Below are positions 1 through 64,000 of a stretch of 64,000 bases of DNA, in pieces. The stretch comes from Calothrix sp. PCC 6303 (lineage in GTDB: Bacteria > Cyanobacteriota > Cyanobacteriia > Cyanobacteriales > Nostocaceae). How positions within the stretch are numbered: the first letter of the stretch is position 1; every line of letters begins with the position of its first letter. A program made the translations under genes and the position numbers. Location of the stretch: contig NC_019751.1 of assembly GCF_000317435.1 (NCBI RefSeq), positions 3,348,001 through 3,412,000 on the forward strand. The letters are read 5' to 3'. The notes beneath the pieces are model-generated. The model worked only from the letters and a program-made list of their open reading frames with translations. It did not search any database and was not told where the DNA came from.

Positions 1-1
1 T

Positions 2-769
2 ACAGCCCAGAGTGGTACTGGTAACGCACTTGCCAACACCATTACAGGTAACGATGGCAATAACAACCTCAGTGGGGGTGATGGCAATGATACCCTTAGT
101 GGTGGCTTAGGGGACGATGTGCTGGATGGTGGTGCAGGTGATGACGTGATGACTGGTGCTTTGGGCAACGACACCTATGTGATTAGTAGTGCAGCAGATA
201 TCATCACCGAAAATGCCAATGAAGGTACAGATACAGTTCAGTCTAGTTTTGACTACACCCTGGGCGATAACCTAGAAAATCTCACCCTGGTTGGTACAGC
301 CCTCAACGGCACTGGTAACGGACTTGCCAACATTATTACGGGTAATGCCAGCAACAATACCCTCAGTGGACTTGCGGGTAACGATACCCTCTATGGTTTG
401 GATGGCGATGATATCCTGCTTGGTGGTGGTGGCGGTGATTATCTCGATGGTGGTTTAGGTAATGACTCCATCACTGGCGCTACTGGCAATGACATTATTC
501 TTGGTGGTGCAGGCAATGACACCATGAATGGTGGTGATGGCAATGACACCTTTATCTTTGCATCCGGCTTTGGAAGCGATCGCATAAATGGTTTTGCCGA
601 TGGTGGAGACAAGATTAACCTGACGGCATTTGCTACCAGTTTCGGCGCTTTGACAATTAATCAAGCTGGGGGAACTACAGTTATTTCCGGCTCAGTTTTT
701 GGTGCAGATACCATTACCCTGGCAGGTTTCACCGCTACCAACCTTGATGCTGGGGATTTCATTTTTTAA
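2..769 (+). CDS. RTX calcium-binding repeat protein, C-terminal part (5' end outside window)
   Basis: The reading frame is already open at base 2, so the gene begins before the window; an internal ATG at 119 is not the real start. The product is rich in glycine-aspartate nonapeptides of the GGxGxDxLx type, which fold into a calcium-binding parallel beta-roll in type I secreted proteins. Between repeat blocks lies a segment running from DTYVISSAAD through ENLTLVG, a spacer seen in many cyanobacterial RTX proteins. The last 75 residues, from NDTFIFA to the terminal DFIF, are almost identical to the ends of the next two proteins and probably act as the secretion signal. A secreted or surface role is inferred from the family. 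Substrate and catalytic activity cannot be judged because the N-terminus is missing. Confidence 0.85.
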   Translation, partial: TAQSGTGNALANTITGNDGNNNLSGGDGNDTLSGGLGDDVLDGGAGDDVMTGALGNDTYVISSAADIITENANEGTDTVQSSFDYTLGDNLENLTLVGTALNGTGNGLANIITGNASNNTLSGLAGNDTLYGLDGDDILLGGGGGDYLDGGLGNDSITGATGNDIILGGAGNDTMNGGDGNDTFIFASGFGSDRINGFADGGDKINLTAFATSFGALTINQAGGTTVISGSVFGADTITLAGFTATNLDAGDFIF

Positions 770-828
770 CTAATAACCCAATGGCTTTGTTGGGTTCGAC
801 TTTGCTCACCCAACATACCCTTTGGAAG

Positions 829-856
829 ACACAGACGCAATGTATTGCGTCTCTAC
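829..856. repeat. Short palindromic interspersed repeat
   Basis: AGACGCAATGTATTGCGTCT (837-856) forms an almost perfect inverted repeat in the 114-base gap between two RTX genes. Similar palindromes (GAGACGTAGC...GCTACGTCTC) sit in the centre of the 103-bp elements at 34393 and 57062. It may also act as a transcription barrier. Confidence 0.5.
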
Positions 857-883
857 ATTTTCAAACCAATTAAATTTTTTTAG

Positions 884-2398
884 GTGTCTAACATGCAAAA
901 TCAAAACTTTAACGGTCAAGTTCTGACAGGTAATAACTTTAACGGACAAAACATAAATGGTTCCACTTTTGTCGCAGCGAGTCTCACAGATGTGCAATTC
1001 GTTGGTACACAGCTTAGAGGTACTAACTTCTCAGCAGCTTTTCTGAGCAATGTCAATGCTTCAAATGCTGTCTTTGCTCCAAATACCAACTTTCCCGCAG
1101 TAGCTAATTTCTCTGAGGCAACATTGCAGAATGTCAATTTCAGTGGCGCAAACCTGAGACAGGCAAATCTATTCAAAATCAACACATCAGGTATTAACCT
1201 GTCAAATGCCAATCTCACCAATGCAGATTTGCGAGAAGCGAATCTCAGTGGTGAGCAATCTGAGCGTCCAAATCTTACAGGTGCGAACTTTACAGGTGCG
1301 AACCTATCTTTGGCGAATTTGAAAGCGGCTGACTTTACCGGGGCAAATCTGACAAATACCAACCTCCAAGGAGCGACTTTAGAAGCAACTCTTCTAGTTA
1401 ACGTCAATGCTACTGGTGCAGACTTTCGCTTAAGTAACTTCACTGATGTTACTCTGCAAAACTCTATTTTTGACCTGGCGAATTTCAGTGGTGTTTCTTT
1501 TAGTGATGCTCCTCTGGCTCCTGGGCAAACTGCCAATCTCAGCTTTCGGGGTGCGAATTTAAGTGGCGCGCAAATAGATGATGCGGTTTTGAGCGGTTCA
1601 AATTTTAGCGCTTCTGGTACTACAGTCACTAACCTCACAGATGTCAAATTCGATCAAACTGATTTAAGTGGCTCAAATTTCACCCAAGCTAATTTGACTA
1701 ATGCTGACCTCATAGTAGCTAACTTGACAAATGCCAACTTCACGGGTGCTAATCTAACTGGGGTACTCACCACCGATTCAACTGCTATTGGTGCGAATTT
1801 CACCAATGCAAACCTGACTAACGCCGATTTATCGAAAACTAATTTTACCAATGCTAACTTTTTTGGTGCTGATCTCACAGGCGCGATCGCTGTTGATTCC
1901 ATCGGTTTAATTATTGGGGATGAATTTGATAACACCCTCACAGGCACAACCGGAAACGATAACATCTTTGGTAATGGTGGTAACGACACCCTAACTGGTG
2001 ATACTGGCAATGATTATCTCGATGGTGGTGCTGGTAATGACAACCTGAATGGTGGTGCCGGTGCTGATACCCTCATTGGTGGTGCTGGTGCTGATAACCT
2101 GACTGGAGCAGGTGGAAATGATACCTTAATTGGTGGTGCTGGTAATGACACCATGAATGGTGGTGCTGGTAACGATACCTTTATCTTTGCATCTGGCTTT
2201 GGAAGCGATCGCATTGTCGGTTTCGGCAATAATGCAGACAAAATTAACCTCTCAGCATTTGCCACCAGTTTCGGGGCTTTGACGGTAACTCAAAATGGCG
2301 CAAACACAGATATTTCCAGTTCAATTTTCGGAACAGATACCATTACCCTGGCAAACTTCACTGCCACTAACGTTGATGCTACTGATTTTATCTTCTAA
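884..2398 (+). CDS. Pentapeptide-repeat and RTX fusion protein
   Basis: Residues from about 10 to 335 are a long run of A(N/D)Lxx-type pentapeptide repeats (for example GANLTNTNLQ, NANLTNADL), which fold as a right-handed quadrilateral beta-helix. They are followed by about 80 residues of RTX nonapeptides and the same 75-residue tail, ending in DATDFIF, as in the genes before and after. The drawn start is GTG at 884; an ATG at 893 in the same frame is equally likely, and neither has a strong ribosome binding site. No signal peptide is visible, which fits type I secretion through a C-terminal signal. The combination suggests a secreted, calcium-stabilised structural or adhesive protein. That role is inference; no catalytic motif is visible. 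Confidence 0.85.
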   Translation: MSNMQNQNFNGQVLTGNNFNGQNINGSTFVAASLTDVQFVGTQLRGTNFSAAFLSNVNASNAVFAPNTNFPAVANFSEATLQNVNFSGANLRQANLFKINTSGINLSNANLTNADLREANLSGEQSERPNLTGANFTGANLSLANLKAADFTGANLTNTNLQGATLEATLLVNVNATGADFRLSNFTDVTLQNSIFDLANFSGVSFSDAPLAPGQTANLSFRGANLSGAQIDDAVLSGSNFSASGTTVTNLTDVKFDQTDLSGSNFTQANLTNADLIVANLTNANFTGANLTGVLTTDSTAIGANFTNANLTNADLSKTNFTNANFFGADLTGAIAVDSIGLIIGDEFDNTLTGTTGNDNIFGNGGNDTLTGDTGNDYLDGGAGNDNLNGGAGADTLIGGAGADNLTGAGGNDTLIGGAGNDTMNGGAGNDTFIFASGFGSDRIVGFGNNADKINLSAFATSFGALTVTQNGANTDISSSIFGTDTITLANFTATNVDATDFIF

Positions 2399-2703
2399 TT
2401 TTAAGCAATTTTAGGGATTTACAGCAGTTTTCAACTATTTGAACCACATCAACCGCAGGGGTTTAGCAATGCTAAACCCCTACAGCCTGGTCTATTTACC
2501 TGAAAATAGCTGTAATCTCAAGTCCGGTTAAATTAACACACAAACGTTCCCTATTCCCTCGACCGAAGGTCGGTAATCAACCGGAAGCACCTTGGATTGA
2601 TATCCATCCTTGACAGGTTAATAGCTTGACAAAATAATTTTGTTGTTAACTTGTTCAGGATAAGTGATATTACTTATCTGATATAGCACAACATCACATC
2701 AAT
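2399..2703. other. Intergenic region with palindromic element
   Basis: No gene is visible. It contains a MITE-like palindromic element (2421-2513), a cyanobacterial filler segment and the presumed promoter region of the next RTX gene. A sequence GATAAGTGATATTACTTATC near 2659 is an inverted repeat just before the coding start and could be an operator. Confidence 0.5.
2421..2513. repeat. MITE-like element, copy 1 (ACAGC ends)
   Basis: The ends ACAGCAGTTTTCA and (reverse complement of the right end) ACAGCTATTTTCA are imperfect inverted repeats. The centre GGGGTTTAGC-AAT-GCTAAACCCC is a strong hairpin. A longer element with the same ends follows the next RTX gene (5061-5389), so both lie directly after RTX stop codons and may double as transcription terminators. 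Confidence 0.5.
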
Positions 2704-5058
2704 ATGGCAAACACAATTAAACTCACAGAACTAGGTAGATATACAACTGGAGTATTTAACCAAGGTGCTGCGGAAATATCAGCTTATGATCCTACATCCA
2801 AGCGGCTGTTTATAGTCAATGCCCAAGCTGCTACCATTGATATTATCGATCTCAGTGACCCCACAAGTCCCAGCAAAATTAGTCAAATTGTTGTTGGTTC
2901 TCTCGGTGCTGTTGCCAATAGTGTTGCTGTCAAAAATGGCACTCTTGCAGTAGCTGTGGAAGCTGTGGATAAAACTAACCCCGGCAAGGTTGTTTTTTAC
3001 GATACCAATGGTACTTACTTAAAAGATGTACAAGTGGGTTCCTTGCCGGACATGTTAACCTTTACCCCTGATGGCAGTAAAGTACTAATTGCCAATGAAG
3101 GGGAACCCGGTACTATTGATCCTGAAGGTTCGATTAGTGTTATTGACTTGTCAGGTGGAATTAGTAATCTTACCCAAGCTAACGTTGCTACAGCAGGTTT
3201 CACCAGCTTTAACGGTTTAGAGACTCAATTACGGGCAGATGGTGTCCGGATTTTTGCCGGAAGGACTGCTGCACAGGATTTGGAACCAGAATATATTGCG
3301 GTTTCTCCCGATGGACAAACTGCTTATGTGACATTGCAGGAAAATAACACTGTTGCTGTCGTTGATATTGCCACCGCTACAGTTACCTCACTGCAACCAT
3401 TAGGCTTGAAAGATCACAGCTTAGTGGGGAATGGACTTGATGCTAGTGATCGTGATAGTGCCATAAATATTAATACACAGCCAGTTTCCGGGATGTATAT
3501 GCCGGATGCGATCGCTACTTTCAGCGCGAATGGTCAGAACTACTACGTCACTGCAAACGAAGGGGATGACCGAGGCGAAAACGTCAGCATGAGAAATCTT
3601 ACCTTAGATCCAACGGTTTTCCCTGATGCTGCTACCTTAAAACTCGACGCAAACCTTGGTCGCTTGAGCGTTTCCAGTATCGATGGTGACACAGATGGGG
3701 ATGGTGACTATGATAAGCTTTATGCTTACGGGACTCGCTCCTTTTCGATTCGGGATAGCCAAGGTAACTTAGTTTACGATAGTGGTGACGACTTTGAGCA
3801 AATTACCGCCCAGCTATTTCCGACCAATTTTAATGCCAGTAACGACAACAATACATTCGATAACCGCAGCGACAACAAAGGTCCCGAACCAGAAGGAATA
3901 GCAGTTGGGAAAATAGGCGATCGCACTTACGGTTTCATCGGCTTGGAACGTATCGGTGGGGTGATGGTATACGACATCACTAACCCTGCTAGCCCCCAAT
4001 TTGTTCAATACCTCAACAACCGCGACTTTAGCCAAAACGTTCAACTAGCAGCCGCAGGGGACTTGGGACCTGAAGGTTTAACCTTCGTTTCCGCTGCCGA
4101 TAGTCCCACTGGTTTACCCCTATTAGTCGTCACCAATGAAATTAGCGGTAGCACCACAACTTATGCGATCGCACCCAACGATACGAATGGTATTGTTGGT
4201 ACTCAACAGGGAGAAACTTTAAACGGCTCTAATCAAATCGACTTTATCAACGGTTTGGGAGGAAACGATAGCATCTTTGGTGGTAATGGAAATGATGTCA
4301 TTTATGGTGGCTCTGGCAATGATACCATTACTGGAAATAGCGGCAACGATTTGCTGTTTGGTGAGTCTGGTGCAAATAACATCTCCGGTGGTGATGGAAA
4401 TGATATCATCTACGGCGGCGCTGACAGTGACACAATTTCCGGGGGTAGTGGCAATGACACCCTATTCGGTGGTGCAGGTGATGATGTCCTAACAGGTGGA
4501 GACGGTGCTGATACCCTAACAGGTGGTGCTGGCAATGATAACCTAACTGGTGGTAGCGGTGCTGATATCCTAACAGGTGGAGATGGTGCTGATATCCTAA
4601 CGGGTGGAGATGGTGCTGATAACCTAACAGGTGGTGCCGGCAATGATAACCTAACTGGTGGTAGCGGTGCTGACACCCTAACAGGTGGAGACGGCGATGA
4701 TGTCCTAACAGGTGGAGACGGTGTTGATATCCTAACAGGTGGCAGCGGTGCTGATATCCTAACAGGTGGTAGCGGTGCTGATATCCTAACAGGTGGTGCT
4801 GGTAACGACACCATGAGTGGAGAATCAGGAAGCGACACCTTTATTTTTGCATCTGTTTTTGGAAGCGATCGCATAAATGGTTTTGGCAATAATGCAGACA
4901 AAATAGACCTCACTGCATTTGCAACTAGCTTTGGATCTTTAACGGTGACTCAAAATGGTGCAAACACAGATATTTCCAGTTCCCTTTTTGGTACAGATAC
5001 CATTACCCTCGCAAACTTCACAGCCACCAATGTGGATGCTACAGACTTTATCTTCTAA
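2704..5058 (+). CDS. Choice-of-anchor I beta-propeller protein with C-terminal RTX repeats
   Basis: The first about 490 residues match the choice-of-anchor I family: a beta-propeller-like region with recurrent blades such as LFIVNAQAATIDIIDLSDP, VAVSPDGQ-like segments (ISPDGQTAYVTLQENN) and the family signature PDAIATFSANGQNYYVTANE followed by GDDRGE. Members are extracellular and often occur beside phosphatase or esterase domains, but no such catalytic domain is seen here. Residues about 495 to 705 are at least twenty RTX nonapeptides, many nearly identical at DNA level (repeated GCTGATATCCTAACAGGTGG blocks), which marks recent internal duplication. The final 75 residues repeat the tail of the two preceding proteins. 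Start at ATG 2704; no signal peptide, so type I export is inferred. Its ligand is unknown. Confidence 0.85.
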   Translation: MANTIKLTELGRYTTGVFNQGAAEISAYDPTSKRLFIVNAQAATIDIIDLSDPTSPSKISQIVVGSLGAVANSVAVKNGTLAVAVEAVDKTNPGKVVFYDTNGTYLKDVQVGSLPDMLTFTPDGSKVLIANEGEPGTIDPEGSISVIDLSGGISNLTQANVATAGFTSFNGLETQLRADGVRIFAGRTAAQDLEPEYIAVSPDGQTAYVTLQENNTVAVVDIATATVTSLQPLGLKDHSLVGNGLDASDRDSAININTQPVSGMYMPDAIATFSANGQNYYVTANEGDDRGENVSMRNLTLDPTVFPDAATLKLDANLGRLSVSSIDGDTDGDGDYDKLYAYGTRSFSIRDSQGNLVYDSGDDFEQITAQLFPTNFNASNDNNTFDNRSDNKGPEPEGIAVGKIGDRTYGFIGLERIGGVMVYDITNPASPQFVQYLNNRDFSQNVQLAAAGDLGPEGLTFVSAADSPTGLPLLVVTNEISGSTTTYAIAPNDTNGIVGTQQGETLNGSNQIDFINGLGGNDSIFGGNGNDVIYGGSGNDTITGNSGNDLLFGESGANNISGGDGNDIIYGGADSDTISGGSGNDTLFGGAGDDVLTGGDGADTLTGGAGNDNLTGGSGADILTGGDGADILTGGDGADNLTGGAGNDNLTGGSGADTLTGGDGDDVLTGGDGVDILTGGSGADILTGGSGADILTGGAGNDTMSGESGSDTFIFASVFGSDRINGFGNNADKIDLTAFATSFGSLTVTQNGANTDISSSLFGTDTITLANFTATNVDATDFIF

Positions 5059-5519
5059 TTACAGCAGTTTTCATGTATTTAGACCACAATTATGAGACCT
5101 AACCTAGGCTGTAAACTTTGTACCCTTTTGCCCATAAGGGTTCATGCAGAAAGTGTGTTGACTACTTTTGTGGAAAAACGGCTGTTCCAGCCGTTTTTCC
5201 ACAAACAAAAAAGAACACGAATAATTTTCCACAAAATCGCCTAAAAACCAACAAAGTCAACAGCCTAGACCTAACCCCCAGAGAAAATCAAAGCCTCTCT
5301 CCTCCTAGGAGAGAGGTACCCTAGCGGGAAGTCGCTACGCGTCTATGGAGAGAGGTCTATTTGTGGTTCATTTACCTGAAAATTGGTGTCAGCATAAGTA
5401 GGTGAATGGGAAAATAACTATGTAGCAAATTGCCTTGTAGTTGCGCTTTCGCGCTATGCATCCATAACGATGAAGCGCAACTACGAGCAAAAAAATGATT
5501 TGATTTTAAGGTTAATAAA
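5059..5519. other. Intergenic region built of palindromic repeats
   Basis: No convincing gene. The stretch holds a second ACAGC-ended element (5061-5389), a near-perfect palindrome GTGGAAAAACGGCTG-TT-CAGCCGTTTTTCCAC (5169-5201), a fragment of the CTCTCTCC repeat also found inside the CHAT gene, and a palindrome with arms TAGTTGCGCTT/AAGCGCAACTA near 5440-5484. A 68-codon ORF at 5118-5324 is made of these repeats and is not believed. Confidence 0.55.
5061..5389. repeat. MITE-like element, copy 2, enlarged by nested repeats
   Basis: It begins ACAGCAGTTTTCA and ends with TTACCTGAAAATTGGTGT, matching both ends of the 2421-2513 element. It is longer because other palindromes, including the 5169-5201 hairpin and the CTCTCTCC repeat, lie inside it. 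Confidence 0.45.
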
Positions 5520-6386
5520 ATGCGGATACTTTTTACCATCGCCCACTTTTTTCGACCAGATAACCAAGGAAAACACGCTTCCCAAAGGAAAGATCACCGA
5601 CCCCGTGTACATGCTTTAACTCAAAGCATTACTAATTTGCATCAGCTATTTGGCAAATCCCAAAGTATTATTAATATCGGTCAAAGATTAGCTGTTCCGG
5701 CAAATCAGTCCCAAGAGAGTAAGCTCGATATTATTATTTGCACTACTCAAGATTGTCATCTCCTCGAACAACTACCTTTACCATCCCATTTTTATCGCCA
5801 TTATCCAACTCAAGCCGAGCCTTTGTTATTAGGATTTGAATGTCAAGCTGTGCTGAGAGATAATTTAGGCAAATATGATTATTACTGTTTTCTCGAAGAT
5901 GATTTAATGATTCAAGACCCTTGGTTTTTTGTAAAATTAAATTGGTTCACCCAACAAGCTGGTGATATCAGTTTACTACAACCCAATCGTTATGAAGTCT
6001 CCGTAAATAATTCTACCGCTAAAGCCTATATTGATGGCGATTTATTGCCAAGAGTAACCGCACCTTTTCAAAATATCCAAGAACAGCCAGAATTTAAAGG
6101 CAAAATAATGGGAATGCCAATCACATTTAATCGTGCTTTAAATCCCCATTCTGGTTGTTACTTTCTAAATGCCAATCAAATGGCTTATTGGGCAAAGCAA
6201 AAGCATTTTCTTGATCGAGATACTAGTTTTGTCAGCCCCTTAGAAAGTGCTGCCACCTTAAGTATTATGAAGACATTTAGAATCTACAAAACAGTAGCAC
6301 AACAGGCAAACTTTTTAGAAATTCAGCATTTTGGTACGGGCTTTATCAGTCTAATTGGGAGAAAAATAGCTTTATCAGTCAGCTAA
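5520..6386 (+). CDS. Conserved hypothetical protein with GT-A glycosyltransferase-like features
   Basis: The 288-residue product begins MRILFTIAHFF and contains YYCFLEDDLMIQDPWFF, an acidic EDD segment after a beta-strand that resembles the DxD nucleotide-sugar/metal site of GT-A fold transferases. A second conserved-looking block is HSGCYFLNANQM. The region near residue 20 to 30 (GKHASQRKDHRPRV) would be a loop near the active site. No transmembrane helix or signal peptide is visible, so a cytosolic enzyme is likely. It stands alone between the RTX genes and a histidine kinase, giving no help on substrate. The glycosyltransferase assignment is inference from one motif. Confidence 0.55.
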   Translation: MRILFTIAHFFRPDNQGKHASQRKDHRPRVHALTQSITNLHQLFGKSQSIINIGQRLAVPANQSQESKLDIIICTTQDCHLLEQLPLPSHFYRHYPTQAEPLLLGFECQAVLRDNLGKYDYYCFLEDDLMIQDPWFFVKLNWFTQQAGDISLLQPNRYEVSVNNSTAKAYIDGDLLPRVTAPFQNIQEQPEFKGKIMGMPITFNRALNPHSGCYFLNANQMAYWAKQKHFLDRDTSFVSPLESAATLSIMKTFRIYKTVAQQANFLEIQHFGTGFISLIGRKIALSVS

Positions 6387-6462
6387 AATAATTGAGTATT
6401 AGTGGCATTACTGTATAATATTAGTGAATTTGAGCCAGTATCCCCATAACTAATTTCCATTA

Positions 6463-8007
6463 ATGTCAATCAATAATGAAAACAAACAATTAGCAATCAA
6501 AGGATATACAAAGAAGTTTAAAGGCTTTATGTGGTACGCTCGTACCCGCATTCTCTTCTCGTATATTCTCGTCTTTGGTGTGACTTTTGTGGTTTTTGTT
6601 CCCGCATTTCGTGGGTTGCTATACGCACGAGTTAATACCCGTGTTTATAGCGAGACAACGGAAAAAATGCATGTATTTAACGAATTAGTTGGCACAGACA
6701 AGAAACATCATATACAAGGTAAGGAGCACACTGAAACTAATTTACTTCGGAATGCAGATCAACGTCTGCTAAAACCCCCATCTTCCGAAGAAGAGTTAGA
6801 AGAATTTTTTGATGGCTTTTTAGGCAATCAGCTTCCAGAAGACGATACATATCTGATTGCACTAATGAAAGGAAGATTTTATAAATCTAGCCCTAGAGCC
6901 AGACCAAAACAACTGAGCATAGATTCAAAAATTATTAATGATTGGGCAAAGTTAACTAAACCAGAAGAAGGTGAAAAGGTAACTTCTAGTAATAGTGTCG
7001 GCAGTATTATTTATCTTGCTCAACCTGTAATGATCAATGACAAAATCATCGGGGTATTTGTCATTGCACGTACCACAGCGGGTGAACGAAATGAAGTATT
7101 GGAAGCTGTGGGTGTAATTATTCAGGTTGCTGCAAGTCTATTATTTTTGGTTTTAGTTTTGGGTTGGTTTGCTTCGGGAAAAATTCTCGCACCTCTACGC
7201 TTATTAACACAAACTGCTCGCAGTATTAATGGATCTGATTTAAATCAACGCATCACCGTCAAAGGAGAAGGAGAAATTGCCGAGTTGGCAGCTACTTTTA
7301 ATGAAATGATGGATCGATTAAAAGTCGCTTTCACCAGCCAGCGAGATTTTCTCAACGATGCTGGACATGAACTGCGAACACCAATTACCATCATTCATGG
7401 TCATCTGGAGTTGATGGGAGATGATCCTCAAGAAAGACAGGAAACTTTAGCCTTAGTGATGGATGAATTAGAGCGGATGAAACGATTGGTTAATGACCTA
7501 ATTCTACTTGCTAAGGTGGAGCATCCGAATTTTTTGCATTTACAAACATTTGATATCAATAGTTTTACCGAAGAGATATTTGCCAAAGCTCAAGCTTTGG
7601 GAGAACGTAATTGGCAGCTAGAAGCAGTGGCAACAGGTAAAATAGTTGGCGATCGCCAGCGCCTAACTCAAGCTATTATGAACTTAGCAGAAAATGCTAC
7701 CCAATATACTAAACCGACTGATACAATTGCTCTTGGTTCGGTAATTCATCAAGGTAAAGTTAAGTTTTGGGTACGAGATACCGGAGAGGGTATTCCACAG
7801 GACGAACAAAAAAGAATATTCGAGCGTTTTGCCCGTGCTATAAACAGTCGCCGCCGATATGAGGGTTCTGGTTTAGGATTATCTATAGTTCAAGCAATTG
7901 TAGAAGCTCACGGAGGGGAAATAACGCTTATCAGTCAACTGGGTAAAGGTGCTAAATTTATTCTTATTTTACCTCCAGAAGCGACTTCATCACACAATAG
8001 GCAATAA
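6463..8007 (+). CDS. Membrane sensor histidine kinase (HAMP-HisKA-HATPase)
   Basis: Two membrane segments (about residues 24-47 and 210-236) flank a periplasmic sensing domain of about 165 residues. A HAMP linker follows (PLRLLTQTARSINGSDL to FNEMMDRL), then the dimerisation/phosphoacceptor box DAGHELRTPI with His302. The ATPase domain shows the N box (NLAENATQY, Asn411), G1 box (DTGEGIP, near Asp439) and G2 box (GSGLGLSIV). All catalytic residues are present, so it should autophosphorylate and pass phosphate to a response regulator. No regulator gene is adjacent, which makes it an orphan kinase. A small lipoprotein gene starts 15 bases downstream and is probably co-transcribed; it could supply or modulate the periplasmic signal (inference). 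Confidence 0.92.
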   Translation: MSINNENKQLAIKGYTKKFKGFMWYARTRILFSYILVFGVTFVVFVPAFRGLLYARVNTRVYSETTEKMHVFNELVGTDKKHHIQGKEHTETNLLRNADQRLLKPPSSEEELEEFFDGFLGNQLPEDDTYLIALMKGRFYKSSPRARPKQLSIDSKIINDWAKLTKPEEGEKVTSSNSVGSIIYLAQPVMINDKIIGVFVIARTTAGERNEVLEAVGVIIQVAASLLFLVLVLGWFASGKILAPLRLLTQTARSINGSDLNQRITVKGEGEIAELAATFNEMMDRLKVAFTSQRDFLNDAGHELRTPITIIHGHLELMGDDPQERQETLALVMDELERMKRLVNDLILLAKVEHPNFLHLQTFDINSFTEEIFAKAQALGERNWQLEAVATGKIVGDRQRLTQAIMNLAENATQYTKPTDTIALGSVIHQGKVKFWVRDTGEGIPQDEQKRIFERFARAINSRRRYEGSGLGLSIVQAIVEAHGGEITLISQLGKGAKFILILPPEATSSHNRQ

Positions 8008-8022
8008 GGATAATTAACAGCG

Positions 8023-8487
8023 GTGACTATATTCAGAGTTTTTCAGGTATCAATACTAATATTTGTAGCCGCTTGTCATAGTCATATTCATAGTCATAGT
8101 TTTAGTGAGCAGGAAAAAAATATCATTGTCCCCATAGTTGTAGAACAAGCATTTAGAGCTAAATATTCTGACGTTCCCCACACTTGGGAGAGAACTCATT
8201 ACGGTTATGAGGCAGTATTTATTGAAGATGGTACTGAATATGAGGCAGAGTTTTCTGTTACTGGTGAATGGTTAGAAACCGAATATTTGGTGTCTAAGGA
8301 AAAATTTCCATCTACCGTTTTAGAAAAAATAAAAAAAGAATATCCCAATTTCATTATTACCAAATACGAAATTGAAATTACATCCAAAGGCTTATTTTAC
8401 GAAGCAGATATTACAGATGGGGAAAGGGAATATGAAGTATATTTTGATTTCCAAGGTAATCCTATTGTTGATTTGTATGAGGATTAA
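8023..8487 (+). CDS. Small lipoprotein with two PepSY-like repeats
   Basis: The GTG start at 8023 gives a short hydrophobic leader and a lipobox-like FVAAC ending at Cys18, so the mature protein is probably a lipoprotein. A His-rich stretch CHSHIHSHSH follows the cysteine directly, a possible metal-binding patch. The rest contains two similar halves, YEAVFIEDGTEYEAEFSVTGEWLE and YEADITDGEREYEVYFDFQGN (split here only by description), each an antiparallel strand pattern ending in a turn like the PepSY-like/BLIP repeats. The gene follows the histidine kinase by 15 bases. A periplasmic partner of that kinase, perhaps sensing a metal or an envelope state, is inference. Family identity is moderately sure; function is unknown. 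Confidence 0.6.
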   Translation: MTIFRVFQVSILIFVAACHSHIHSHSFSEQEKNIIVPIVVEQAFRAKYSDVPHTWERTHYGYEAVFIEDGTEYEAEFSVTGEWLETEYLVSKEKFPSTVLEKIKKEYPNFIITKYEIEITSKGLFYEADITDGEREYEVYFDFQGNPIVDLYED

Positions 8488-8901
8488 TAGGGAACAATTT
8501 TAGATTTATTTTTTATGTTTTTGCAGTCTCATAAATATCCTAACTTATTTCATAGAATAATGCTTCGTCCGCTGGTTCTATAAAATGTTGTCAATCAAAC
8601 CTATATGATTGAGGGTTTGTCCAATTCGCGCTTTTCCCATGACACTCCTCAAAGTACAACTCCTGGGATGCAGCTTGTACCGATGAGCGGATACCTTTCT
8701 TTTTTTATTCACATTATTTATTGATACCTTATCTATCTTCAGTGGTTTTTCCTGCATTGAGTTGATACCTGTATAAAATGTTTGTATAAAGTTTAACAAA
8801 CAAAAAAAATATATAAAAAACAGTATAAGTACAGTTAATTATTTTGTATAAAAAGAAAAAAATATTAAGTAAGAGGTTTACAATCACTCAAAAAAACTGC
8901 C
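8488..8901. other. AT-rich intergenic region
   Basis: No gene is believed here. A 73-codon minus-strand ORF (8578-8799) has no recognisable domain. The last 100 bases are very AT-rich (TTGTATAAAAAG near 8844) and probably hold the promoter of the DUF4114 gene. Confidence 0.4.
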
Positions 8902-11577
8902 ATGACTACAATTTCTAATTTAAACAATGGAATTTTCACTGTTGATGCTATAGGTAAAGTTAGCGTTGATTATCTCTATGATGGAGGGTTGAACAAGGGA
9001 GAACTAGCGATCTTTAGCCTTGAAGGTATGGAAAATATGGCGGTGGGTTCCGCAGAATTTATTCGTGAAGCCACTAAACGTGCTCTCAGCAATTCTCAAC
9101 AGGGTTATATAGCGGTACGGGATGAAAGCGATCGCGCTCGTTTCAGCGACCTGAATAATCAAATGTCCTGGGAAAAAGATTTTAACGGCGGTATTTACAA
9201 GAGTCTCCAGACATTTGAGATGAAGGCAGGAAGCAAATTTGCGATGATGTTAGTCACCGATACTACGGTAGCTAAGATTTCTCAAAGTACCTCCATTAGT
9301 ACAGACAGAGTTCTATTTTCTTTTGGTTCAGTAGATCCAATCACCGGAAAAGTTGCACCCCAAATCACAGATATTACTGGTAAAGGAAATACCTTCGGTT
9401 GGGAAGATATTAATACCTTAAAACCAACCAATAATGATTTCAACGATATGGTTGTTCAGGTGTCTGGTGCAACAGCGATCGCACCTGCTCTCAAAGATTC
9501 TGTTAACTCTAACCGAAATTGGTTAAATACCCAAGTTGGGCAGGAATTATCACAATATGCTAACCGTTCTCGGTTTGAATCGGGTACATTTATTGTCGAT
9601 GGTACTGGTCAAGTTCAATTTGACTATCTCTATGATGGCGGTTGGTATCAAGGAGAGTTAGCCGTCTTTAGCCTCAAAGGGATGCAAAATTACAAACCAG
9701 GTTCTGCAGAGTTTACACGAGAAGCCACAGCTCGCGCTTTAAGTAACTCGAAACAGGGTCACATTCTGATTAGCGATCGCACGGAAGGATCGCGCTTTAA
9801 CGGTAATGTGAGTTGGGAACCTAACTTTAACGCTGGTGAGTATAAGGGAATTAAGTCTTTCCAGATGGATGCTGGGGATGAGGTAGCATTTATGCTAGTA
9901 CAAAATACTACCTTTGATGAGATTTATCGCCAACCCTACGCTACTGCTCAAGCAGGTAAACAAGTTATTTTCTCTACCGATAAAAAGCAGCTAGTTGCAG
10001 TAGATAAAAATGGCACTCTAGCATTTGAAGATGTCGGTATTAGCTCTGGTAAGGCAGATAAAGATTTCAATGATTTGGTTTTCCAAGCCAAAGGACTCAA
10101 CGGTAACAACATCCCTGAGATGAACGCTGAAATTAATTCCCAACGGGATTGGCGAACTAGCTCTACTGGACAAGACTTGCTCAAATATGCAAACCGCTCT
10201 ACATATAGTGAGGGAGTGTTTGAAGTTGGTGAAACTGGTAAGGTAACTTTTGACTTTCTTTTTGATGGCGGTTGGTATAAAGGAGAGTTTGCCGTCTTCA
10301 GTCTCAAGGGAATGGAGAATTATAAACCTGGTTCGGAAGCTTTTATCAAAGAAGCCACGACACGCGCTCTCAGCAATTCTAAATTAGGTTATGTCTTGGC
10401 GAATGACCCGACTGAAGCGGCACGGTTTAGTGCAAAACTGTCTTGGGAACCTGATTTTAATTCTGATGGTGCAAAATATTTAGGAGTTAAAACCTTTAAC
10501 ATGGATGCAGGTGATAAATTTGCCTTCATGCTCGTCCCCAATACCACTGTTAAAGAGATTAACTCATTTAAGGGCATAAGTAGCGCCAGCTCTATGGTGC
10601 AATATGGAAAGGTACCTCTATTCTCCATTCCCGAAGCGAATCCTAGGATGGGTCGTGGACAAATGGTAAGTGTAGATGGTAGCGGAACTTTTGCTTTTGA
10701 AGATATTCCTACAGGTTTGTCTACTTCCGACCGCGATTACAACGATTTCGTTTTCCAAATCAAAGGTGCTACAGGAATCACTCAGTCAATAGATGATTTC
10801 TCTAACTCCGATCGCAATTGGCGTGCTACAGAAGTAGGAAAAGAATTACTCAAATATTCAAATCGGGCTGTTTTTGATGAAGGTGTCTTTCAAGTCGATT
10901 CAACAGGTCAAGTAAAAATCGACCTACTCTACGATGGTGGTGGTCATCACACCGATGAAATTGGCATTTTTAGCCTCAAAGGTATGGATATATATGAAGC
11001 TGGCTCAGATGCTTTCATCAGAGAAGCTATTCGCCGCGCCAGTAGTAATTCTACAGATGGTTATGTTGTAGTCAAAGATGCTGAAGAGGGTGCGCTTTTC
11101 AGTGACAATAGTGGCATTCTAGACTGGGAAATAGACTTTAATGATGGAGCATATCAAGGGAAGAAAACTTATCAGATGAAGGAGGGAGATACTTTTGGTT
11201 TTGTTCTCGCTTCTAATAAAACTTTTAATGATGTTTTAACTGGACAAAGTTTGAAAAATAATAACAGACCTTTCTTCTCTATGTCGGCGGTTAATTTAAA
11301 CCATGATGTACAAGTGGGAGATGTACTTACAGGAACTAAAGGAACAATTATTGGTTTTGAAGATCTTTCTCTTAATGGAGGTTCTAATCGAGACTACAAC
11401 GATTTTGTGATTAGCGTTGAAGGAGCTAAGAGTATTGGCATCACCAACGTCAAAGATATCATGGTTAACTATCATAACTGGGTGGATACACTAATAGGAA
11501 ATGATATTGTTAACTACTTTAATAATGGAGCTACTTTGACAAATACTTTTTTCTCAAATAATACTAATCTAGGGTAA
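8902..11577 (+). CDS. Protein of four tandem DUF4114 modules
   Basis: The 891-residue product is four copies of one module of roughly 215 residues, starting near residues 1, 223, 434 and 656. Each copy has the strand-turn motif (D)YLYDGG, then EL(A/G)(I/V)FSLxGM, a helix xFIREATxRALSNS, a middle strand ending in DAG or KAG before FAxML, and closes with FEDxxxxxxxxDFNDxVFQ, the acidic calcium-site-like signature of DUF4114. A linker NSxRNWRxTxxGxELxKYANR joins the copies. DUF4114 is common in secreted or surface proteins and often sits beside RTX or PEP-CTERM signals, but no signal peptide, RTX block or anchor is visible here. The C-terminus ends in an Asn/Thr/Phe-rich tail that could be a secretion signal. 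A structural, calcium-binding surface role is inference. Confidence 0.8.
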   Translation: MTTISNLNNGIFTVDAIGKVSVDYLYDGGLNKGELAIFSLEGMENMAVGSAEFIREATKRALSNSQQGYIAVRDESDRARFSDLNNQMSWEKDFNGGIYKSLQTFEMKAGSKFAMMLVTDTTVAKISQSTSISTDRVLFSFGSVDPITGKVAPQITDITGKGNTFGWEDINTLKPTNNDFNDMVVQVSGATAIAPALKDSVNSNRNWLNTQVGQELSQYANRSRFESGTFIVDGTGQVQFDYLYDGGWYQGELAVFSLKGMQNYKPGSAEFTREATARALSNSKQGHILISDRTEGSRFNGNVSWEPNFNAGEYKGIKSFQMDAGDEVAFMLVQNTTFDEIYRQPYATAQAGKQVIFSTDKKQLVAVDKNGTLAFEDVGISSGKADKDFNDLVFQAKGLNGNNIPEMNAEINSQRDWRTSSTGQDLLKYANRSTYSEGVFEVGETGKVTFDFLFDGGWYKGEFAVFSLKGMENYKPGSEAFIKEATTRALSNSKLGYVLANDPTEAARFSAKLSWEPDFNSDGAKYLGVKTFNMDAGDKFAFMLVPNTTVKEINSFKGISSASSMVQYGKVPLFSIPEANPRMGRGQMVSVDGSGTFAFEDIPTGLSTSDRDYNDFVFQIKGATGITQSIDDFSNSDRNWRATEVGKELLKYSNRAVFDEGVFQVDSTGQVKIDLLYDGGGHHTDEIGIFSLKGMDIYEAGSDAFIREAIRRASSNSTDGYVVVKDAEEGALFSDNSGILDWEIDFNDGAYQGKKTYQMKEGDTFGFVLASNKTFNDVLTGQSLKNNNRPFFSMSAVNLNHDVQVGDVLTGTKGTIIGFEDLSLNGGSNRDYNDFVISVEGAKSIGITNVKDIMVNYHNWVDTLIGNDIVNYFNNGATLTNTFFSNNTNLG

Positions 11578-12050
11578 GCTCTAACGAACGAAACGCGGTT
11601 TCTTCAGTTGAAATACGAAACATTCTTGTCTTGAGTCGAAAGAAACCGCGCTTATTTACTTCACCAAAAGTTTTGAAAAACGTCAAATCGAGCTTTTTAA
11701 TTATAGCAGTGGATATCTTGGTTAGGATATACTATTTGTCTAAAAAGGAACTCTTAGGAATGTGGATTAAATAAAGTGCAAGCCTTGCGGTATACAAGAA
11801 AAGCGGAGCTTAACCCACCATTTCAAGCTTAATCGAAAAGTGCAGGTTATTAAATTCGCGTTCCTTAAAGATTTAGTCATTGTTTGATTAAAATAGTCGA
11901 TAAAGTTGAGTCTGTTGCTTGTCAAATCATCCTCGCCTGGATATAACTTGGCATTGAAAACCCGTTCAAATCATTAAATCTGATTTTTTCTTATGTAGCA
12001 TTATTTTAGAGAATTGAAGGAACGTAAAAATACTGTAATCAATGAAAATT
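11578..12050. other. Intergenic region between convergent genes
   Basis: Immediately after the DUF4114 stop lies a long inverted repeat: GAAACGCGGTTTCTTCAG at about 11588 pairs with GAAAGAAACCGCGC at about 11638. It resembles the AAACCCGGTTTC repeats that flank the CHAT gene and may terminate transcription from both sides. No gene is visible in the rest. Confidence 0.45.
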
Positions 12051-13397
12051 TTATGTAGCTTCCTCTATATTTTTTGTATCTTTTGTTTGCAAATATTTTG
12101 AATTTGGGGTTTCTTGACAGCCAATACCCATTACTACTAAACCTGGCCAATATAAATACACTAATATTTCCAAATTCTCGCCATTCGCATATAAAAAAAG
12201 AATCATCACAATACTCAAGCCAACTTTAGCTGTCGGGCATTCCTTATTCATTGACTTGATTAATAAATAAATAAAACTTGCAGCCATTGGGACAGCAAGG
12301 GCTATAAACCCGATAATACCTTTGACAAACAATACACCAGCCCAAGTATGGTGCGAACCAATGGGCATATATTCCACAATGTGGGGACCATCTTCAACCA
12401 CACCATGTCCCCAAATGGGGGCTTCAGTATGCCAACGATATATAGCAATTCGTTTTAATGCCATACGTACCCTTGTAGAAGCTGCTCGTGCAGCTTTGAA
12501 ACCTTCCCAAAAATTATCAATAGCCATAATTATAGAGGGGGAGAAAATACCACCCAAATAACTTGCAAACCCCATTCCAATTAGTATCCGTGGTCGGCTC
12601 ATACCAGATAAAACAGACGTTAATAAAGGAATAACTACAATACAAAGTTGAGCCATACGAGACTTACAAACAAAGCACATCAGCACCGAACCAATTAATC
12701 CTAAGTAGCGCCATTTTTGATTTTTTTCTTGCAATGCCAACATAAAATTCACATTACCAACAAAACCCAATGCTGGTCCCCAAGGGGTAAAAAGCCGCCA
12801 ACGTAAGTCACCAGTGCTACCATCAATTTCATAGAAAGGTACGTCAAAAAATTCATTACCTGGACCTCCTATAGCTCTTAGTGGTGAAACATAAAGAACT
12901 TGGGGTAAATGTAAAGAGGGAGCCAAAAGTAAAAACGGGGTAATCAACAGGGTATGAAAACCGACAATGCAAACAGCTCGATAAATTAATTGGGGACGAA
13001 TATTTAAGCATCCAGCTAAAGGATAGAGAGCAAGTGCAGCCCAACCTTTAGCCCAGCCAATAGAAGATTTAATAATCAAACTAGTTGGTAGGTTATAGTC
13101 TACATGACCACCAATTAATGCGATTTCCATGAATATCATTCCAATTACCCAAAGCCAGATCACCCAGGAGATAGAAATTTTTTCCTCAACTGGGGTGTCT
13201 TTAGTCTGAGCCAGGATTTTAATTACTAGAAATAGTAAAAGTAGCCAACCCATAATAGCGCCAACAACATACAATCCACCAACAAGCCAAATAAAATAAG
13301 TATTGGCGATCGCCCACCAAACTACTTTTTCTGGTATGTTTTGCGGCTGGATATCATCTTTGTCTTTTGTATCTTGATTGATTTGTTTTTTTTTCAT
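12051..13397 (-). CDS. O-antigen ligase/polymerase-like membrane protein (Wzy-type)
   Basis: The 448-residue product has about ten to twelve hydrophobic segments and the Wzy_C/O-antigen ligase pattern: a large extracytoplasmic loop between late helices containing WGHGVVEDGPHIVEYMPIG and SHHTWAGVLFVKGIIGF, where the H-x-x-W/G-rich loop is typical of polysaccharide polymerases. It would polymerise lipid-linked repeat units on the outer face of the plasma membrane. The N-terminal 20 residues are charged (KKKQINQDTKDKDD). The gene lies 37 bases after the Wzz-like gene on the same strand, so they likely form one operon facing the main glycosyltransferase operon. Assignment to polymerase and not ligase rests on this context. 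Confidence 0.75.
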   Translation of the reverse strand: MKKKQINQDTKDKDDIQPQNIPEKVVWWAIANTYFIWLVGGLYVVGAIMGWLLLLFLVIKILAQTKDTPVEEKISISWVIWLWVIGMIFMEIALIGGHVDYNLPTSLIIKSSIGWAKGWAALALYPLAGCLNIRPQLIYRAVCIVGFHTLLITPFLLLAPSLHLPQVLYVSPLRAIGGPGNEFFDVPFYEIDGSTGDLRWRLFTPWGPALGFVGNVNFMLALQEKNQKWRYLGLIGSVLMCFVCKSRMAQLCIVVIPLLTSVLSGMSRPRILIGMGFASYLGGIFSPSIIMAIDNFWEGFKAARAASTRVRMALKRIAIYRWHTEAPIWGHGVVEDGPHIVEYMPIGSHHTWAGVLFVKGIIGFIALAVPMAASFIYLLIKSMNKECPTAKVGLSIVMILFLYANGENLEILVYLYWPGLVVMGIGCQETPNSKYLQTKDTKNIEEAT

Positions 13398-13434
13398 TAG
13401 TTCTTACTTTCTCAGTGTTCCCCAACTTGTACCT

Positions 13435-14847
13435 TCAGGAAAGCCACTTGGATAATTTATCTATCCAGGGTTTACGAATCCAGATCAAGCACATACCAAG
13501 AGTAGAAAATACAGAACCCATTGCAGCTCCAGCCAGCACTAAGCCTTTCTTGGGAGTTGTCGGTTCAGTTGGTAAACTAGGCTCTACAGCCATCTGTATC
13601 AAGGGGTAAGCTGAAAAAATATCTCCTTGTCCTAAATCTAATTTGGTGAGGGTAGAGGCAAAGGTTGCTTCGGCTATTTGTGCGTCGCGCTTCAAGTTGT
13701 CCAGGCTAGATTCTCGTTGAGAGAGGGTATCTAAGCGCTTCTCTAACTGATTAATTTCTACATCTAGTGCTTTTGCCTGAGCTTTTAGTCCTTGTGCCTC
13801 TGAGTTGTAAGATACCAAACTCTGGAATAATGCATCCCGGCTTGACCCATTTAAAGCCAGAGCTAAACGATTAAGTTTAAATATAGTTATTGGTTTACCT
13901 AATATATACTCACTGCGTTGCAGTAGAGCTGCTAGAGTTGCTTCCTGTCGTTTGCTTTCATTCACCACATTGGGATGATTAGAGGTCAAATCAGCCAGTA
14001 AAAGTTCCCGCTTTGATGCAGCTTGACTATAATCTTTGAGATTTTGTTGAAAGACTTGATCTGCATGGAGAAAAAAAGCATCGGCAGCTTCCTGGGGAGA
14101 TAGTCCGAGAACTCTGACAAGCTCTTGTATACGTTTGCTTGTCAGTTCTTCTTGGGCTTTAGTTTCTGCTAGCTGTCGGCGTAACTGCTCAATGTTGGAA
14201 GATAAATTACCTACTTGTTCAGGAAAACTCAGACCATAACGCATTTTATAATTTGATAGCTGTTTCTGAGCCTCCTGTAGCTTTTGCTGGGTGGTAAGGA
14301 AGATTTTCTCTGTAGGTTCCCGACGCTGAGTGATTTCTCCGCTTCGTAAGGTATTAGTTTCGTTCACCATAGCCTGATACAAAGCTAGAGATTTCTTGTG
14401 TGCATCTTCTGGGCTTTTACCAGTGAGTTCAAACTGCATGATGGTGGTGTTATCTATGAGTTTGATGCGAGGTTTACCAAATTGATCTTGCGGAATTTTG
14501 GCGATCGCAGAAGCCGCTTTGATCACTGCATCACTAGTAAAAATAAATTCATAATTAGACCGAGCATCATAAGTAGAACTACCGAGAGAAGAAACGCTGG
14601 AAGATGTTGCCTGACCAATTCCTGGTAAATTAACATTAACGCCAGAACTAGCACCACTTAAAAGTAGAGCAAACTCACTGGTATAGCTTGGTTTGGTGAC
14701 TTTTAAATACTGGACTGATGATCCCCAAATCAAAGTATTGCTTAACCCTGCAAGAATAATATAGCGAAGCCAACGACCAGTGATTAAATTTTTGACCTCT
14801 AATATTTTGACAATCAACACCTGTTGCGAACCCTTAACAAATCTCAT
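13435..14847 (-). CDS. Wzz/GumC-type polysaccharide chain-length determinant
   Basis: The 470-residue protein has a membrane segment near residues 28-44 (YIILAGLSNTLIWG), a long periplasmic region with predicted coiled coils (LTTQQKLQEAQKQL; NIEQLRRQLAETKAQEE; EINQLEKRLDTLSQRESSLD), and a second membrane segment near the end preceded by the proline-rich PSLPTEPTTPKKG, the classical Wzz signature. There is no fused tyrosine kinase domain. Such proteins set chain length and, in Wzx/Wzy systems, contact the polymerase and outer-membrane exporter. It is the first gene of the minus-strand pair with the Wzy-like gene, and its start faces the plus-strand cluster across a 741-base gap. Confidence 0.85.
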   Translation of the reverse strand: MRFVKGSQQVLIVKILEVKNLITGRWLRYIILAGLSNTLIWGSSVQYLKVTKPSYTSEFALLLSGASSGVNVNLPGIGQATSSSVSSLGSSTYDARSNYEFIFTSDAVIKAASAIAKIPQDQFGKPRIKLIDNTTIMQFELTGKSPEDAHKKSLALYQAMVNETNTLRSGEITQRREPTEKIFLTTQQKLQEAQKQLSNYKMRYGLSFPEQVGNLSSNIEQLRRQLAETKAQEELTSKRIQELVRVLGLSPQEAADAFFLHADQVFQQNLKDYSQAASKRELLLADLTSNHPNVVNESKRQEATLAALLQRSEYILGKPITIFKLNRLALALNGSSRDALFQSLVSYNSEAQGLKAQAKALDVEINQLEKRLDTLSQRESSLDNLKRDAQIAEATFASTLTKLDLGQGDIFSAYPLIQMAVEPSLPTEPTTPKKGLVLAGAAMGSVFSTLGMCLIWIRKPWIDKLSKWLS

Positions 14848-15588
14848 GGAATATAAATACCAAATAGGAGCGTTTGAATCGAGTGTCAGAATAGAAATAA
14901 TATTGATTAATAAAAATCTTATTAATTTGAAACATCAGAATTGTTTGAACTGGTTAGATTGAAAAAAATTATGTATATATTTTACTTTTTGTAAAAACGG
15001 CAATCAATAATGGCAAGCATTCTATTTAGATACATAGGCAAAAATAAAGCTTTATTAATACATATACAAGACAAACAAAACATTCTTTTTGAACACATAC
15101 AAAATATACATTATGTTCATGGAAGCATGTTTTTTATGATCACAACATTATATCCAATTTAAATAAATGTCCAAAAAATCTTAATATCAAGATGAATCAA
15201 ATACACAGACAAGCTTGAATTTTAGGCATTTTTAGTAAATTATCAGACTTACGGCTGTCGTCTTTTCAGATTATCTTGGAGGTGAAATTGGGTGTAAAGC
15301 TCGACATTCATACTAATGATAGATTATAAACAAAATAGTAATAGAGAATTTATATTTAGATTGTGAATATACACCAAGGTTCAAAAGCTGATGCAGCTAT
15401 CTTGTTCCGGAAAGACTCATTCAAAAATCAAACCGGATTTCTAGGAATTTATTTTTTGATTTGAATACTTATCAAATATATTGACAATTTCAAAAAAATA
15501 TAAATTTATTATTGATTGAGCAAAATTTGATAGTTTTGTGCATTTTTTCATTGATTGTCATGATTTTTAATCATTTTGTTAATCAAAT
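14848..15588. other. Divergent promoter region of the polysaccharide locus
   Basis: This AT-rich gap separates the minus-strand wzz/wzy pair from the plus-strand glycosyltransferase operon, so it should hold promoters in both directions. No gene is seen. The last 60 bases contain overlapping TTGATT/AATCA repeats (for example TTGATTGTCATGATTTTTAA) that could bind a regulator; no known consensus can be assigned. Confidence 0.4.
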
Positions 15589-16650
15589 ATGGGACATACA
15601 ATAGGGTTGCTAAATACTTATTCAACTTTAAATATTGGTGATGCTGCAATTTATACCGCTCTGACTGCCTTAGTATCTGAGGCTAAAGTAGTAGCTCAAT
15701 TTCAAGATTTAGAACCGAATTATATTCCTGGGTTGCAAATTTTGCCACAGATAGGAACTTGTAATGCCTATATCAGTGTAGGTGGCGATATTTTCAATAA
15801 TGCCCGCGAAGGTTTGATCACGAAAGCTTTTATTAAAAATCTTTTGCAATTGCAGCGATCGCCTCGGCATACTTTTGTGTTTGGACAGTCAATTCCGCGC
15901 TCGTGTCACGGTTTGAGTTTCCAGGCTTTGGCATTTTTTTGGCGGCGTTTAGCTGCTGTTTGTGTTCGGGATGTCCAAAGCCATCAACGTTTAATCCAAG
16001 CTGGAGTAAAGGCAATTTTGTCTTTTGATGTCGCCTTTAGTCTCTCTGTCACTGAAGAGGCGAAGATCAGGGCAAAACAGGTTTTACAAGCTCTAGATAT
16101 TTCCCCAGACTCAGCTGCATTGATTTCTCTGCGTGCTTTTGACTCGATGTATAGCCATGATAATCAGCAGTTTCAAACTCAACTGGTGACTCTTAGTCGT
16201 AACTTGTACAAACAGGGATATCAACCTGTATTGCTGATTCAATCTCAAGCCTACGGTGCTGATAATGACTTAGCAGTGGCAGAAGAAATCGCTCGCCAAG
16301 TTCCAGAACTCAAGATTTTTAATCCCTTTGTCGTCACTCATGAATTGCCCAATTGGCAACTAGTAATGGGAGCATTGGCAATTTGTCGTTTGATTGTTGC
16401 CATTCGCTATCACACAGCAGTTCTAGCTTTAGCTAGTGGTAAAGTTCCTTTTAATTTGTACTACTCAAATAAGGGCAAAGATTTAACCCAACGGTTGGGA
16501 ATCCCTGGGTGCAGCTTGGAAGAGTTCAACCCACATACAGATATAAATGCGATCGCTGCCACCGCTGATGCAACCTTTGACGATGCGGCGATTCGTCAAC
16601 AGGTTAAACAAGACTTCCAAACATGCTATAGCCAAGTAGTACCAAAATGA
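15589..16650 (+). CDS. Polysaccharide pyruvyltransferase family protein
   Basis: The 353-residue product fits the polysaccharide pyruvyl transferase family (PF04230): an N-terminal NxGDxAI-type motif (STLNIGDAAIYTAL), a middle segment YISVGGDIF, FGQSIPRS, and the C-terminal RYHTAVLALASGKVPFNLYY (20 residues), where R-x-H-T/S is the conserved catalytic region. Members add pyruvate ketals to sugars, or act as related sugar-modifying enzymes, in exopolysaccharide assembly. It is the first gene of the plus-strand operon; its stop codon overlaps the start of the next gene by four bases (ATGA). The family call is firm; the exact acceptor is unknown. Confidence 0.85.
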   Translation: MGHTIGLLNTYSTLNIGDAAIYTALTALVSEAKVVAQFQDLEPNYIPGLQILPQIGTCNAYISVGGDIFNNAREGLITKAFIKNLLQLQRSPRHTFVFGQSIPRSCHGLSFQALAFFWRRLAAVCVRDVQSHQRLIQAGVKAILSFDVAFSLSVTEEAKIRAKQVLQALDISPDSAALISLRAFDSMYSHDNQQFQTQLVTLSRNLYKQGYQPVLLIQSQAYGADNDLAVAEEIARQVPELKIFNPFVVTHELPNWQLVMGALAICRLIVAIRYHTAVLALASGKVPFNLYYSNKGKDLTQRLGIPGCSLEEFNPHTDINAIAATADATFDDAAIRQQVKQDFQTCYSQVVPK

Positions 16651-17645
16651 AAGCCAAAGTTTGTCATCTGGTGGGTGGTCAGGGTATGGGCTGGACTGGT
16701 GGCATCAAAGCCACTTTAAAAAGTTTAGAAATGTCCCATCTATCACAAAAATTTGAGTTTGCGATCGCACCTTTGTCAGATGCATCATTTATTGTCAGAC
16801 AACAGCGACCTGATGTAATTGTGGTTCATGCAGCTTCCTCTTGGCGGGGGTTGTTGTCCCTCTGGAAGCTGAAGCGTTCATCCAAGTTAATTGTCAATGA
16901 ACACCATTATTCAGCCAGCTTTGAAGCCTTTAATGTTCCCTCAGTGGCTCGGTTTCATGGGATGCTCAAACTGACTTATGGAATGTGCGATCGCGTCATT
17001 GCTGTTTCTGTAGGACAACAGCAATGGATGCAGAAAAATAAATTAGTTGCGCCTGATAGGATTGCCCTGATTCAGTCTTCGCGGATGGTTGATCAATTCT
17101 TAGCTGTTTCCCCCAAACCCAGAGTTGCAAATCAACCATTTGTGTTAGGAGCCTATGGACGCTTTTGTTGGCAAAAAGGGTTTGATATTCTGATTGAAGC
17201 AGTCAAACAACTTCCTGATTCCCAAATTACATTACAACTGGGTGGTAGTGGAGCAGACGAAGCCAAGTTAAAAGAATTAGCTGCTACCTGCCCTGATATT
17301 GAATTTGTCGGTCGCATTGATGATGTACCTGCTTTTTTGAGTCATTGTGATGCTGTGGTTATTCCCTCCCGTTGGGAACCTTGGGGTAATGTGTGTTTAG
17401 AAGCTCGGGCGGCAGCTAAACCGATTATTGCGTCTGCGGTGGATGGTTTGAGTGAACAGATGCAAGGCTGTGGACGACTGATCCCAGTAGAAAACCCAGT
17501 AGCACTAGCTAAAGCAATTCAAGAATTAGCCGCTCTACCATCTGTCCAATTAGCACAGATGGGACAAGAAGGAAAAGCCTCAGCAATCACCGCTTGGGAG
17601 ACTTATTTATCTAATTGGCAAGGGTTGCTAGAGGAAGTAATATGA
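16647..17645 (+). CDS. GT4 family glycosyltransferase
   Basis: The 332-residue product has the GT-B fold pattern of family 4. The C-terminal half contains LGAYGRFCWQKGFDILIEA, the usual start of the donor-binding domain, then IPSRWEPWGNVCLEARAAAKP with the E-x7-E motif that binds the nucleotide sugar. The glycine-rich loop near the N-terminus reads GGQGMGWTGGIKATL. It lacks membrane helices, so it acts on the cytoplasmic face. Overlaps of four bases with the gene before and the gene after (start at 17642) show tight translational coupling within the polysaccharide operon. Donor and acceptor sugars cannot be read from the sequence. Confidence 0.9.
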   Translation: MKAKVCHLVGGQGMGWTGGIKATLKSLEMSHLSQKFEFAIAPLSDASFIVRQQRPDVIVVHAASSWRGLLSLWKLKRSSKLIVNEHHYSASFEAFNVPSVARFHGMLKLTYGMCDRVIAVSVGQQQWMQKNKLVAPDRIALIQSSRMVDQFLAVSPKPRVANQPFVLGAYGRFCWQKGFDILIEAVKQLPDSQITLQLGGSGADEAKLKELAATCPDIEFVGRIDDVPAFLSHCDAVVIPSRWEPWGNVCLEARAAAKPIIASAVDGLSEQMQGCGRLIPVENPVALAKAIQELAALPSVQLAQMGQEGKASAITAWETYLSNWQGLLEEVI

Positions 17646-18919
17646 AAGCGATCGCTCAGGCTCTAGCTGCTTTCAAAAAAGACCGATTTGTCCGCAACAT
17701 TGGCTGGATGGGGTCTTCCGAATTAGTGATTCGGGTATTCCGCCTGGTGACTACCGTGATTCTCGCCCGGTTGCTCAGTCCTGAAGACTATGGACTCGCT
17801 GCCATTGTCCTCATGACTCACGACTTTATTCGGGTATTTACCCGCAATGGTATTGCAGACAAAATTATCCAGGCGGATGCATCCGAGGTTGAAGAGTTGT
17901 GCCGTACAGCTTATGGATTGAATTGGTTAATTGCTTTGGTTCTTTTCACCCTGCAATGTTTAGTATCCTTAGCGATCGCCCAATTCTACGGTAATTTCCA
18001 TCTCATTGTTCCTATCTGTTTAATTGCCATCACCTACCTGATCTATCCTCTAGCGATGGTGCAAACAGCCCTGATTCGTAGAGAAAATCGCTTGAATATT
18101 TTGGCTTTGATCAGTTTAGTTCAAATTTCCACAGATAACGTTCTGACAGCGATTTTAGCCTTATCTGGCATGGGAATGTGGGCGATCGTTTTACCGAAAT
18201 TTTTGGTGGCTCCCATCTGGATTATTCTCACGTTTAAATATCATCCTTGGCGGATGACTAAATCTTTCTCCTTTAATAAATGGCAACAAATTACCTCCTT
18301 TGCCAGCCGCATTTTGGGAGTCGAGTTACTCACCATCTTTCGGGAAAACGTCGATTATCTCTTAATTGGTCGGTTTGTCGGTGTGCAAGCTTTAGGGGTT
18401 TATTACTTCGCCTTTAATGCTGGTTTAGGAATTAGCTTGAGCGTCATTAATGCCATTCGCGTATCCCTATTTTCGGATCTGTGCAATCTGAACTCTCAAC
18501 CTAGCTTATTTGCTCAACGCTATCTGCAAAGCCTACGCAAAATAGCCATGATGATTGTGCCTCTGGTGGTGCTGCAATCCAGTTTAGCTCCCTTTTATGT
18601 TCCCTTAATATTTGGGCAGAAATGGGTTGAGCGTGGAGCCGTACCCATCTTAATTTTGATTTGTATTTCAGCCCTATCTCGCCCCTTTGCTGATGCAGCC
18701 TCTTTGATGTTCCGAGCCTTTGGTCAGACGCAAATTGAATTGCGCTGGAATATCATATTCACTATTTTTCTAGCCATTGCTATTTGGGTAGGAACCCAGT
18801 GGGGTATCTTAGGAGCTGCGGTTGCTGTCATGGCAACTCACCTGATTCTACAGCCCCTATATACCCTTTGGGCTACAAGGCAAACCCTACCAAAATTTTT
18901 ACAGGAGGCTAAAGGATGA
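17642..18919 (+). CDS. Wzx-type oligosaccharide flippase
   Basis: The start is placed at ATG 17642 because it overlaps the preceding stop as ATGA and is preceded by AGAGGAAG at the right distance; an upstream in-frame TTG at 17615 is less likely. The product has about twelve hydrophobic segments and the PST/MATE-like opening RNIGWMGSSELVIRVFRLVTT, here split as RNIGWMGSSELV and IRVFRLVTT, followed by ILARLLSPEDYGLAAIV, the hallmark of lipopolysaccharide/teichuronic acid exporters of the RfbX/Wzx group. It would flip undecaprenyl-linked repeat units to the outer side for polymerisation by the Wzy-like protein. The next gene also starts with an ATGA overlap. Confidence 0.88.
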   Translation: MKAIAQALAAFKKDRFVRNIGWMGSSELVIRVFRLVTTVILARLLSPEDYGLAAIVLMTHDFIRVFTRNGIADKIIQADASEVEELCRTAYGLNWLIALVLFTLQCLVSLAIAQFYGNFHLIVPICLIAITYLIYPLAMVQTALIRRENRLNILALISLVQISTDNVLTAILALSGMGMWAIVLPKFLVAPIWIILTFKYHPWRMTKSFSFNKWQQITSFASRILGVELLTIFRENVDYLLIGRFVGVQALGVYYFAFNAGLGISLSVINAIRVSLFSDLCNLNSQPSLFAQRYLQSLRKIAMMIVPLVVLQSSLAPFYVPLIFGQKWVERGAVPILILICISALSRPFADAASLMFRAFGQTQIELRWNIIFTIFLAIAIWVGTQWGILGAAVAVMATHLILQPLYTLWATRQTLPKFLQEAKG

Positions 18920-19902
18920 TCACAAATAGCCCAAGGATATCAGTAGTGATACCCGCCTACAATGCTGCACAATTTTTACCAGCAGCAATTACTTCTGTGC
19001 AACACCAGACTTTTTCCGATTGGGAACTACTAATCATTAATGATGGTTCTACGGATGACACAGTTGAGGTTGTCAGACAATATGAACAAAGAGATACCCG
19101 TATTCATCTAATTAACCAAGTGAATCAGGGCGTATCTGCTGCTCGTAACCAAGGAGTGGAAAACAGCCAAGGTCAAATCATCGCCTTTCTGGATGCTGAT
19201 GATCAATGGCTACCTAAAAAATTATGCATACATCTGGAACATTTACAGTCCAATCCTGATTTAGGGGTTAGCTTTGCCCAAGTAGAAATACTGAATCCGT
19301 CGGGTGAACCAAGTGGACAGGTTTCTAGTGGTCGTTTAACTCATTTAAAATCCGAATATTTCCTTTCAGAAAACCCCACCACTACTACTTCTAATTGGGT
19401 TATCCGCAAAGAAGTATTTAGTCAAGTAGGAGGCTTTTGCCATGATATGAGCTACTCCGAGGATATGGAATGGCTACTTAGGGTAATTTGCACTAGTGAT
19501 TGGCAAATTGTAGGTATTAACCAAGTGTTGACTCAATATCGTACCAGTTCCAGTGGGCTGTCTGCTCAGTTGTATCAGATGGAAGCAGGCTGGAATCAAC
19601 TTGTGCAGAAGGCGAAAATTTATGCACCCCAATTGGTTGAGCAGCATTTTGCTTTAGCTCAGGCTATACATTTACGTTATTTAGCTCGGCGGGCTTTTCG
19701 TCTGAAATTACCTGCAAAAGTGGGAGTTGATTTTATCAGCCGTGCTTTGCATTCTGATTGGCGATTGTTTTTCTATCAAACTCGGCGGACTTTATTAACT
19801 TTGGTTGCGGTGTTTGGGATGTTGATACTTGAGAAGGTTTTTCTCATCCAGAGACATTCCCCTGTTGAGGAAAGTATCCATCGTGTAGAAAGTCATAGTT
19901 GA
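18916..19902 (+). CDS. GT2 family glycosyltransferase (first of two paralogues)
   Basis: The 328-residue product starts with the GT-A motif ISVVIPAYNAAQFL, then WELLIINDGSTDDT and GQIIAFLDADDQWLP, where DADD is the metal/nucleotide-sugar site. The acceptor side has the SEDMEWLLRV segment, in which E-D is the usual catalytic base region. The C-terminal hydrophobic stretch (LLTLVAVFGMLILEKVF) may hold it to the membrane. It closely parallels the gene at 20251, including a shared block with LRYLARRA, so the two arose by duplication. Four-base overlap with the flippase gene places it in the same operon. Confidence 0.9.
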   Translation: MITNSPRISVVIPAYNAAQFLPAAITSVQHQTFSDWELLIINDGSTDDTVEVVRQYEQRDTRIHLINQVNQGVSAARNQGVENSQGQIIAFLDADDQWLPKKLCIHLEHLQSNPDLGVSFAQVEILNPSGEPSGQVSSGRLTHLKSEYFLSENPTTTTSNWVIRKEVFSQVGGFCHDMSYSEDMEWLLRVICTSDWQIVGINQVLTQYRTSSSGLSAQLYQMEAGWNQLVQKAKIYAPQLVEQHFALAQAIHLRYLARRAFRLKLPAKVGVDFISRALHSDWRLFFYQTRRTLLTLVAVFGMLILEKVFLIQRHSPVEESIHRVESHS

Positions 19903-20250
19903 GTATGTGTAAAAGATCCCCTGTACTCGACCAACCCAAGATTGCCGGGTAGGGCAAGCAGGGGGGCAGGGGGAGAAGAGAGGCAGGGGGGAAAGAGGTG
20001 TTTTCTTCATCCAAGGCGGGCAACCCAAGTCCCTGCCAGCAAGCAAACTTACCTTGCCAGACTACTAGTTTTATACTTCCATCTGTTAGCGATTAGCTAA
20101 AACCTTACTAATCAAAGCTAATAGCGATTTTAAAAGTCCAATTTCTAACCGTTTTCAGTATACCTAAAAGGAAACCTCTGTTTCTCGTTCCCTTCTTATT
20201 GAATTACAAATACGTAGCTTGCTTCTCGCCTTTGGCGAGTATTAGGAATT
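19903..20250. other. Intergenic gap inside the polysaccharide operon
   Basis: This is the only long gap (348 bases) in the plus-strand series. It holds a G-rich low-complexity run (GCAGGGGGGCAGGGGGAGAA, within 19958-20000) of the kind scattered through cyanobacterial spacers, and a short inverted repeat GCTTCTCGCCTTTGGCGAG before the next start. A minus-strand ORF across it (19795-20046) is not believed. Confidence 0.45.
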
Positions 20251-21306
20251 ATGAAATTATCTGTAATTATTCCAGTTTACAATTCGGAATCTTCGGTGGC
20301 GGCGACGCTACGGTCTGTTCTTGCACAAACCTATGATGACTTTGAAGTGATCATTGTTGATGATGGTTGTACAGATAACAGCATTGATATCTGTAAGCAG
20401 TTTCATGACTCCCGCATCAAGATTATCCAGCAACAAAATCGAGGATTGGCAGGAGCGAGAAACACTGGTATTCGTCACGCGCAGGGGGAATATTTAGCTT
20501 TTGTTGATAGTGATGACCTGTGGTTAGCGGAGAAATTAGCCAAACATATTCAGCATTTTGAGCGATCGCCTGAAGTTGGGGTGAGTTTTTCCCGCTCTAG
20601 CTTTATTGATGACCAAGGTGAGCCTTTGGGAATTTATCAGATGCCTAAATTAACAGATATTACGCCAGAATATTTATTCTGTCGCAATCCTATTAGTAAT
20701 GGGTCATCGGTGGTGATTCGTCGAATTGTTTTGGAAGCTATTAAGTTCCAAGAGAATCTTTATGGCGAAATTGAAGATTTTTATTTTGACGATCGCTTTC
20801 GTCAATCTGAAGATATTGAGTGTTGGCTGCGAATTGCGCTGCAAACTAATTGGAAAATAGAAGGTATACCCGAAGCTCTCACCCTCTATCGGGTGAATAT
20901 GGGTGGTTTGTCAGCTAATGTTCTCAAACAATATGAATCTTGGGAGCAAATTCTCGTCAAAACCCAGGTCTATAATCCTCAGTTTATCGACCTATGGGGA
21001 AACAAAGCTAGAGCTTATCAACTACGATACTTAGCCCGAAGAGCAACCAGACAGCGAGCGCCAAAAATTGCCGTTAACCTCTTGCACAAAGCTGTAGGAA
21101 TATATTGGCGGATTTTTGTAGAAGAACCTCAACGTACATTTATTTCTTTTGGTGCTGCTTATCTTTTATGGATTCTACCGCAATTTTTGTATCAGAATTT
21201 AGAAAAATTAATGATGCAAATTACTGGAGCAAATCAACAGCGACGTATTTTGCATGAGCAGAAATCAGAATTCAAGCCGATGAATTCTGAAGTATTTAAT
21301 TCATAA
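20251..21306 (+). CDS. GT2 family glycosyltransferase (second paralogue)
   Basis: The 351-residue product shows KLSVIIPVYNSESSV, FEVIIVDDGCTDNS, and GEYLAFVDSDDLWLAEKL with the DSDD metal-binding site, then SEDIECWLRIA as the acceptor-side catalytic segment. It is similar along its length to the 18916 enzyme. The C-terminal AAYLLWILPQFLYQ may be a membrane-contacting helix. An AGGA ribosome binding site precedes ATG 20251. It continues the polysaccharide operon with the Alg14-like gene 19 bases downstream. It probably adds one of the later sugars of the repeat unit (inference). Confidence 0.9.
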   Translation: MKLSVIIPVYNSESSVAATLRSVLAQTYDDFEVIIVDDGCTDNSIDICKQFHDSRIKIIQQQNRGLAGARNTGIRHAQGEYLAFVDSDDLWLAEKLAKHIQHFERSPEVGVSFSRSSFIDDQGEPLGIYQMPKLTDITPEYLFCRNPISNGSSVVIRRIVLEAIKFQENLYGEIEDFYFDDRFRQSEDIECWLRIALQTNWKIEGIPEALTLYRVNMGGLSANVLKQYESWEQILVKTQVYNPQFIDLWGNKARAYQLRYLARRATRQRAPKIAVNLLHKAVGIYWRIFVEEPQRTFISFGAAYLLWILPQFLYQNLEKLMMQITGANQQRRILHEQKSEFKPMNSEVFNS

Positions 21307-21325
21307 ATATGAAGGGAAAAAGTTA

Positions 21326-21781
21326 ATGAAAGTTTTACTAGTTTGTTCTTCGGGTGGGCATTTTAAAGGTCTTCAGCAATTGCGTCCTTTTTGGGAACAG
21401 CATGAACGAGTTTGGGTGACTTTTAAAACTGCAACCACAGAGGCTTCTTTGGCAGAAGAAACAGTGTTTTGGGCTTATAGTCCTACCAATCGGAATTTGC
21501 CCAATTTGTTTAAAAATCTGCTGCTGGCTTTTCAGGTGATCAGGGAAACTCAACCACAACTGATCATCTCAACAGGAGCAGGTGTTGCTGTTCCCTTTCT
21601 GATTATTGGCAAATTATTTGGTAGCAAAACAGCATTTATTGAATCTGTAACTCGGATTCATACTTTGAGTTTATCTGCCAAATTAGTTTTACCTTTTTTG
21701 AGCGTCCTATATGTGCAATGGGCACAACTGCAAACCCGTTATCCTCAAGCTGAACTTATAATTCCTCAGGAAAGTGTATGA
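21326..21781 (+). CDS. Alg14/PssD-like glycosyltransferase membrane subunit
   Basis: The 151-residue product begins KVLLVCSSGGHFKGLQQL, the glycine-rich start of Alg14-type proteins, and has STGAGVAVPFLIIGKLFG and the ESVTRIHTLSLSAKL segment typical of PssD/CpsF/EpsF-like subunits. These proteins recruit a catalytic Alg13-like partner to the membrane to form one bipartite GT28 enzyme. The partner gene follows with a four-base overlap. Ribosome binding site GAAGGGAAAA lies just upstream of the ATG. Confidence 0.85.
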   Translation: MKVLLVCSSGGHFKGLQQLRPFWEQHERVWVTFKTATTEASLAEETVFWAYSPTNRNLPNLFKNLLLAFQVIRETQPQLIISTGAGVAVPFLIIGKLFGSKTAFIESVTRIHTLSLSAKLVLPFLSVLYVQWAQLQTRYPQAELIIPQESV

Positions 21782-22269
21782 TTTTAGTCACAGTCGGTAC
21801 AGAACAATATCCTTTTAATCGCCTCATGTCTTGGATTGAGGTCTTGCTACAAAGTGAACTGATTCAAGAAGAAGTTGTAGTGCAGTATGGAACTTGCACG
21901 GTTTTACCTGCTGGTGCTAAGGTTTATCGTCTCATCAAAGAAGACAAATTTCAGGAGTTGATTAAGCAAGCGCGAATAGTGATTGCTCATTGTGGGGAAG
22001 GAACTTTACTCTTGTTAGATTCTTTAGATAAGCCTTACATTTTAGCGGCTCGTAGTCAGAGATTTGGTGAACATGTTGATGAGCATCAAGTCGAACTAGC
22101 TCTAGCACTATCACAACTGAATGTACCCATTGCTTGGTGTCCAGGAGATTTAGTGCGATTTATCGAGACTCCAAAAAAAGTCTCCATTTCTGATGTGTCT
22201 ACTGCTAGTGCGATCGCACTATGCAATAGTCTAGAATCTCGCTTTGGTGAATCCTTAGGAGTTATGTAA
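21778..22269 (+). CDS. Alg13/PssE-like catalytic glycosyltransferase subunit, 3' end altered by an insertion sequence
   Basis: The 163-residue product matches the C-terminal GT28 domain: MILVTVGTEQYPFNRLM at the start, IVIAHCGEGTLLLLDSLDKP in the donor-binding region, and the closing RFGEHVDEHQVELA. Together with the Alg14-like protein it should transfer one sugar to the lipid-linked intermediate. The last four codons (GVM and the preceding junction) and the stop codon come from the left end of the insertion sequence at 22258. Joining the flanks through the TTA target duplicate restores an older ending, PELSVGI and a stop at 23635-23637, only 5 bases before the next gene. The catalytic core is untouched, so activity is probably kept. 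Confidence 0.85.
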   Translation: MILVTVGTEQYPFNRLMSWIEVLLQSELIQEEVVVQYGTCTVLPAGAKVYRLIKEDKFQELIKQARIVIAHCGEGTLLLLDSLDKPYILAARSQRFGEHVDEHQVELALALSQLNVPIAWCPGDLVRFIETPKKVSISDVSTASAIALCNSLESRFGESLGVM

Positions 22270-23610
22270 AAATAAGTTGCGTAACTTCAAGATAGCAAAC
22301 AAGTGGTTGCCAATAAATTTTATGCTGGATTATGTCAACAGTAAGACAGTATAAAAATCATGCGCAAACAGGGTGCAGTAATCAATATTAGAGAAAAATA
22401 CAGAGAAATAAGCCCTTACTTAAATGAACGAACACGTAGGATTTGGGCAGGAACAGAGGCTTTGGGGTTAGGATATGGGGGAATTACAGCAGTATCAGAG
22501 GCAACAGGTTTAAGTCAAAATACCATTCGCTCAGGCATAGAAGAATTACTTTTGTCGAGTGAAAATCCGACGCAAACGGCAAGGATACGCAGTCGTGGTG
22601 GTGGACGTAAAAAATTGACGATGGCAGATAAAACTTTAAAGCAAGATTTAGACTCTTTGGTAGAACCAACAAGCCGTGGAGACCCAGAATCACCCCTGCG
22701 TTGGAGTTGTAAGAGTTTAGCAAAACTAGCTTCAGAGTTAAAAAACATGGGACATAAGGTATGCAGCAAAACTGTTTCAACCTTACTTAAAAGTATGGGC
22801 TATAGCTTACAAGGAAATCGCAAAACTCAGGAAGGCAAACATAACCCTGACAGAGACCAGCAATTTGTTCACATTAATAGAACTGTACGACAGTTCCAAA
22901 ATCAGAAACATCCAGTAATTTCAGTGGACACAAAGAAGAAAGAATTAATCGGTAACTATAAAAATTCTGGCGTGGAGTGGGAACCTTCTTCGTCACCCAC
23001 TCAAGTCAAAGTTCACGACTTTGTTGACCCGGAGTTAGGCAAAGCAATACCTTACGGCGTATACGATTTACAACATAATCAAGCTTGGGTAAGTGTAGGT
23101 ATTGACCACGACACAGCATCGTTTGCAGTCGAGACAATACGGAATTGGTGGTTCAATATGGGAAAACCATTATATCCAGATAGTCAGCATCTTCTGATTA
23201 CAGCCGATTGCGGAGGTAGTAATAGCTACCGTAGCCGCCTCTGGAAACTGAAATTACAAGAGTTTGCGGAGCAAACAGGATTAACTGTTCACGTTTGCCA
23301 TTTTCCACCTGGAACTAGCAAATGGAATCGAATCGAGCATCGATTATTCTGCCATATTTCTCAAAACTGGCGAGGACGACCCTTGGATAGCTTAATGGTG
23401 ATTGTAAGCTTGATTGGTAATACAAGTACAAAACATGGCTTAACAGTTCACGCACAAGTAGACCCAAATCAGTATCAAATAGGTATTAAAGTATCCGATG
23501 AAGACTTCAATGCTATTGCCATCACAAAAGATACTTTTCATGGTGAATGGAACTATCAAATTAGCCCTAGAAATTCAACGTAGTTTATCAATTTATTTTT
23601 ACACGACTCC
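22258..23610 (+). mobile_element. Insertion sequence of ISAzo13 type, complete
   Basis: Imperfect terminal inverted repeats lie at 22258-22285 and 23583-23610; their best-matching core is TGTAAAAATAA, and both outer ends read GGAGT. A direct TTA flanks each side (22255-22257 and 23611-23613), the 3-bp target duplication known for the ISAzo13 family. The element is 1353 bp and carries one transposase gene in the same direction as the surrounding operon. The open transposase and good end repeats suggest recent, possibly active, insertion. Confidence 0.85.
22360..23583 (+). CDS. ISAzo13 family transposase
   Basis: The 407-residue protein opens with INIREKYREISPYLNERTRR and WAGTEALGLGYGGI, the helix-turn-helix region of ISAzo13 transposases (LSQNTIRSGIEEL). 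The catalytic part includes VISVDTKKKELIG (first Asp), LLITADCGGSN (second Asp) and HFPPGTSKWNRIEHRLF (the Glu), giving a DDE triad. No frameshift or internal stop is present. Its stop codon region overlaps the first base of the right inverted repeat. Confidence 0.92.
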   Translation: MRKQGAVINIREKYREISPYLNERTRRIWAGTEALGLGYGGITAVSEATGLSQNTIRSGIEELLLSSENPTQTARIRSRGGGRKKLTMADKTLKQDLDSLVEPTSRGDPESPLRWSCKSLAKLASELKNMGHKVCSKTVSTLLKSMGYSLQGNRKTQEGKHNPDRDQQFVHINRTVRQFQNQKHPVISVDTKKKELIGNYKNSGVEWEPSSSPTQVKVHDFVDPELGKAIPYGVYDLQHNQAWVSVGIDHDTASFAVETIRNWWFNMGKPLYPDSQHLLITADCGGSNSYRSRLWKLKLQEFAEQTGLTVHVCHFPPGTSKWNRIEHRLFCHISQNWRGRPLDSLMVIVSLIGNTSTKHGLTVHAQVDPNQYQIGIKVSDEDFNAIAITKDTFHGEWNYQISPRNST

Positions 23611-23642
23611 TTACCAGAACTTTCAGTAGGTATATAAAAATT

Positions 23643-24641
23643 ATGACTTCTCATTCCAAGACAATAATATCCCTAGATACCACTCGTAAAGGTAGTGTTC
23701 TATTAGTACATTTGCCTCCTAGATTAACTGTGATCGAGGCTGTTTCTTTTCGGAAGTATTTTCAAACTTTAGTAGAAGACAACACGATCACAAAAATTAT
23801 CTTGGATTTTGGCAAAACCACAATTATCGATAGTAGTGGTGTTGGGTCATTAATTAGTAACCACAAATCTGCACAGACGAAAAATATCAAATTAATCTTT
23901 TGGAGTGTTACTTCTCAAGTTAAATTAGCTTTTTCTCTGGTTGGTTTGGAGAAAATATTTAACATTGAACCCAACACCGAGGCTATTATCCCCACTGCAA
24001 ACCGCAAAACTGAACAGCGTCCACCCTTAACTCATCCGTCAGTGCGATCGCCGATGAAACGTGCCATTGATATTGTGGGTGCCATCATTGGGTTAATGAT
24101 AACTGGAGTGTTATTTGTGCCGATTGCGATCGCTATTAAACTTGATAGTCCAGGTTCCATACTTTTTAGCCAAATTCGTTGCGGTTGGATGGGACAAAGG
24201 TTTCGCATCTGGAAGTTTCGTTCGATGGTGACTGATGCTGAAGCCCTTAAAGCTACTATTACAAACCAAGCATCTGGCGCTTTTTTCAAAAGTGATTGTG
24301 ATCCACGCATTACCCGTATTGGTCACTTTCTTCGCAAGACCAGTTTAGATGAATTTCCGCAATTTTGGAATGTTCTGATGGGAGATATGAGTTTAGTTGG
24401 TACTCGACCAGCAACCCCAGATGAGCTAGAACAGTATGAAATTCGTAATTGGCAAAGATTTGATGTCAGACCTGGAATTACTGGTGAGTGGCAGACTAAT
24501 GGTCGCTCAAAAATTCGTAACTTTGAGGATGTTATCGAACTCGATTTGCGATACCAGAAAAACTGGAGTTTAGTCTATGATCTCAAGCTCATATTCAAAA
24601 CTATTATGGTTGTGTTTAATAAGGATTCAGGGGCAATGTAA
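23643..24641 (+). CDS. STAS domain fused to polyprenyl-phosphate sugar-phosphate transferase
   Basis: Residues about 8-115 are a STAS (anti-sigma factor antagonist) domain: [13 protein letters not shown], then [20 protein letters not shown], where the Ser at 64 or 65 in DSSG is the usual phosphorylation site. From residue about 138 follows a monotopic sugar transferase of the WcaJ/PglC/ExoY type (PF02397): [15 protein letters not shown] membrane helix, [26 protein letters not shown] with the catalytic Asp236-Glu237 dyad, SLVGTRPA and [10 protein letters not shown]. Such enzymes load the first sugar phosphate onto undecaprenyl phosphate. The fusion suggests that phosphorylation of the STAS part controls initiation of the glycan. 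The stop codon touches the ATG of an RsbW-like kinase gene. Domain calls are firm; the regulatory idea is inference. Confidence 0.9.
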
Positions 24642-25112
24642 ATGTCAGCGGAAACAGATTTATTAATCCGTAACTCTAGCTTACAAGTTGCCAGTGATTT
24701 AGATGCGATGATAACAGTTGTGGAATGGTTCGATCAATTGAACTGCTCATTTTTACCCGAACAATTGTGGGTAGAAGCACAAACTGCTTTGATTGAGGGC
24801 TTTACAAATGTGGTTCGCCATGCTCACAGCCACCTTAGTCCTCAAACTCCTGTCGATCTAGAAGTACAAATTTGCCATGAATATTTCCAGATTCGTATTT
24901 GGGATCAAGGTGATCCTTTTGATTTAGAAGCAGCTTTAGAAGATCTCAGCCAAGAAACAGGAGATCAGGCATTTAATCCTTTAAATCGTGATAAACATTG
25001 GGGCTGTATCTTTTTCCTTAAGCTCCAAAGAGACTATCACTGGACTATTAGTTATACTTGTGGAATAGGAAATAAAAACTGCTTATTGCTAAGGAAAAAT
25101 TTAGTTTTTTAA
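24642..25112 (+). CDS. RsbW/SpoIIAB-like serine kinase (GHKL ATPase)
   Basis: The 156-residue protein has the GHKL ATP-binding pattern of anti-sigma kinases: N box ALIEGFTNVVRHAH with the conserved Glu-Asn pair, and G1 box IRIWDQGDPFD. The usual glycine-rich G2 box is degenerate here (KHWGCIFFLKLQRD), which may change nucleotide handling. Its start codon directly follows the STAS-transferase stop with no spacer, so the two are made together, and the natural substrate of such a kinase is exactly a STAS serine. No sigma factor gene is near. A role in phosphorylating the fused STAS domain is a strong inference. Confidence 0.82.
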   Translation: MSAETDLLIRNSSLQVASDLDAMITVVEWFDQLNCSFLPEQLWVEAQTALIEGFTNVVRHAHSHLSPQTPVDLEVQICHEYFQIRIWDQGDPFDLEAALEDLSQETGDQAFNPLNRDKHWGCIFFLKLQRDYHWTISYTCGIGNKNCLLLRKNLVF

Positions 25113-25517
25113 GGAGGATACTTGTAAATTCGGTTGAGGCTTTGCGTAACTTGCTTATCGCAGAGTAAAATCAAATTTTCTAAGTTTTCTAGAGGTTTCT
25201 TTCCACCAGGGTAAGCTATAACCCAACCTATGCAAAATCAGGCTTTTAGCTCTAACTATAGCTTACTACTTTCTGATAAGCTACTGTATGTCTACTGCGG
25301 ATAATTGCCGTATTAGTCTATAAAACTTCCTTTATCAGAAATTATAATAAGTAGATGGTTAGAAATAAACAGAAATATGTAACAGAATACAAACTTAGCT
25401 TAAACCCTTAACACTACTCACTACTCAGTCCCCACAACGATAATTTTTCCTACCTACCTATCTACTTAGTTATTCAATTAAAATTGCTTCTAAATTACTA
25501 CAGTAATATTTATAAAA
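25113..25517. other. Intergenic region before the PP2C gene
   Basis: No gene is visible in these 405 bases. An AAGGAGG sequence at 25112-25118 precedes only TTG-TAA and cannot serve a real frame. The region probably holds the promoter of the receiver-PP2C gene, so that gene may be regulated apart from the operon. Confidence 0.4.
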
Positions 25518-26705
25518 ATGGCTACGATAACTGATTCTAAAATCAAAATCTTAGTGATTGATGATGACCGAGTTCTTCAACTCATTTTAAAAAAGACCCT
25601 TCAAGATCAAGGATATGAAGTTATTGTTGCTTCAAATGGTGAACAGGGATTAGAGCAAGCTAAACATCTACGTCCAGCTATGATTATTTGTGATTGGCAA
25701 ATGGGAGAAATGGATGGCTTAGAAGTCTGTCGCCAAATTAAATCTCAACCACTGCTATCAACAACGTTTTTTATCCTGCTGACTTCACGTAAAGCTGTGG
25801 AAGATCGGGTTGAAGGTTTAGACACGGGTGCAGACGATTTCTTGAGTAAACCCATTGAGATCAATGAATTAAAAGCACGAGTAAGATCTGGACTGAGACT
25901 ATATCACACTAATCAAAAACTTCAACAATTAGCTGAGGATCTACATATCCAAAAACAGCTTTTAGAGACAGAGTTAAATGAAGCTGCTGATTACGTTAAA
26001 TCTATTCTTCCGGAATCAATGTCGGGGTTAATCACAATTAATTCCAAGTTTTTACCTTGTAATCAATTGGGTGGTGATTGCTTTGATTACTACTGGCTAG
26101 ATGAAAATCACCTAGTTATATACCTCCTTGATGTCTCTGGACATGGATTAGCCGCAGCTCTTCCTTCAATTTCGGTGCATAATTTATTGCGATCGCATTC
26201 TCTTCCCAAAGCCAGTCTTTATGAACCATCGGAAGTTCTCCAGAACTTGAATGAGATATTTCAAATGGAGAAGCAAAATGACCAATACTTTACGATCTGG
26301 TATGGAGTTTTTGACCGAAGCTCTTCTCAATTAACCTATGCTAGTGCTGGTCATCCTCCGGCTTTACTACTTTCTCAAACTGCTCACTCAAGTTTAGAGA
26401 TCAAACACTTAGTTACCCCAGGTCAACCAATTGGAGCGTTTGCAGAAGCCGAATATCGCAATGCTATATGTGAGATTGAAGATCCGAGTAAACTCTATGT
26501 TTTCAGCGATGGAGTTTATGAAGTTGAACAGTCTGATGGTAGCTTATGGGATTTAAACGGTTTCATTAATTTACTAGTTGCATATAATCAACCATTTAAA
26601 TTGGGCTTAGACCATATTTTAGAAGCAATAGAAACCTCAACAGGTAGTAAAGCTTTTATAGATGACTGTTCATTAATAGAAATCAACTTTAATCATAGTT
26701 GTTGA
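25518..26705 (+). CDS. Response regulator with PP2C/SpoIIE-type serine phosphatase (RsbU-like)
   Basis: Residues about 8-128 form a receiver domain: acidic pocket Asp15-Asp17, phosphoacceptor Asp59 in IICDWQMGEMDG, switch Thr/Ser in LLTSRKA, and Lys in SKPIEI. A coiled linker (residues about 130-160) leads to a SpoIIE/RsbU PP2C phosphatase with its metal-binding aspartates in LGGDCFDYYW, LLDVSGHGLAAAL and FSDGVYEVEQ, plus YASAGHPPALLLS. All key residues are present. Such enzymes dephosphorylate STAS proteins. Lying 405 bases after the STAS-transferase and kinase genes, on the same strand, it is the likely opposing phosphatase, switched on or off by a histidine kinase through Asp59 (inference). 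Confidence 0.92.
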   Translation: MATITDSKIKILVIDDDRVLQLILKKTLQDQGYEVIVASNGEQGLEQAKHLRPAMIICDWQMGEMDGLEVCRQIKSQPLLSTTFFILLTSRKAVEDRVEGLDTGADDFLSKPIEINELKARVRSGLRLYHTNQKLQQLAEDLHIQKQLLETELNEAADYVKSILPESMSGLITINSKFLPCNQLGGDCFDYYWLDENHLVIYLLDVSGHGLAAALPSISVHNLLRSHSLPKASLYEPSEVLQNLNEIFQMEKQNDQYFTIWYGVFDRSSSQLTYASAGHPPALLLSQTAHSSLEIKHLVTPGQPIGAFAEAEYRNAICEIEDPSKLYVFSDGVYEVEQSDGSLWDLNGFINLLVAYNQPFKLGLDHILEAIETSTGSKAFIDDCSLIEINFNHSC

Positions 26706-27103
26706 CAGGATGGTAGTGCTAAATAGCTAATGATGCATTACCCGGATTTCTCACAAGATTTGAGAAAATTGAAATTACCGTCATTCCAGCACTCTTAGAA
26801 ATGTTGGATATGTCTGAGCCTAGGAAGCAGTCGATGATGTAAGTAAGCTAATACCTGAATTTGACACTCTCAGCGTCTTTAGACACTGAGATTCTAACTT
26901 CAACCTAGTTATTTGCTCTTGATGGTTTTACTGGGAATGATTCACTTTACGGTGGTGGTGGAAATGATTTATTGATTGTTTCTGCGGGGAATGATTTGGT
27001 TAGCGCAAGATATTCTAGAAAGAGAGTAATATATTTTTGAGTGCGATTGCAATTATCCAAAAACTACTGAGCAAGTTGTGGTTGAAGTTATCCTACGTGG
27101 ACT
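26706..27103. other. Intergenic region with RTX remnant
   Basis: Apart from the RTX fragment at 26909-27041 no coding sequence is recognised between the PP2C gene and the 3' end of the minus-strand GH5-like gene. Confidence 0.4.
26909..27041 (+). pseudogene. Remnant of an RTX repeat gene
   Basis: One frame reads LDGFTGNDSLYGGGGNDLL (19 residues) followed by SAGNDLVSARYS and a stop at 27039-27041, with an in-frame TAG directly upstream at 26906. The three GND-type nonapeptides are unmistakable. It lacks a start, most of the beta-roll and the C-terminal tail of the complete RTX genes at the window start, so it is a decayed fragment. Confidence 0.7.
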
Positions 27104-28207
27104 TTAAATCAATCCAAAAGCGCTCGATTTCTTTGCTGTCACTTTCAAACCATAAACAGAATTATTCACAATATCTTCTCCGTAGGGTGTCAGGTTTGAG
27201 AAATCACCGTTTTCTGCCATCTGTCGCTCTGTACATCTATCTTTCCACCAACTCCAAGCAAACCAACCAATTTGCTGCTGTTTTAGAATCGGCAACAATT
27301 TTTGATAGGTAAAATTATTTTTGGGAGCATGGTTTTTACCAGTACCATCAAGGTCATAATAGCAGTATGAAGTTGAATTATTAATGTTTTCATCTTGTTT
27401 ATTGGCAATTTCACCGAAAACTATCGGTAAATTAGCATCGAGCGCAGGTTTAAGTTGTAGCATCCCATTATAACCAGCCCAATAAGCGTGACAGCTAAAT
27501 AGAAGATTGCGCGAGCGATCGCTATTAATTAATTCCTTGCCGATCTTTGTAAACACCTCAATTGACGTACCGCAATCGGGTGCGTCAATCATAATGGGAA
27601 CTTGTAAGTGTTGACGGATTCTAGCGATCGCATTTTTGTAAGTATCTTTAAATGAGTTTAATGCAGTTGTGGGATTATTTGACCAACGATAAACACCCAA
27701 TTCGTTAGCAAGGTTAATAATGAGATACTTTTGATGTTTCTTAAGTACACTCAAAACGGGTTTGGATGTCCACCAGGGAATTAACTCGCTATTTAGTAAA
27801 TTTACATTGGATTTACAGGTCAAATCTGCCAGATATACAATTGGAATGATACGGTTGGCTCTACATCTAGTCAGAAATTTATCCAAATCTGCAATTGAAT
27901 AACTAGGGCGATCGGCTTGACCATAGTTCTTATACCATTGAATTCTAACAGCGTTAGCTCCCGTCTTGGCTAATTCTGTGAGTTTATCGGTTTGAGGAAA
28001 ATTCCAATCATCTAGTAAGGGTAGATTAATTCCTCGTAAAATAATTTTGTTTCCTAGAGAGTCGTATAAGAACTTACCTTTTGTATAAAAAGTATTGCGC
28101 CGAATCGGTTTTTGGCGATTGAATGGTTTAGCAATAGCCTCAAAGGGGGATAACAAATTTGTAGCATAAGCAACTCCAGCCAAAGTTAAAAATTCACGAC
28201 GTTTCAT
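27104..28207 (-). CDS. GH5-like glycoside hydrolase (cellulase family), exported
   Basis: The 367-residue product starts MKRREFLTLAGVAYATNLL, an N-terminal export signal with a twin-arginine-like RREFL motif. The mature part has the GH5 TIM-barrel order: GNKIILRGINLPLLD, TGANAVRIQWYK, then LIINLANELGVYRW, where Asn-Glu is the acid/base region, and near the C-terminus PIVFGEIANKQDEN with the nucleophile-like Glu. Family members cut beta-1,4-glucans or mannans. Size and motifs suggest a complete enzyme. It stands just beyond the polysaccharide/partner-switching genes and could trim the exported glycan or cellulose-like material (inference). Confidence 0.78.
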   Translation of the reverse strand: MKRREFLTLAGVAYATNLLSPFEAIAKPFNRQKPIRRNTFYTKGKFLYDSLGNKIILRGINLPLLDDWNFPQTDKLTELAKTGANAVRIQWYKNYGQADRPSYSIADLDKFLTRCRANRIIPIVYLADLTCKSNVNLLNSELIPWWTSKPVLSVLKKHQKYLIINLANELGVYRWSNNPTTALNSFKDTYKNAIARIRQHLQVPIMIDAPDCGTSIEVFTKIGKELINSDRSRNLLFSCHAYWAGYNGMLQLKPALDANLPIVFGEIANKQDENINNSTSYCYYDLDGTGKNHAPKNNFTYQKLLPILKQQQIGWFAWSWWKDRCTERQMAENGDFSNLTPYGEDIVNNSVYGLKVTAKKSSAFGLI

Positions 28208-28744
28208 AAGTTATTCTTGGTTTTATTTAGTATTTATTTTTAAATATTTTGATATGTCGGTTGTTAGCCTTCTTTTAAGTAAGTAGGTGGGTGTTGAAAA
28301 TTGTCGTTATGACAAGACAGTAGGCAGTAGGCATAATCTCAGGGGATTTTGCTTCAAATGCAAGGGGAACTGTCATGGTGATCGAGTTGAACATGTTGAG
28401 CCAAAGTAGTTGTAGCGAGAGGATGGGTAAATCTCATGCTAGCAAAGGGCTGATCAGAATGCTCATGGATTCGCCGCCATTCGCCTATTTGCCAAACGGT
28501 ACAGAAAATATGTGTTTGCTTGAGAAGGCTAACTATTTAGGGCTTGCTGAAAAAGTACATATAATCTTTTTTTATCCTGATATATCAAGCATTACAGCTA
28601 CTTTCTTTCGTAATTATACGGAAAAATCCTTTTTTAAACCCCTATTTCGGATGTTATACCGAATTTTGACCTATAACCAGCCTTTACGGGAGGAATATAC
28701 AGAATTTTTTTTGTATTCCTGAAAATATATTCCTATTTACCGCT
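28208..28744. other. Intergenic region with one doubtful small ORF
   Basis: Apart from the ORF listed at 28375-28722, the stretch contains a short filler with AGTAGGCAGTAGGCA and no recognised site. Confidence 0.35.
28375..28722 (+). CDS. Hypothetical protein, doubtful
   Basis: A 115-codon ORF begins at ATG 28375 with AGGGGA six bases upstream, a fair ribosome binding site. The product (with segments such as FAYLPNGTENMCLLEKANY and VHIIFFYPDISSITATFF) has no recognisable domain and no membrane segment. Its position between two minus-strand genes gives no context. It may be a species-specific gene or a chance ORF. Confidence 0.3.
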   Translation: MVIELNMLSQSSCSERMGKSHASKGLIRMLMDSPPFAYLPNGTENMCLLEKANYLGLAEKVHIIFFYPDISSITATFFRNYTEKSFFKPLFRMLYRILTYNQPLREEYTEFFLYS

Positions 28745-29413
28745 TTATTGCCTTTCCCGCAACCGTTCCAAACCATCGAGAATCAAATCCAATCCAAACT
28801 CAAAGTTATGCAAACCATCATATCGACCTTCGATGACGTGATGGGCAAGTCGATTCATGTAGGGATACTTCTCTGGAGGGATAAACGAGATAAAGTTTTT
28901 TGCTTGTTGTGCATACTCCCCAGGCTCGAAGGGAAAGTTTAACTCCTGGAGCGTAAACCCATAAATGTGGTTGTCGATCGCATTCCAGGCATGATCGGCA
29001 GTCTCGAAGGAAAAACCGGCTTCACGCAAACATCCCAAAGTCGCATCAACATAGCGCAACATTGCTGACCCCACATTCACCCGCGACATTATCGCCATTG
29101 CAGCCCAAGGATGACGCAACAATACTGTGTGTGCCGAAATAGCCCGTTGCCGCATAGCTGCCTTCCAATCAATTTTTGGGTCAGGTAACTCAATTTCCGC
29201 AACCACCATATCAACAATCCCATCCAAGATATCGTCCTTATTGGCAACGTGATTGTACAGCGACATTGCTTTGACACTGAGTTCCTGGGCAATTTTCCGC
29301 ATCGACAGCGCTTCAATCCCATCCCCATCTGCCATCCGCAGCGCAACTTGCAACACCCGTTCCCGACTCAAAGGCAATGGGGGCAGCGATTTTGAGTTAC
29401 TCGTTTTTTCCAT
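28745..29413 (-). CDS. TetR/AcrR family transcriptional regulator
   Basis: The 222-residue product has the N-terminal TetR DNA-binding domain: RVLQVALRMADGDGIEALSM, RKIAQELSVKAMSLYNHVANKDDILDGIV, in which the helix-turn-helix is IAQELSVKAMSLYNHV. The C-terminal part (WAAMAIMSRVNVGSAML; HAWNAIDNHIYGFTLQE) matches the tetracycline-repressor-like ligand domain class. The gene is divergent from an oxidoreductase gene at 29606, and two identical half-site operators lie between them. It most likely represses both genes until a small, perhaps electrophilic or quinone-like, ligand binds (ligand is inference). Confidence 0.88.
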   Translation of the reverse strand: MEKTSNSKSLPPLPLSRERVLQVALRMADGDGIEALSMRKIAQELSVKAMSLYNHVANKDDILDGIVDMVVAEIELPDPKIDWKAAMRQRAISAHTVLLRHPWAAMAIMSRVNVGSAMLRYVDATLGCLREAGFSFETADHAWNAIDNHIYGFTLQELNFPFEPGEYAQQAKNFISFIPPEKYPYMNRLAHHVIEGRYDGLHNFEFGLDLILDGLERLRERQ

Positions 29414-29469
29414 TTCATCCCGGTTATATGAATTTTTTCTAGCCTGAAGTCAATCTTAAATTATTTATC

Positions 29470-29508
29470 TTGACAAACTTACGCCGTAAGCTAAACTTAC
29501 AGTGTAAG
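29470..29508 (+). promoter_or_regulatory. Promoter with two TetR-type operators
   Basis: Two copies of the palindrome CTTAC-NNN-GTAAG lie at 29478-29490 and 29496-29508, centres 18 bases apart, so on the same helix face less than two turns apart. A TTGACA at 29470-29475 and TAAACT at 29492-29497 (16-base spacer) would be -35 and -10 of the rightward promoter, so a bound TetR dimer would block RNA polymerase. The sites are seen directly; assignment to the adjacent regulator is inference from divergent layout. Confidence 0.7.
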
Positions 29509-29605
29509 CCAAAAGTATATTAAGCGCAAAATTTGGGTGCAACTGATTTTTGAGTCAGATGCTCCTTTAGTCGAGAAAACACCCAAGCAATAACCCTGAA
29601 AGCCA

Positions 29606-30613
29606 ATGAAAAATCCCGATCTAACAGTCCAAAAAATGAAGGCGATCGCCCAGTATGAATATGGTTCTACCAATGTGTTGAAAATGGAGGAAGTCGATAG
29701 ACCAGTTGTATCAGATAACACTGTGCTGATTAAGGTTCGTGGTGCTGCCGTCCATGCTGGTGACTGGCATTTGATGCGGGGCAAGCCGTTTTTTATACGC
29801 TTTATTTACGGGGGGTTACGCAAGCCTCAAACTAAAATCCTGGGTTGCGATGTCGCCGGGGAAGTGGAAGCCGTGGGGAAAAATGTGACCCAGTTTCAAC
29901 CAGGCGATCCCGTGTTTGGCGATTTATCGGAATCGGGCTTTGGTGCGTTTGCCGAATATGTATGCGCGTCCGAAACTGCGATCGCGCTCAAGCCCAATAA
30001 TTTGAGTTTTGAAGAGGCTGCAACCGTTCCCGTTTCTGCCCTGACTGCCCTCCAAGGACTGCGGGATGTGGGACAAATTCAGTCAGGATACAAGGTACTG
30101 ATAAATGGCGCTTCCGGTGGTGTGGGTTCTTTTGCAGTCCAGATTGCCAAGGCTTTTGGGGCTGAGGTGACTGGTGTATGCAGTGCTGGCAAAGTCGAAA
30201 TGGTGAAATCGATTGGTGCGGATTATGTTTGCAATTCAACTCAAGCCAAGTCTAAATTAAAACAGCACTACTATGATTTGATACTCGATAATGCTGCCTA
30301 CAATTCGCCTTTTGATTATTTCCCATTCTTGAAAACCTCAGGTACTCTCGTTGTAGTTGGTGGTTCGATAATACGATTATTTCAAGCCATGTTTCTCGAT
30401 TTCGTTACTTCTAAAGTTGGTGGTCGAAAAATCAAATTTCTGGCTTGCAAACCCAACCAAAGCGATTTAATCGTGTTAAAAGATGCAATCGAAGCTGGTA
30501 AAATTCGTCCTTATGTCGATCGAGTCTATCCCTTGAGGGAAGTTCCTGCGGCAATTCACCAGTTAGAACAGCGACAAGTGCTGGGAAAAGTGGCAATTGG
30601 TTTTGATGTGTAA
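29606..30613 (+). CDS. Zinc-free MDR family NAD(P)-dependent oxidoreductase (quinone oxidoreductase-like)
   Basis: The product has the medium-chain reductase plan: N-terminal GroES-like domain (VLIKVRGAAVHAGDWHLMRG; LGCDVAGEVEAVGKNV), AATVPVSALTALQGL, and the Rossmann motif INGASGGVGSFAVQIAKAFGA. The structural and catalytic zinc ligands of alcohol dehydrogenases are absent, as in quinone oxidoreductases. The start is drawn at 29606; ATG 29636 (MKAIAQYEYG) matches the usual family start better and loses only ten residues. It is controlled, by inference, by the divergent TetR regulator through the twin operators. Substrate probably a quinone or reactive enone. Confidence 0.87.
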   Translation: MKNPDLTVQKMKAIAQYEYGSTNVLKMEEVDRPVVSDNTVLIKVRGAAVHAGDWHLMRGKPFFIRFIYGGLRKPQTKILGCDVAGEVEAVGKNVTQFQPGDPVFGDLSESGFGAFAEYVCASETAIALKPNNLSFEEAATVPVSALTALQGLRDVGQIQSGYKVLINGASGGVGSFAVQIAKAFGAEVTGVCSAGKVEMVKSIGADYVCNSTQAKSKLKQHYYDLILDNAAYNSPFDYFPFLKTSGTLVVVGGSIIRLFQAMFLDFVTSKVGGRKIKFLACKPNQSDLIVLKDAIEAGKIRPYVDRVYPLREVPAAIHQLEQRQVLGKVAIGFDV

Positions 30614-30756
30614 TCCTGCAATTGGTGTGCCTTACTTTCCCTTTAAAAAAGCACAGTAAAACTTGACTATCTCCGATAGGCAAATGAGTGCCGTTCGGCG
30701 ATCAATATCTAGTTAGCAGTTTTTCGGATGCAATTTTCAATTAATCAACCAATCAA

Positions 30757-31389
30757 TCAATCCACATACCCAAATACCATTATCAAGAAGAGAAAACTGA
30801 ACGCTAAAAAAATGATTATTCCCAATCCCGCGATCGCAGCCAATAACTCTGGAGTTATACGCTTAGTTTGATCATTTTGATCTGGAAAAAATCTCCGCGA
30901 GTAAAAAAATACAGAATTCACCACATTAAACACACTCCATACTGATAGAAGTCCCCACAAAAGTGCTAATAAAGATACATTTACGGCTGGATCGTCAAAG
31001 ATTCGCGCAGTCGGGAAAGGTTTGATTGAATACTTGAATGCGGCAATTTCGATTGGTGTTAATTCTAAACTTTCAATTTCAATATATTCCAGTGCCGATG
31101 CGTGTGACCATCGACAGGTAGGTGTTTGTTTGCCTAATCTGGCTCTACACTTCAAATATGAAGGTTCAACTTCTTCGATCACCAAATTTTGACGAATGAT
31201 GGGAATTTCGCAGTGTAAATTTTGACTGAAGCGGCAATAAATTAAATGGGATGGAACAGTAATTGATTGATTATCTTTCGTGATAATAGATAATTCAAAG
31301 TATGGACTTGGTAAGTGATCGCGAATCATCAAGAATGCGAGTAAACACACGAAGACAAAATTCAAAAGCAAGGATTTTTTGCGTTGCAT
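30757..31389 (-). CDS. Hypothetical membrane protein
   Basis: The 210-residue product has a hydrophobic N-terminal helix (LLLNFVFVCLLAFLMI), an extracytoplasmic domain of about 100 residues with three or four cysteines (YCRFSQNLHCEIP, LKCRAR, TCRW), and two C-terminal membrane segments (VSLLALLWGLLSVWSVFNVV and LAAIAGLGIIIFLAFSFLFL, each at most 20). I recognise no family. The paired cysteines suggest disulfides outside the membrane. It is convergent with the oxidoreductase gene and not obviously in an operon. Confidence 0.6.
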   Translation of the reverse strand: MQRKKSLLLNFVFVCLLAFLMIRDHLPSPYFELSIITKDNQSITVPSHLIYCRFSQNLHCEIPIIRQNLVIEEVEPSYLKCRARLGKQTPTCRWSHASALEYIEIESLELTPIEIAAFKYSIKPFPTARIFDDPAVNVSLLALLWGLLSVWSVFNVVNSVFFYSRRFFPDQNDQTKRITPELLAAIAGLGIIIFLAFSFLFLIMVFGYVD

Positions 31390-31757
31390 GAGTTTATTTA
31401 TTCACCTGTTTGTTATTAAATCTCATAGCGACTAGATTTTAAATCAACTTTATTCAACTATTTTCCGGACTTTGATCTGGATAAATTGGGTTTGGGCTTG
31501 TAGAGGTTATATATTTCTAAGGAATTTATAAGTATGCAAGTTTTGGAAGAGGTAAACTACCTACACCGATTTGGAGTACCAAATGCGGAGTAGGCTTTGT
31601 CCCAGATTTGATGAAAAAATCGAGAGGAATTTGCACACCCCTGAAATTCCGGGAAATTCCGGGAAATATAGATGGGTAAGCGGTTGAATTGCGATCGCCA
31701 CTACTATCCTTTACTGACAATTAATTCCTATTTAACTTATTCAATATCGAATTAAAC
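31390..31757. other. Intergenic region before the WD40 gene
   Basis: No gene is believed; a 64-codon minus ORF (31526-31720) is not supported. A short tandem duplication GGGAAATTCC/GGGAAATATA lies near 31659. The end presumably holds the promoter of the WD40 lipoprotein gene. Confidence 0.35.
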
Positions 31758-34109
31758 ATGAATTTACGTAAATTTACTAGTCTGACTCGCTCTTCCAAAA
31801 ATCTGACCCTTGGACTTAGCTTAATGATGCTGATTATCACCGCAGCTTGTCAGGTTCATGGACTTTCCCAACAGCAAAAAAATCATACTCGAACTTCCCA
31901 AGCAATGACAACTAATTCCCAACAAATAAAGCCAGTAACAATTGAGTATAACGATAAAAATGGAAACCCAAAAACAAATTTTGCAATCAGTCGGGATTAT
32001 CAAACCCTTGCGTTGGCAAGTCCGGATAATAGGATTCAAATCCACGATACCATCACCAATAAATTAATCAAAACCCTGAGTGGACACAATGGTTTAGTTA
32101 ACCTTGTTTCGTGGAGTCCTGATGATAAGATTCTTGCTTCTGCAAGTGCAGACAAAACGATTAAACTCTGGAATGTTAGTACTGGTAAACAAATTACAAC
32201 CATTAGCGGTTATAGCGGTAAAGCTGCTGATTTATCTTGGGTTTGGAGTCCCGATAGTAAAACAATTGCAATTGCACAACCTGATAACACAATTAAACTT
32301 TGGGATGTTGGGACAGCTAAATTAATCAAAACCCTGACTGGAAATAAAAGCAAAATTTCGATGATGAGTTGGAACCCTCGCAGTCAAACGCTTGCAGTTT
32401 GGAGTAAAGACGAAAAAATTCAACTTTGGAATATCTCCACAGGTAAATTACTGCAAACAATTACCGAATATGATGCGAAAGTTCAAAGAATAGAAAACAT
32501 TTGGAGTCCGGATGGAAAAGCGCTTGCGCTTGCAAACCCAAGTATAGTTAAAATTTGGGATGTTTCTACAGGTAAGTTAATCAAAACAATTGACCACGGT
32601 TTTGGAACTTCCACTGCGAGTATTACCAATTTTGTTTGGAGTCCCGATAGCAAAAAACTGGTTTCCACTAATATCGGTGGTGCGATTATTTGGGATATCA
32701 ATACGGGAAAACGGATCAGGGAAATTTTTGAAATTTATGCTGCTAGTACGGTTTGGAGTCATGATGGGAAAAAACTTGCTGTTGGAGGACAGGAAGGAAA
32801 AATCACTATTTGGGATATGATTACAGGTAAATCCCAAACCCTATACGGACATGGTTTTTTTGTTACTGATTTTACTTGGAGTCCAGATGGTAAAATTCTG
32901 ATTTCTGTGGGGATGGATAATACTATCAAAATTTGGGATGTGACTACGGGTAAACGACTCAAAACTTTGTTTGGTCATGATAATGGAATTGTAAATATCA
33001 GGTGGAACCCCCAAACCAAAATTTTGGCATCGAGAGGTCAGTATGATAATGCCATTAAAATTTGGAATTTCGATCTGAATAATTTAGTTGAGAATAAATT
33101 AATTCAAGACCAAGAAATCGGCGAAAAAATTAGTTTTCCTGCTCATAAATCTTCGATTACAGGTTTGGTTTGGAGTCCAGATGGTAAAATTATTGCCTCT
33201 GATGCTAGTGAAGAAGAGGGTGGCATAATTAAATTTTGGGATACTTCTACAGGTAAATCCCTTAATACCCTCAGTCAAAATCAAAAAATGGCGGTAGCAA
33301 ATATCGCTTGGAACCCAAATGGTAAAACTTTCGCTACTAGTGGTAGGGAAAAAATCGTGAAGAAAGTTTCGGGTAATTCAAGTCTGCTAGCTGACGAGAT
33401 ACAATACGGTGGGGTGAAAATCACGATTTGGGACGCAACTACAGGTAAATCCATCAGAACCATTGATGTAGGTGAAGGGGATAATTTAGTTTGGAGTCCT
33501 GATGGTAAAATCCTGGCAAATTCAGGGAAAACGAATATTCGACTTTGGGATGCAGCCACAGGTAAATTACTCAAAACCATAAATGGTAAGTATATTTATC
33601 ATACATTCGCTTGGAGTCCAGACGGTAAAACTATAGTTGGATATGATCTCGATAAGATGAATCTCTGGGATGTCACCACTGGGAAATTAAGCAAAACTTT
33701 GACAGGTTTGGAAGTCGAAAATTTGAGTACTGGTGGTGGTGAAACTGGTAATATGTTTCGTGCGATCGCGTGGAGTCGGGATGGTAAATTTATTGCCACA
33801 ACGGATGTTAGCAGAACGATTCAAATTTGGGATGCGACAGCAGGAAAATTCGTTAAATCCCTCACTGGACATGGTAGCGCAGTTTTAGATGTGGTTTGGT
33901 CGGATGATAGCAAAACCCTCACTTCGGTAAGTCAAGATAAAACAATTAAACAGTGGGATGTATCTACAGGGAAAGAGATTACAACTATTGGGATTAATTT
34001 ACCTCACACATTGCGCGTATCTTGGAGTCCTGATGGTAAAAAACTAGCTGCGGGGGAATGGTTCAATCTCAATAATAATCAAGTTATTAAAGTTTGGGAT
34101 GTGAAATAG
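31758..34109 (+). CDS. WD40-repeat lipoprotein
   Basis: The leader LGLSLMMLIITAAC ends in a lipobox with Cys31, so the protein is exported and lipid-anchored. The rest is about fifteen WD40 blades with the repeating pattern WSPDGKxLAS, xIKIWDxxTGK, LIKTLxGH, enough for two seven-bladed propellers. Many blades are very alike (WSPDGK, IWDVSTGK), implying recent internal duplication. Unlike most cyanobacterial WD40 proteins it has no kinase, NB-ARC or caspase domain. Extracytoplasmic WD40 proteins act as scaffolds; the partner is unknown. Confidence 0.87.
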   Translation: MNLRKFTSLTRSSKNLTLGLSLMMLIITAACQVHGLSQQQKNHTRTSQAMTTNSQQIKPVTIEYNDKNGNPKTNFAISRDYQTLALASPDNRIQIHDTITNKLIKTLSGHNGLVNLVSWSPDDKILASASADKTIKLWNVSTGKQITTISGYSGKAADLSWVWSPDSKTIAIAQPDNTIKLWDVGTAKLIKTLTGNKSKISMMSWNPRSQTLAVWSKDEKIQLWNISTGKLLQTITEYDAKVQRIENIWSPDGKALALANPSIVKIWDVSTGKLIKTIDHGFGTSTASITNFVWSPDSKKLVSTNIGGAIIWDINTGKRIREIFEIYAASTVWSHDGKKLAVGGQEGKITIWDMITGKSQTLYGHGFFVTDFTWSPDGKILISVGMDNTIKIWDVTTGKRLKTLFGHDNGIVNIRWNPQTKILASRGQYDNAIKIWNFDLNNLVENKLIQDQEIGEKISFPAHKSSITGLVWSPDGKIIASDASEEEGGIIKFWDTSTGKSLNTLSQNQKMAVANIAWNPNGKTFATSGREKIVKKVSGNSSLLADEIQYGGVKITIWDATTGKSIRTIDVGEGDNLVWSPDGKILANSGKTNIRLWDAATGKLLKTINGKYIYHTFAWSPDGKTIVGYDLDKMNLWDVTTGKLSKTLTGLEVENLSTGGGETGNMFRAIAWSRDGKFIATTDVSRTIQIWDATAGKFVKSLTGHGSAVLDVVWSDDSKTLTSVSQDKTIKQWDVSTGKEITTIGINLPHTLRVSWSPDGKKLAAGEWFNLNNNQVIKVWDVK

Positions 34110-34878
34110 ATATTCTTATTTTGATGCGATCGCAACTCTATATCAAGAAAACTACCCAATTCCAGAAAAAATGACCCTAACTCTTCCCAGAAATATGAAG
34201 CACTATAAGGATTAGCAATTAAATAATATACATATCTTGTGGAATAGGCATCTTGCCCATTGAACTTTTATTTTAAAGTCAGGTAGGTGTAAATAAACAC
34301 AACTTCTTGGAAACTATTTTTGGAGACGGAAGCCCCAAAATACTTTCCGCCATGTAACGTAATGTAAATTAGCTTCAAAGTCTTACCCCTACTAGTCTGT
34401 CAAAATAAAAATGACGGTTGTAGAGACGTAGCACTGCTACGTCTCTACCGGATTGTGGATGTGTATATAACCGTCAAAATAAAATTGACAGACTACTACT
34501 GGTCTGTCCCGTTAATTCTGAAGGATACAGAGATGCAAAATTTTGCGTCTTCTAAGGAACTTGCGCTGAAAAGCCTATAAAACCGTGCTTTTTCATTTTC
34601 TTACAGCGCAAGTTTCTTCCATTCATGTTGGGTTGCGATCGCCACCCATGACCCGCTCTACAAGGGTTTTGGCACCCAACGTCTTAACTACAATTTTCAA
34701 CACCCACCTACTTATTGCCTAGTTACTGGGTTTTTTGTTCTAAACTCCAGCAATAAGTTAATATTGATACTTGTTTTATCCGTAAAAATAAAGTTTTCAA
34801 TAAATTATGATGAATCATAAGTAAACGTTAATAATGATTTGGTAAGCTGGTAGCGCCCGCTGTGAGGAATAGTGAGCT
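34110..34878. other. Intergenic region rich in palindromes
   Basis: No gene. It contains the 103-bp MITE-like element (34393-34495) and three further inverted repeats: AGATGCAAAATTTTGCGTCT (34531-34550), GGAACTTGCGCTG with CAGCGCAAGTTTCTTCC (34556-34620), and GTTGGGTTGC with GGCACCCAAC (about 34627-34680). Such nests are common in Nostocales spacers. Confidence 0.5.
34393..34495 (+). repeat. 103-bp MITE-like element, copy 1
   Basis: The ends TAGTCTGTCAAAATAAAAAT and, reversed, TAGTCTGTCAATTTTATTTT form 27-base imperfect inverted repeats around a hairpin GTAGAGACGTAGCA-CTGCTACGTCTCTAC. A second copy of exactly the same length in opposite orientation is at 57062-57164, and a right-end fragment is at 42121-42143. 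It carries no gene, so it would be moved by a transposase elsewhere. Confidence 0.7.
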
Positions 34879-35709
34879 ATGGTTTTGTTATTGTCTGGAT
34901 CATTGAGTGTAGAGAGGTTAACGGTAAAAATTCCGGATTTACCAGCTTCGTTGATAGGTACGACAGTGGTACAGATGTCTGACCTACATTACGATGGTCT
35001 ACGGTTATCTGAGAAGATGTTGGAGAATGCGATCGCACTCAGCAACGAAGCCGACCCTGACTTAGTACTTTTAACTGGGGATTATGTGACAGATGATCCA
35101 AAACCAGCTTACGAATTAGCTACACGACTCAAACATTTGCAGTCTCGTTCTGGGATCATTGCATCCCTTGGAAATCACGATTGCTATTTTAAGCATTCCC
35201 GTTCCACTGTCACTAACGCTTTTACTAGTATTGGCATTCAAGTTCTGTGGAATCAAGTAGCTTACCCTTTAGGAAAAGAATTAGCTGTGGTAGGACTAGC
35301 TGATTTATGGTCTAGAGAATTTAAACCAGCAGATATACTGACTCAAATAGACCCAAATATTCCTCGTATTGTCTTATCTCACAATCCCGACACCGCAGAA
35401 TTTATGGAAAAATTGCGGGTCGATTTACAGCTTTCTGGTCACACCCACGGTTCCCAAATTATTATTCCTGGATTAGGTCCTGCGGTAATTTACTACAATA
35501 AAATTGTCAGGAAAATACCTCGAAAAATTCGGCGATATGTGCCAATTTTACGCGGGGGTTGTGCAAAAGTAGTCAAACATTGGGAATGGTCGCAAGGTTT
35601 TCACCAAGTTGGGCAAAATCAACTTTATGTTAATCGTGGTTTGGGGACATATCCACCTGGACGTTTGTTTTGTCCACCTGAAGTGACGATTATTACTTTA
35701 ATCAGTTAA
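34879..35709 (+). CDS. YaeI-type metallophosphoesterase
   Basis: The 276-residue protein contains the full metallophosphoesterase metal signature in order: VVQMSDLHYDG (Asp, His), LVLLTGDYV (Asp), SLGNHDCYF (Asn, His), IVLSHNPD (His) and LQLSGHTHGSQI (His-x-His). The SGHTHG form is typical of the YaeI/UDP-diacylglucosamine hydrolase-like or phosphodiesterase group acting on lipid or cyclic nucleotides. The N-terminal stretch VLLLSGSLSVERLTV is short, without a clear membrane helix. No operon partner is visible. Substrate cannot be told. Confidence 0.87.
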   Translation: MVLLLSGSLSVERLTVKIPDLPASLIGTTVVQMSDLHYDGLRLSEKMLENAIALSNEADPDLVLLTGDYVTDDPKPAYELATRLKHLQSRSGIIASLGNHDCYFKHSRSTVTNAFTSIGIQVLWNQVAYPLGKELAVVGLADLWSREFKPADILTQIDPNIPRIVLSHNPDTAEFMEKLRVDLQLSGHTHGSQIIIPGLGPAVIYYNKIVRKIPRKIRRYVPILRGGCAKVVKHWEWSQGFHQVGQNQLYVNRGLGTYPPGRLFCPPEVTIITLIS

Positions 35710-36742
35710 CTGTTAATTGTAGGTTGTGGAGTCACTGCGTGGCGAAGCCTCAGCCGCCGTAGGATGCCCGCAGGGCTGTAGGGCGAACGCCAACAGCCGC
35801 TTCGCGTCTACCCCCCGTTGTAGCGACTGCGGTGGGTTTCAACCGTTGGCGGGCGTGGGATTATAGAAAATCTAGGGAATTCAAAAGTTGTGTGTACACC
35901 GTATCCCATTATTTTCGGTCAAAAGGAGCAGGGGGAGGAAACGGAAAGACTCCGCGCGATGCACTGAGCACAAAAGGGCATTGACGTTTTCCCTAGTTCT
36001 TCCCTGTTCTCTTCAGGCTAAAACATCATAACCGCTAAAAGCTACGAGCGATAACCATCAGTAGCATTTAGCGGTAAATGAAGTATAGATTAGATTTTGT
36101 TAGAGTTAAAATTTTGTGGAAAAGCTAGTTCAACTAAGGTTTACTTTGGACGATTGCGTAGTGTCTTCCATCGAGAATCACTTTTTGGTTAGAAAATTTA
36201 GCATCCATTTTTGCAGCTAGGCAGGCATTCTTGGCTGTGCGTTTTAATAACCTCCAAAACAAAAACATGAAATTGAGACGAAAACACGTTATGTACAGGA
36301 TGCAGCTAGAACTGTGATTCTCAGACGCTATGCGATCGCGTTTGATGTAGAGCGGGTGACACAAGGCTCTTACACTTTGTATTCGGTCAGATAAATTAAA
36401 CTTCTCTGTGTCTGTTCTTAACTTAGCACCCTGATTCGAGAATGCGATCGCTTATTTAAATAATGTTCATACCTGTTAATATTGTGCAATACAAGGACAA
36501 TCTACTTGATAAATGTAAGAGCAATCACTTCAATGATTAACTATAGGTTAGCTGTGTAAGCTATTTGAGCAAAACACCCCAACCTATATTAAAATCAGTC
36601 ATTTGGAGCAAATAAATTATTTCCAAGTTGCATTATTGTCAATTTCTGATAAATTATCCTAGGCTTCCCAAAGAACAAGACTAGATATTTATTTTTATTC
36701 TTACTTCAGATCCAACACTCAGCCCTATTTACAGGAAATCAC
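35710..36742. other. 1-kb intergenic region, repeat-rich
   Basis: Positions about 35735-35850 hold a composite cyanobacterial REP-like repeat (GTGGCGAAGCCTCAGCCGCC, then CCCGCAGGGCTGTAGGGCGA). Bases 36251-36393 contain a plus-strand reading frame, listed separately. The last few hundred bases are plain AT-rich sequence before gatA. A 76-codon minus ORF (36134-36364) is not supported. Confidence 0.45.
36251..36393 (+). pseudogene. Possible gene remnant of unknown family
   Basis: A frame open from 36251 to a TAA at 36391-36393 reads, in part, TRYVQDAARTVILRRYAIA followed by FDVERVTQGSYTLYSVR. It has protein-like composition and no start codon, so it could be the end of a decayed gene. I cannot name a family. 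Confidence 0.25.
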
Positions 36743-38203
36743 ATGGTATCCATCCGCGAATTACACACACAACTAGTCAAAAAAGAACGTTCAGCCGTTG
36801 AAATAACCCAAGAAGCGTTAGATCGGATTCAAGCTGTAGAATCAAAAATCCAGAGTTTTTTGTCCATTACTGCCGAAAAAGCACTGGAACAAGCCAAACA
36901 AGTAGATGCCAAAATTGCCGCAGGTGAAGAAATTAGCATGTTGGCAGGTATTCCCATTGGTGTCAAAGACAACATGTGTACTAAGGGGATTACTACCACC
37001 TGTGCTTCCCGAATTTTAGAAAATTTTGTTCCCCCTTACGAATCTAGCGTCACCCAAAAGCTATTTGATGCGAATGCAGTGATGGTGGGTAAAACTAACT
37101 TGGATGAGTTTGCCATGGGTGGTTCCACGGAGACATCTGCATATCATTTAACAGCAAATCCTTGGGACTTATCGCGGGTTCCTGGTGGTTCTTCAGGTGG
37201 TTCAGCCGCAGCAGTAGCAGCCGAAGAATGTGTAGTTTCCCTAGGTTCGGATACAGGTGGTTCCATTCGTCAACCAGCTTCATTTTGTGGAGTTGTGGGA
37301 ATGAAGCCAACCTATGGATTAGTATCACGATACGGTTTAGTCGCCTTTGCCTCATCATTAGATCAAATTGGACCATTTGCCCGTAGTGTGGAAGATGCGG
37401 CTTTGTTGCTGAATGCGATCGCAGGACACGATCCCAAGGATTCTACTAGTATTAAAGTGGAAATTCCCGATTACACAGCTAATTTACGCCCCGATCTCAA
37501 ATCTCACGGTAAACTCAAAGTCGGCATCATCAAGGAAACATTTGGCGAAGGTTTAGACCCCGAAGTTGCGAAAGCTGTGAACCAAGCAATTGAACACTTT
37601 AAAAGCATGGGTGCCGAAATTCAAGAAATTTCCTGCCCTCGTTTCCGCTACGGTTTACCCAGCTACTACATTATTGCCCCCTGTGAAGCTTCCGCAAACT
37701 TGGCACGCTACGACGGTGTAAAATATGGTTTCCGCGCCGAAGATGCCGAAAACCTCCTTTCGATGTATACCCGTACCCGTGCCGCTGGCTTTGGCGCTGA
37801 AGTCAAACGCCGAATTATGATTGGTACCTATGCATTATCTGCGGGTTACTACGACGCTTATTATCTCCAAGCCCAAAAAGTGCGAACACTAATTAAGCAA
37901 GACTTTGAAAACGCTTTTGGGCAAGTTGACATCTTGATTTCCCCCACAGCACCTAGCACCGCATTTAAAACCGGAGAAAAAACCACAGATCCCCTAAGCA
38001 TGTACCTCATTGACTTGATGACAATTCCTGTCAACTTAGCCGGTTTACCAGCTATAAGTGTTCCTTGCGGCTTTGATAGTCAAGGAATGCCCATTGGTTT
38101 ACAGTTAATTGGTAATGTTCTCAAAGAAGAGCAATTACTTCAAGTTGCTTACGCCTATGAGCAATCAACCGATTGGCACTCAAAGTCACCCAAAATCATT
38201 TAA
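36743..38203 (+). CDS. gatA: Asp-tRNA(Asn)/Glu-tRNA(Gln) amidotransferase subunit A
   Basis: The 486-residue product is a complete amidase-signature enzyme. The catalytic triad is Lys75 (IGVKDNMC), Ser150 ([11 protein letters not shown]) and Ser174 ([12 protein letters not shown]), the same spacing as in characterised GatA proteins. GatA releases ammonia from glutamine for the GatB subunit to amidate mischarged Glu-tRNA(Gln) or Asp-tRNA(Asn). gatB and gatC are not beside it, which is normal in cyanobacteria. The start at 36743 gives the canonical MVSIRELH opening. The mobile-element remnants begin about 140 bases after its stop. Confidence 0.97.
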
Positions 38204-38340
38204 GTGATTTTGCTCAATTCCCCACGGCTCTATAGCCTGGGGATGGATAGCAACAGATTTTAATAAACGGCTTCAACCTAGCCTTTTTCAAACCCATTAA
38301 ATTAAAATACTCAGTATAAAACTAGAAGTATTATTTTAGC

Positions 38341-38721
38341 GTGAAAAACAAACAAAAATACTGTATTTATATCATCGATTATTTCAAATCCAAACCGATT
38401 GAGCTACCTAAGATTACCATCCTCGTAGATAATGGCTATCACCCTGATAAGCTTACCCAGGCTCTGGAGCAGATTTACCCTCAAATTATGACCAAAATTC
38501 AATTTGAACTCTCACCCAAGCCATCGAAAGCCGAAAAAGAAGCCAATGGAAAATCTGGATTTGTTCCTGTAGCCGCTAGATGGGTAATCGAAAGGTCAAA
38601 CGCTTGGGTAGAGCGATGTAAAAGTTTAGTCAAAAATTTTGACCGGACACTCGCTCGTGCCAATGCCAAGCTCAAGCTTTATTTTATCAGATTGATGCTC
38701 AGAAGACTAGCTAATAGCTAG
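38341..38721 (+). pseudogene. IS5 family transposase, C-terminal fragment
   Basis: The frame encodes about 126 residues ending with ARWVIERSNAWVERCKSLVK and NFDRTLARANAKLKLYF, the C-terminal catalytic Glu region of a cyanobacterial IS5-type transposase. The N-terminal half with both catalytic aspartates is mostly missing (only LVDNGYHPD near the start recalls the second block). The opening MKNKQKYCIYII looks like unrelated sequence joined on. It is a truncated copy. Confidence 0.75.
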
Positions 38722-38766
38722 AAAAAAGATATCAAATGGGTTCTATACGCTAACGCAGATTTTCTA

Positions 38767-39661
38767 GGGCGTGTCATCAGTTGAGCCAAACTACAGTAGC
38801 AGCAAGGTAAATTGCACCCAGAAAGTTGACTTTGAGTTTGTCGTAGCGGGTGGCGATAGCACGGTATTGCTTGAGTTTGGCAAAAAAGTTTTCGATTAAG
38901 TGACGGGCTTTGTACAAGTCTGTATCGTAATCGCGCGGATTAGTACGGTTACGTTTGGAGGGAATGACGGCAGTCTTAGCTTGCGCTTCCAAAACCTCAA
39001 TGACTCGTGCGTCAGCATCGTATCCTTTATCTGCCAATATTGTGTCAGCCTTCGTCTGGGGCAGCAGCACATCCGCACCATCGAGGTCACAGGCTTGTCC
39101 TGGTGTCAGATGAAAGAGTAAAGGGGTTACCCAAAGCGTCCACCACTGCATGTATCTTTGTACTCAACCCGCCTTTACTACGTCCAATTGCTTGACTGTC
39201 TGCATCCCCAAGGCACGTTTCCGGGGGCAGTTGCCCCCGGAAAGCTGCCGCCCCTTTACGCCCGCACTGTGTTGGTGGGCGCGGACAATTGTAGAATCGA
39301 TCATCGCATACTCGTTGTCTGCTTCTTGGGCTAACACCTCAAATACTCGTTGCCACACCCCACTTTTACTCCATCGACTAAACCGAGTATGTACGACTCG
39401 GAAATCCCCAAACCTTTCAGGTAAGTCCCGCCACGGGATACCAGCTCGATATCGATAGATATAATACAGCTTCCACAAACAGCTTATTGTCTTTGGCTGT
39501 CCCACCAACATGACCTTCTCGTCCTGGTAATAGGTCTTTTATCCTCTCCCACTGATCATCTCGTAGGGCATAACGGCGGCTTGTCATGGCGAGCAAATCC
39601 TTGTAGTTTGGTCGATTTTTACTTTACTTTATCTTTCTTTACATTAACTGATGACACGCCC
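38767..39661 (-). mobile_element. Degenerate IS5 family element, IS427-type
   Basis: The ends GGGCGTGTCATCAGTT (38767-38782) and AACTGATGACACGCCC (39646-39661) are perfect inverted repeats, flanked on both sides by TA, the short target duplicate of this group. The 895-bp element carries one broken transposase gene on the minus strand. Ends are intact, so it could still be moved by a related transposase. Confidence 0.85.
38777..39587 (-). pseudogene. IS427-type transposase with several frameshifts
   Basis: The gene begins at the minus-strand ATG at 39587 ([20 protein letters not shown]). After EAVLY the frame breaks by a 4-base gain near 39460 and continues as [20 protein letters not shown] palindromic insertion TTCCGGGGGCA-GTTGCCCCCGGAA (about 39217-39242) breaks it again after HQHSAGVKG, and a further extra base lies near 39125. 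The end, from FHLTPGQACDLDGADVLLP to LIENFFAKLKQYRAIATRYD, is in the third frame. Two frames are normal for this group through ribosomal slippage, but these breaks are in different places, so the gene is dead. Confidence 0.82.
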
Positions 39662-39699
39662 TAACTAAAATCAATGAAATGATAAAACTTAAGTAGTAT

Positions 39700-39813
39700 T
39701 TAACACATTGTTGCTTTCATGCCTACATCCCTAACATCAAGCGAGCCTGGAAAAATATCGCTCAAGGGAGTGGATAATTTAGGGGATAAGTTTTCATCAA
39801 ACACTAATTTCAT
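39700..39813 (-). pseudogene. DUF5615 PIN-like toxin, truncated
   Basis: From the minus-strand ATG at 39813 the frame reads MKLVFDENLSPKL, then SDIFPGSLDVRDVGMKAT, and stops at 39700. MKxxxDENLSPxL is the signature start of DUF5615 PIN-like nuclease toxins, with the first catalytic Asp-Glu. Only about 37 of roughly 110 residues remain. Its ATG overlaps the stop of the DUF433 frame (ATGA), as in intact modules. Confidence 0.75.
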
Positions 39814-39925
39814 GCTGATAAGGTCGAAATCATCAGCCGACGTTCACGGTCAGCCGCATAAGCAATACAAGCTTTTATATCTTCTCGCGTTAAAGAGTAT
39901 AATGGTACAGAGCGAAGACATAGTA
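39810..39925 (-). pseudogene. DUF433 antitoxin, C-terminal fragment
   Basis: The minus-strand frame reads RSVPLYSLTREDIKACIAYA then ADRERRLMISTLSA and a stop overlapping the toxin ATG. Y-x-L-T-R-E-D-I-x-A-x-I/L-x-Y-A-A is the closing helix-turn-helix region of DUF433 antitoxins. A stop codon lies just upstream, so the N-terminal half has been lost. Confidence 0.7.
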
Positions 39926-40438
39926 GTTTTTATGTTGGCTTATATGCTCAAACTTGGGTAAATTTCCAGCATATTTGTATAGAATTAACTACAGAATTAA
40001 TGATATTAAATACTAATAAGCGGAGTATTATCAACAAGGTCTAAGAGCTATGAAGCTTATAGAATCTATGTTTTAGCTGATTTCGTCGTCCCCTCAGAGC
40101 TTCATGAGAAAATTCTCATGTTAGATCAAGATAAGTCGTATTATAATATACTCTTAACCTAAATTTAACTATAAAAATAGGAATCAAATAGAAATTTTGT
40201 TGGCGTAGTCTGCATAGTCTGCGCTCAGAATGTTCTGCATTTTAGGGTGTATTGTGACGTAAATGCGAAGCAGCTTCCGTATAGGATAGTCAATTTTCGA
40301 TTTTCACTGAGTATTTTACTTAGGGCATCTTGCATCTATCGAGAACGCGATCGCAAAACAATAAATTATCTTCATTGCATCTACCTGATTAATTTCATCT
40401 CAAATAAACAAATTATAAGGTAGTCTTCAATATTAAAA

Positions 40439-41428
40439 ATGGTTAATAATAAAATGATAGAAGAAGAGTTCTCACACAAATTAGTAGAGGCAGGATTGAT
40501 TAGCGAAGAGCAATTAAGAGAGGCAATCAAGCAAAATCAAATCAGCGGTAAGCACCTGGAAGAAATTTTTATCGATCGAGGTTGGATAAAACCGGAAACA
40601 ATTATCTATCTCAAAAATAATTCTATTTATTCGGAATTGCAAAATCAAGATGCAAAATTACAAGCGAATTCAACTAATAATTTACTTCATTTTAACTTTT
40701 CCCCAAAACTTGTTTTTGGAATCATGTTGAAAATTATCAGTTTCTTCGTTGTCACCCATCTGATCACGCAAATTATCAAAAAAATCACTCCCGATTTCTT
40801 TTTACGAGATGGTATATCGAATCTATTTTATCTCGATTCAGAATTAACCTTTCCTGCAGTTTATTCTGCCTTGGCACTACTATTTGCAGCCATGATTCTC
40901 GGCACTATCGCTTATCTTAAAAAGAGGATGAATGACTCCTATATTTACTATTGGCAATGGCTGGGAGTTATATTTTTATTTCTCTCTTTTGATGAATTAG
41001 TAAGTCTGCATGAAAAAATGATGAACCCAGTGAAGGCTTTGCATAAGACGAGTGGGTTTCTATACTTTGCTTGGGTTATTCCCGGTAGTATTGGAGTATT
41101 AATCTTTTTACTAATATTTTTGAAGTTTATTATCAATCTTCCTCATAAAACCAGAAACCACTTTTTAATTGCAGGATGTATTTATCTATCTGGTTGTATT
41201 GGCTGCGAGCTAATTGGTGGTTATATTGTCGATAATCAAGGTAGTTTTACTTCTTATTTAGCTATAATGACCTTAGAAGAATCCTTAGAGATGCTTGGAA
41301 TTGCCGTCTTTATTTACGGTCTTTTATCTCATATTAGTAATTACACAAAAGGCGCTATTTTACAAATTCAAATTCCTGCTAAAAAAAATAATTTATCCAA
41401 CTCTCAACTGAAAAGTGAGAGTTTTTAG
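40439..41428 (+). CDS. Six-helix membrane protein with MshEN-like N-terminal domain
   Basis: Residues about 10-60 (KLVEAGLISEEQLREAIKQN, then LEEIFIDRGWIKPETIIYL) resemble the N-terminal MshEN/GspE helical domain, which in other proteins binds cyclic di-GMP or docks to membrane partners. About six hydrophobic segments follow. Two acidic/histidine patches lie at membrane boundaries: FLSFDELVSLHEKM and MTLEESLEMLGIAVF; such pairs can be metal or ligand sites. I do not recognise the membrane part. The long AT-rich leader suggests its own promoter. A membrane sensor or effector controlled by the N-terminal domain is inference. Confidence 0.55.
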   Translation: MVNNKMIEEEFSHKLVEAGLISEEQLREAIKQNQISGKHLEEIFIDRGWIKPETIIYLKNNSIYSELQNQDAKLQANSTNNLLHFNFSPKLVFGIMLKIISFFVVTHLITQIIKKITPDFFLRDGISNLFYLDSELTFPAVYSALALLFAAMILGTIAYLKKRMNDSYIYYWQWLGVIFLFLSFDELVSLHEKMMNPVKALHKTSGFLYFAWVIPGSIGVLIFLLIFLKFIINLPHKTRNHFLIAGCIYLSGCIGCELIGGYIVDNQGSFTSYLAIMTLEESLEMLGIAVFIYGLLSHISNYTKGAILQIQIPAKKNNLSNSQLKSESF

Positions 41429-41920
41429 GTCTCTTGAAATTGCCAATCCCAGTTTTTCATTAGGAGCATCGACTTTTGAAAGAAACATAATTCTTATACT
41501 CCAAAAAACCTCGTATACGGTTGACATAAAAAAGTCTATTCGCCGAAAGTGGATGCTCCCTTTTCATGTACCTCAAAAATACAATTGTCAAATCTTCGAT
41601 GGTAGGGAGATTAGGGTTTTATTCTCTGCTTGTAAAATAAAAACTGCAATGTACCCAATTAGTAACGTAACCTTTCACACTTACCCCTACTTCTCACCTA
41701 TAAATCAGGGGTTTCGAGCATTCTACTATAAACTGAGGCGACCGTTGCCATCCGTTTGAAATTACGTTTTTCTCCCTTAGTTAATCGTAGACGCTTCCAT
41801 ATACCACCTCCAAAAATTGACTCTGTGTTAAGAAACATGAGTCTGTCTTTTTTTGGGATTATTGCTTTAAAGCCTTTGATAACAATACTCTTGTTTCTAC
41901 TCTTTATCAGAATACAGTAT

Positions 41921-42085
41921 CATGACACGAGCCGCACCCAATCGATTAGTGACGCTTCTTGGTCACTGTTCCGCGAATGGGTTGAGTATTTTGGTAAAGT
42001 GTTTGGCGTGGTTACAGTTGCTCTGCAACCTCAGAATCCCCACCTACTACTTCGCAGAAGCAAGCTACAAGGAAGTAAGGTGGGG
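41921..42085 (+). pseudogene. TnpB fragment with adjacent hairpin (IS200/IS605-type right end)
   Basis: The frame reads SRTQSISDASWSLFREWVEY then FGKVFGVVTVALQPQN, matching the region of TnpB just before its zinc ribbon; the ribbon itself and everything before are lost. Directly after, CCCCACCTACTACTTC (42038-42053) pairs with GGAAGTAAGGTGGGG (42071-42085), a hairpin like those at the right ends of IS200/IS605 elements. TnpB proteins are RNA-guided nucleases; this copy is dead. Confidence 0.65.
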
Positions 42086-42120
42086 AGGATGTAAAACCAT
42101 ACTTCCAGCGGTTAGCGATT

Positions 42121-42143
42121 CGTCAAAATAAAATTGACAGACT
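42121..42143 (+). repeat. Fragment of the 103-bp MITE-like element
   Basis: CGTCAAAATAAAATTGACAG followed by ACT equals the right end of the 34393-34495 copy. The left part is absent, so this is a remnant. It abuts the 3' end of the minus-strand subtilase gene. Confidence 0.65.
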
Positions 42144-42148
42144 ACCAG

Positions 42149-43693
42149 TTAAGAACCGCTATAGTTGAAAAAACGAAACATATCTTGATAAGGAGCCATC
42201 GCTTCCTCATAGCGTCTCATAAATTCTTTGGGATCAAGGGGATCAGCAGCATTCGTCATGGAAATTATATTGTAATCTGATGAGCCAGATTCCTGATTCC
42301 AATATGGTGCTAACCGAGGTGTGACGACCGAAACTCCATTACTGGGAGATGTAGAACCATTATGATTAGGATCGAATGAAACCGTGTCTGTTTTGCTAAC
42401 GTTTTCATCTTGGATTCTCGAAAGCTGAGAATTCACTACCCAGTTACTGCTAGAACTTTTTAGGTTTTCGTTACCAAAACCACTAGTATATTTCTCGCCA
42501 AAATAACCCTGCTGAGTTTCATTCCCAAAATTAGAGAATGGGAAATTATATCCATTAAACCCACTGAATATATCATCAAAATCAAATCCAGGATTATTGG
42601 ATTCTGAAGAACTAACTGATGTTTCTGCGAGAATTTGTCTTACTTGTCCATCACTTAAATTGGGATTTGCACTTAGCATCAGCGCAACCACACCCGCAAC
42701 ATGGGGAGCAGCCATAGAAGTTCCGCTATAGGATGCATAATTATTGTTAGGTAGAGTTGAATAAATACTCACTCCTGGAGCTGTCACATAAGTTAATTGA
42801 TTACTTCCAGCCCGATTTGAGAAGTTAGCCAAGCTACCATCCCTATCCACAGCACCAACTGCAACTCCATATTTATTTGCATAGCTAGCAGGATTAATTG
42901 GTGATGAACCCCCACTATTTCCTGCTGCCATTACGACAATTACACCTCTAGCACTAGCATATTCGATTGCTAATTCTAAAGTCTTACTACTAGCACCACC
43001 ACCCAAACTCATATTAATTACTTTTGCTCCATTATCTACTGCATAGCGAATTCCACCAGCAATAGAATCGTAGGAGCCAGAACCTTCATCATCCAAAACT
43101 TTAACTGACATAATCTTGGCATCATAGGCAATACCAGTTAAACCTTTGTTATTTTTTTCAGCGGCAATCGTTCCAGAAACATGGGTACCATGTCCATCTT
43201 TATCTAAAGTATTGTTGTTATTACTATCGAAATTCCATCCGTAAATATCATCAACGTATCCATTACCATCATCATCAACACCATTATTTTCAATTTCTTT
43301 AGTGTTTTTCCAAATATTATTTTTTAAATCTTCGTGGTTATGATCAACCCCAGTATCTAATACTGCAACAATTACACCTTGACCTGTATATCCATTTGCC
43401 CATGCTTCCGGTGCCTTAACAGTATCTACACCCCAATAATCACCACCTAAATTGGGGGTATCTGCGAAAGTATCTTTACCCGCTGCTTTGGCAACAGCCG
43501 CCGCTGCATTAACTCCACCGTAACCAGTTTTAGAACTATACTGTTGTGTGGAAATGTCTGAATGGTGGCTGCTTCGAGAAGTATATCTTAAACTATATCC
43601 AGGGTTAATATTAAAGTTATCATTTAAAGATAAGTTCGTATAGTTTAAGGTTTTACTAACAGAGAAATTATCACCAGTATTATCTAATGTCAT
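42149..43693 (-). CDS. Subtilisin-like serine protease (S8 family)
   Basis: The 514-residue protein has the S8 triad in order: Asp113 (VAVLDTGVDHNHEDL), His168 (DKDGHGTHVSGTIA) and Ser325 (YSGTSMAAPHVAGVVAL), with oxyanion Asn258 in MAAGNSGG. A calcium-like loop VDDDGNGYVDDIYGWNF follows the first Asp. The first about 85 residues may be a short propeptide; no signal peptide is obvious, so another secretion route is possible. The C-terminal 150 residues are Asn/Ser/Gly-rich without known domain. Start ATG at 43693 has AGAGGAAAAAGCT just upstream. Confidence 0.92.
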   Translation of the reverse strand: MTLDNTGDNFSVSKTLNYTNLSLNDNFNINPGYSLRYTSRSSHHSDISTQQYSSKTGYGGVNAAAAVAKAAGKDTFADTPNLGGDYWGVDTVKAPEAWANGYTGQGVIVAVLDTGVDHNHEDLKNNIWKNTKEIENNGVDDDGNGYVDDIYGWNFDSNNNNTLDKDGHGTHVSGTIAAEKNNKGLTGIAYDAKIMSVKVLDDEGSGSYDSIAGGIRYAVDNGAKVINMSLGGGASSKTLELAIEYASARGVIVVMAAGNSGGSSPINPASYANKYGVAVGAVDRDGSLANFSNRAGSNQLTYVTAPGVSIYSTLPNNNYASYSGTSMAAPHVAGVVALMLSANPNLSDGQVRQILAETSVSSSESNNPGFDFDDIFSGFNGYNFPFSNFGNETQQGYFGEKYTSGFGNENLKSSSSNWVVNSQLSRIQDENVSKTDTVSFDPNHNGSTSPSNGVSVVTPRLAPYWNQESGSSDYNIISMTNAADPLDPKEFMRRYEEAMAPYQDMFRFFNYSGS

Positions 43694-44149
43694 AGCTTTT
43701 TCCTCTGAAATATATTTCTATACAGCAGAAACCATTCACCTTGTTTTGATAAGATAAATATTTTCTATTTTATTTCTGCTATAAGAAATAATTACTATGA
43801 AAATAAATATTAAATTGCTATTATTTCTACAAAATAAATACAAGTTGCTGATTCTAAGGATATTTGGACACTATATTAAAAAATAAGTAATGAGTAATAA
43901 GTAATGAGTAATAAGTAATGAGTAATAAGTAATGAGTAATAAGTAATGAGTAATAAGTAATGAGTAATAAGTAATGAGTAATAAGTAATGAGTAATAAGT
44001 AATGAGTAATAAGTAATGAGTAATAAGTAATGAGTAATAAGTAATGAGTAATAAGTAATGAGTAATAAGTAATGAGTAATAAGTAATGAGTAATAAGTAT
44101 GTTTTGTAATGGGGATTTAACAAGGCAGTTGATATGGGCATAAATATAA
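43694..44149. other. Gap with tandem repeat and coxA junction
   Basis: It contains the subtilase promoter side (AT-rich), the 14-bp tandem array (43884-44099) and about 50 bases up to the first codon homologous to coxA. Confidence 0.5.
43884..44099. repeat. Tandem array of a 14-bp unit
   Basis: The unit TAAGTAATGAGTAA is repeated about 15.4 times without visible variation over 216 bases. Short heptamer-type tandem repeats of this sort (AGTAATGAGTAATAAG) are common in heterocystous cyanobacteria and vary in copy number. Three units make 42 bases, which explains an artificial minus-strand ORF reading LLITYYSLLITHYL over and over. Confidence 0.95.
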
Positions 44150-45562
44150 CGGCATCTAAACAGCTATACTTTCTTATGGATTGTCCCTAGTGCCATTGGT
44201 GGATTTGGTAACTATTTAGTACCTTTGATGTTGGGTGCCAGGGATATGGCGTTTCCAAAGCTGAATGCGATCGCATTCTGGCTAAACCCCCCAGCTGGAC
44301 TACTTTTACTTGGTAGCTTCTTCTTTGGTGGTTCCCAATCAGGTTGGACTGCATATCCACCTTTGAGCTTAATTACTGCCCCCAATGCCCAAAGCATGTG
44401 GATTTTGGCGATTGTTTTGGTGGGAACCTCCTCAATTTTGGGTTCCTTGAACTTCGTCGTCACCATTTGGAAGATGAAAGTCCCCAGTATGAAATGGGAT
44501 CAACTACCGTTGTTTTGTTGGGCGATTTTAGCCACTTCCATACTTGCCCTCGTTTCGACACCCGTCTTAGCCGCTGGCTTAGTATTATTACTATTTGATA
44601 TCAACTTCGGCACATCCTTCTTCAAACCAGAAAACGGTGGAAACGTCGTCCTTTACCAACATTTATTCTGGTTTTACTCCCACCCAGCCGTGTACTTGAT
44701 GATACTTCCCATCTTCGGTATCATGTCAGAAGTTATCCCAGTACATGCGAGAAAACCCATTTTCGGCTACAAAGCGATCGCTTACTCCAGTTTAGCCATC
44801 TGCGTCGTGGGTTTATTCGTCTGGGTTCACCACATGTTTGCCAGTGGTACCCCCGGTTGGATGCGGATGTTCTTCACCATCTCCACCTTAATTGTTGCCG
44901 TCCCCACAGGTGTAAAAATCTTCGGTTGGGTAGCAACCCTGTGGGGTGGTAAAATCCGCTTCACCACCACCATGCTATTTGCCCTCGGTTTACTCTCCAT
45001 GTTCGTCATGGGGGGATTAAGCGGAGTCACAATGGGAACTGCCCCCTTTGATATTCACGTTCACGATACCTACTACGTCGTTGCCCACTTCCACTATGTA
45101 CTTTTTGGCGGTTCCGTCTTCGGTATCTACTCTGGTATTTACCACTGGTTCCCCAAAATGACCGGAAGAATGATGAACGAAAAACTCGGTCGTCTCCACT
45201 TTATTCTTACCCTCATCGGCACCAACCTGACATTCCTACCCATGCACGAACTGGGACTTCAAGGAATGCCCCGTCGCGTTGCCATGTATGACCCCCAATT
45301 CATCACCTTGAACCAAATTTGTACAGTTGGTTCCATCATCCTCGGCATCTCAGTTATACCTTTTGCCATCAACGCCATTTACAGTTGGACAAAAGGCAAA
45401 CTAGCCGGAGATAACCCTTGGGATGCCCTCACCTTAGAATGGACAACCGCATCACCCCCAATTATTGAGAACTGGGAAGAACTCCCCGTAGTTACCCACG
45501 GACCTTACGAATACGGCATGTTATACGATGCCCATCAAGCCGAATTACGATTGAATCAGTAA
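44150..45562 (+). pseudogene. coxA: Cytochrome c oxidase subunit I, 5'-truncated
   Basis: Homology begins abruptly at about 44168 with FLWIVPSAIGGFGNYLVPLM and then runs without frameshift to the normal C-terminus. Retained are the CuB/His-Tyr region HLFWFYSHPAVYLMILP, WVHHMFASG, the K/D-channel parts and the VVAHFHYVLFGG haem ligands. Missing are roughly the first 110 residues with the first helix and the helix-II haem a histidine (normally in an HGT motif just before this point). No start codon in a sensible place remains; TTG/ATG at 44225/44228 lie inside helix II. coxB, normally just upstream, is absent; coxC follows. As it stands the gene cannot give a working oxidase; see findings for a rearrangement alternative. 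Confidence 0.85.
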
Positions 45563-45657
45563 TCAGTTAATAGTGGACAGTTATCAGTGAACAGAACTAA
45601 ACAAAGCCTCCGTTCTAACTGATAACTGTTTAACAATTAGATTCTCACAAAGAAAAT

Positions 45658-46245
45658 ATGACAGTAGCAACAACAAATACATCCCACCACGAGGAACACC
45701 CTGACCTCCGAGTCTTGGGGCTATTAACCTTCCTCATGTCCGAATCCTTGATGTTTGGTGGATTCTTCGCCGCTTACCTCTTCTACAAAGGAACCACCGT
45801 CACCTTTCCCCCCACAGGAACCGAAGTCGAATTATACCTACCCACCATCAACACCATCATCCTCGTCTCCAGTAGCTTCGTCATCCATTTAGGAGATGTT
45901 GCCATCAAAAAAAATAGCGTTTGGGGCATGAGATTTTGGTACTTCCTCACAGCCGTCATGGGGATAGTATTCCTGGGTGGACAAGTATACGAATATATGC
46001 ACCTGGGATATGGCTTAACAACCAATTTGTTCGCTAACTGCTTCTACTTGATGACAGGATTCCACGGCTTACACGTCTTCATCGGCATATTATTAATACT
46101 TGGAGTCTTATGGCGATCGCGTCGTACAGGACACTATAGTTCCAGCGCTCATACTGGTATCGAAATGGCAGAAATATACTGGCACTTCGTCGATATCATC
46201 TGGATTATTTTGTTCACCCTCCTGTACATCCTCAGCAAATTTTAA
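45658..46245 (+). CDS. coxC: Cytochrome c oxidase subunit III
   Basis: The 195-residue product has five hydrophobic segments and family motifs LTFLMSESLMFGGFFAAYLFY, TGFHGLHVFIGILLIL and the closing EMAEIYWHFVDIIWIILFTL (each quoted within 20 or split). The HGLHV and WHFVDIIWI blocks are diagnostic of the short five-helix form in cyanobacteria. It lies 95 bases after coxA; the spacer has an inverted repeat ACAGTTATCAGT/ACTGATAACTGT. A terminal respiratory oxidase of the type induced in heterocysts is suggested by the downstream NifO-like gene (inference). Confidence 0.93.
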   Translation: MTVATTNTSHHEEHPDLRVLGLLTFLMSESLMFGGFFAAYLFYKGTTVTFPPTGTEVELYLPTINTIILVSSSFVIHLGDVAIKKNSVWGMRFWYFLTAVMGIVFLGGQVYEYMHLGYGLTTNLFANCFYLMTGFHGLHVFIGILLILGVLWRSRRTGHYSSSAHTGIEMAEIYWHFVDIIWIILFTLLYILSKF

Positions 46246-46361
46246 GAACACAGGGAGCGCAGCAAAGGAGCAGAGGGCAGGGAGCAGGGAGACAAGGGGA
46301 AATAATAAATACTCCCCCATATTCCCCCACTTCCTCACTCCCTCACTCCCCCACCTTCACC

Positions 46362-46838
46362 ATGAATAAATACTCTTGGTTCCAAGCACCAGCAGAAATC
46401 AAACAACTCCTGATTCTCGCTGCCGAAAACTGGCAAAACACAGCCGAATCCGAAAAATACATCAATCAAGCCCTAGCCAAAACCGAAGACTGCACCGATC
46501 TCCTAGTAGCAGCATATAGATACTTCTACTATAAAAACAACTATTCAATGTCCTTAAACATCGCCAACAAAGTAATAAAAAAAATTCAACAATCCGAAAA
46601 ACTACCATTAGATTGGCAACAACTAAAACCAATACTGACATCAGGCAAAGAAAACCCTCAAATTAGATTTTATCTCCACGCCTACGCCGCCGCTGGAATG
46701 AGCCTAGCCAAACTCGGACAACTAGAAAAAGCCACACTTATATGTGCCCAAATCAAAGAAATAGATAACACCAACGAATTTTCCAGCGCCGCAATATTAT
46801 TTGATATACTGACACGTCCACCCGAAGAAGACGAATAA
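46362..46838 (+). CDS. Conserved hypothetical helical-repeat protein
   Basis: The 158-residue product is all-helical, with TPR-like pairs: LLILAAENWQNTAESEKYIN, LLVAAYRYFYYKNNYSMSLN, and AYAAAGMSLAKLGQLEKATL. No signal peptide or catalytic motif. It sits between coxC and two genes of nitrogen-fixation flavour, all on one strand with modest gaps, so a role in oxidase or nitrogenase support is possible. I do not know a named family. Confidence 0.7.
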   Translation: MNKYSWFQAPAEIKQLLILAAENWQNTAESEKYINQALAKTEDCTDLLVAAYRYFYYKNNYSMSLNIANKVIKKIQQSEKLPLDWQQLKPILTSGKENPQIRFYLHAYAAAGMSLAKLGQLEKATLICAQIKEIDNTNEFSSAAILFDILTRPPEEDE

Positions 46839-47021
46839 ACAATCAGAGAAAAATAATGATAAATTAATAATTAAGATAGCATCTTCATAAAATACAAAGA
46901 GAGGTGCAACATGTCTCCTCTCTACATCCCCAAAAATCCTCTTATATTCCTCTCCTCTTTCTTCTCTCTGCGCTCCTCAGCGCTTCCCTTTGCGTCACTC
47001 TGCGTTAAAACTCTTTATTCC

Positions 47022-47606
47022 ATGAAAAACCAAGACTGGATTGTAACCAAGCAAAACTTCCAACCCAGCAACCCAGAACGCGAATGGAATCTCCTCCAAG
47101 AAAACTATCGATTTTACCGTTTCCTCACCGAAATCGAAGACACCCTCAACCAAACCAACCATCTACCCCAAATTCGGCGACTAGTTAGAAAACTGATCCT
47201 CAACTCCTACTGGATTAAAACCAGACATCTAAACGCATCACCAGAAACAGGAACATCAGTCCTCGAACTATACGACGAACTAGGATTTCCCCTCACCGTG
47301 CAAACAGTCACCTTTGCACCAGGAATCAAATCCAACATTCACAACCACGGAACCTGGGCAGTAATCGCTGTACTCCAAGGAAAAGAAAAAAACACAATTT
47401 GGCAGCAAAACCCCAATCAAAAACTCCAAAAAACCGGAGAAATCATCCTCAACCCTGGAGACATCATCAGTTTGACACCTGAGGCTATCCACAGCATCGA
47501 AGCAATTGGTGACGAACCAACAGTAACCTTCAACATTTACGGTGAAACAAATCCTAGCCAAAGATTTGAATTTGACCTCGAAACCAACACCACCAAACAC
47601 TTTTAA
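47022..47606 (+). CDS. Cupin-domain protein (cysteine dioxygenase-like fold)
   Basis: The start is set at ATG 47022 (MKNQDWIVTKQNF) because the 110 bases before it are a CTCTGCGCTCC/GCGTCACTCTGCG filler repeat, although the frame is open from 46911. The cupin core shows TFAPGIKSNIHNHGTWAVIA, with two metal-binding His, and GEIILNPGDIISLTPEAIHSIE with the third. The HNHGTW motif resembles cysteine dioxygenase-type cupins, but the typical Cys-Tyr crosslink cannot be confirmed. It stands 12 bases before the NifO-like gene, so they are probably co-transcribed. Confidence 0.82.
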   Translation: MKNQDWIVTKQNFQPSNPEREWNLLQENYRFYRFLTEIEDTLNQTNHLPQIRRLVRKLILNSYWIKTRHLNASPETGTSVLELYDELGFPLTVQTVTFAPGIKSNIHNHGTWAVIAVLQGKEKNTIWQQNPNQKLQKTGEIILNPGDIISLTPEAIHSIEAIGDEPTVTFNIYGETNPSQRFEFDLETNTTKHF

Positions 47607-47618
47607 GGAATAATCACC

Positions 47619-48092
47619 ATGGCAAGAGTAATTTTTTATGAAAAACCTGGTTGTCGCGGCAATGCCAAACAAAAAATACTATTAGCAACAGCAGGTCATG
47701 ACGTTATAGCTTACAGCTTACTATCAGAAGCCTGGACAGCAGAAAAACTTCGTTCCTTCTTTGGTTCCCTACCAGTTTCCGAATGGTTTAATAAATCCGC
47801 ATCCAAAATAAAATCTGGGGAAATCGTTCCCGAAACAATCGATGCTGACACAGCTTTAGTATTGATGTTGCAAGATCCTTTATTGATTCGTCGCCCCTTA
47901 ATCCAAGTAGGCGATCGCCGTGAGGTAGGATTTGATGTAGAGAGTCTTGATGCTTGGATCGGTTTAAAACCAGTGGATGAATCTCAAGCTGCAATCGCCG
48001 CAGAATTACTCACCCAAAACTTACAAGGTTGTTCACACAATCACGAACATCAACATGAACACCACCACGAGGGTGGAAAATGTAAGCATTAG
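47619..48092 (+). CDS. Nitrogenase-associated ArsC/Spx-like protein (NifO type)
   Basis: The 157-residue protein has the ArsC-like thioredoxin fold: VIFYEKPGCRGNAKQKILL with a single Cys in place of the usual C-x-x-C, PVSEWFNKSASKIKSGEI, and DPLLIRRPLIQVGDRREVGF, typical of nitrogenase-associated proteins. The C-terminus CSHNHEHQHEHHHEGG is strongly His-rich and ends GKCKH, a likely metal-storage or chaperone tail. It is the last gene of the cox-hypothetical-cupin set. This supports a diazotrophic host. The precise role of NifO is poorly defined even in studied species. Confidence 0.87.
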   Translation: MARVIFYEKPGCRGNAKQKILLATAGHDVIAYSLLSEAWTAEKLRSFFGSLPVSEWFNKSASKIKSGEIVPETIDADTALVLMLQDPLLIRRPLIQVGDRREVGFDVESLDAWIGLKPVDESQAAIAAELLTQNLQGCSHNHEHQHEHHHEGGKCKH

Positions 48093-48127
48093 GGATTTAG
48101 TAATTTATTGCTCACCATACACCAACC

Positions 48128-48149
48128 TAAGCCCGCACAAGTGGGCTTA
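48128..48149. terminator. Hairpin between convergent genes
   Basis: TAAGCCC-GCACAAGT-GGGCTTA is a perfect 7-bp stem between the NifO-like stop (48092) and the end of the minus-strand GT4 gene (48195). There is no long T-run, so strength is uncertain, but position suggests a two-way terminator. Confidence 0.5.
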
Positions 48150-48194
48150 GTCTAATATCGTTTACGCTCATCCCAAGGGGTTAACGAGGTTTAA

Positions 48195-49307
48195 CTACAC
48201 ACTCAACTTCGACGCACTTACCCTATTAACCAATGACACTCCATTGGATCTCTTAAGTAAATCACAATAAACATCCAATGTTTCATCACTTACCCTCATC
48301 ACACTGAACCTTTCTAGATTTTGTTTTGCTCGGTGTTTCCATTCTCCCAATTCTTCTGGATTACTCAACAACCTTGACATAGCCTTTGCCAAAACCTCGC
48401 TATCCTTCGCTGGTACCAAAACACCAGCCTGCCGATTATCCAAAGTCTCAGGAATACCATCGACATCACTAGCAATAATCGCACAACCTGCCTCCCTTGC
48501 CTCCGTCAGCACCAACCCAAAAGATTCACAATGGGAAGCCAAAACAAAAACATCAGATGACAGCATATAACGCTGTGGCTCCGTCTGAAACCCTTCAAAA
48601 TGAATCCGATTTGCAAAAGGTGTTTTTTGAGCTATTTCCTCAAAATCTAAACGTTCCGGACCATCTCCCACTAAATAAAGATGTGCTTCGGGAAAATCAT
48701 CACCAATTTTAACAAACGCTTCAATTAACTCCACAATCCCTTTACGGCTATACATCCCGGCAACAGTGGTAATAGCTGGACGCTTTAAAGAAACTGGTTC
48801 ACAATCACGAATATCACAACGACGAGGACTATCCAAAGTCCCATTAGCGACTACCCGTAACTTCTCTCTGGGTATCCCACGTCGCACCATCGAATTTGCA
48901 ACAGCAGCACTGACTGCAATCACCCTATCTGCCAATCCCATCAAAACTGCACTACGCTGAAACTCATTGTGTACAGTAGAAACTAAACCATATTCAGAAC
49001 TTGTCCGAAAAATTCCTGCCAGTATAACTCCTGTCATCATATGTGCATGGACAATATCGGGTTGAAATTCGTGTATTATCCTTCGATAACGTCCAACAGC
49101 CTTCAGCATATTCAGTGGCATTCTCGATTGATCTAATGGAAAGTGTTGAATACCATACCTTGCTAGTAATTTTTCATATCCTCCCCCAGCCGATGCAACC
49201 GCAACATTATGACCGCTTTTTGCTTGCAAACAAGCTATATCCATTGCCACATTGACAATTCCGTTACCAATTTCTTGGATATGGTTAGTTAGGTGTAGTA
49301 CGCGCAT
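48195..49307 (-). CDS. GT4 family glycosyltransferase
   Basis: The 370-residue product is a complete GT-B enzyme: N-terminal LTNHIQEIGNGIVNVAMDIA and VHAHMMTGVILAG, C-terminal TVAGMYSRKGIVELIEAF, then ASHCESFGLVLTEAREAGCA (20) with the E-x7-E motif, and IASDVDGIPE. Such enzymes build lipopolysaccharide, exopolysaccharide or glycolipids on the cytoplasmic face. The PIG-L deacetylase gene lies 220 bases upstream on the same strand, so both may serve one glycoconjugate pathway (inference). Separate from the large locus at 12-25 kb. Confidence 0.9.
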   Translation of the reverse strand: MRVLHLTNHIQEIGNGIVNVAMDIACLQAKSGHNVAVASAGGGYEKLLARYGIQHFPLDQSRMPLNMLKAVGRYRRIIHEFQPDIVHAHMMTGVILAGIFRTSSEYGLVSTVHNEFQRSAVLMGLADRVIAVSAAVANSMVRRGIPREKLRVVANGTLDSPRRCDIRDCEPVSLKRPAITTVAGMYSRKGIVELIEAFVKIGDDFPEAHLYLVGDGPERLDFEEIAQKTPFANRIHFEGFQTEPQRYMLSSDVFVLASHCESFGLVLTEAREAGCAIIASDVDGIPETLDNRQAGVLVPAKDSEVLAKAMSRLLSNPEELGEWKHRAKQNLERFSVMRVSDETLDVYCDLLKRSNGVSLVNRVSASKLSV

Positions 49308-49527
49308 TTGTGTTTCCTATTAAAAGTATGAATAATTTTAGGTATGACTAAACTTTGACTCTCATCAAGCAGAGTTTGAAGGAGATATATTTGGATTAAT
49401 TCTGAATACTTGAAATTAAAAACTATTGGTAAACACAGCCACAGCAGCACACAAAAAACAGAATTTGTCCAATTACCACACTGTAGAGAGGTTTTGGTAT
49501 GAGGTTTCTCTTTGTAATCAATCCAAG

Positions 49528-50307
49528 CTAGGATCTAAAGAATATTTCATTTGTCCCCAAGAACCGTTTAATAAAATTATGGGGTAAACTATCAATCTGA
49601 GAACAGTATGAATTGATTGCTCTATTCTTTTTATCTTGAACAGATGTAATTGATAAACTGTAGGCTGCCTTAATATCCTGTAATTTGATCAAAATAAATA
49701 GTGGCGCTCTCCACAATAACCAGATAGGATATTCTAAAAACTCAACTTTATTGCCTACTTTCGTTACTGCTTCCTTGACTAATTCATAGGTAGCCTCATG
49801 ATCACGATGACAGTCTTTGCGGTGAGGTACATAAACCTCCTCCGGTTGATGCCTTTCAAGTAGCATAGCTATCTGTTCAATAGTTTGTTGTCTGTCGTTA
49901 TTTTCTAGATAGGGTAAAGTCCCATCTGGCTTTTCCATAAAGTAAATTTCTGAAGATTCCACACCCAAAATACTTAATGCAGTTAATGCCTCTTCTTTAC
50001 GAATTTCAGCAATTGTCTTTTGGGAAGCAGGATTGGCAACACCTCCACCTTGCCCATCTGTGATGAACACCACAACCACTGGTATACCTTGTTCTCGTTT
50101 TAGGGCAATAATTCCACCACAACCGAAGGTTTCATCATCTTGGTGAGGAGAAAATACCATCGCTGATTTTTGACTCAATGCCAGCGGCTGACTGCCATTA
50201 TGTAAAATCCATTCAAATATTAAGCTGGAATGTAGATGTTGCATACCTTCAAGCCAACTGCTGGGAATTAATTGTTGGAAGTATTTTAAAATTTTTTTGA
50301 TATTCAT
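49528..50307 (-). CDS. PIG-L/LmbE family deacetylase
   Basis: The 259-residue protein shows the zinc motif MVFSPHQDDETFGCGG (His-x-Asp-Asp) and the partner motif VPHRKDCHRDHEATYELV with the third ligand His. The family removes N-acetyl groups from sugars such as GlcNAc-inositol or GlcNAc-lipids. No signal peptide; cytosolic. It is next to a GT4 gene on the same strand, which fits modification of an N-acetylhexosamine in a surface glycan (inference). Confidence 0.87.
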   Translation of the reverse strand: MNIKKILKYFQQLIPSSWLEGMQHLHSSLIFEWILHNGSQPLALSQKSAMVFSPHQDDETFGCGGIIALKREQGIPVVVVFITDGQGGGVANPASQKTIAEIRKEEALTALSILGVESSEIYFMEKPDGTLPYLENNDRQQTIEQIAMLLERHQPEEVYVPHRKDCHRDHEATYELVKEAVTKVGNKVEFLEYPIWLLWRAPLFILIKLQDIKAAYSLSITSVQDKKNRAINSYCSQIDSLPHNFIKRFLGTNEIFFRS

Positions 50308-51122
50308 AGAGATTCCAATAGCACTTTAGTAGTTCTGTCAATTTTGAATCAAGGGGAGGAAAAATAGAAATGAAATGCGGTAGACCACTTAGGTGGCATT
50401 TGTAAAATAAAAATTAAGTATGCTGTGTTATGACTACGTAATAATTTAGGTTTTTGAGTCAACGGGAATTTATCGTAAGGCAGCGGCTAGTTGGTACCTT
50501 ACGACACACTTGTATTGTTAATCAAAATCACTACAGTACAGTCGTGGGTTTTACACAACGGAACCCTAAAGGTAGAGGCAGTTACCATGAAAAAAATTTT
50601 CATCCTCCTAGTCTGCAAGCGGTTTTACCCTACTAGCTACTCAATAGTTACTGCTAACTATCTCACCTATTTCTGGTATTTACTACATATGTAGCTTAAC
50701 ATTCATTAGTGATTTTACGTATAAAACACGATGATTTCACACTATTTTCACAGAAATAACATAGATAGAGTAGCTCCTAATTACTAAGAGTTTATACTGA
50801 ATCATCTTTCCAAAATAAAGGATAAGCCATCTCAAAATAAATAGCAAGTTTTTATACCAGAATTTTATATAGTTAGCCAAAAAATAATTTTGCTCGAAAC
50901 AAAAAATATATCCTAAAGCTTATTCAATAGACCTTTGAGGACTCAATGCAAATATAAAAGTTTTGGTAAAGACATTACTAGATGATGTCTAGAATACAAA
51001 TTATATAGAAGGTATAAATGTCTAAAATTGTATTGATTAGAAATAAATAACTAGTAGTTAAATGTGTGATAAGTAACAATGTATAGACCCCCGACTTTAT
51101 CTAGGAGTCGGGGAAGTGATTT
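50308..51122. other. AT-rich intergenic region
   Basis: No gene believed; overlapping plus ORFs at 50454-50694 are short and featureless. Only the hairpin near the hemB end (51091-51115) stands out. Confidence 0.4.
51090..51115 (-). terminator. Probable hemB terminator hairpin
   Basis: CCCCGACT-TTATCTAGG-AGTCGGGG forms an 8-bp GC-rich stem just beyond the hemB stop codon. The following bases on the minus strand lack a strong T-run, so Rho-independent action is uncertain. Confidence 0.5.
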
Positions 51123-52106
51123 TTATGACTTTAACCACCGTGCTGCATCTTTAGCATGGTAGGTCAAAATCATATCAGCGCCAGCCCGCTTAAACCCAGT
51201 CAAAGTCTCCAATACTATGCGTTCTTCGTCAACCCAACCATTAAGTGCGGCTGCTTTGACCATAGAATATTCGCCTGACACATTATATGCCGCCACTGGA
51301 ACGTTACTTGCTTCCTTGACGCGCCAAATTACGTCCATATAAGCCAATGCTGGTTTTACCATCAGCATATCTGCACCTTCGGCTAAATCTAATTCAATTT
51401 CCTTGATGGCTTCGCGGGTATTACCAGGATCCATTTGGTAAGTTCTTCTGTCTCCAAATTGCGGTGTGGATTCAGCGGCATCCCGAAATGGTCCATAATA
51501 GGCTGATGCATATTTTGCTGCGTATGACAAGATAGGAATATCTTGGAAACCAGCCCCATCTAAACCACTACGAATTGCTTGCACGAAACCATCCATCATT
51601 CCTGATGGGGCAATGATATCTACACCTGCTTGGGCTTGGGATATAGCGGTTTTCTTTAGTAATTCTAAGGTTGGATCATTTAAAACTCTGCCAGTTAAAT
51701 CGCCCAATTCCAAGTATCCACAGTGCCCATGGCTTGTATACTCACATAAACAAGTATCAGCAATCACAATTAAATCGGGAACTGCATTTTTGACTGCGGT
51801 TGCGGCTTTTTGAACAATTCCGCAATCATGCCAAGCACCTGTAGCATCGACATCTTTATCAGCCGGAATTCCAAACAAAATAATTGCCGGAATTCCTAAG
51901 TCGTAAACTTCTTTCGCTTCTTCAACTATTTTGTCAACAGAAAGTTGATAAACTCCGGGCATTGATTTGACTTCGTTTGCTATTCCTTCGCCCGGTACGG
52001 CAAATAGTGGATAAATTAAATCGTTTGTTGTCAAAACATTTTCACGTACCATCCGGCGAAGTTGAGGATGGGTACGTAAACGACGAGGACGATGAGTAGG
52101 AAACAT
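51123..52106 (-). CDS. hemB: Porphobilinogen synthase (delta-aminolevulinate dehydratase)
   Basis: The 327-residue product condenses two 5-aminolevulinate molecules into porphobilinogen, the second step of haem and chlorophyll synthesis. It has the metal-site segment [16 protein letters not shown] with three Cys as in zinc-type enzymes, [28 protein letters not shown] with one active Lys, and [15 protein letters not shown] with the Schiff-base Lys. The length is normal. The start ATG at 52106 ([20 protein letters not shown]) is canonical. It appears to be a single gene with its own promoter. Confidence 0.97.
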
Positions 52107-52656
52107 AAAGTTTTATAAATTCAAAAATGCAAATGGACACAACACAAAGCGTCACAGAAGTAGGTAAAAATTAAGCTTGCCTCAGCCAGACTACAAGCAG
52201 CGCTTAACTGTCCGTTGCCCTACTACTATTTAGTGTTGTGGGGCAATTTTGTATTTTACAGCTTTGGAAGCAAAGATTTATCGGAAGATGACATTAAGAA
52301 TATTAAACAATGTCTGTAGCTTCTCAATTAATGAAATAAAAAATCAAATCAGGAGGGATCATCTGGGGTAATTTATCACTTTTTTCAGAGTTTATTACCC
52401 GCGATGAATGATAATGATTATTATTATTTAAAATTTGCTCCCATCGGAATTTTGGCGGTAGTTAAAAGTTAGATGGCTTTGAAACAGAAGTATTCTATTT
52501 GCCATATAACTTAGATGATAAATGATGAGAAATGACGGTGAATCGGGTTACAGTTGATTGCTAATCGGGAATATGACTATTTTATCCAAATAAAGTTTAC
52601 ATAATTACCCCGGTGATGTGAGACAGAATGAAGCGAAGTTTTTCAGAGGTTTCACC
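52107..52656. other. Intergenic region upstream of hemB
   Basis: No gene is visible in these 550 bases between two minus-strand genes. The hemB promoter should lie in the first 150 bases, but no clear -35/-10 pair can be chosen. Confidence 0.35.
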
Positions 52657-52998
52657 TTACAATGGGCGAAAAATGAATGGATAACGAAATGGTTTTTCGG
52701 TATCACTAAGAACATGAAAAAGTGCTAATAGAGTTAGCCCCCAATGTAATAGGAAACCAAGTCCGGCAAGTGGCACAAGCAATCCAAGAGTCACCCAAAT
52801 TAATACACTCAAAATTATGCCGTAAACCCAAACATTCAGGTGAAAATTGATTGATTCTTGGGCGTTTGCCTTTACGACTGGATCATCAGATGTAAAAAAG
52901 ATAAAAATGGGGATGCCAACAGAAACGAAAAGAGTACTTAAAAAGATCGAACCATGACACAGTGCTGACAATAATTTACGTTTATCCTTGTCGTACAT
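52657..52998 (-). CDS. DUF4870 domain-containing small membrane protein
   Basis: The 113-residue product has three hydrophobic helices and the DUF4870 pattern: LSALCHGSIFLSTLFVSVGI, then VVKANAQESINFHLNVWVYG with the conserved Q-x-x-N-F-x-x, and a last helix ending near PFRYPFIFRPL. Family members are integral membrane proteins of unknown role. It is divergent from prfC across a 132-base gap. Confidence 0.85.
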   Translation of the reverse strand: MYDKDKRKLLSALCHGSIFLSTLFVSVGIPIFIFFTSDDPVVKANAQESINFHLNVWVYGIILSVLIWVTLGLLVPLAGLGFLLHWGLTLLALFHVLSDTEKPFRYPFIFRPL

Positions 52999-53130
52999 TG
53001 TTGTCTTCCTTCTGAATTAGATTTTATTGCTATAAAAACCCTATCATGACCCTTGTTGCCTTAAGATTAAAAGTCCTACCTAAGTTGGAAAAAATTAAGT
53101 TAAGTTAGTTAACAGCAAGCAAATACATTT

Positions 53131-54756
53131 ATGTCAACTGAACTAGAGATAGAGATTGGTCAGGCGGTGGAAAAGCGGCGCAATTTTGCGATTATTTCCC
53201 ACCCTGATGCGGGGAAAACAACATTAACCGAAAAACTTCTATTATATGGAGGTGCGATTCACGAAGCTGGGGCTGTAAAGGCAAGAAGGGCACAAAAGAA
53301 AGCGACTTCTGACTGGATGGCAATGGAACAGCAACGGGGAATTTCCATTACTTCGACTGTGTTGCAGTTTGAGTATAAAGAGTGCCAAATCAATTTATTG
53401 GATACACCTGGGCACCAAGATTTTAGTGAAGATACTTATCGAACATTGGCTGCTGCCGATAATGCGGTGATGCTAATTGATACTGCAAAGGGTTTGGAAC
53501 CCCAAACGCGGAAGTTATTTGAGGTGTGTAAGTTGCGGGGGATTCCCATTTTCACCTTTATCAATAAATTAGATCGTCCAGGGCGTGAACCGCTAGAATT
53601 GTTGGATGAAATTGAACAGGAGTTGGGTTTACAGACATATGCTGTAAACTGGCCCATAGGGATGGGAGATAGATTTAAGGGTGTTTATGATCGCCATCAA
53701 CAACAAATCCACTTATTTGAGCGTAGCGCTCATGGTAGTAAGGAAGCTGTGAATACGGTGGTGGATTTGGGAGATGCCGGAATTGAACAGCTTTTGGATG
53801 AGGATCTTTATTTTCAACTAAAAAATGACCTGGAACTGTTGGAAGGTGCTGGGGGAGATTTAGATTTGGACTTGGTACATGCAGGGAAAATGACTCCTGT
53901 GTTTTTTGGTAGTGCCATGACGAATTTTGGTGTGGAGTTATTTCTACGCTACTTTTTGGATTATGCACTTAAACCTGGTACCCACCGCAGCACCGTGGGA
54001 GAGGTTGCCCCTACATACCCGGAGTTTTCGGGGTTTGTGTTTAAGTTGCAGGCAAATATGGATCCGAAGCACCGAGATCGAGTGGCTTTTATCCGTGTTT
54101 GTACGGGTAAATTTGAAAAAGATATGACTGTAAATCATGCCCGTACTGGAAAAGCTGTGCGGTTATCAAGACCCCAAAAGTTGTTTGCTCAAGAACGGGA
54201 ATCTATTGATGAAGCATACGCAGGGGATGTAATTGGTTTAAATAATCCGGGGGTGTTTGCCATTGGGGATACGATTTACACCGGGCAAAAATTGGAGTAT
54301 GAAGGGATACCTTACTTTTCTCCAGAATTATTTGCAACGTTGAGAAATCCTAATCCTTCCAAATTCAAGCAGTTCCAAAAAGGTGTTTCGGAGTTGCGGG
54401 AAGAAGGTGCAGTGCAAATTATGTACTCGGTGGATGAAGCTAAACGAGAGCCGATTTTGGCAGCAGTGGGACAATTACAATTTGAGGTGGTGCAATTTCG
54501 CTTACAAAACGAGTATGGTGTAGAAACAATTTTGGACATCTTGCCCTACACTGTGGCTAGATGGGTGGATGGTGGTTGGGAAGTGTTGGAAAAAATCGGT
54601 CGCTTATTCAACACTACCACTGTTAAAGATAGTCTGGGTAGACCTGTTTTGTTATTCCGTAACGAATGGAATACCCACCAACTGATACAGGATCATCCTA
54701 GTTTAAAATTGAGCGCGATCGCACCCGTGTTATCGGCACCGCAAACCGTGGAATAA
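53131..54756 (+). CDS. prfC: Peptide chain release factor 3
   Basis: The 541-residue translation GTPase carries G1 ([20 protein letters not shown]), G2 region ([12 protein letters not shown]), G3 ([18 protein letters not shown]) and G4 ([20 protein letters not shown]). The SEDTYRTL and [12 protein letters not shown] forms separate RF3 from EF-G and LepA. It recycles RF1/RF2 from ribosomes after peptide release. Length and ends are normal. The M48-like gene follows by 48 bases, with a GTTAACTGTTAACT repeat in between, and may be co-transcribed. Confidence 0.96.
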
Positions 54757-54804
54757 AGATTTAGCTGCACTGATAACTGTTAACTGTTAACTAATAACTG
54801 ATTT

Positions 54805-56970
54805 ATGTCAGAACCTTCTCTAGAGTCTGGTTTAGCTGCTTTGAAGGAAGGAGATTACCAAACAGCAAAAACAATTTTGGCAGTTGTCGCTAAGACAGCT
54901 AATAAATCTTGGGCTACATTACAAGCACAAATTGGCTTAGTTGTAGCCCATAGCCATAGTGGTGAAATTGATAGCGCGATCGCATTATGCGAAATCCTGA
55001 GTCATAGCAACCATCCTCAGGTTAAACCCTGGGCAGTGCGATCGCTGGCTGAGTTAAAGAAACATAATATTTCTAGGGATAATTCCCACAACACAGGTTT
55101 TGTTCCTTTTGATGACGGGGAAGTATATTTACCTCCCCAGTTTGATTTACCTCCACTTCCCCAACTCACACCACCACTTCCCCCACCACTACCCCCTGCA
55201 AGGGGACAAATTTTTGAAGTAAATACTCCCAGCAAACCCCAAACTATGTTTTGGAAGCAAACTGGTAGGGCAAAAGTATGGGAAGCTTTACCAAAGGTAA
55301 ATTTAATTCCTTTGTGGTTGTTGAGTGGAGGGACTTTTGTTGCTTTATTTTGGGTAGCGCGGGAAATAGTTAATTTCATCACAGCAAGCATCAATAATAT
55401 TTTAGTTTGGTTGCCGTTTCTTGAACCTATTCAATTTCTCTATCAAAACCCCACATCATTTCTGTTATTTACCTTCTTCGTGATAACTGCTTTGTCACCC
55501 TGGTTACTAGATTGGTGGTTGCAAGAATTTTATGGATTGCGAAACCTGGAAAAATCAACTTTGGAAAATTATTCACCAGAGTCAATCAGAGTCATTCAGC
55601 GTTACTCCCAAAAAAAAGGTTTAAATTTTCCCCAACTACGGATTTTATCAATTTCCGCACCCATCGCATTTAGCTACGGAAACTTACCCCGCACCACCCG
55701 TTTAGTTGTGAGTCAAGGTTTATTAGAACAACTTAGCGATGAGGAAATTGCCACAATTTATACTGGAGAATTGGCACATGTCACCCATTGGAATCATGTA
55801 GTTATGTCCTCGGTATTATCAATTACATTACCGATTTACAAACTGTATAAACAAGTTTCCCTATGGGGAGACAGAATTGAAAACAATTTTATTAAATTCA
55901 TTTTTATTGCCCTATCCAGTATTAACTATATAGGTTGGTGTTTATTAACAGGGACAGCAATATTATTATCCAAAATTCGCCCCTACTACAGCGATCGCTT
56001 TATTTGTGATTTTACAGGTAATCCCAACGCCCTCAGCCGTGCCTTACTCAAACTTACCATGGGTATTGCCGACGAAATCCACAAACAAGAACAAACCCCC
56101 TGGCAATTGGAAAGTTTAAATATCTGCCTCCCAGTTAGTTTCCAACAATCCATCACCCTTGGTAGCCTTGCCCCCAACGTCAGCTTAGAATCATTATTAA
56201 TGTGGGATTATCTCAATCCCTATCGCTTCTGGTTCACCATAAATAATACTCACCCGTTAATAGGCGATCGCATTCAGCGTTTGTGCCACATTTGTCGTCG
56301 ATGGAGATTAGAAACCCAACTAAATATCGAAACTTCCCTGTCAATCCCAGTTCGCAAGCAGTCATTTTACCTGCAAATTGCCCCATTCTTGGGTTTTCCC
56401 TGCGGTATCCTCGCAGCTATTTTAATTAACTTAGGTTGGCAAATTGCCTTTGCCCTCAAAATTATCAACCTCAAATGGATCTATGATGATAGTGGTTTTA
56501 TCTTTGGTTGTTCCCTAATTGGTTTGAGTATTGGTATTTTAGTCAGAATCAACTCGCTTTTTCCCCAACTCAAATCCCATAACCTGCAAACCAACGAACA
56601 TCTCCCCATCCTCCTCAACAACCCCGCAGCCATTCCCCATGACAGTACAGGTGTCCGAATTATAGGTAAACTCATCGGTTGCCGTGGTGTTACTAACAGC
56701 CTCGGACAAGACTTAATTTTACAAACCAATACCGCCTTAATCAAACTGCATCACACATCATGGATGGGTCAATCTGTCAACCCCCAAGATGTAATTGGAC
56801 GGCAAGTGACAGTTACAGGATGGTTGCGACGAGGTGCCACACCTTGGTTAGATATGGAATCCTTAGAAACCCAAAGTGGGAAAACCATTATTAGTATGCA
56901 CCAAGTGTGGTCTATGGTGATAGCGATCGCATGTGAAGCCTGGGGGGCTTATATACTGCTTAAAGGTTAA
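54805..56970 (+). CDS. M48-like membrane protein lacking zinc ligands, with TPR-like N-terminus
   Basis: Residues 1-90 form TPR-like helices (GLAALKEGDYQTAKTILAVV). A proline-rich linker (about 115-135: LPPLPQLTPPLPPPLPP) leads to four or more membrane segments and an M48/HtpX-like domain (residues about 255-430). Where the peptidase has H-E-x-x-H, this protein has Gly321-Glu-Leu-Ala-His325 (YTGELAHVTHW), and the third-ligand position before YYSDRFICDF is Pro instead of Glu. So proteolysis is unlikely. The C-terminal 130 residues form another domain (GVRIIGKLIGCRGVTNSLGQ; VIGRQVTVTGWLRRGATPWL). The protein may be a membrane pseudoprotease with a regulatory role (inference). Confidence 0.8.
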   Translation: MSEPSLESGLAALKEGDYQTAKTILAVVAKTANKSWATLQAQIGLVVAHSHSGEIDSAIALCEILSHSNHPQVKPWAVRSLAELKKHNISRDNSHNTGFVPFDDGEVYLPPQFDLPPLPQLTPPLPPPLPPARGQIFEVNTPSKPQTMFWKQTGRAKVWEALPKVNLIPLWLLSGGTFVALFWVAREIVNFITASINNILVWLPFLEPIQFLYQNPTSFLLFTFFVITALSPWLLDWWLQEFYGLRNLEKSTLENYSPESIRVIQRYSQKKGLNFPQLRILSISAPIAFSYGNLPRTTRLVVSQGLLEQLSDEEIATIYTGELAHVTHWNHVVMSSVLSITLPIYKLYKQVSLWGDRIENNFIKFIFIALSSINYIGWCLLTGTAILLSKIRPYYSDRFICDFTGNPNALSRALLKLTMGIADEIHKQEQTPWQLESLNICLPVSFQQSITLGSLAPNVSLESLLMWDYLNPYRFWFTINNTHPLIGDRIQRLCHICRRWRLETQLNIETSLSIPVRKQSFYLQIAPFLGFPCGILAAILINLGWQIAFALKIINLKWIYDDSGFIFGCSLIGLSIGILVRINSLFPQLKSHNLQTNEHLPILLNNPAAIPHDSTGVRIIGKLIGCRGVTNSLGQDLILQTNTALIKLHHTSWMGQSVNPQDVIGRQVTVTGWLRRGATPWLDMESLETQSGKTIISMHQVWSMVIAIACEAWGAYILLKG

Positions 56971-57061
56971 TGATCCTTTAGTTTAAGCGATCTTTTAGAT
57001 TAAGCGATCGCGCTGATTGATTTGAGTATTTCCAACAAGTTTTTTCTAGGAACTGCCTTAG

Positions 57062-57164
57062 TAGTTTGTCAATTTTATTTTGATGGTTGTGTAAAAATCC
57101 ACAATTTCGTAGAGACGTAGCAATGCTACGTCTCTACAACCATCATTTTTATCTGGACAGACTA
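57062..57164 (-). repeat. 103-bp MITE-like element, copy 2 (inverted)
   Basis: It equals the 34393 element in length and, reversed, in order: TAGTTTGTCAATTTTATTTT at the left, CCACAAT, the GTAGAGACGTAGCA-ATGCTACGTCTCTAC hairpin, and GGACAGACTA at the right. Opposite orientation and equal length show that it is a defined mobile unit and not random palindromes. Confidence 0.7.
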
Positions 57165-57237
57165 TTAGTTCTTAAGTGGGAAACCCAACGTCACCATCTT
57201 GGTAATGCTAGGTTTCCCATTGAAGATCAGCTTTTCA

Positions 57238-57324
57238 CGACAGTCGTGGTGCATTTAGAAACCCGGTTTCATCATTCTGAGTGAAAAATTGTGATGTTGA
57301 ACCTGGAGAAACCGGATTTCTGAG
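57238..57324 (+). repeat. 87-bp direct repeat flanking the CHAT gene, copy A
   Basis: It contains GACAGTCGTGGTGC, AGAAACCCGGTTTCAT, AGTGAAAAATTGTG and GGAGAAACCGGATTTCTG. A parallel copy lies at 61203-61289 on the other side of the 3.7-kb CHAT-TPR gene. The AAACCCGG arms make an internal inverted repeat. It lies just beyond the CHAT stop codon and may end transcription. Confidence 0.65.
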
Positions 57325-57334
57325 ATCTCCCCCT

Positions 57335-60300
57335 TCATCTCCATTCCCCCTGTAAAGTGAAAGCAGCCCAATAAAACGGGTTTTTCCACTCCTTACCCTG
57401 CCACATCTGCAACTGTGCTTCCCGCAAAGCCACAGATGGAGACTTACCAGCTAAAACCTCCTTGTAAAATATCGGCATCAACTCCGATGTCCCCTTGTCG
57501 CTAACATTCCACAAGGACACCACAGCCCGCTTGGAACCTGCATACATTAATCCCCTTGTCAATCCAACTAACCCCTCCCCTTTGGTGTCCTTACCCAAAC
57601 CAGTTTCACAGGCACTTAGCACCACCAACTCAGCAGCCCAATCCATGTTGAAAATGTCACCTAAACGTAGATAACCCTTTTCCACAGGTTTACCATCTTT
57701 ATCAACCTGTGCCAGCGCAATCCCCGATAACTCCGGTTGCTTAGTATCCACCAAGCCGTGGGTAGCAAAGAAGAGATGTTGATATTGTTTGAGTGCCGGA
57801 TTGGTGGCAAATTCATAATTAGCATCAGCACCAAATGCATGGGTACTTTGCCCAGATGGTAAAAGCTTCAGCATTGCCTCAGCTTCTACACGGGTACCTG
57901 GTAGAGGATCTAAACCGCTACGTTTGAGGTTTTTCATCGCCCGTTGCTGCGCTGAATCGTTTAAATTTAATTCCGGGGGGTTTTGTGGGGGAAATAATGG
58001 ATCAGCAAGTACAGCTAAGATTTTGGGTGAGAGTGGACGCTTATTAAGTTGTTTGCGCTGGGTGGCTATGGCTGTAATTGAGGGGAGATTAACAATTTCG
58101 TGGTTAACAAGTAGCGGTTGATAGGAACCTCTCTCCGACGCGGAGAGAGGCTTTGATTTCTCCCCTCCCTGCAAGCGGGGAGGGGTTGGGGGTGGGGTTC
58201 CAGGATCTGCTAATGCTGCAAAGGGGATATTCTGCAACGCACCATCAGCAACAATAACTAACCGCTTTTTTCCTAACTTGTTAGCCACAGGTGCCAGAAC
58301 CATTTGACTCAGTTGGGAAGCTGGTTGATTGATGTCATCTGGATGTTCTTGAGGCTTGTAGATAGCCCCAGATTTATCGAATTTATCCATGACATATCGG
58401 AAGTTGGCTACCGCTTTTTCAATAACCTCACCTTTTGGCAGTTCATAAGCTTGAACCGAATCGGGTGTAACTAACCAGAGATAACTCCGTTCTTTTCCCA
58501 GGGAATATTGCAGGAGGATAGTGTGTTTATCCAGTTGTTGCTGAATTCCCTTTAATTCCAAAGGTTGAGGATATTTAAGTGCTGCATATTCTGGGCTTTT
58601 AGTCAAGATTTGAGTTTTTAATTGTTGTTGTTGGCTGATAATGTCAGCAATTTCATCTCCTAATTTATCTGCTGTGCTTTTAGCGACATCATTGCCTTTT
58701 GATGTGCTGAGGATGTCGATTCTGGCTTTTTCTTTCCCGTTGAGTAATTGCTGTAACCGCTGTTCTTCTGCTAGGAGTTGGGGATTTGCACCTTTGCGGA
58801 TATTTGCCCCAGCTTCGGTGAGTAAGTCTACAAGTCCCCTAGCGCGGGATGCTTCGCTGGTGTTGAGTGCTAATGCGTCGTAGCCTTTTGATGGTTGTTT
58901 TTTGTTGAGTTCCATCAATAAGTCGATTTTGAATTTGTAGTAGCTTTGGACTGTGGCGAAGTAGGATGTACGTAAGTCGGGGTTTTTGACGTTGCTGCGG
59001 ATGCTTTCGACAATTTTTATTGCTTCGTTGATGTTGGTAAGTGCGGTTTCTGGTTTGTCTAGTTTGCGTTGGTTGATGGCAATACTATAAAGTACGCTTG
59101 CCTCTGGTTTACTCTCTTTTAACTCTCGCCGTATTTTCAACTCTTCATTCAGAAGATCTATTGCTTTTTGGTAATTTTTTTGTTGTGCATAAGTTATACT
59201 CATATCGCCTAACATTTGTGCTTCTCGAACACGTAATCCAGTTTTACGATAATCTGCTAAAACTTTTTCAGATATATCTAATGATTTTTTGTACTCACCT
59301 TTCCCACGATATACACCGGCTAGAACTGTGACAGAATGTTCTTCTCCAAAAGAATTTTCCTGAGATAATTTTAATGCGCGATTAGCAGATTCTAATGCTT
59401 TAGGGTAATTGTTCAAGAATCTGTATGTTTGCGACATACCTTGAAGTATTTGAATTTCCGACTGGTAATTTTCTTTATCAACTAAAGATAGCGCTTGCTT
59501 ATAAGACGCAAGTGCCTCATCATACTTATCTTGGAACTGATGAACACTGGCTAAAAATACTAGAGTTTGGATTTCTTGAAGCTTACTTGGTGTGCGCTTA
59601 AATATTTCTAATGCTTTGTTGCAAATATTAATACTTGATTGATAATCGCCTAGATACCGATAGAGTTGTGCAATTTTAAGAAGAGTACCAACTTCCGATT
59701 TTGGATTTGGTATCGAACGTTGAAGTTTTAAGGCTTTATTATATTCCTCTAAAGCCTGTTGATAATTACCTTGTGATGCATATACATCAGCTTTTAGTCC
59801 CAGAGTAAATGCTTGATTGTCCTTATTATCAAATTGAAGCTCTAATGCTTTATCTAAAAATTTTAGTGCTGTTTGATAATCACCTGAATAAGTTGTGTGA
59901 GCATTTGCAATCATTTGAAAACTCATAGATACCAGTTGGGTGTCTCCCACTTGCTGCCAGAGTTTCCCAGCTTGTTGAAAGTAATCAATAGCTGTCCGGT
60001 AATCTGCTTGTTTGGCATAAATATGACCTATCTGTGCAAGCGTGTTAGCTTTTTTTGATAAATCAGAACCTACCTGTTCCTGTAGTTTTAAGACCTCTTT
60101 TAAAGATTCCACTGCTTTTGTTGTATTTCCCAATCTACCTCGAATAACAGCAATATCTTGAAGAATTTCTATTTCTGCTGGAACGTCTTTTCTTTGACGC
60201 TGGATTTTTAAAGCTTGCTCGTAATAATGAAGGGCAGTTTTAGTTTCACCAGATAAAGAATAAGTCATAGCTATACTCTGAAGAGTATTAGCTTCTCCTG

Positions 60301-61021
60301 CCGGATCTTTGAGTGTCTCACGATAAATTTTTAAGGCTTCATTATAATAATATAAAACCTGTTTCGTATCACCGACCCTGATGTGAATACCAGCAATGCT
60401 TTTTAAAGTCGTAGCTAAACTATGATATTCTTTATGAGCTAAAAATATTGACTTGGCTTTTTCTAAATATGTCAGTCCTTCTTTTGGATTGTTTGAGTTC
60501 ATATGCATAACACCAATTGAACCAAGCAAAACTGCTTCACTGATTGGTTGTTTTAGTTCGCGTGAGATATCTAATGCTTTTTGGAAATACTGTATGGCAT
60601 TTTTGTTGTCAGAAAAAGAATTATAGACATTAGCAATACTTGCTAATAAATCTACTTCCTCTTTGCGTAATCCCAATTCCTGAACCATTTTCAATACTTG
60701 TTGATATTTTTCAATAGCTTGTAGATATCCTTCTTTAGTCCCTTTTTTCTCTAACTCCTGTCCTTCCTTATATAACTTGACTCCCTCTTGATATCGCTTT
60801 TGCTTTTCTGCACTCAACGGAACCGACGGAGTTGGTACTGTCTGTTGTGCTATTTGCAACTGTACTAACGTTGCCCTTGCCCCTACCGATTCCGAGACTA
60901 AAACCACACTCAGTAAACCAATCAAACTGTAACGGGTGAATTTTGTTAGAAAATAACCTAAATTTTCTCTATTTTTCTTGTAAATTGCCATTTTTACCCC
61001 TGAATTACTAATTATTTCCAT
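57335..61021 (-). CDS. TPR-CHAT protein (caspase-HetF-associated protease-like), exported or membrane-anchored
   Basis: The 1228-residue protein has a hydrophobic leader (RYSLIGLLSVVLVSESVGA), then about fifteen TPR units (residues about 75-680; repeats like YQKALDISRELKQPISEA), a linker, and a C-terminal CHAT domain with the catalytic His in HLFFATHGLVD and Cys in LVVLSACETGLG. ATG 60991 (MAIYKK) is an alternative start ten residues in. CHAT proteins cleave or assemble signalling partners; HetF relatives act in heterocyst pattern and cell division. An in-frame repeat-derived segment (ADPGTPPPTPPRLQGGEKSK then PLSASERG) interrupts the CHAT domain. TPRs would bind the partner; its identity is unknown. 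Confidence 0.9.
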   Translation of the reverse strand: MEIISNSGVKMAIYKKNRENLGYFLTKFTRYSLIGLLSVVLVSESVGARATLVQLQIAQQTVPTPSVPLSAEKQKRYQEGVKLYKEGQELEKKGTKEGYLQAIEKYQQVLKMVQELGLRKEEVDLLASIANVYNSFSDNKNAIQYFQKALDISRELKQPISEAVLLGSIGVMHMNSNNPKEGLTYLEKAKSIFLAHKEYHSLATTLKSIAGIHIRVGDTKQVLYYYNEALKIYRETLKDPAGEANTLQSIAMTYSLSGETKTALHYYEQALKIQRQRKDVPAEIEILQDIAVIRGRLGNTTKAVESLKEVLKLQEQVGSDLSKKANTLAQIGHIYAKQADYRTAIDYFQQAGKLWQQVGDTQLVSMSFQMIANAHTTYSGDYQTALKFLDKALELQFDNKDNQAFTLGLKADVYASQGNYQQALEEYNKALKLQRSIPNPKSEVGTLLKIAQLYRYLGDYQSSINICNKALEIFKRTPSKLQEIQTLVFLASVHQFQDKYDEALASYKQALSLVDKENYQSEIQILQGMSQTYRFLNNYPKALESANRALKLSQENSFGEEHSVTVLAGVYRGKGEYKKSLDISEKVLADYRKTGLRVREAQMLGDMSITYAQQKNYQKAIDLLNEELKIRRELKESKPEASVLYSIAINQRKLDKPETALTNINEAIKIVESIRSNVKNPDLRTSYFATVQSYYKFKIDLLMELNKKQPSKGYDALALNTSEASRARGLVDLLTEAGANIRKGANPQLLAEEQRLQQLLNGKEKARIDILSTSKGNDVAKSTADKLGDEIADIISQQQQLKTQILTKSPEYAALKYPQPLELKGIQQQLDKHTILLQYSLGKERSYLWLVTPDSVQAYELPKGEVIEKAVANFRYVMDKFDKSGAIYKPQEHPDDINQPASQLSQMVLAPVANKLGKKRLVIVADGALQNIPFAALADPGTPPPTPPRLQGGEKSKPLSASERGSYQPLLVNHEIVNLPSITAIATQRKQLNKRPLSPKILAVLADPLFPPQNPPELNLNDSAQQRAMKNLKRSGLDPLPGTRVEAEAMLKLLPSGQSTHAFGADANYEFATNPALKQYQHLFFATHGLVDTKQPELSGIALAQVDKDGKPVEKGYLRLGDIFNMDWAAELVVLSACETGLGKDTKGEGLVGLTRGLMYAGSKRAVVSLWNVSDKGTSELMPIFYKEVLAGKSPSVALREAQLQMWQGKEWKNPFYWAAFTLQGEWR
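58124..58202 (-). repeat. Interspersed repeat inserted in frame inside the CHAT domain
   Basis: The plus strand reads CTCTCTCCGACGCGGAGAGAGG, i.e. a hairpin (CTCTCTCCG/CGGAGAGAG), then TTGATTTCTCCCCTCC and GGGGAGGGGTTGGGGGTGGG. GGAGAGAGGCTTTGATTT is the exact reverse complement of bases in 5286-5303, an intergenic copy. It adds about 25 residues without breaking the frame. Confidence 0.75.
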
Positions 61022-61202
61022 TGCAAATCAACCGTATTTCTACGGTATGCAGATACAGAAGATATTTATTTGCTCAGAAAATATACTTAATTACACGAAT
61101 ACCTTAAAGCCAAAGCGAAGAGAAAGTAAACCTGGTTTCAGTTTTTGCAACAAGATTTAGATCCCCCACTTATTGAAGAAGTCAGGGATCTGCTGCATGA
61201 AG

Positions 61203-61289
61203 ACAGTCGTGGTGCGGCGAGAAACCCGGTTTCATTAGTCGCAGTGAAAAATTGTGGTGTTGAATATGGAGAAACCGGGTTTCTGGGGT
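61203..61289 (+). repeat. 87-bp direct repeat flanking the CHAT gene, copy B
   Basis: GACAGTCGTGGTGC, AGAAACCCGGTTTCAT, AGTGAAAAATTGTG and GGAGAAACCGGGTTTCTG occur in the same order and direction as in copy A at 57238. Arms AGAAACCCGGTTTC and GAAACCGGGTTTCT form a hairpin. Confidence 0.65.
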
Positions 61290-61407
61290 TGCTGGGTGTG
61301 AAAAAAGGGTATGTCAGATCTACAAGCAAGCTGAATGGAACGAAGTACACAGCAAAATACAGATTTCAAGTTTTTGTAAATAAATGTTGCTAAGTTTAAA
61401 GAATAAT

Positions 61408-61425
61408 GTTACATTTATTTACATA
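61408..61425 (+). promoter_or_regulatory. HLR1 element (RpaB binding site)
   Basis: GTTACATT-TA-TTTACATA fits the HLR1 consensus (G/T)TTACA(T/A)(T/A)NN repeated, the binding site of the light-responsive regulator RpaB, without mismatch. It sits just before the putative PsrR1 start, close to or on the core promoter, where RpaB would repress. Confidence 0.7.
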
Positions 61426-61439
61426 AGGTTAAGCGACAC

Positions 61440-61565
61440 AAAATTCGACCAAAGTTTGAGGAAACTGTGCTTTACGCCAATCAATTCTGATGTCCTTTAC
61501 CATTCTTCTTTTTTTTATCTCCCAACACAGCAGAAATTAACCAGCCGATGGCTGGTTTTTATTTA
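61440..61565 (+). ncRNA. psrR1: Putative PsrR1 small RNA
   Basis: No protein is encoded here. The stretch ends in a Rho-independent terminator (AACCAGCC-GAT-GGCTGGTT then TTTATTT, 61539-61564). Before it lies an unpaired pyrimidine-rich segment TTACCATTCTTCTTTTTTTT followed by ATCTCCCAACACAGCAG, the kind of single-stranded seed region found in the cyanobacterial sRNA PsrR1. An HLR1 site lies about 15 bases upstream of the estimated start, as expected for psrR1, which RpaB controls. PsrR1 represses photosystem I and pigment mRNAs in high light. The 5' end is estimated, not seen. The name rests on terminator, seed-like segment and HLR1 together. Confidence 0.55.
61539..61564 (+). terminator. 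Rho-independent terminator
   Basis: An 8-bp stem AACCAGCC/GGCTGGTT with a 3-base loop is followed by a T-rich run. There is no plus-strand protein gene before it, which implies a short non-coding transcript. Confidence 0.8.
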
Positions 61566-61958
61566 TAATTTATTGAAGTTCAGAAAAAGTGTGTTTTATG
61601 CTACGATGCTATGATGCAATTGCCAGAAATGTAGGCGTTGAACTAGCTACATAGAAAATACCGTGATAATGTAAGAAATGGTATTTAATTCTCATAAGAA
61701 AGTGCTTTGAATGCGTTTTTGGTGGCAACCAGTTAAATTGTTAGAGTTTAGAATTCTTAGATCTAAGATGGGATTAGCGTTCTGCACGCTTTCGTATTAT
61801 AAAAGCTTCAATCTGATAAGTAACTGTATTGTGAAGGTTGACAGTTTGGAGTAAGCAGCTTGGTTTGTAGGGTGTTTTGTCTATGGCATCCATACATTAT
61901 TAAAACCAAGCTGGTGTTTTTGGCTGATTATGTTGATTCTAGTCTGGAGGTTATGTCC

Positions 61959-62459
61959 ATGTCTGTACGCCTATACATAGGTAATTTGCCCAAAGAAGAA
62001 ATCGATCGTCAAGAGTTGCAAGCTGTCTTTGCTGCTGAAGGTGATGCAGTTACAACCAAGTTGATCAAAGATCGGAAAACCGGGAAGTGTCGTGGTTTTG
62101 GTTTTATCACCGTCAATAGTGATGAACACGCTGATGAAGTTATTGAAAAATATAACGGTCAGATGTTTAAAGACTCACCCATTAAGATTGAAAAAGCTTT
62201 ACCTCGTACCAAAGGTGAAGAAGGTGAAGAACAACCAACACCCAAAGCTGCTGGTAGCGGTGCTGCTGCGAACACAAGTCCAAGCTTACCCAGAGAAGCG
62301 AAGAAAAGCGGTGCCAAAAAATCCCGTCGCGGGAGTGGTGGTGGAGTTAGAGAAACTTCAACATCTACCGTTGATGGAGATGGAATTCGTCCCGATCCTC
62401 GCTGGGCAAATGAATTAGAAAAGCTCAAGCAAATGTTAGCAGCCCAAACCACAAACTAA
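61959..62459 (+). CDS. RRM-type RNA-binding protein
   Basis: The start is set at ATG 61959 because GGAGG (61946-61950) lies eight bases before it; ATG 61953 is too close and an upstream open frame to 61860 is leader. The 166-residue product has one RNA recognition motif with RNP2 (LYIGNLP) and RNP1 (KCRGFGFITV), then a lysine/serine/glycine-rich stretch (KKSGAKKSRRGSGGGV) and a short C-terminal helix (WANELEKLKQMLAAQ). Cyanobacterial Rbp proteins of this kind bind U-rich mRNA, and several are cold-induced through long leaders; the long leader here would suit that. Confidence 0.9.
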   Translation: MSVRLYIGNLPKEEIDRQELQAVFAAEGDAVTTKLIKDRKTGKCRGFGFITVNSDEHADEVIEKYNGQMFKDSPIKIEKALPRTKGEEGEEQPTPKAAGSGAAANTSPSLPREAKKSGAKKSRRGSGGGVRETSTSTVDGDGIRPDPRWANELEKLKQMLAAQTTN

Positions 62460-62540
62460 TTGGTGCTATGTTTACTCAGGTTAAAAATTAAAAATCAAGT
62501 TAATTTGATTTTTAATTTTTAATTATCTGAGACTCAAAAA

Positions 62541-62945
62541 TTACTCGAACGAGATTTGAAGCAAATTTTGAAAATGCGATCGCACTTGCTGATTAAAGAC
62601 TGATCTTTGGTCAAATTTCTCTGTACGTGTGGGTTTTCTCTCTCCATCCAACACCCAACCGTAATCACTGGCAAGACGTAGCTTATTAGAGACATCAGAA
62701 ATAGAAACAAATAATTCAGTTGCCGGACTATTATCCACACCTTGCACGCGGAAAACATAGTTAAAAGTGTTTTGTTTTCCTGGTGCGACAGTTGACGGTT
62801 GTCCGTATTTTGCCATCAATAGCGATCGCACTTCCTCAACTAACCCAGGTTTTTCGATATCTTCTAGAGTCCTCACTGCCAAAGTCAGAGCAAAATAAAA
62901 ATTATCAACTGGAACAAAATCTAACTGCATAGTGCTGGCGATCAT
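62541..62945 (-). CDS. Conserved hypothetical protein
   Basis: The 134-residue product may start at ATG 62945 or at Met6 (62930, MQLDFVPVDNFYF). It has a mixed alpha/beta pattern: FYFALTLAVRTLEDIEKPGL, LLMAKYGQPSTVAPGKQNTF, NYVFRVQGVDNS, LASDYGWVLDGERKP. No membrane helix, signal peptide or known motif. It is convergent with the RRM gene. It resembles conserved cyanobacterial proteins without function; I cannot name the family. Confidence 0.65.
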   Translation of the reverse strand: MIASTMQLDFVPVDNFYFALTLAVRTLEDIEKPGLVEEVRSLLMAKYGQPSTVAPGKQNTFNYVFRVQGVDNSPATELFVSISDVSNKLRLASDYGWVLDGERKPTRTEKFDQRSVFNQQVRSHFQNLLQISFE

Positions 62946-63569
62946 TTACCAACTCACTCCCCATATCAAATAAGTGTGGATCATCGCTGCTCATCAACCA
63001 TGATTTCTCAGCATATCAGGAGGTGGTTTTGATTCCCAAAGTTTCTCTAAATTTAGGAGAAATCAAAAAATAAAATTGATTCAGCAATTCAACTATATAT
63101 TTATTCATATTTTGTAATAATATAATTTTATACAAGCTACTGATAAAGTAATTATAGATAAAAGTATCTATAGATACAAAATAATAAATATCTTATGTAT
63201 AACATAATGCCTAGTTAGCCAGAGACAAGCACATAAACTAGATCCAGTTGAACACTTAAAACCTTTGTTAAATATGCATTATTCACTTATGTAAGCCGTA
63301 AAAATTTTAGTCAAAAATTCTGTAATAGCAAATCCGTCAACAGACCAATTGTTGATTACATCTGTGTGAAAATTGACTACCTTACCATAAGAAAAACCAA
63401 TGTATATACTTAGATATTTCAACATATATCTACTAGTGGATGTGTCACTTTCTTGCATATACTAAATTAAAATAAAGATTACTTAACCTTCCCCCAATCT
63501 CAACAAATTCGTGGTAAGCGCATACCCGATACCCGCTAGTACCTCGACAACATAAAAAACCAACAAACT
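62946..63569. other. AT-rich divergent promoter region
   Basis: It separates the minus-strand hypothetical gene and the SPS-like gene, so promoters in both directions lie here. Inverted AT repeats occur near 63110-63180, but no recognised regulator site was found. Confidence 0.35.
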
Positions 63570-64000
63570 ATGAACTCTAAAGCAGGACAACGCATCGCCT
63601 TAATTTCAGTGCATGGAGACCCCGCGATTGAAATTGGTAAAGAAGAAGCTGGAGGACAAAATGTTTACGTGCGTCATGTGGGTGAGGCACTGGCTCGACT
63701 AGGATGGCAAGTTGACATGTATACCCGTCGCATCAGTGCGGCACAGGATGCAATCGTTCAACACAGCCCCAACTGCCGAACAATTAGATTGCAAGCAGGG
63801 AACCTAGAATTTGTTCCCCGCGACAACCTATTTGAATATTTGCCGGAGTTTATCAAAAACTTCCAGTTATTTCAAAAGCAGCATAATTTATCCTACGAAC
63901 TAGTACATACGAATTACTGGTTATCAAGCTGGGTGGGAATGCGTCTCAAAGAACTTATCGGTTGCAAGCAAGTTCACACATACCACTCAATTGGAGCGGT
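63570..64000 (+). CDS. Sucrose-phosphate synthase-like GT4 glycosyltransferase, 5' part (runs off window)
   Basis: From ATG 63570 the frame stays open to the window end (143 codons). It reads RIALISVHGDPAIEIGKEEA, GGQNVYVRHVGEALARLGWQ, VDMYTRR, and HTNYWLSSWVGMRLKELIG, the N-terminal donor/acceptor region of cyanobacterial SPS-type enzymes, in which GGQNVYVR binds the sugar phosphate. Sucrose-phosphate synthase makes sucrose-6-phosphate from UDP- or ADP-glucose and fructose-6-phosphate, important for osmotic balance and carbon supply to heterocysts. Without the C-terminus a related GT4 enzyme cannot be excluded. Confidence 0.8.
   Translation, partial: MNSKAGQRIALISVHGDPAIEIGKEEAGGQNVYVRHVGEALARLGWQVDMYTRRISAAQDAIVQHSPNCRTIRLQAGNLEFVPRDNLFEYLPEFIKNFQLFQKQHNLSYELVHTNYWLSSWVGMRLKELIGCKQVHTYHSIGA

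Follow-up and report, generated by a model that had tools for sequence, protein, structure and literature searches.

The window, a stretch of 64,000 nucleotides of the Calothrix sp. PCC 6303 genome (NC_019751.1, positions 3,348,001 to 3,412,000), carries on its + strand a single unbroken open reading frame (23643..24641) for a 332-aa fusion of a STAS domain to a phosphoglycosyl transferase. The STAS domain (residues 12–113; 23676..23981, + strand) matches PF01740 at 55.5 bits (Pfam cut-off 22.6) and gives sequence matches to SpoIIAA (PDB 1th8/1tid); the transferase domain (residues 139–325; 24057..24617, + strand) matches PF02397 (Bac_transf) at 219.3 bits (Pfam cut-off 27), and a long membrane-type helix is predicted at residues 137–168. 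The fusion falls under the TIGR03025 cut-off (277.9 vs. 295.55 bits). Folds were predicted from a read-through STAS-transferase-kinase chain in which the TAA was read as Gly (pLDDT 82, pTM 0.58; kinase rows L045 and L070 are misaligned in the alignment, A1, under the folded chain). The predicted STAS fold is of the RsbV/SpoIIAA kind (RsbV 6m36_B; Z 15.5, 1.7 Å over 100 residues), and the predicted transferase fold resembles WbaP (8t53; Z 19.1, 4.1 Å over 163 residues) and PglC (8e37; Z 17.9).

Because the DSSG motif occupies residues 63–66 (D63-S64-S65-G66), Ser64 (codon 23832..23834, + strand) is the equivalent of Ser58, the phosphorylated residue of SpoIIAA. As judged from its sequence, the STAS part is of the RsbV/SpoIIAA type, with the phospho-acceptor motif D-S-[ST]-G present, and the transferase part is a PF02397 monotopic phosphoglycosyl transferase by family, by fold and by its intact catalytic dyad, D236-E237 (24348..24353, + strand), as a sequence-only reading of this DNA had claimed.

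The same reading placed an RsbW-like kinase gene on the very next base, and it lies there: an ORF for a predicted RsbW/SpoIIAB-type GHKL serine kinase of 156 aa (24642..25112, + strand) begins directly after the TAA of the fusion, with a spacing of zero. The protein matches HATPase_c_2 (PF13581) at 48.4 bits (cut-off 27.4), its family profile retrieves RsbW (6m36, E 2e-10) and its predicted fold resembles SpoIIAB (1l0o; Z 12.1, 3.5 Å over 135 residues). N-box residues E52/N56 and G1 residues D88/G90 are invariant among 20 sequences, and so, among the kinases compared, is the second Gly of G2 in the ATP lid. The first Gly is gone, G2 reading HWGC or QWGC in kinases of the window clade (HWGC in the window) vs. 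GRGL in most others. Because the Gly-x-Gly of G2 is broken, the protein is termed RsbW-like here and its activity is uncertain; the fold, N-box and G1 bear out the earlier identification, which, on sequence, had assumed activity with more certainty than this lid allows. A consensus scan, which is little informative for cyanobacteria, found no promoter on the + strand ahead of the fusion or the kinase.

Downstream lies a gene for a 395-aa response-regulator receiver joined to a SpoIIE/RsbU-type PP2C phosphatase (25518..26705, + strand), in the orientation opposite to that of relatives. Its Response_reg (102 bits) and SpoIIE (PF07228, 137 bits) matches, together with the receiver Asp59, agree with what had been read from the letters, and the PP2C metal motifs are present (GGD 185, DVSGHG 205, SDG 330, DD 382). 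Between kinase and phosphatase is a non-coding gap (25113..25517), at the site where close relatives have a gene for a stand-alone STAS protein (109–228 aa). No remnant of that gene was found in the gap by tblastn, and the relatives' protein has no counterpart beside the window kinase, its best match in the Calothrix genome being 38%; a pair encoding an H-NOX protein and an HNOBA hybrid histidine kinase lies 1.4 Mb distant. None of the neighbouring genes that were read was recognised as encoding a sigma factor; compared with a complete Rsb-type partner switch, the window locus shows neither the stand-alone STAS protein nor a sigma factor. The stand-alone STAS, the histidine kinase and H-NOX were missed by the sequence-only reading because the Calothrix genome lacks or has relocated them.

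An interrupted exopolysaccharide locus

The module lies within an exopolysaccharide cluster, in line with the output inferred for it from sequence, and priming of synechan is the task of XssP, a homologue of the fusion (PMC8205485). The cluster (13435..21306) encodes a PCP-like protein (75% identical to its counterpart in Tolypothrix sp. FACHB-123, locus L038), a polysaccharide pyruvyl transferase, a GT4-like protein, a Wzx-type flippase and two GT2 proteins; it is followed by a PssD/Cps14F-like and PssE/Cps14G-like glycosyltransferase pair (21326..22269, + strand), whose pssE-like 3′ end is cut off by an insertion sequence. This ISAzo13-family element (approximate ends 22257..23613, + strand; NF033519; transposase ORF 22360-23583, + strand), delimited by its inverted ends and by an alignment gap (22247-23609), has the pssE-like gene on one side and the fusion on the other, and relatives are without it. 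Because it separates the fusion from the upstream operon, expression of the fusion may be altered.

With the pssE-like C terminus truncated, the stand-alone STAS gene missing, the phosphatase inverted and the H-NOX/kinase pair distant, the module could be decaying, defunct in the Calothrix genome though working in relatives. We consider this very unlikely, since every frame is intact and the catalytic motifs are retained save for the G2 glycine, which is absent from the whole clade. Against the Tolypothrix locus, dN/dS is well below 1 (STAS 0.14, transferase 0.07, kinase 0.37, RR-PP2C 0.14), so that purifying selection acts on each of the four, the kinase evolving fastest. The unbroken frame, the match in Tolypothrix and the purifying selection show that the window fusion is not a product of chance, frameshift or assembly error.

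Relatives and the spread of the fusion

The Tolypothrix locus has the same fusion at zero spacing to its kinase gene (identity to the window: STAS 77%, transferase 85%, kinase 66%), and the spacing is likewise zero in L039, L040 and L043. In the closest relatives the gene set comprises the fusion, the kinase, a second, stand-alone STAS protein and the receiver-PP2C, behind an exopolysaccharide cluster, often with a hybrid histidine kinase and an H-NOX haem sensor; the histidine kinase gene adjoins that of the receiver-PP2C in L038, L040, L041, L043 and L150–L152, five of which also have H-NOX.

The altered lid of the window-clade kinases allows a reading in which a weak or dead kinase controls the transferase by binding to STAS alone, with the stand-alone STAS, where present, titrating the kinase. 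The modelled SpoIIAB/RsbW fold is retained and would suit such binding, and the stand-alone STAS adjoins the kinase in nine of the nine window-clade relatives read (L038–L043, L150–L152). Set against these are the invariant N-box Glu/Asn, G1 Asp-x-Gly and second G2 Gly, the retention of Ser64 throughout the window clade, and a PP2C with intact metal motifs under purifying selection, which is hard to explain if no phosphate is transferred; control by sequestration alone is accordingly rated improbable.

The fusion might have been confined to this one genome, which would have told against the sequence-only reading, but it proved to be old and widespread among cyanobacteria. Within the order, most genomes have a full-length fusion, other orders of the class have it too, and it apparently arose in one event, with a single origin on the tree; an assembly or recombination artefact was rejected on these grounds. 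When loci were taken with 5-kb flanks, a kinase gene lay directly downstream on the same strand at 35 of 69 fusion loci vs. 0 of 27 loci of unfused transferases (Fisher p=5.6e-7). The spacing of fusion and kinase is often 0, or the genes overlap by 4–50 nt, which suggests that their translation is coupled. PP2C genes are near 15 of the 35 kinase-bearing and 0 of the 34 kinase-less fusion loci, in two forms: RR-PP2C in the window clade and PAS-PP2C in other loci (with GAF too in two of three scanned). All PP2C-bearing loci except the window also have a stand-alone STAS gene, and 19 loci have the kinase with neither PP2C nor stand-alone STAS nearby. The co-occurrence with kinase and phosphatase genes that had been put forward as a check is found, with the kinase at about half of the loci and PP2C at fewer; since 34 of 69 loci, XssP among them, have no kinase nearby, some fusions stand outside any local circuit.

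Of 98 fusions, 95 conserve Ser64, among them every one of the 39 that adjoin a kinase gene, all of which have the DSS motif; its only three losses are in kinase-less Pseudanabaena-type genes. With the transferase distances partialled out, STAS and kinase distances remain correlated (partial r 0.55, vs. 0.26 for transferase and kinase), in support of a kinase inherited together with the fusion. One Pseudanabaena gene encodes PssE, PssD, STAS and transferase in a single chain, which ties the fusion to a further sugar step. A second fusion in the Calothrix genome (C3:10394-11407) has no kinase gene nearby and clusters on the tree with kinase-less Nostocaceae fusions; it may be of the all4160 type (see below).

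These counts also bear on a rival proposal, in which the fused STAS domain would serve for structure, oligomerisation or scaffolding, as STAS domains of stressosomes, MlaB and SulP do, while the kinase and phosphatase would mainly target the stand-alone STAS or an unlinked protein such as a sigma factor. This proposal fits the lack of a linked kinase at about half of the fusions, the function of XssP in a foreign host (PMC13125312) and the SulP, MlaB and stressosome STAS domains that the fold search with the fused STAS also returned; the motif Ser could be conserved for structure. The core linked pair, however, is fusion and kinase, as the 19 loci show; in the Calothrix genome the kinase and PP2C persist although the stand-alone STAS is missing; and the neighbourhood read has no sigma factor gene. 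A purely structural role therefore seems unlikely, if somewhat less so than sequestration.

A candidate switch on exopolysaccharide initiation

We prefer, and consider reasonably probable from the gene sequences, a reading in which partner switching regulates the phosphoglycosyl transferase that initiates a Wzx/Wzy-type exopolysaccharide, this enzyme being the output of the module. The kinase (24642-25112) would bind the fused STAS domain and place a phosphate on Ser64, which the receiver-PP2C (25518-26705) would strip once its own receiver is phosphorylated. Binding, phosphorylation or both would alter the loading of the first sugar phosphate onto the lipid carrier by the membrane-bound transferase, so that control of polymer output would lie in the committed step. 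The dephosphorylated STAS is favoured as the active form of the fusion, by analogy with HmpV and SypA. In the fuller form found in relatives, the stand-alone STAS would compete for the same kinase, and the phosphatase probably takes its input from the H-NOX/hybrid histidine kinase pair.

A relay from gas to slime in Nostoc-type cyanobacteria, running from H-NOX through the hybrid histidine kinase and receiver-PP2C to free and fused STAS domains that compete for one kinase, with NO or oxygen setting initiation, is a tentative extension that we regard as doubtful. In such a relay the histidine kinase would phosphorylate the receiver-PP2C, which would in turn dephosphorylate both STAS domains, and exopolysaccharide initiation would be controlled directly on the priming transferase, bypassing transcription and c-di-GMP.

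That the fusion recurs in many cyanobacteria, often beside a matching kinase gene, suggests that slime production may be switchable at the enzyme itself. For much of the cyanobacteria the fusion offers a direct, testable model of how the committed exopolysaccharide step could be controlled after translation; in one clade, haem-bound gas is a candidate signal.

Comparison with known systems

The fusion itself is already known. A remark in PMC8256260, citing Wang et al. 2007, describes all4160 of Anabaena PCC 7120 as a glycosyltransferase with an N-terminal STAS domain; heterocyst envelope polysaccharide synthesis depends on genes including all4160 (PMC8256260, PMC4390870; each cites Wang et al. 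2007). By its description all4160 shares the STAS-glycosyltransferase architecture of the window fusion. Beyond that remark, no published STAS-transferase partner switch was found in a literature search that covered mainly open-access papers, nor was a description of the surrounding circuit.

XssP of Synechocystis 6803 (pSYSM) is likewise one chain with STAS (37.9 bits) and PF02397 (225 bits) matches, 54.6% identical to the window fusion over residues 49–331, with the motif DSAA in place of DSSG. Mutation of XssP abolishes bloom formation and EPS accumulation; it is required for synechan and assigned as its priming enzyme (PMC8205485), and S. elongatus given the xss genes produced polymer with XssP (PMC13125312). 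Profiles found neither an RsbW-type kinase gene nor one for PP2C or a stand-alone STAS in the 31 kb read around XssP, and its control in published work is transcriptional (XssS/R/Q); as XssP is active in S. elongatus, the STAS domain can do its work with no kinase encoded nearby.

WbaP/WcaJ and PglC share the catalytic fold and Asp-Glu dyad of the window transferase, but the N-terminus of WbaP is a membrane/regulatory region where the window fusion has STAS. The RsbV/RsbW/RsbU and SpoIIAA/SpoIIAB/SpoIIE systems of Bacillus combine STAS, GHKL kinase and PP2C with the motifs conserved here; their output is a sigma factor, whereas the window STAS forms one polypeptide with a membrane sugar transferase. 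That known switches act through separate STAS partners, as the sequence-only reading held, is correct, but enzyme outputs are not new: in SiaABCD (SiaC-SiaD), HsbA-HsbD and BgrV-BgrR the target of a phospho-regulated STAS or STAS-like protein is an enzyme and not a sigma factor (PMC8457831), the proteins being separate and the enzyme a diguanylate cyclase.

A cyanobacterial parallel in components (STAS, kinase and phosphatase) is HmpU-HmpW-HmpV of Nostoc punctiforme, a partner switch affecting hormogonium motility and polysaccharide (PMC6495340, PMC8256260), and in Vibrio fischeri SypA-SypE is a STAS switch over biofilm polysaccharide in which unphosphorylated STAS is active (PMC8256260). HmpV and SypA are separate STAS proteins of undefined effector, though both switches affect such polysaccharides; in the window the STAS domain belongs to the priming enzyme, so that output and switch are one molecule. 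If the proposed module is real, other partner switches may likewise act on sugar transferases.

The fused gene and its distribution

The intact frame at 23643–24641 (+) joins a STAS domain (residues 12–113) to a PF02397 transferase domain (residues 139–325), as delimited by domain search. Its STAS motif is D63-S64-S65-G66, in which we take Ser64 to be the positional equivalent of SpoIIAA Ser58, and its transferase dyad is D236-E237. A kinase frame (24642–25112) starts on the next base, followed by a receiver-PP2C gene (25518–26705) with receiver Asp59 and PP2C metal motifs present; all of these features, on which the sequence-only reading had based a partner-switching module fused to a glycan-initiating transferase, were confirmed. 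The exopolysaccharide cluster upstream encodes a PCP-like protein, a pyruvyl transferase, a GT4-like protein, a flippase, two GT2 proteins and a PssD/PssE pair.

Structure was predicted for a read-through STAS-transferase-kinase chain with the intergenic TAA rendered as Gly (mean pLDDT 82, pTM 0.58). In the predicted fold, residues 8–109 match RsbV of the RsbV-RsbW complex (6m36_B, Z 15.5, 1.7 Å over 100), residues 124–326 match WbaP (8t53, Z 19.1, 4.1 Å over 163), residues 131–328 match PglC (8e37, Z 17.9) and residues 339–489 match SpoIIAB (1l0o, Z 12.1, 3.5 Å over 135); sequence searches agree, linking the STAS domain to SpoIIAA and the kinase family profile to RsbW (E 2e-10).

The search for this architecture across cyanobacteria that the sequence-only reading suggested found it full-length, at 54–78% identity, both in the majority of genomes in the order and in other cyanobacterial orders, which rules out an accident of the Calothrix genome. 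XssP, on Synechocystis plasmid pSYSM, is the same fusion. The 80 top-scoring loci in the genome scan are all cyanobacterial, and outside the class no full-length match was found among those listed in small-genome family f41 or family f47. In a FastTree phylogeny built from 140 transferase domains, one change (support 99) is enough to split fused from unfused rows.

Longer chains also occur. PssE-like, PssD-like, STAS and priming transferase domains form a single chain in one Pseudanabaena gene (L061), and one genome (L168, 11320–13143) has a 607-residue chain of WecG/TagA/CpsF glycosyltransferase, STAS and PF02397 domains; the transferase is thus tied by fusion to other sugar steps. L061 is the one gene scanned from a Pseudanabaena-type group of ~710–730 residues (L061–L068, L071, L072, L078, L083, L092), some of which have lost the STAS serine (DGAG, DTSG), and the L168 chain adjoins a second, ordinary fusion. 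The Calothrix genome has a second fusion (L149, 10394–11407, contig G000:C3), which groups with kinase-less fusions of Nostocaceae, a clade that may be the counterpart of Anabaena all4160.

Kinase and phosphatase genes beside the fusion

The kinase belongs to the fusion. At loci flanked by 5 kb on both sides, a kinase gene lies directly downstream on the same strand at 35 of 69 short fusions but at 0 of 27 unfused transferases (Fisher p = 5.6e-7, which overstates independence because the loci are related). PP2C genes lie close to 15 of these 35 loci and to 0 of the 34 others. Kinase adjacency needs 10 changes on the tree, and the spacing is often 0 or an overlap of 4–50 nt. STAS and kinase distances correlate at 0.79 (0.55 with transferase distances removed; transferase-kinase 0.26), by a permutation test that takes no account of phylogeny. 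Of 98 fusions, 95 carry Ser64, the three exceptions being kinase-less Pseudanabaena-type genes, and the DSS motif stands in 39/39 fusions with a kinase next door. The phosphatase is a receiver-PP2C in the window clade and a PAS-PP2C in other families (two of three scanned also have GAF); a stand-alone STAS gene accompanies it at all 15 loci except the window.

Elsewhere in the Calothrix genome, an unlinked kinase gene (G000:C3, about 2.158 Mb) resembles the fusion-linked kinases (up to 48% identity), and a separate set of STAS, RsbW-type kinase and receiver-PP2C genes (L207, 9716–13383) resembles an Hmp-type partner switch.

The Calothrix locus and its relatives

In the closest relatives (L038–L043, L150–L152) the fusion and kinase genes are followed by a stand-alone STAS gene (DSSG; DSAG in one) and then, on the opposite strand, by the receiver-PP2C gene, which in L039 lies 6 kb further along. 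A large histidine kinase follows in seven of them, in L038 (Tolypothrix sp. FACHB-123) a hybrid with an HNOBA domain, and an H-NOX gene is then present in five. In the window the phosphatase gene is inverted relative to these relatives, the gap between kinase and phosphatase holds no remnant of the stand-alone STAS, and this gene was not found in the Calothrix genome (best match 38% identity, a paralogue). Kinase and phosphatase are nevertheless kept under purifying selection, which suggests that the fused STAS may be a real target.

The Calothrix H-NOX/HNOBA-kinase pair lies 1.4 Mb from the module (L217, 10181–13253; G000:C3, about 1.976 Mb), its members sharing 72% and 66% identity with their L038 counterparts; its H-NOX gene overlaps the HNOBA-hybrid histidine kinase gene, and no PP2C gene was found beside it.

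The pssE-like gene and the fusion overlap or abut in relatives. In the window they are separated by an ISAzo13-family insertion (22257–23613; short inverted ends, apparent 3-bp target duplication TTA), absent from the relatives, which cuts off the last residues of the pssE-like gene and may have changed fusion expression. The window also encodes repeat-rich proteins with glycine/aspartate calcium-binding-type repeats (119–5058), upstream of an 891-residue protein with four DUF4114 repeats (8902–11577, +), and a 1228-residue TPR-CHAT (caspase-like protease fold) protein (57335–61021, −).

Proposed mechanism and known systems

The priming transferase would probably be kept in one of two states by kinase binding and Ser64 phosphorylation, and returned to the other by the receiver-PP2C once a histidine kinase has activated that enzyme; in relatives, the fused STAS would have a competitor for the kinase in the second STAS. 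The dephosphorylated fusion is expected to be the active form, as the analogy to HmpV and SypA suggests (PMC8256260). The kinase family keeps invariant N-box and G1 residues, and the kinase has the highest dN/dS of four segments (0.37). Its G2 ATP-lid motif is HWGC or QWGC in the window clade versus GRGL in most of the family; since the first glycine is gone, kinase activity there is uncertain, and pure sequestration, in which the kinase-like protein controls by binding alone, is a serious rival. On balance, we consider it somewhat more likely than not that the fused STAS is a target of the kinase and that transferase output changes as a result.

Synechan synthesis is primed by XssP, and the corresponding mutant no longer forms blooms or accumulates EPS (PMC8205485); the main text of neither synechan paper mentions STAS. 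The HmpV effector is undefined (PMC6495340). In the literature searched, which lacked most subscription journals, no paper was found linking an RsbW-type kinase, PP2C or H-NOX to a STAS-transferase. The fusion itself and enzyme-directed partner switches are already known: all4160 is described, in two sources citing Wang et al. 2007, as coding for a glycosyltransferase whose N terminus is a STAS domain (review, PMC8256260) and as one of the heterocyst envelope polysaccharide genes (PMC4390870), and partner switches act on diguanylate cyclases (PMC8457831).
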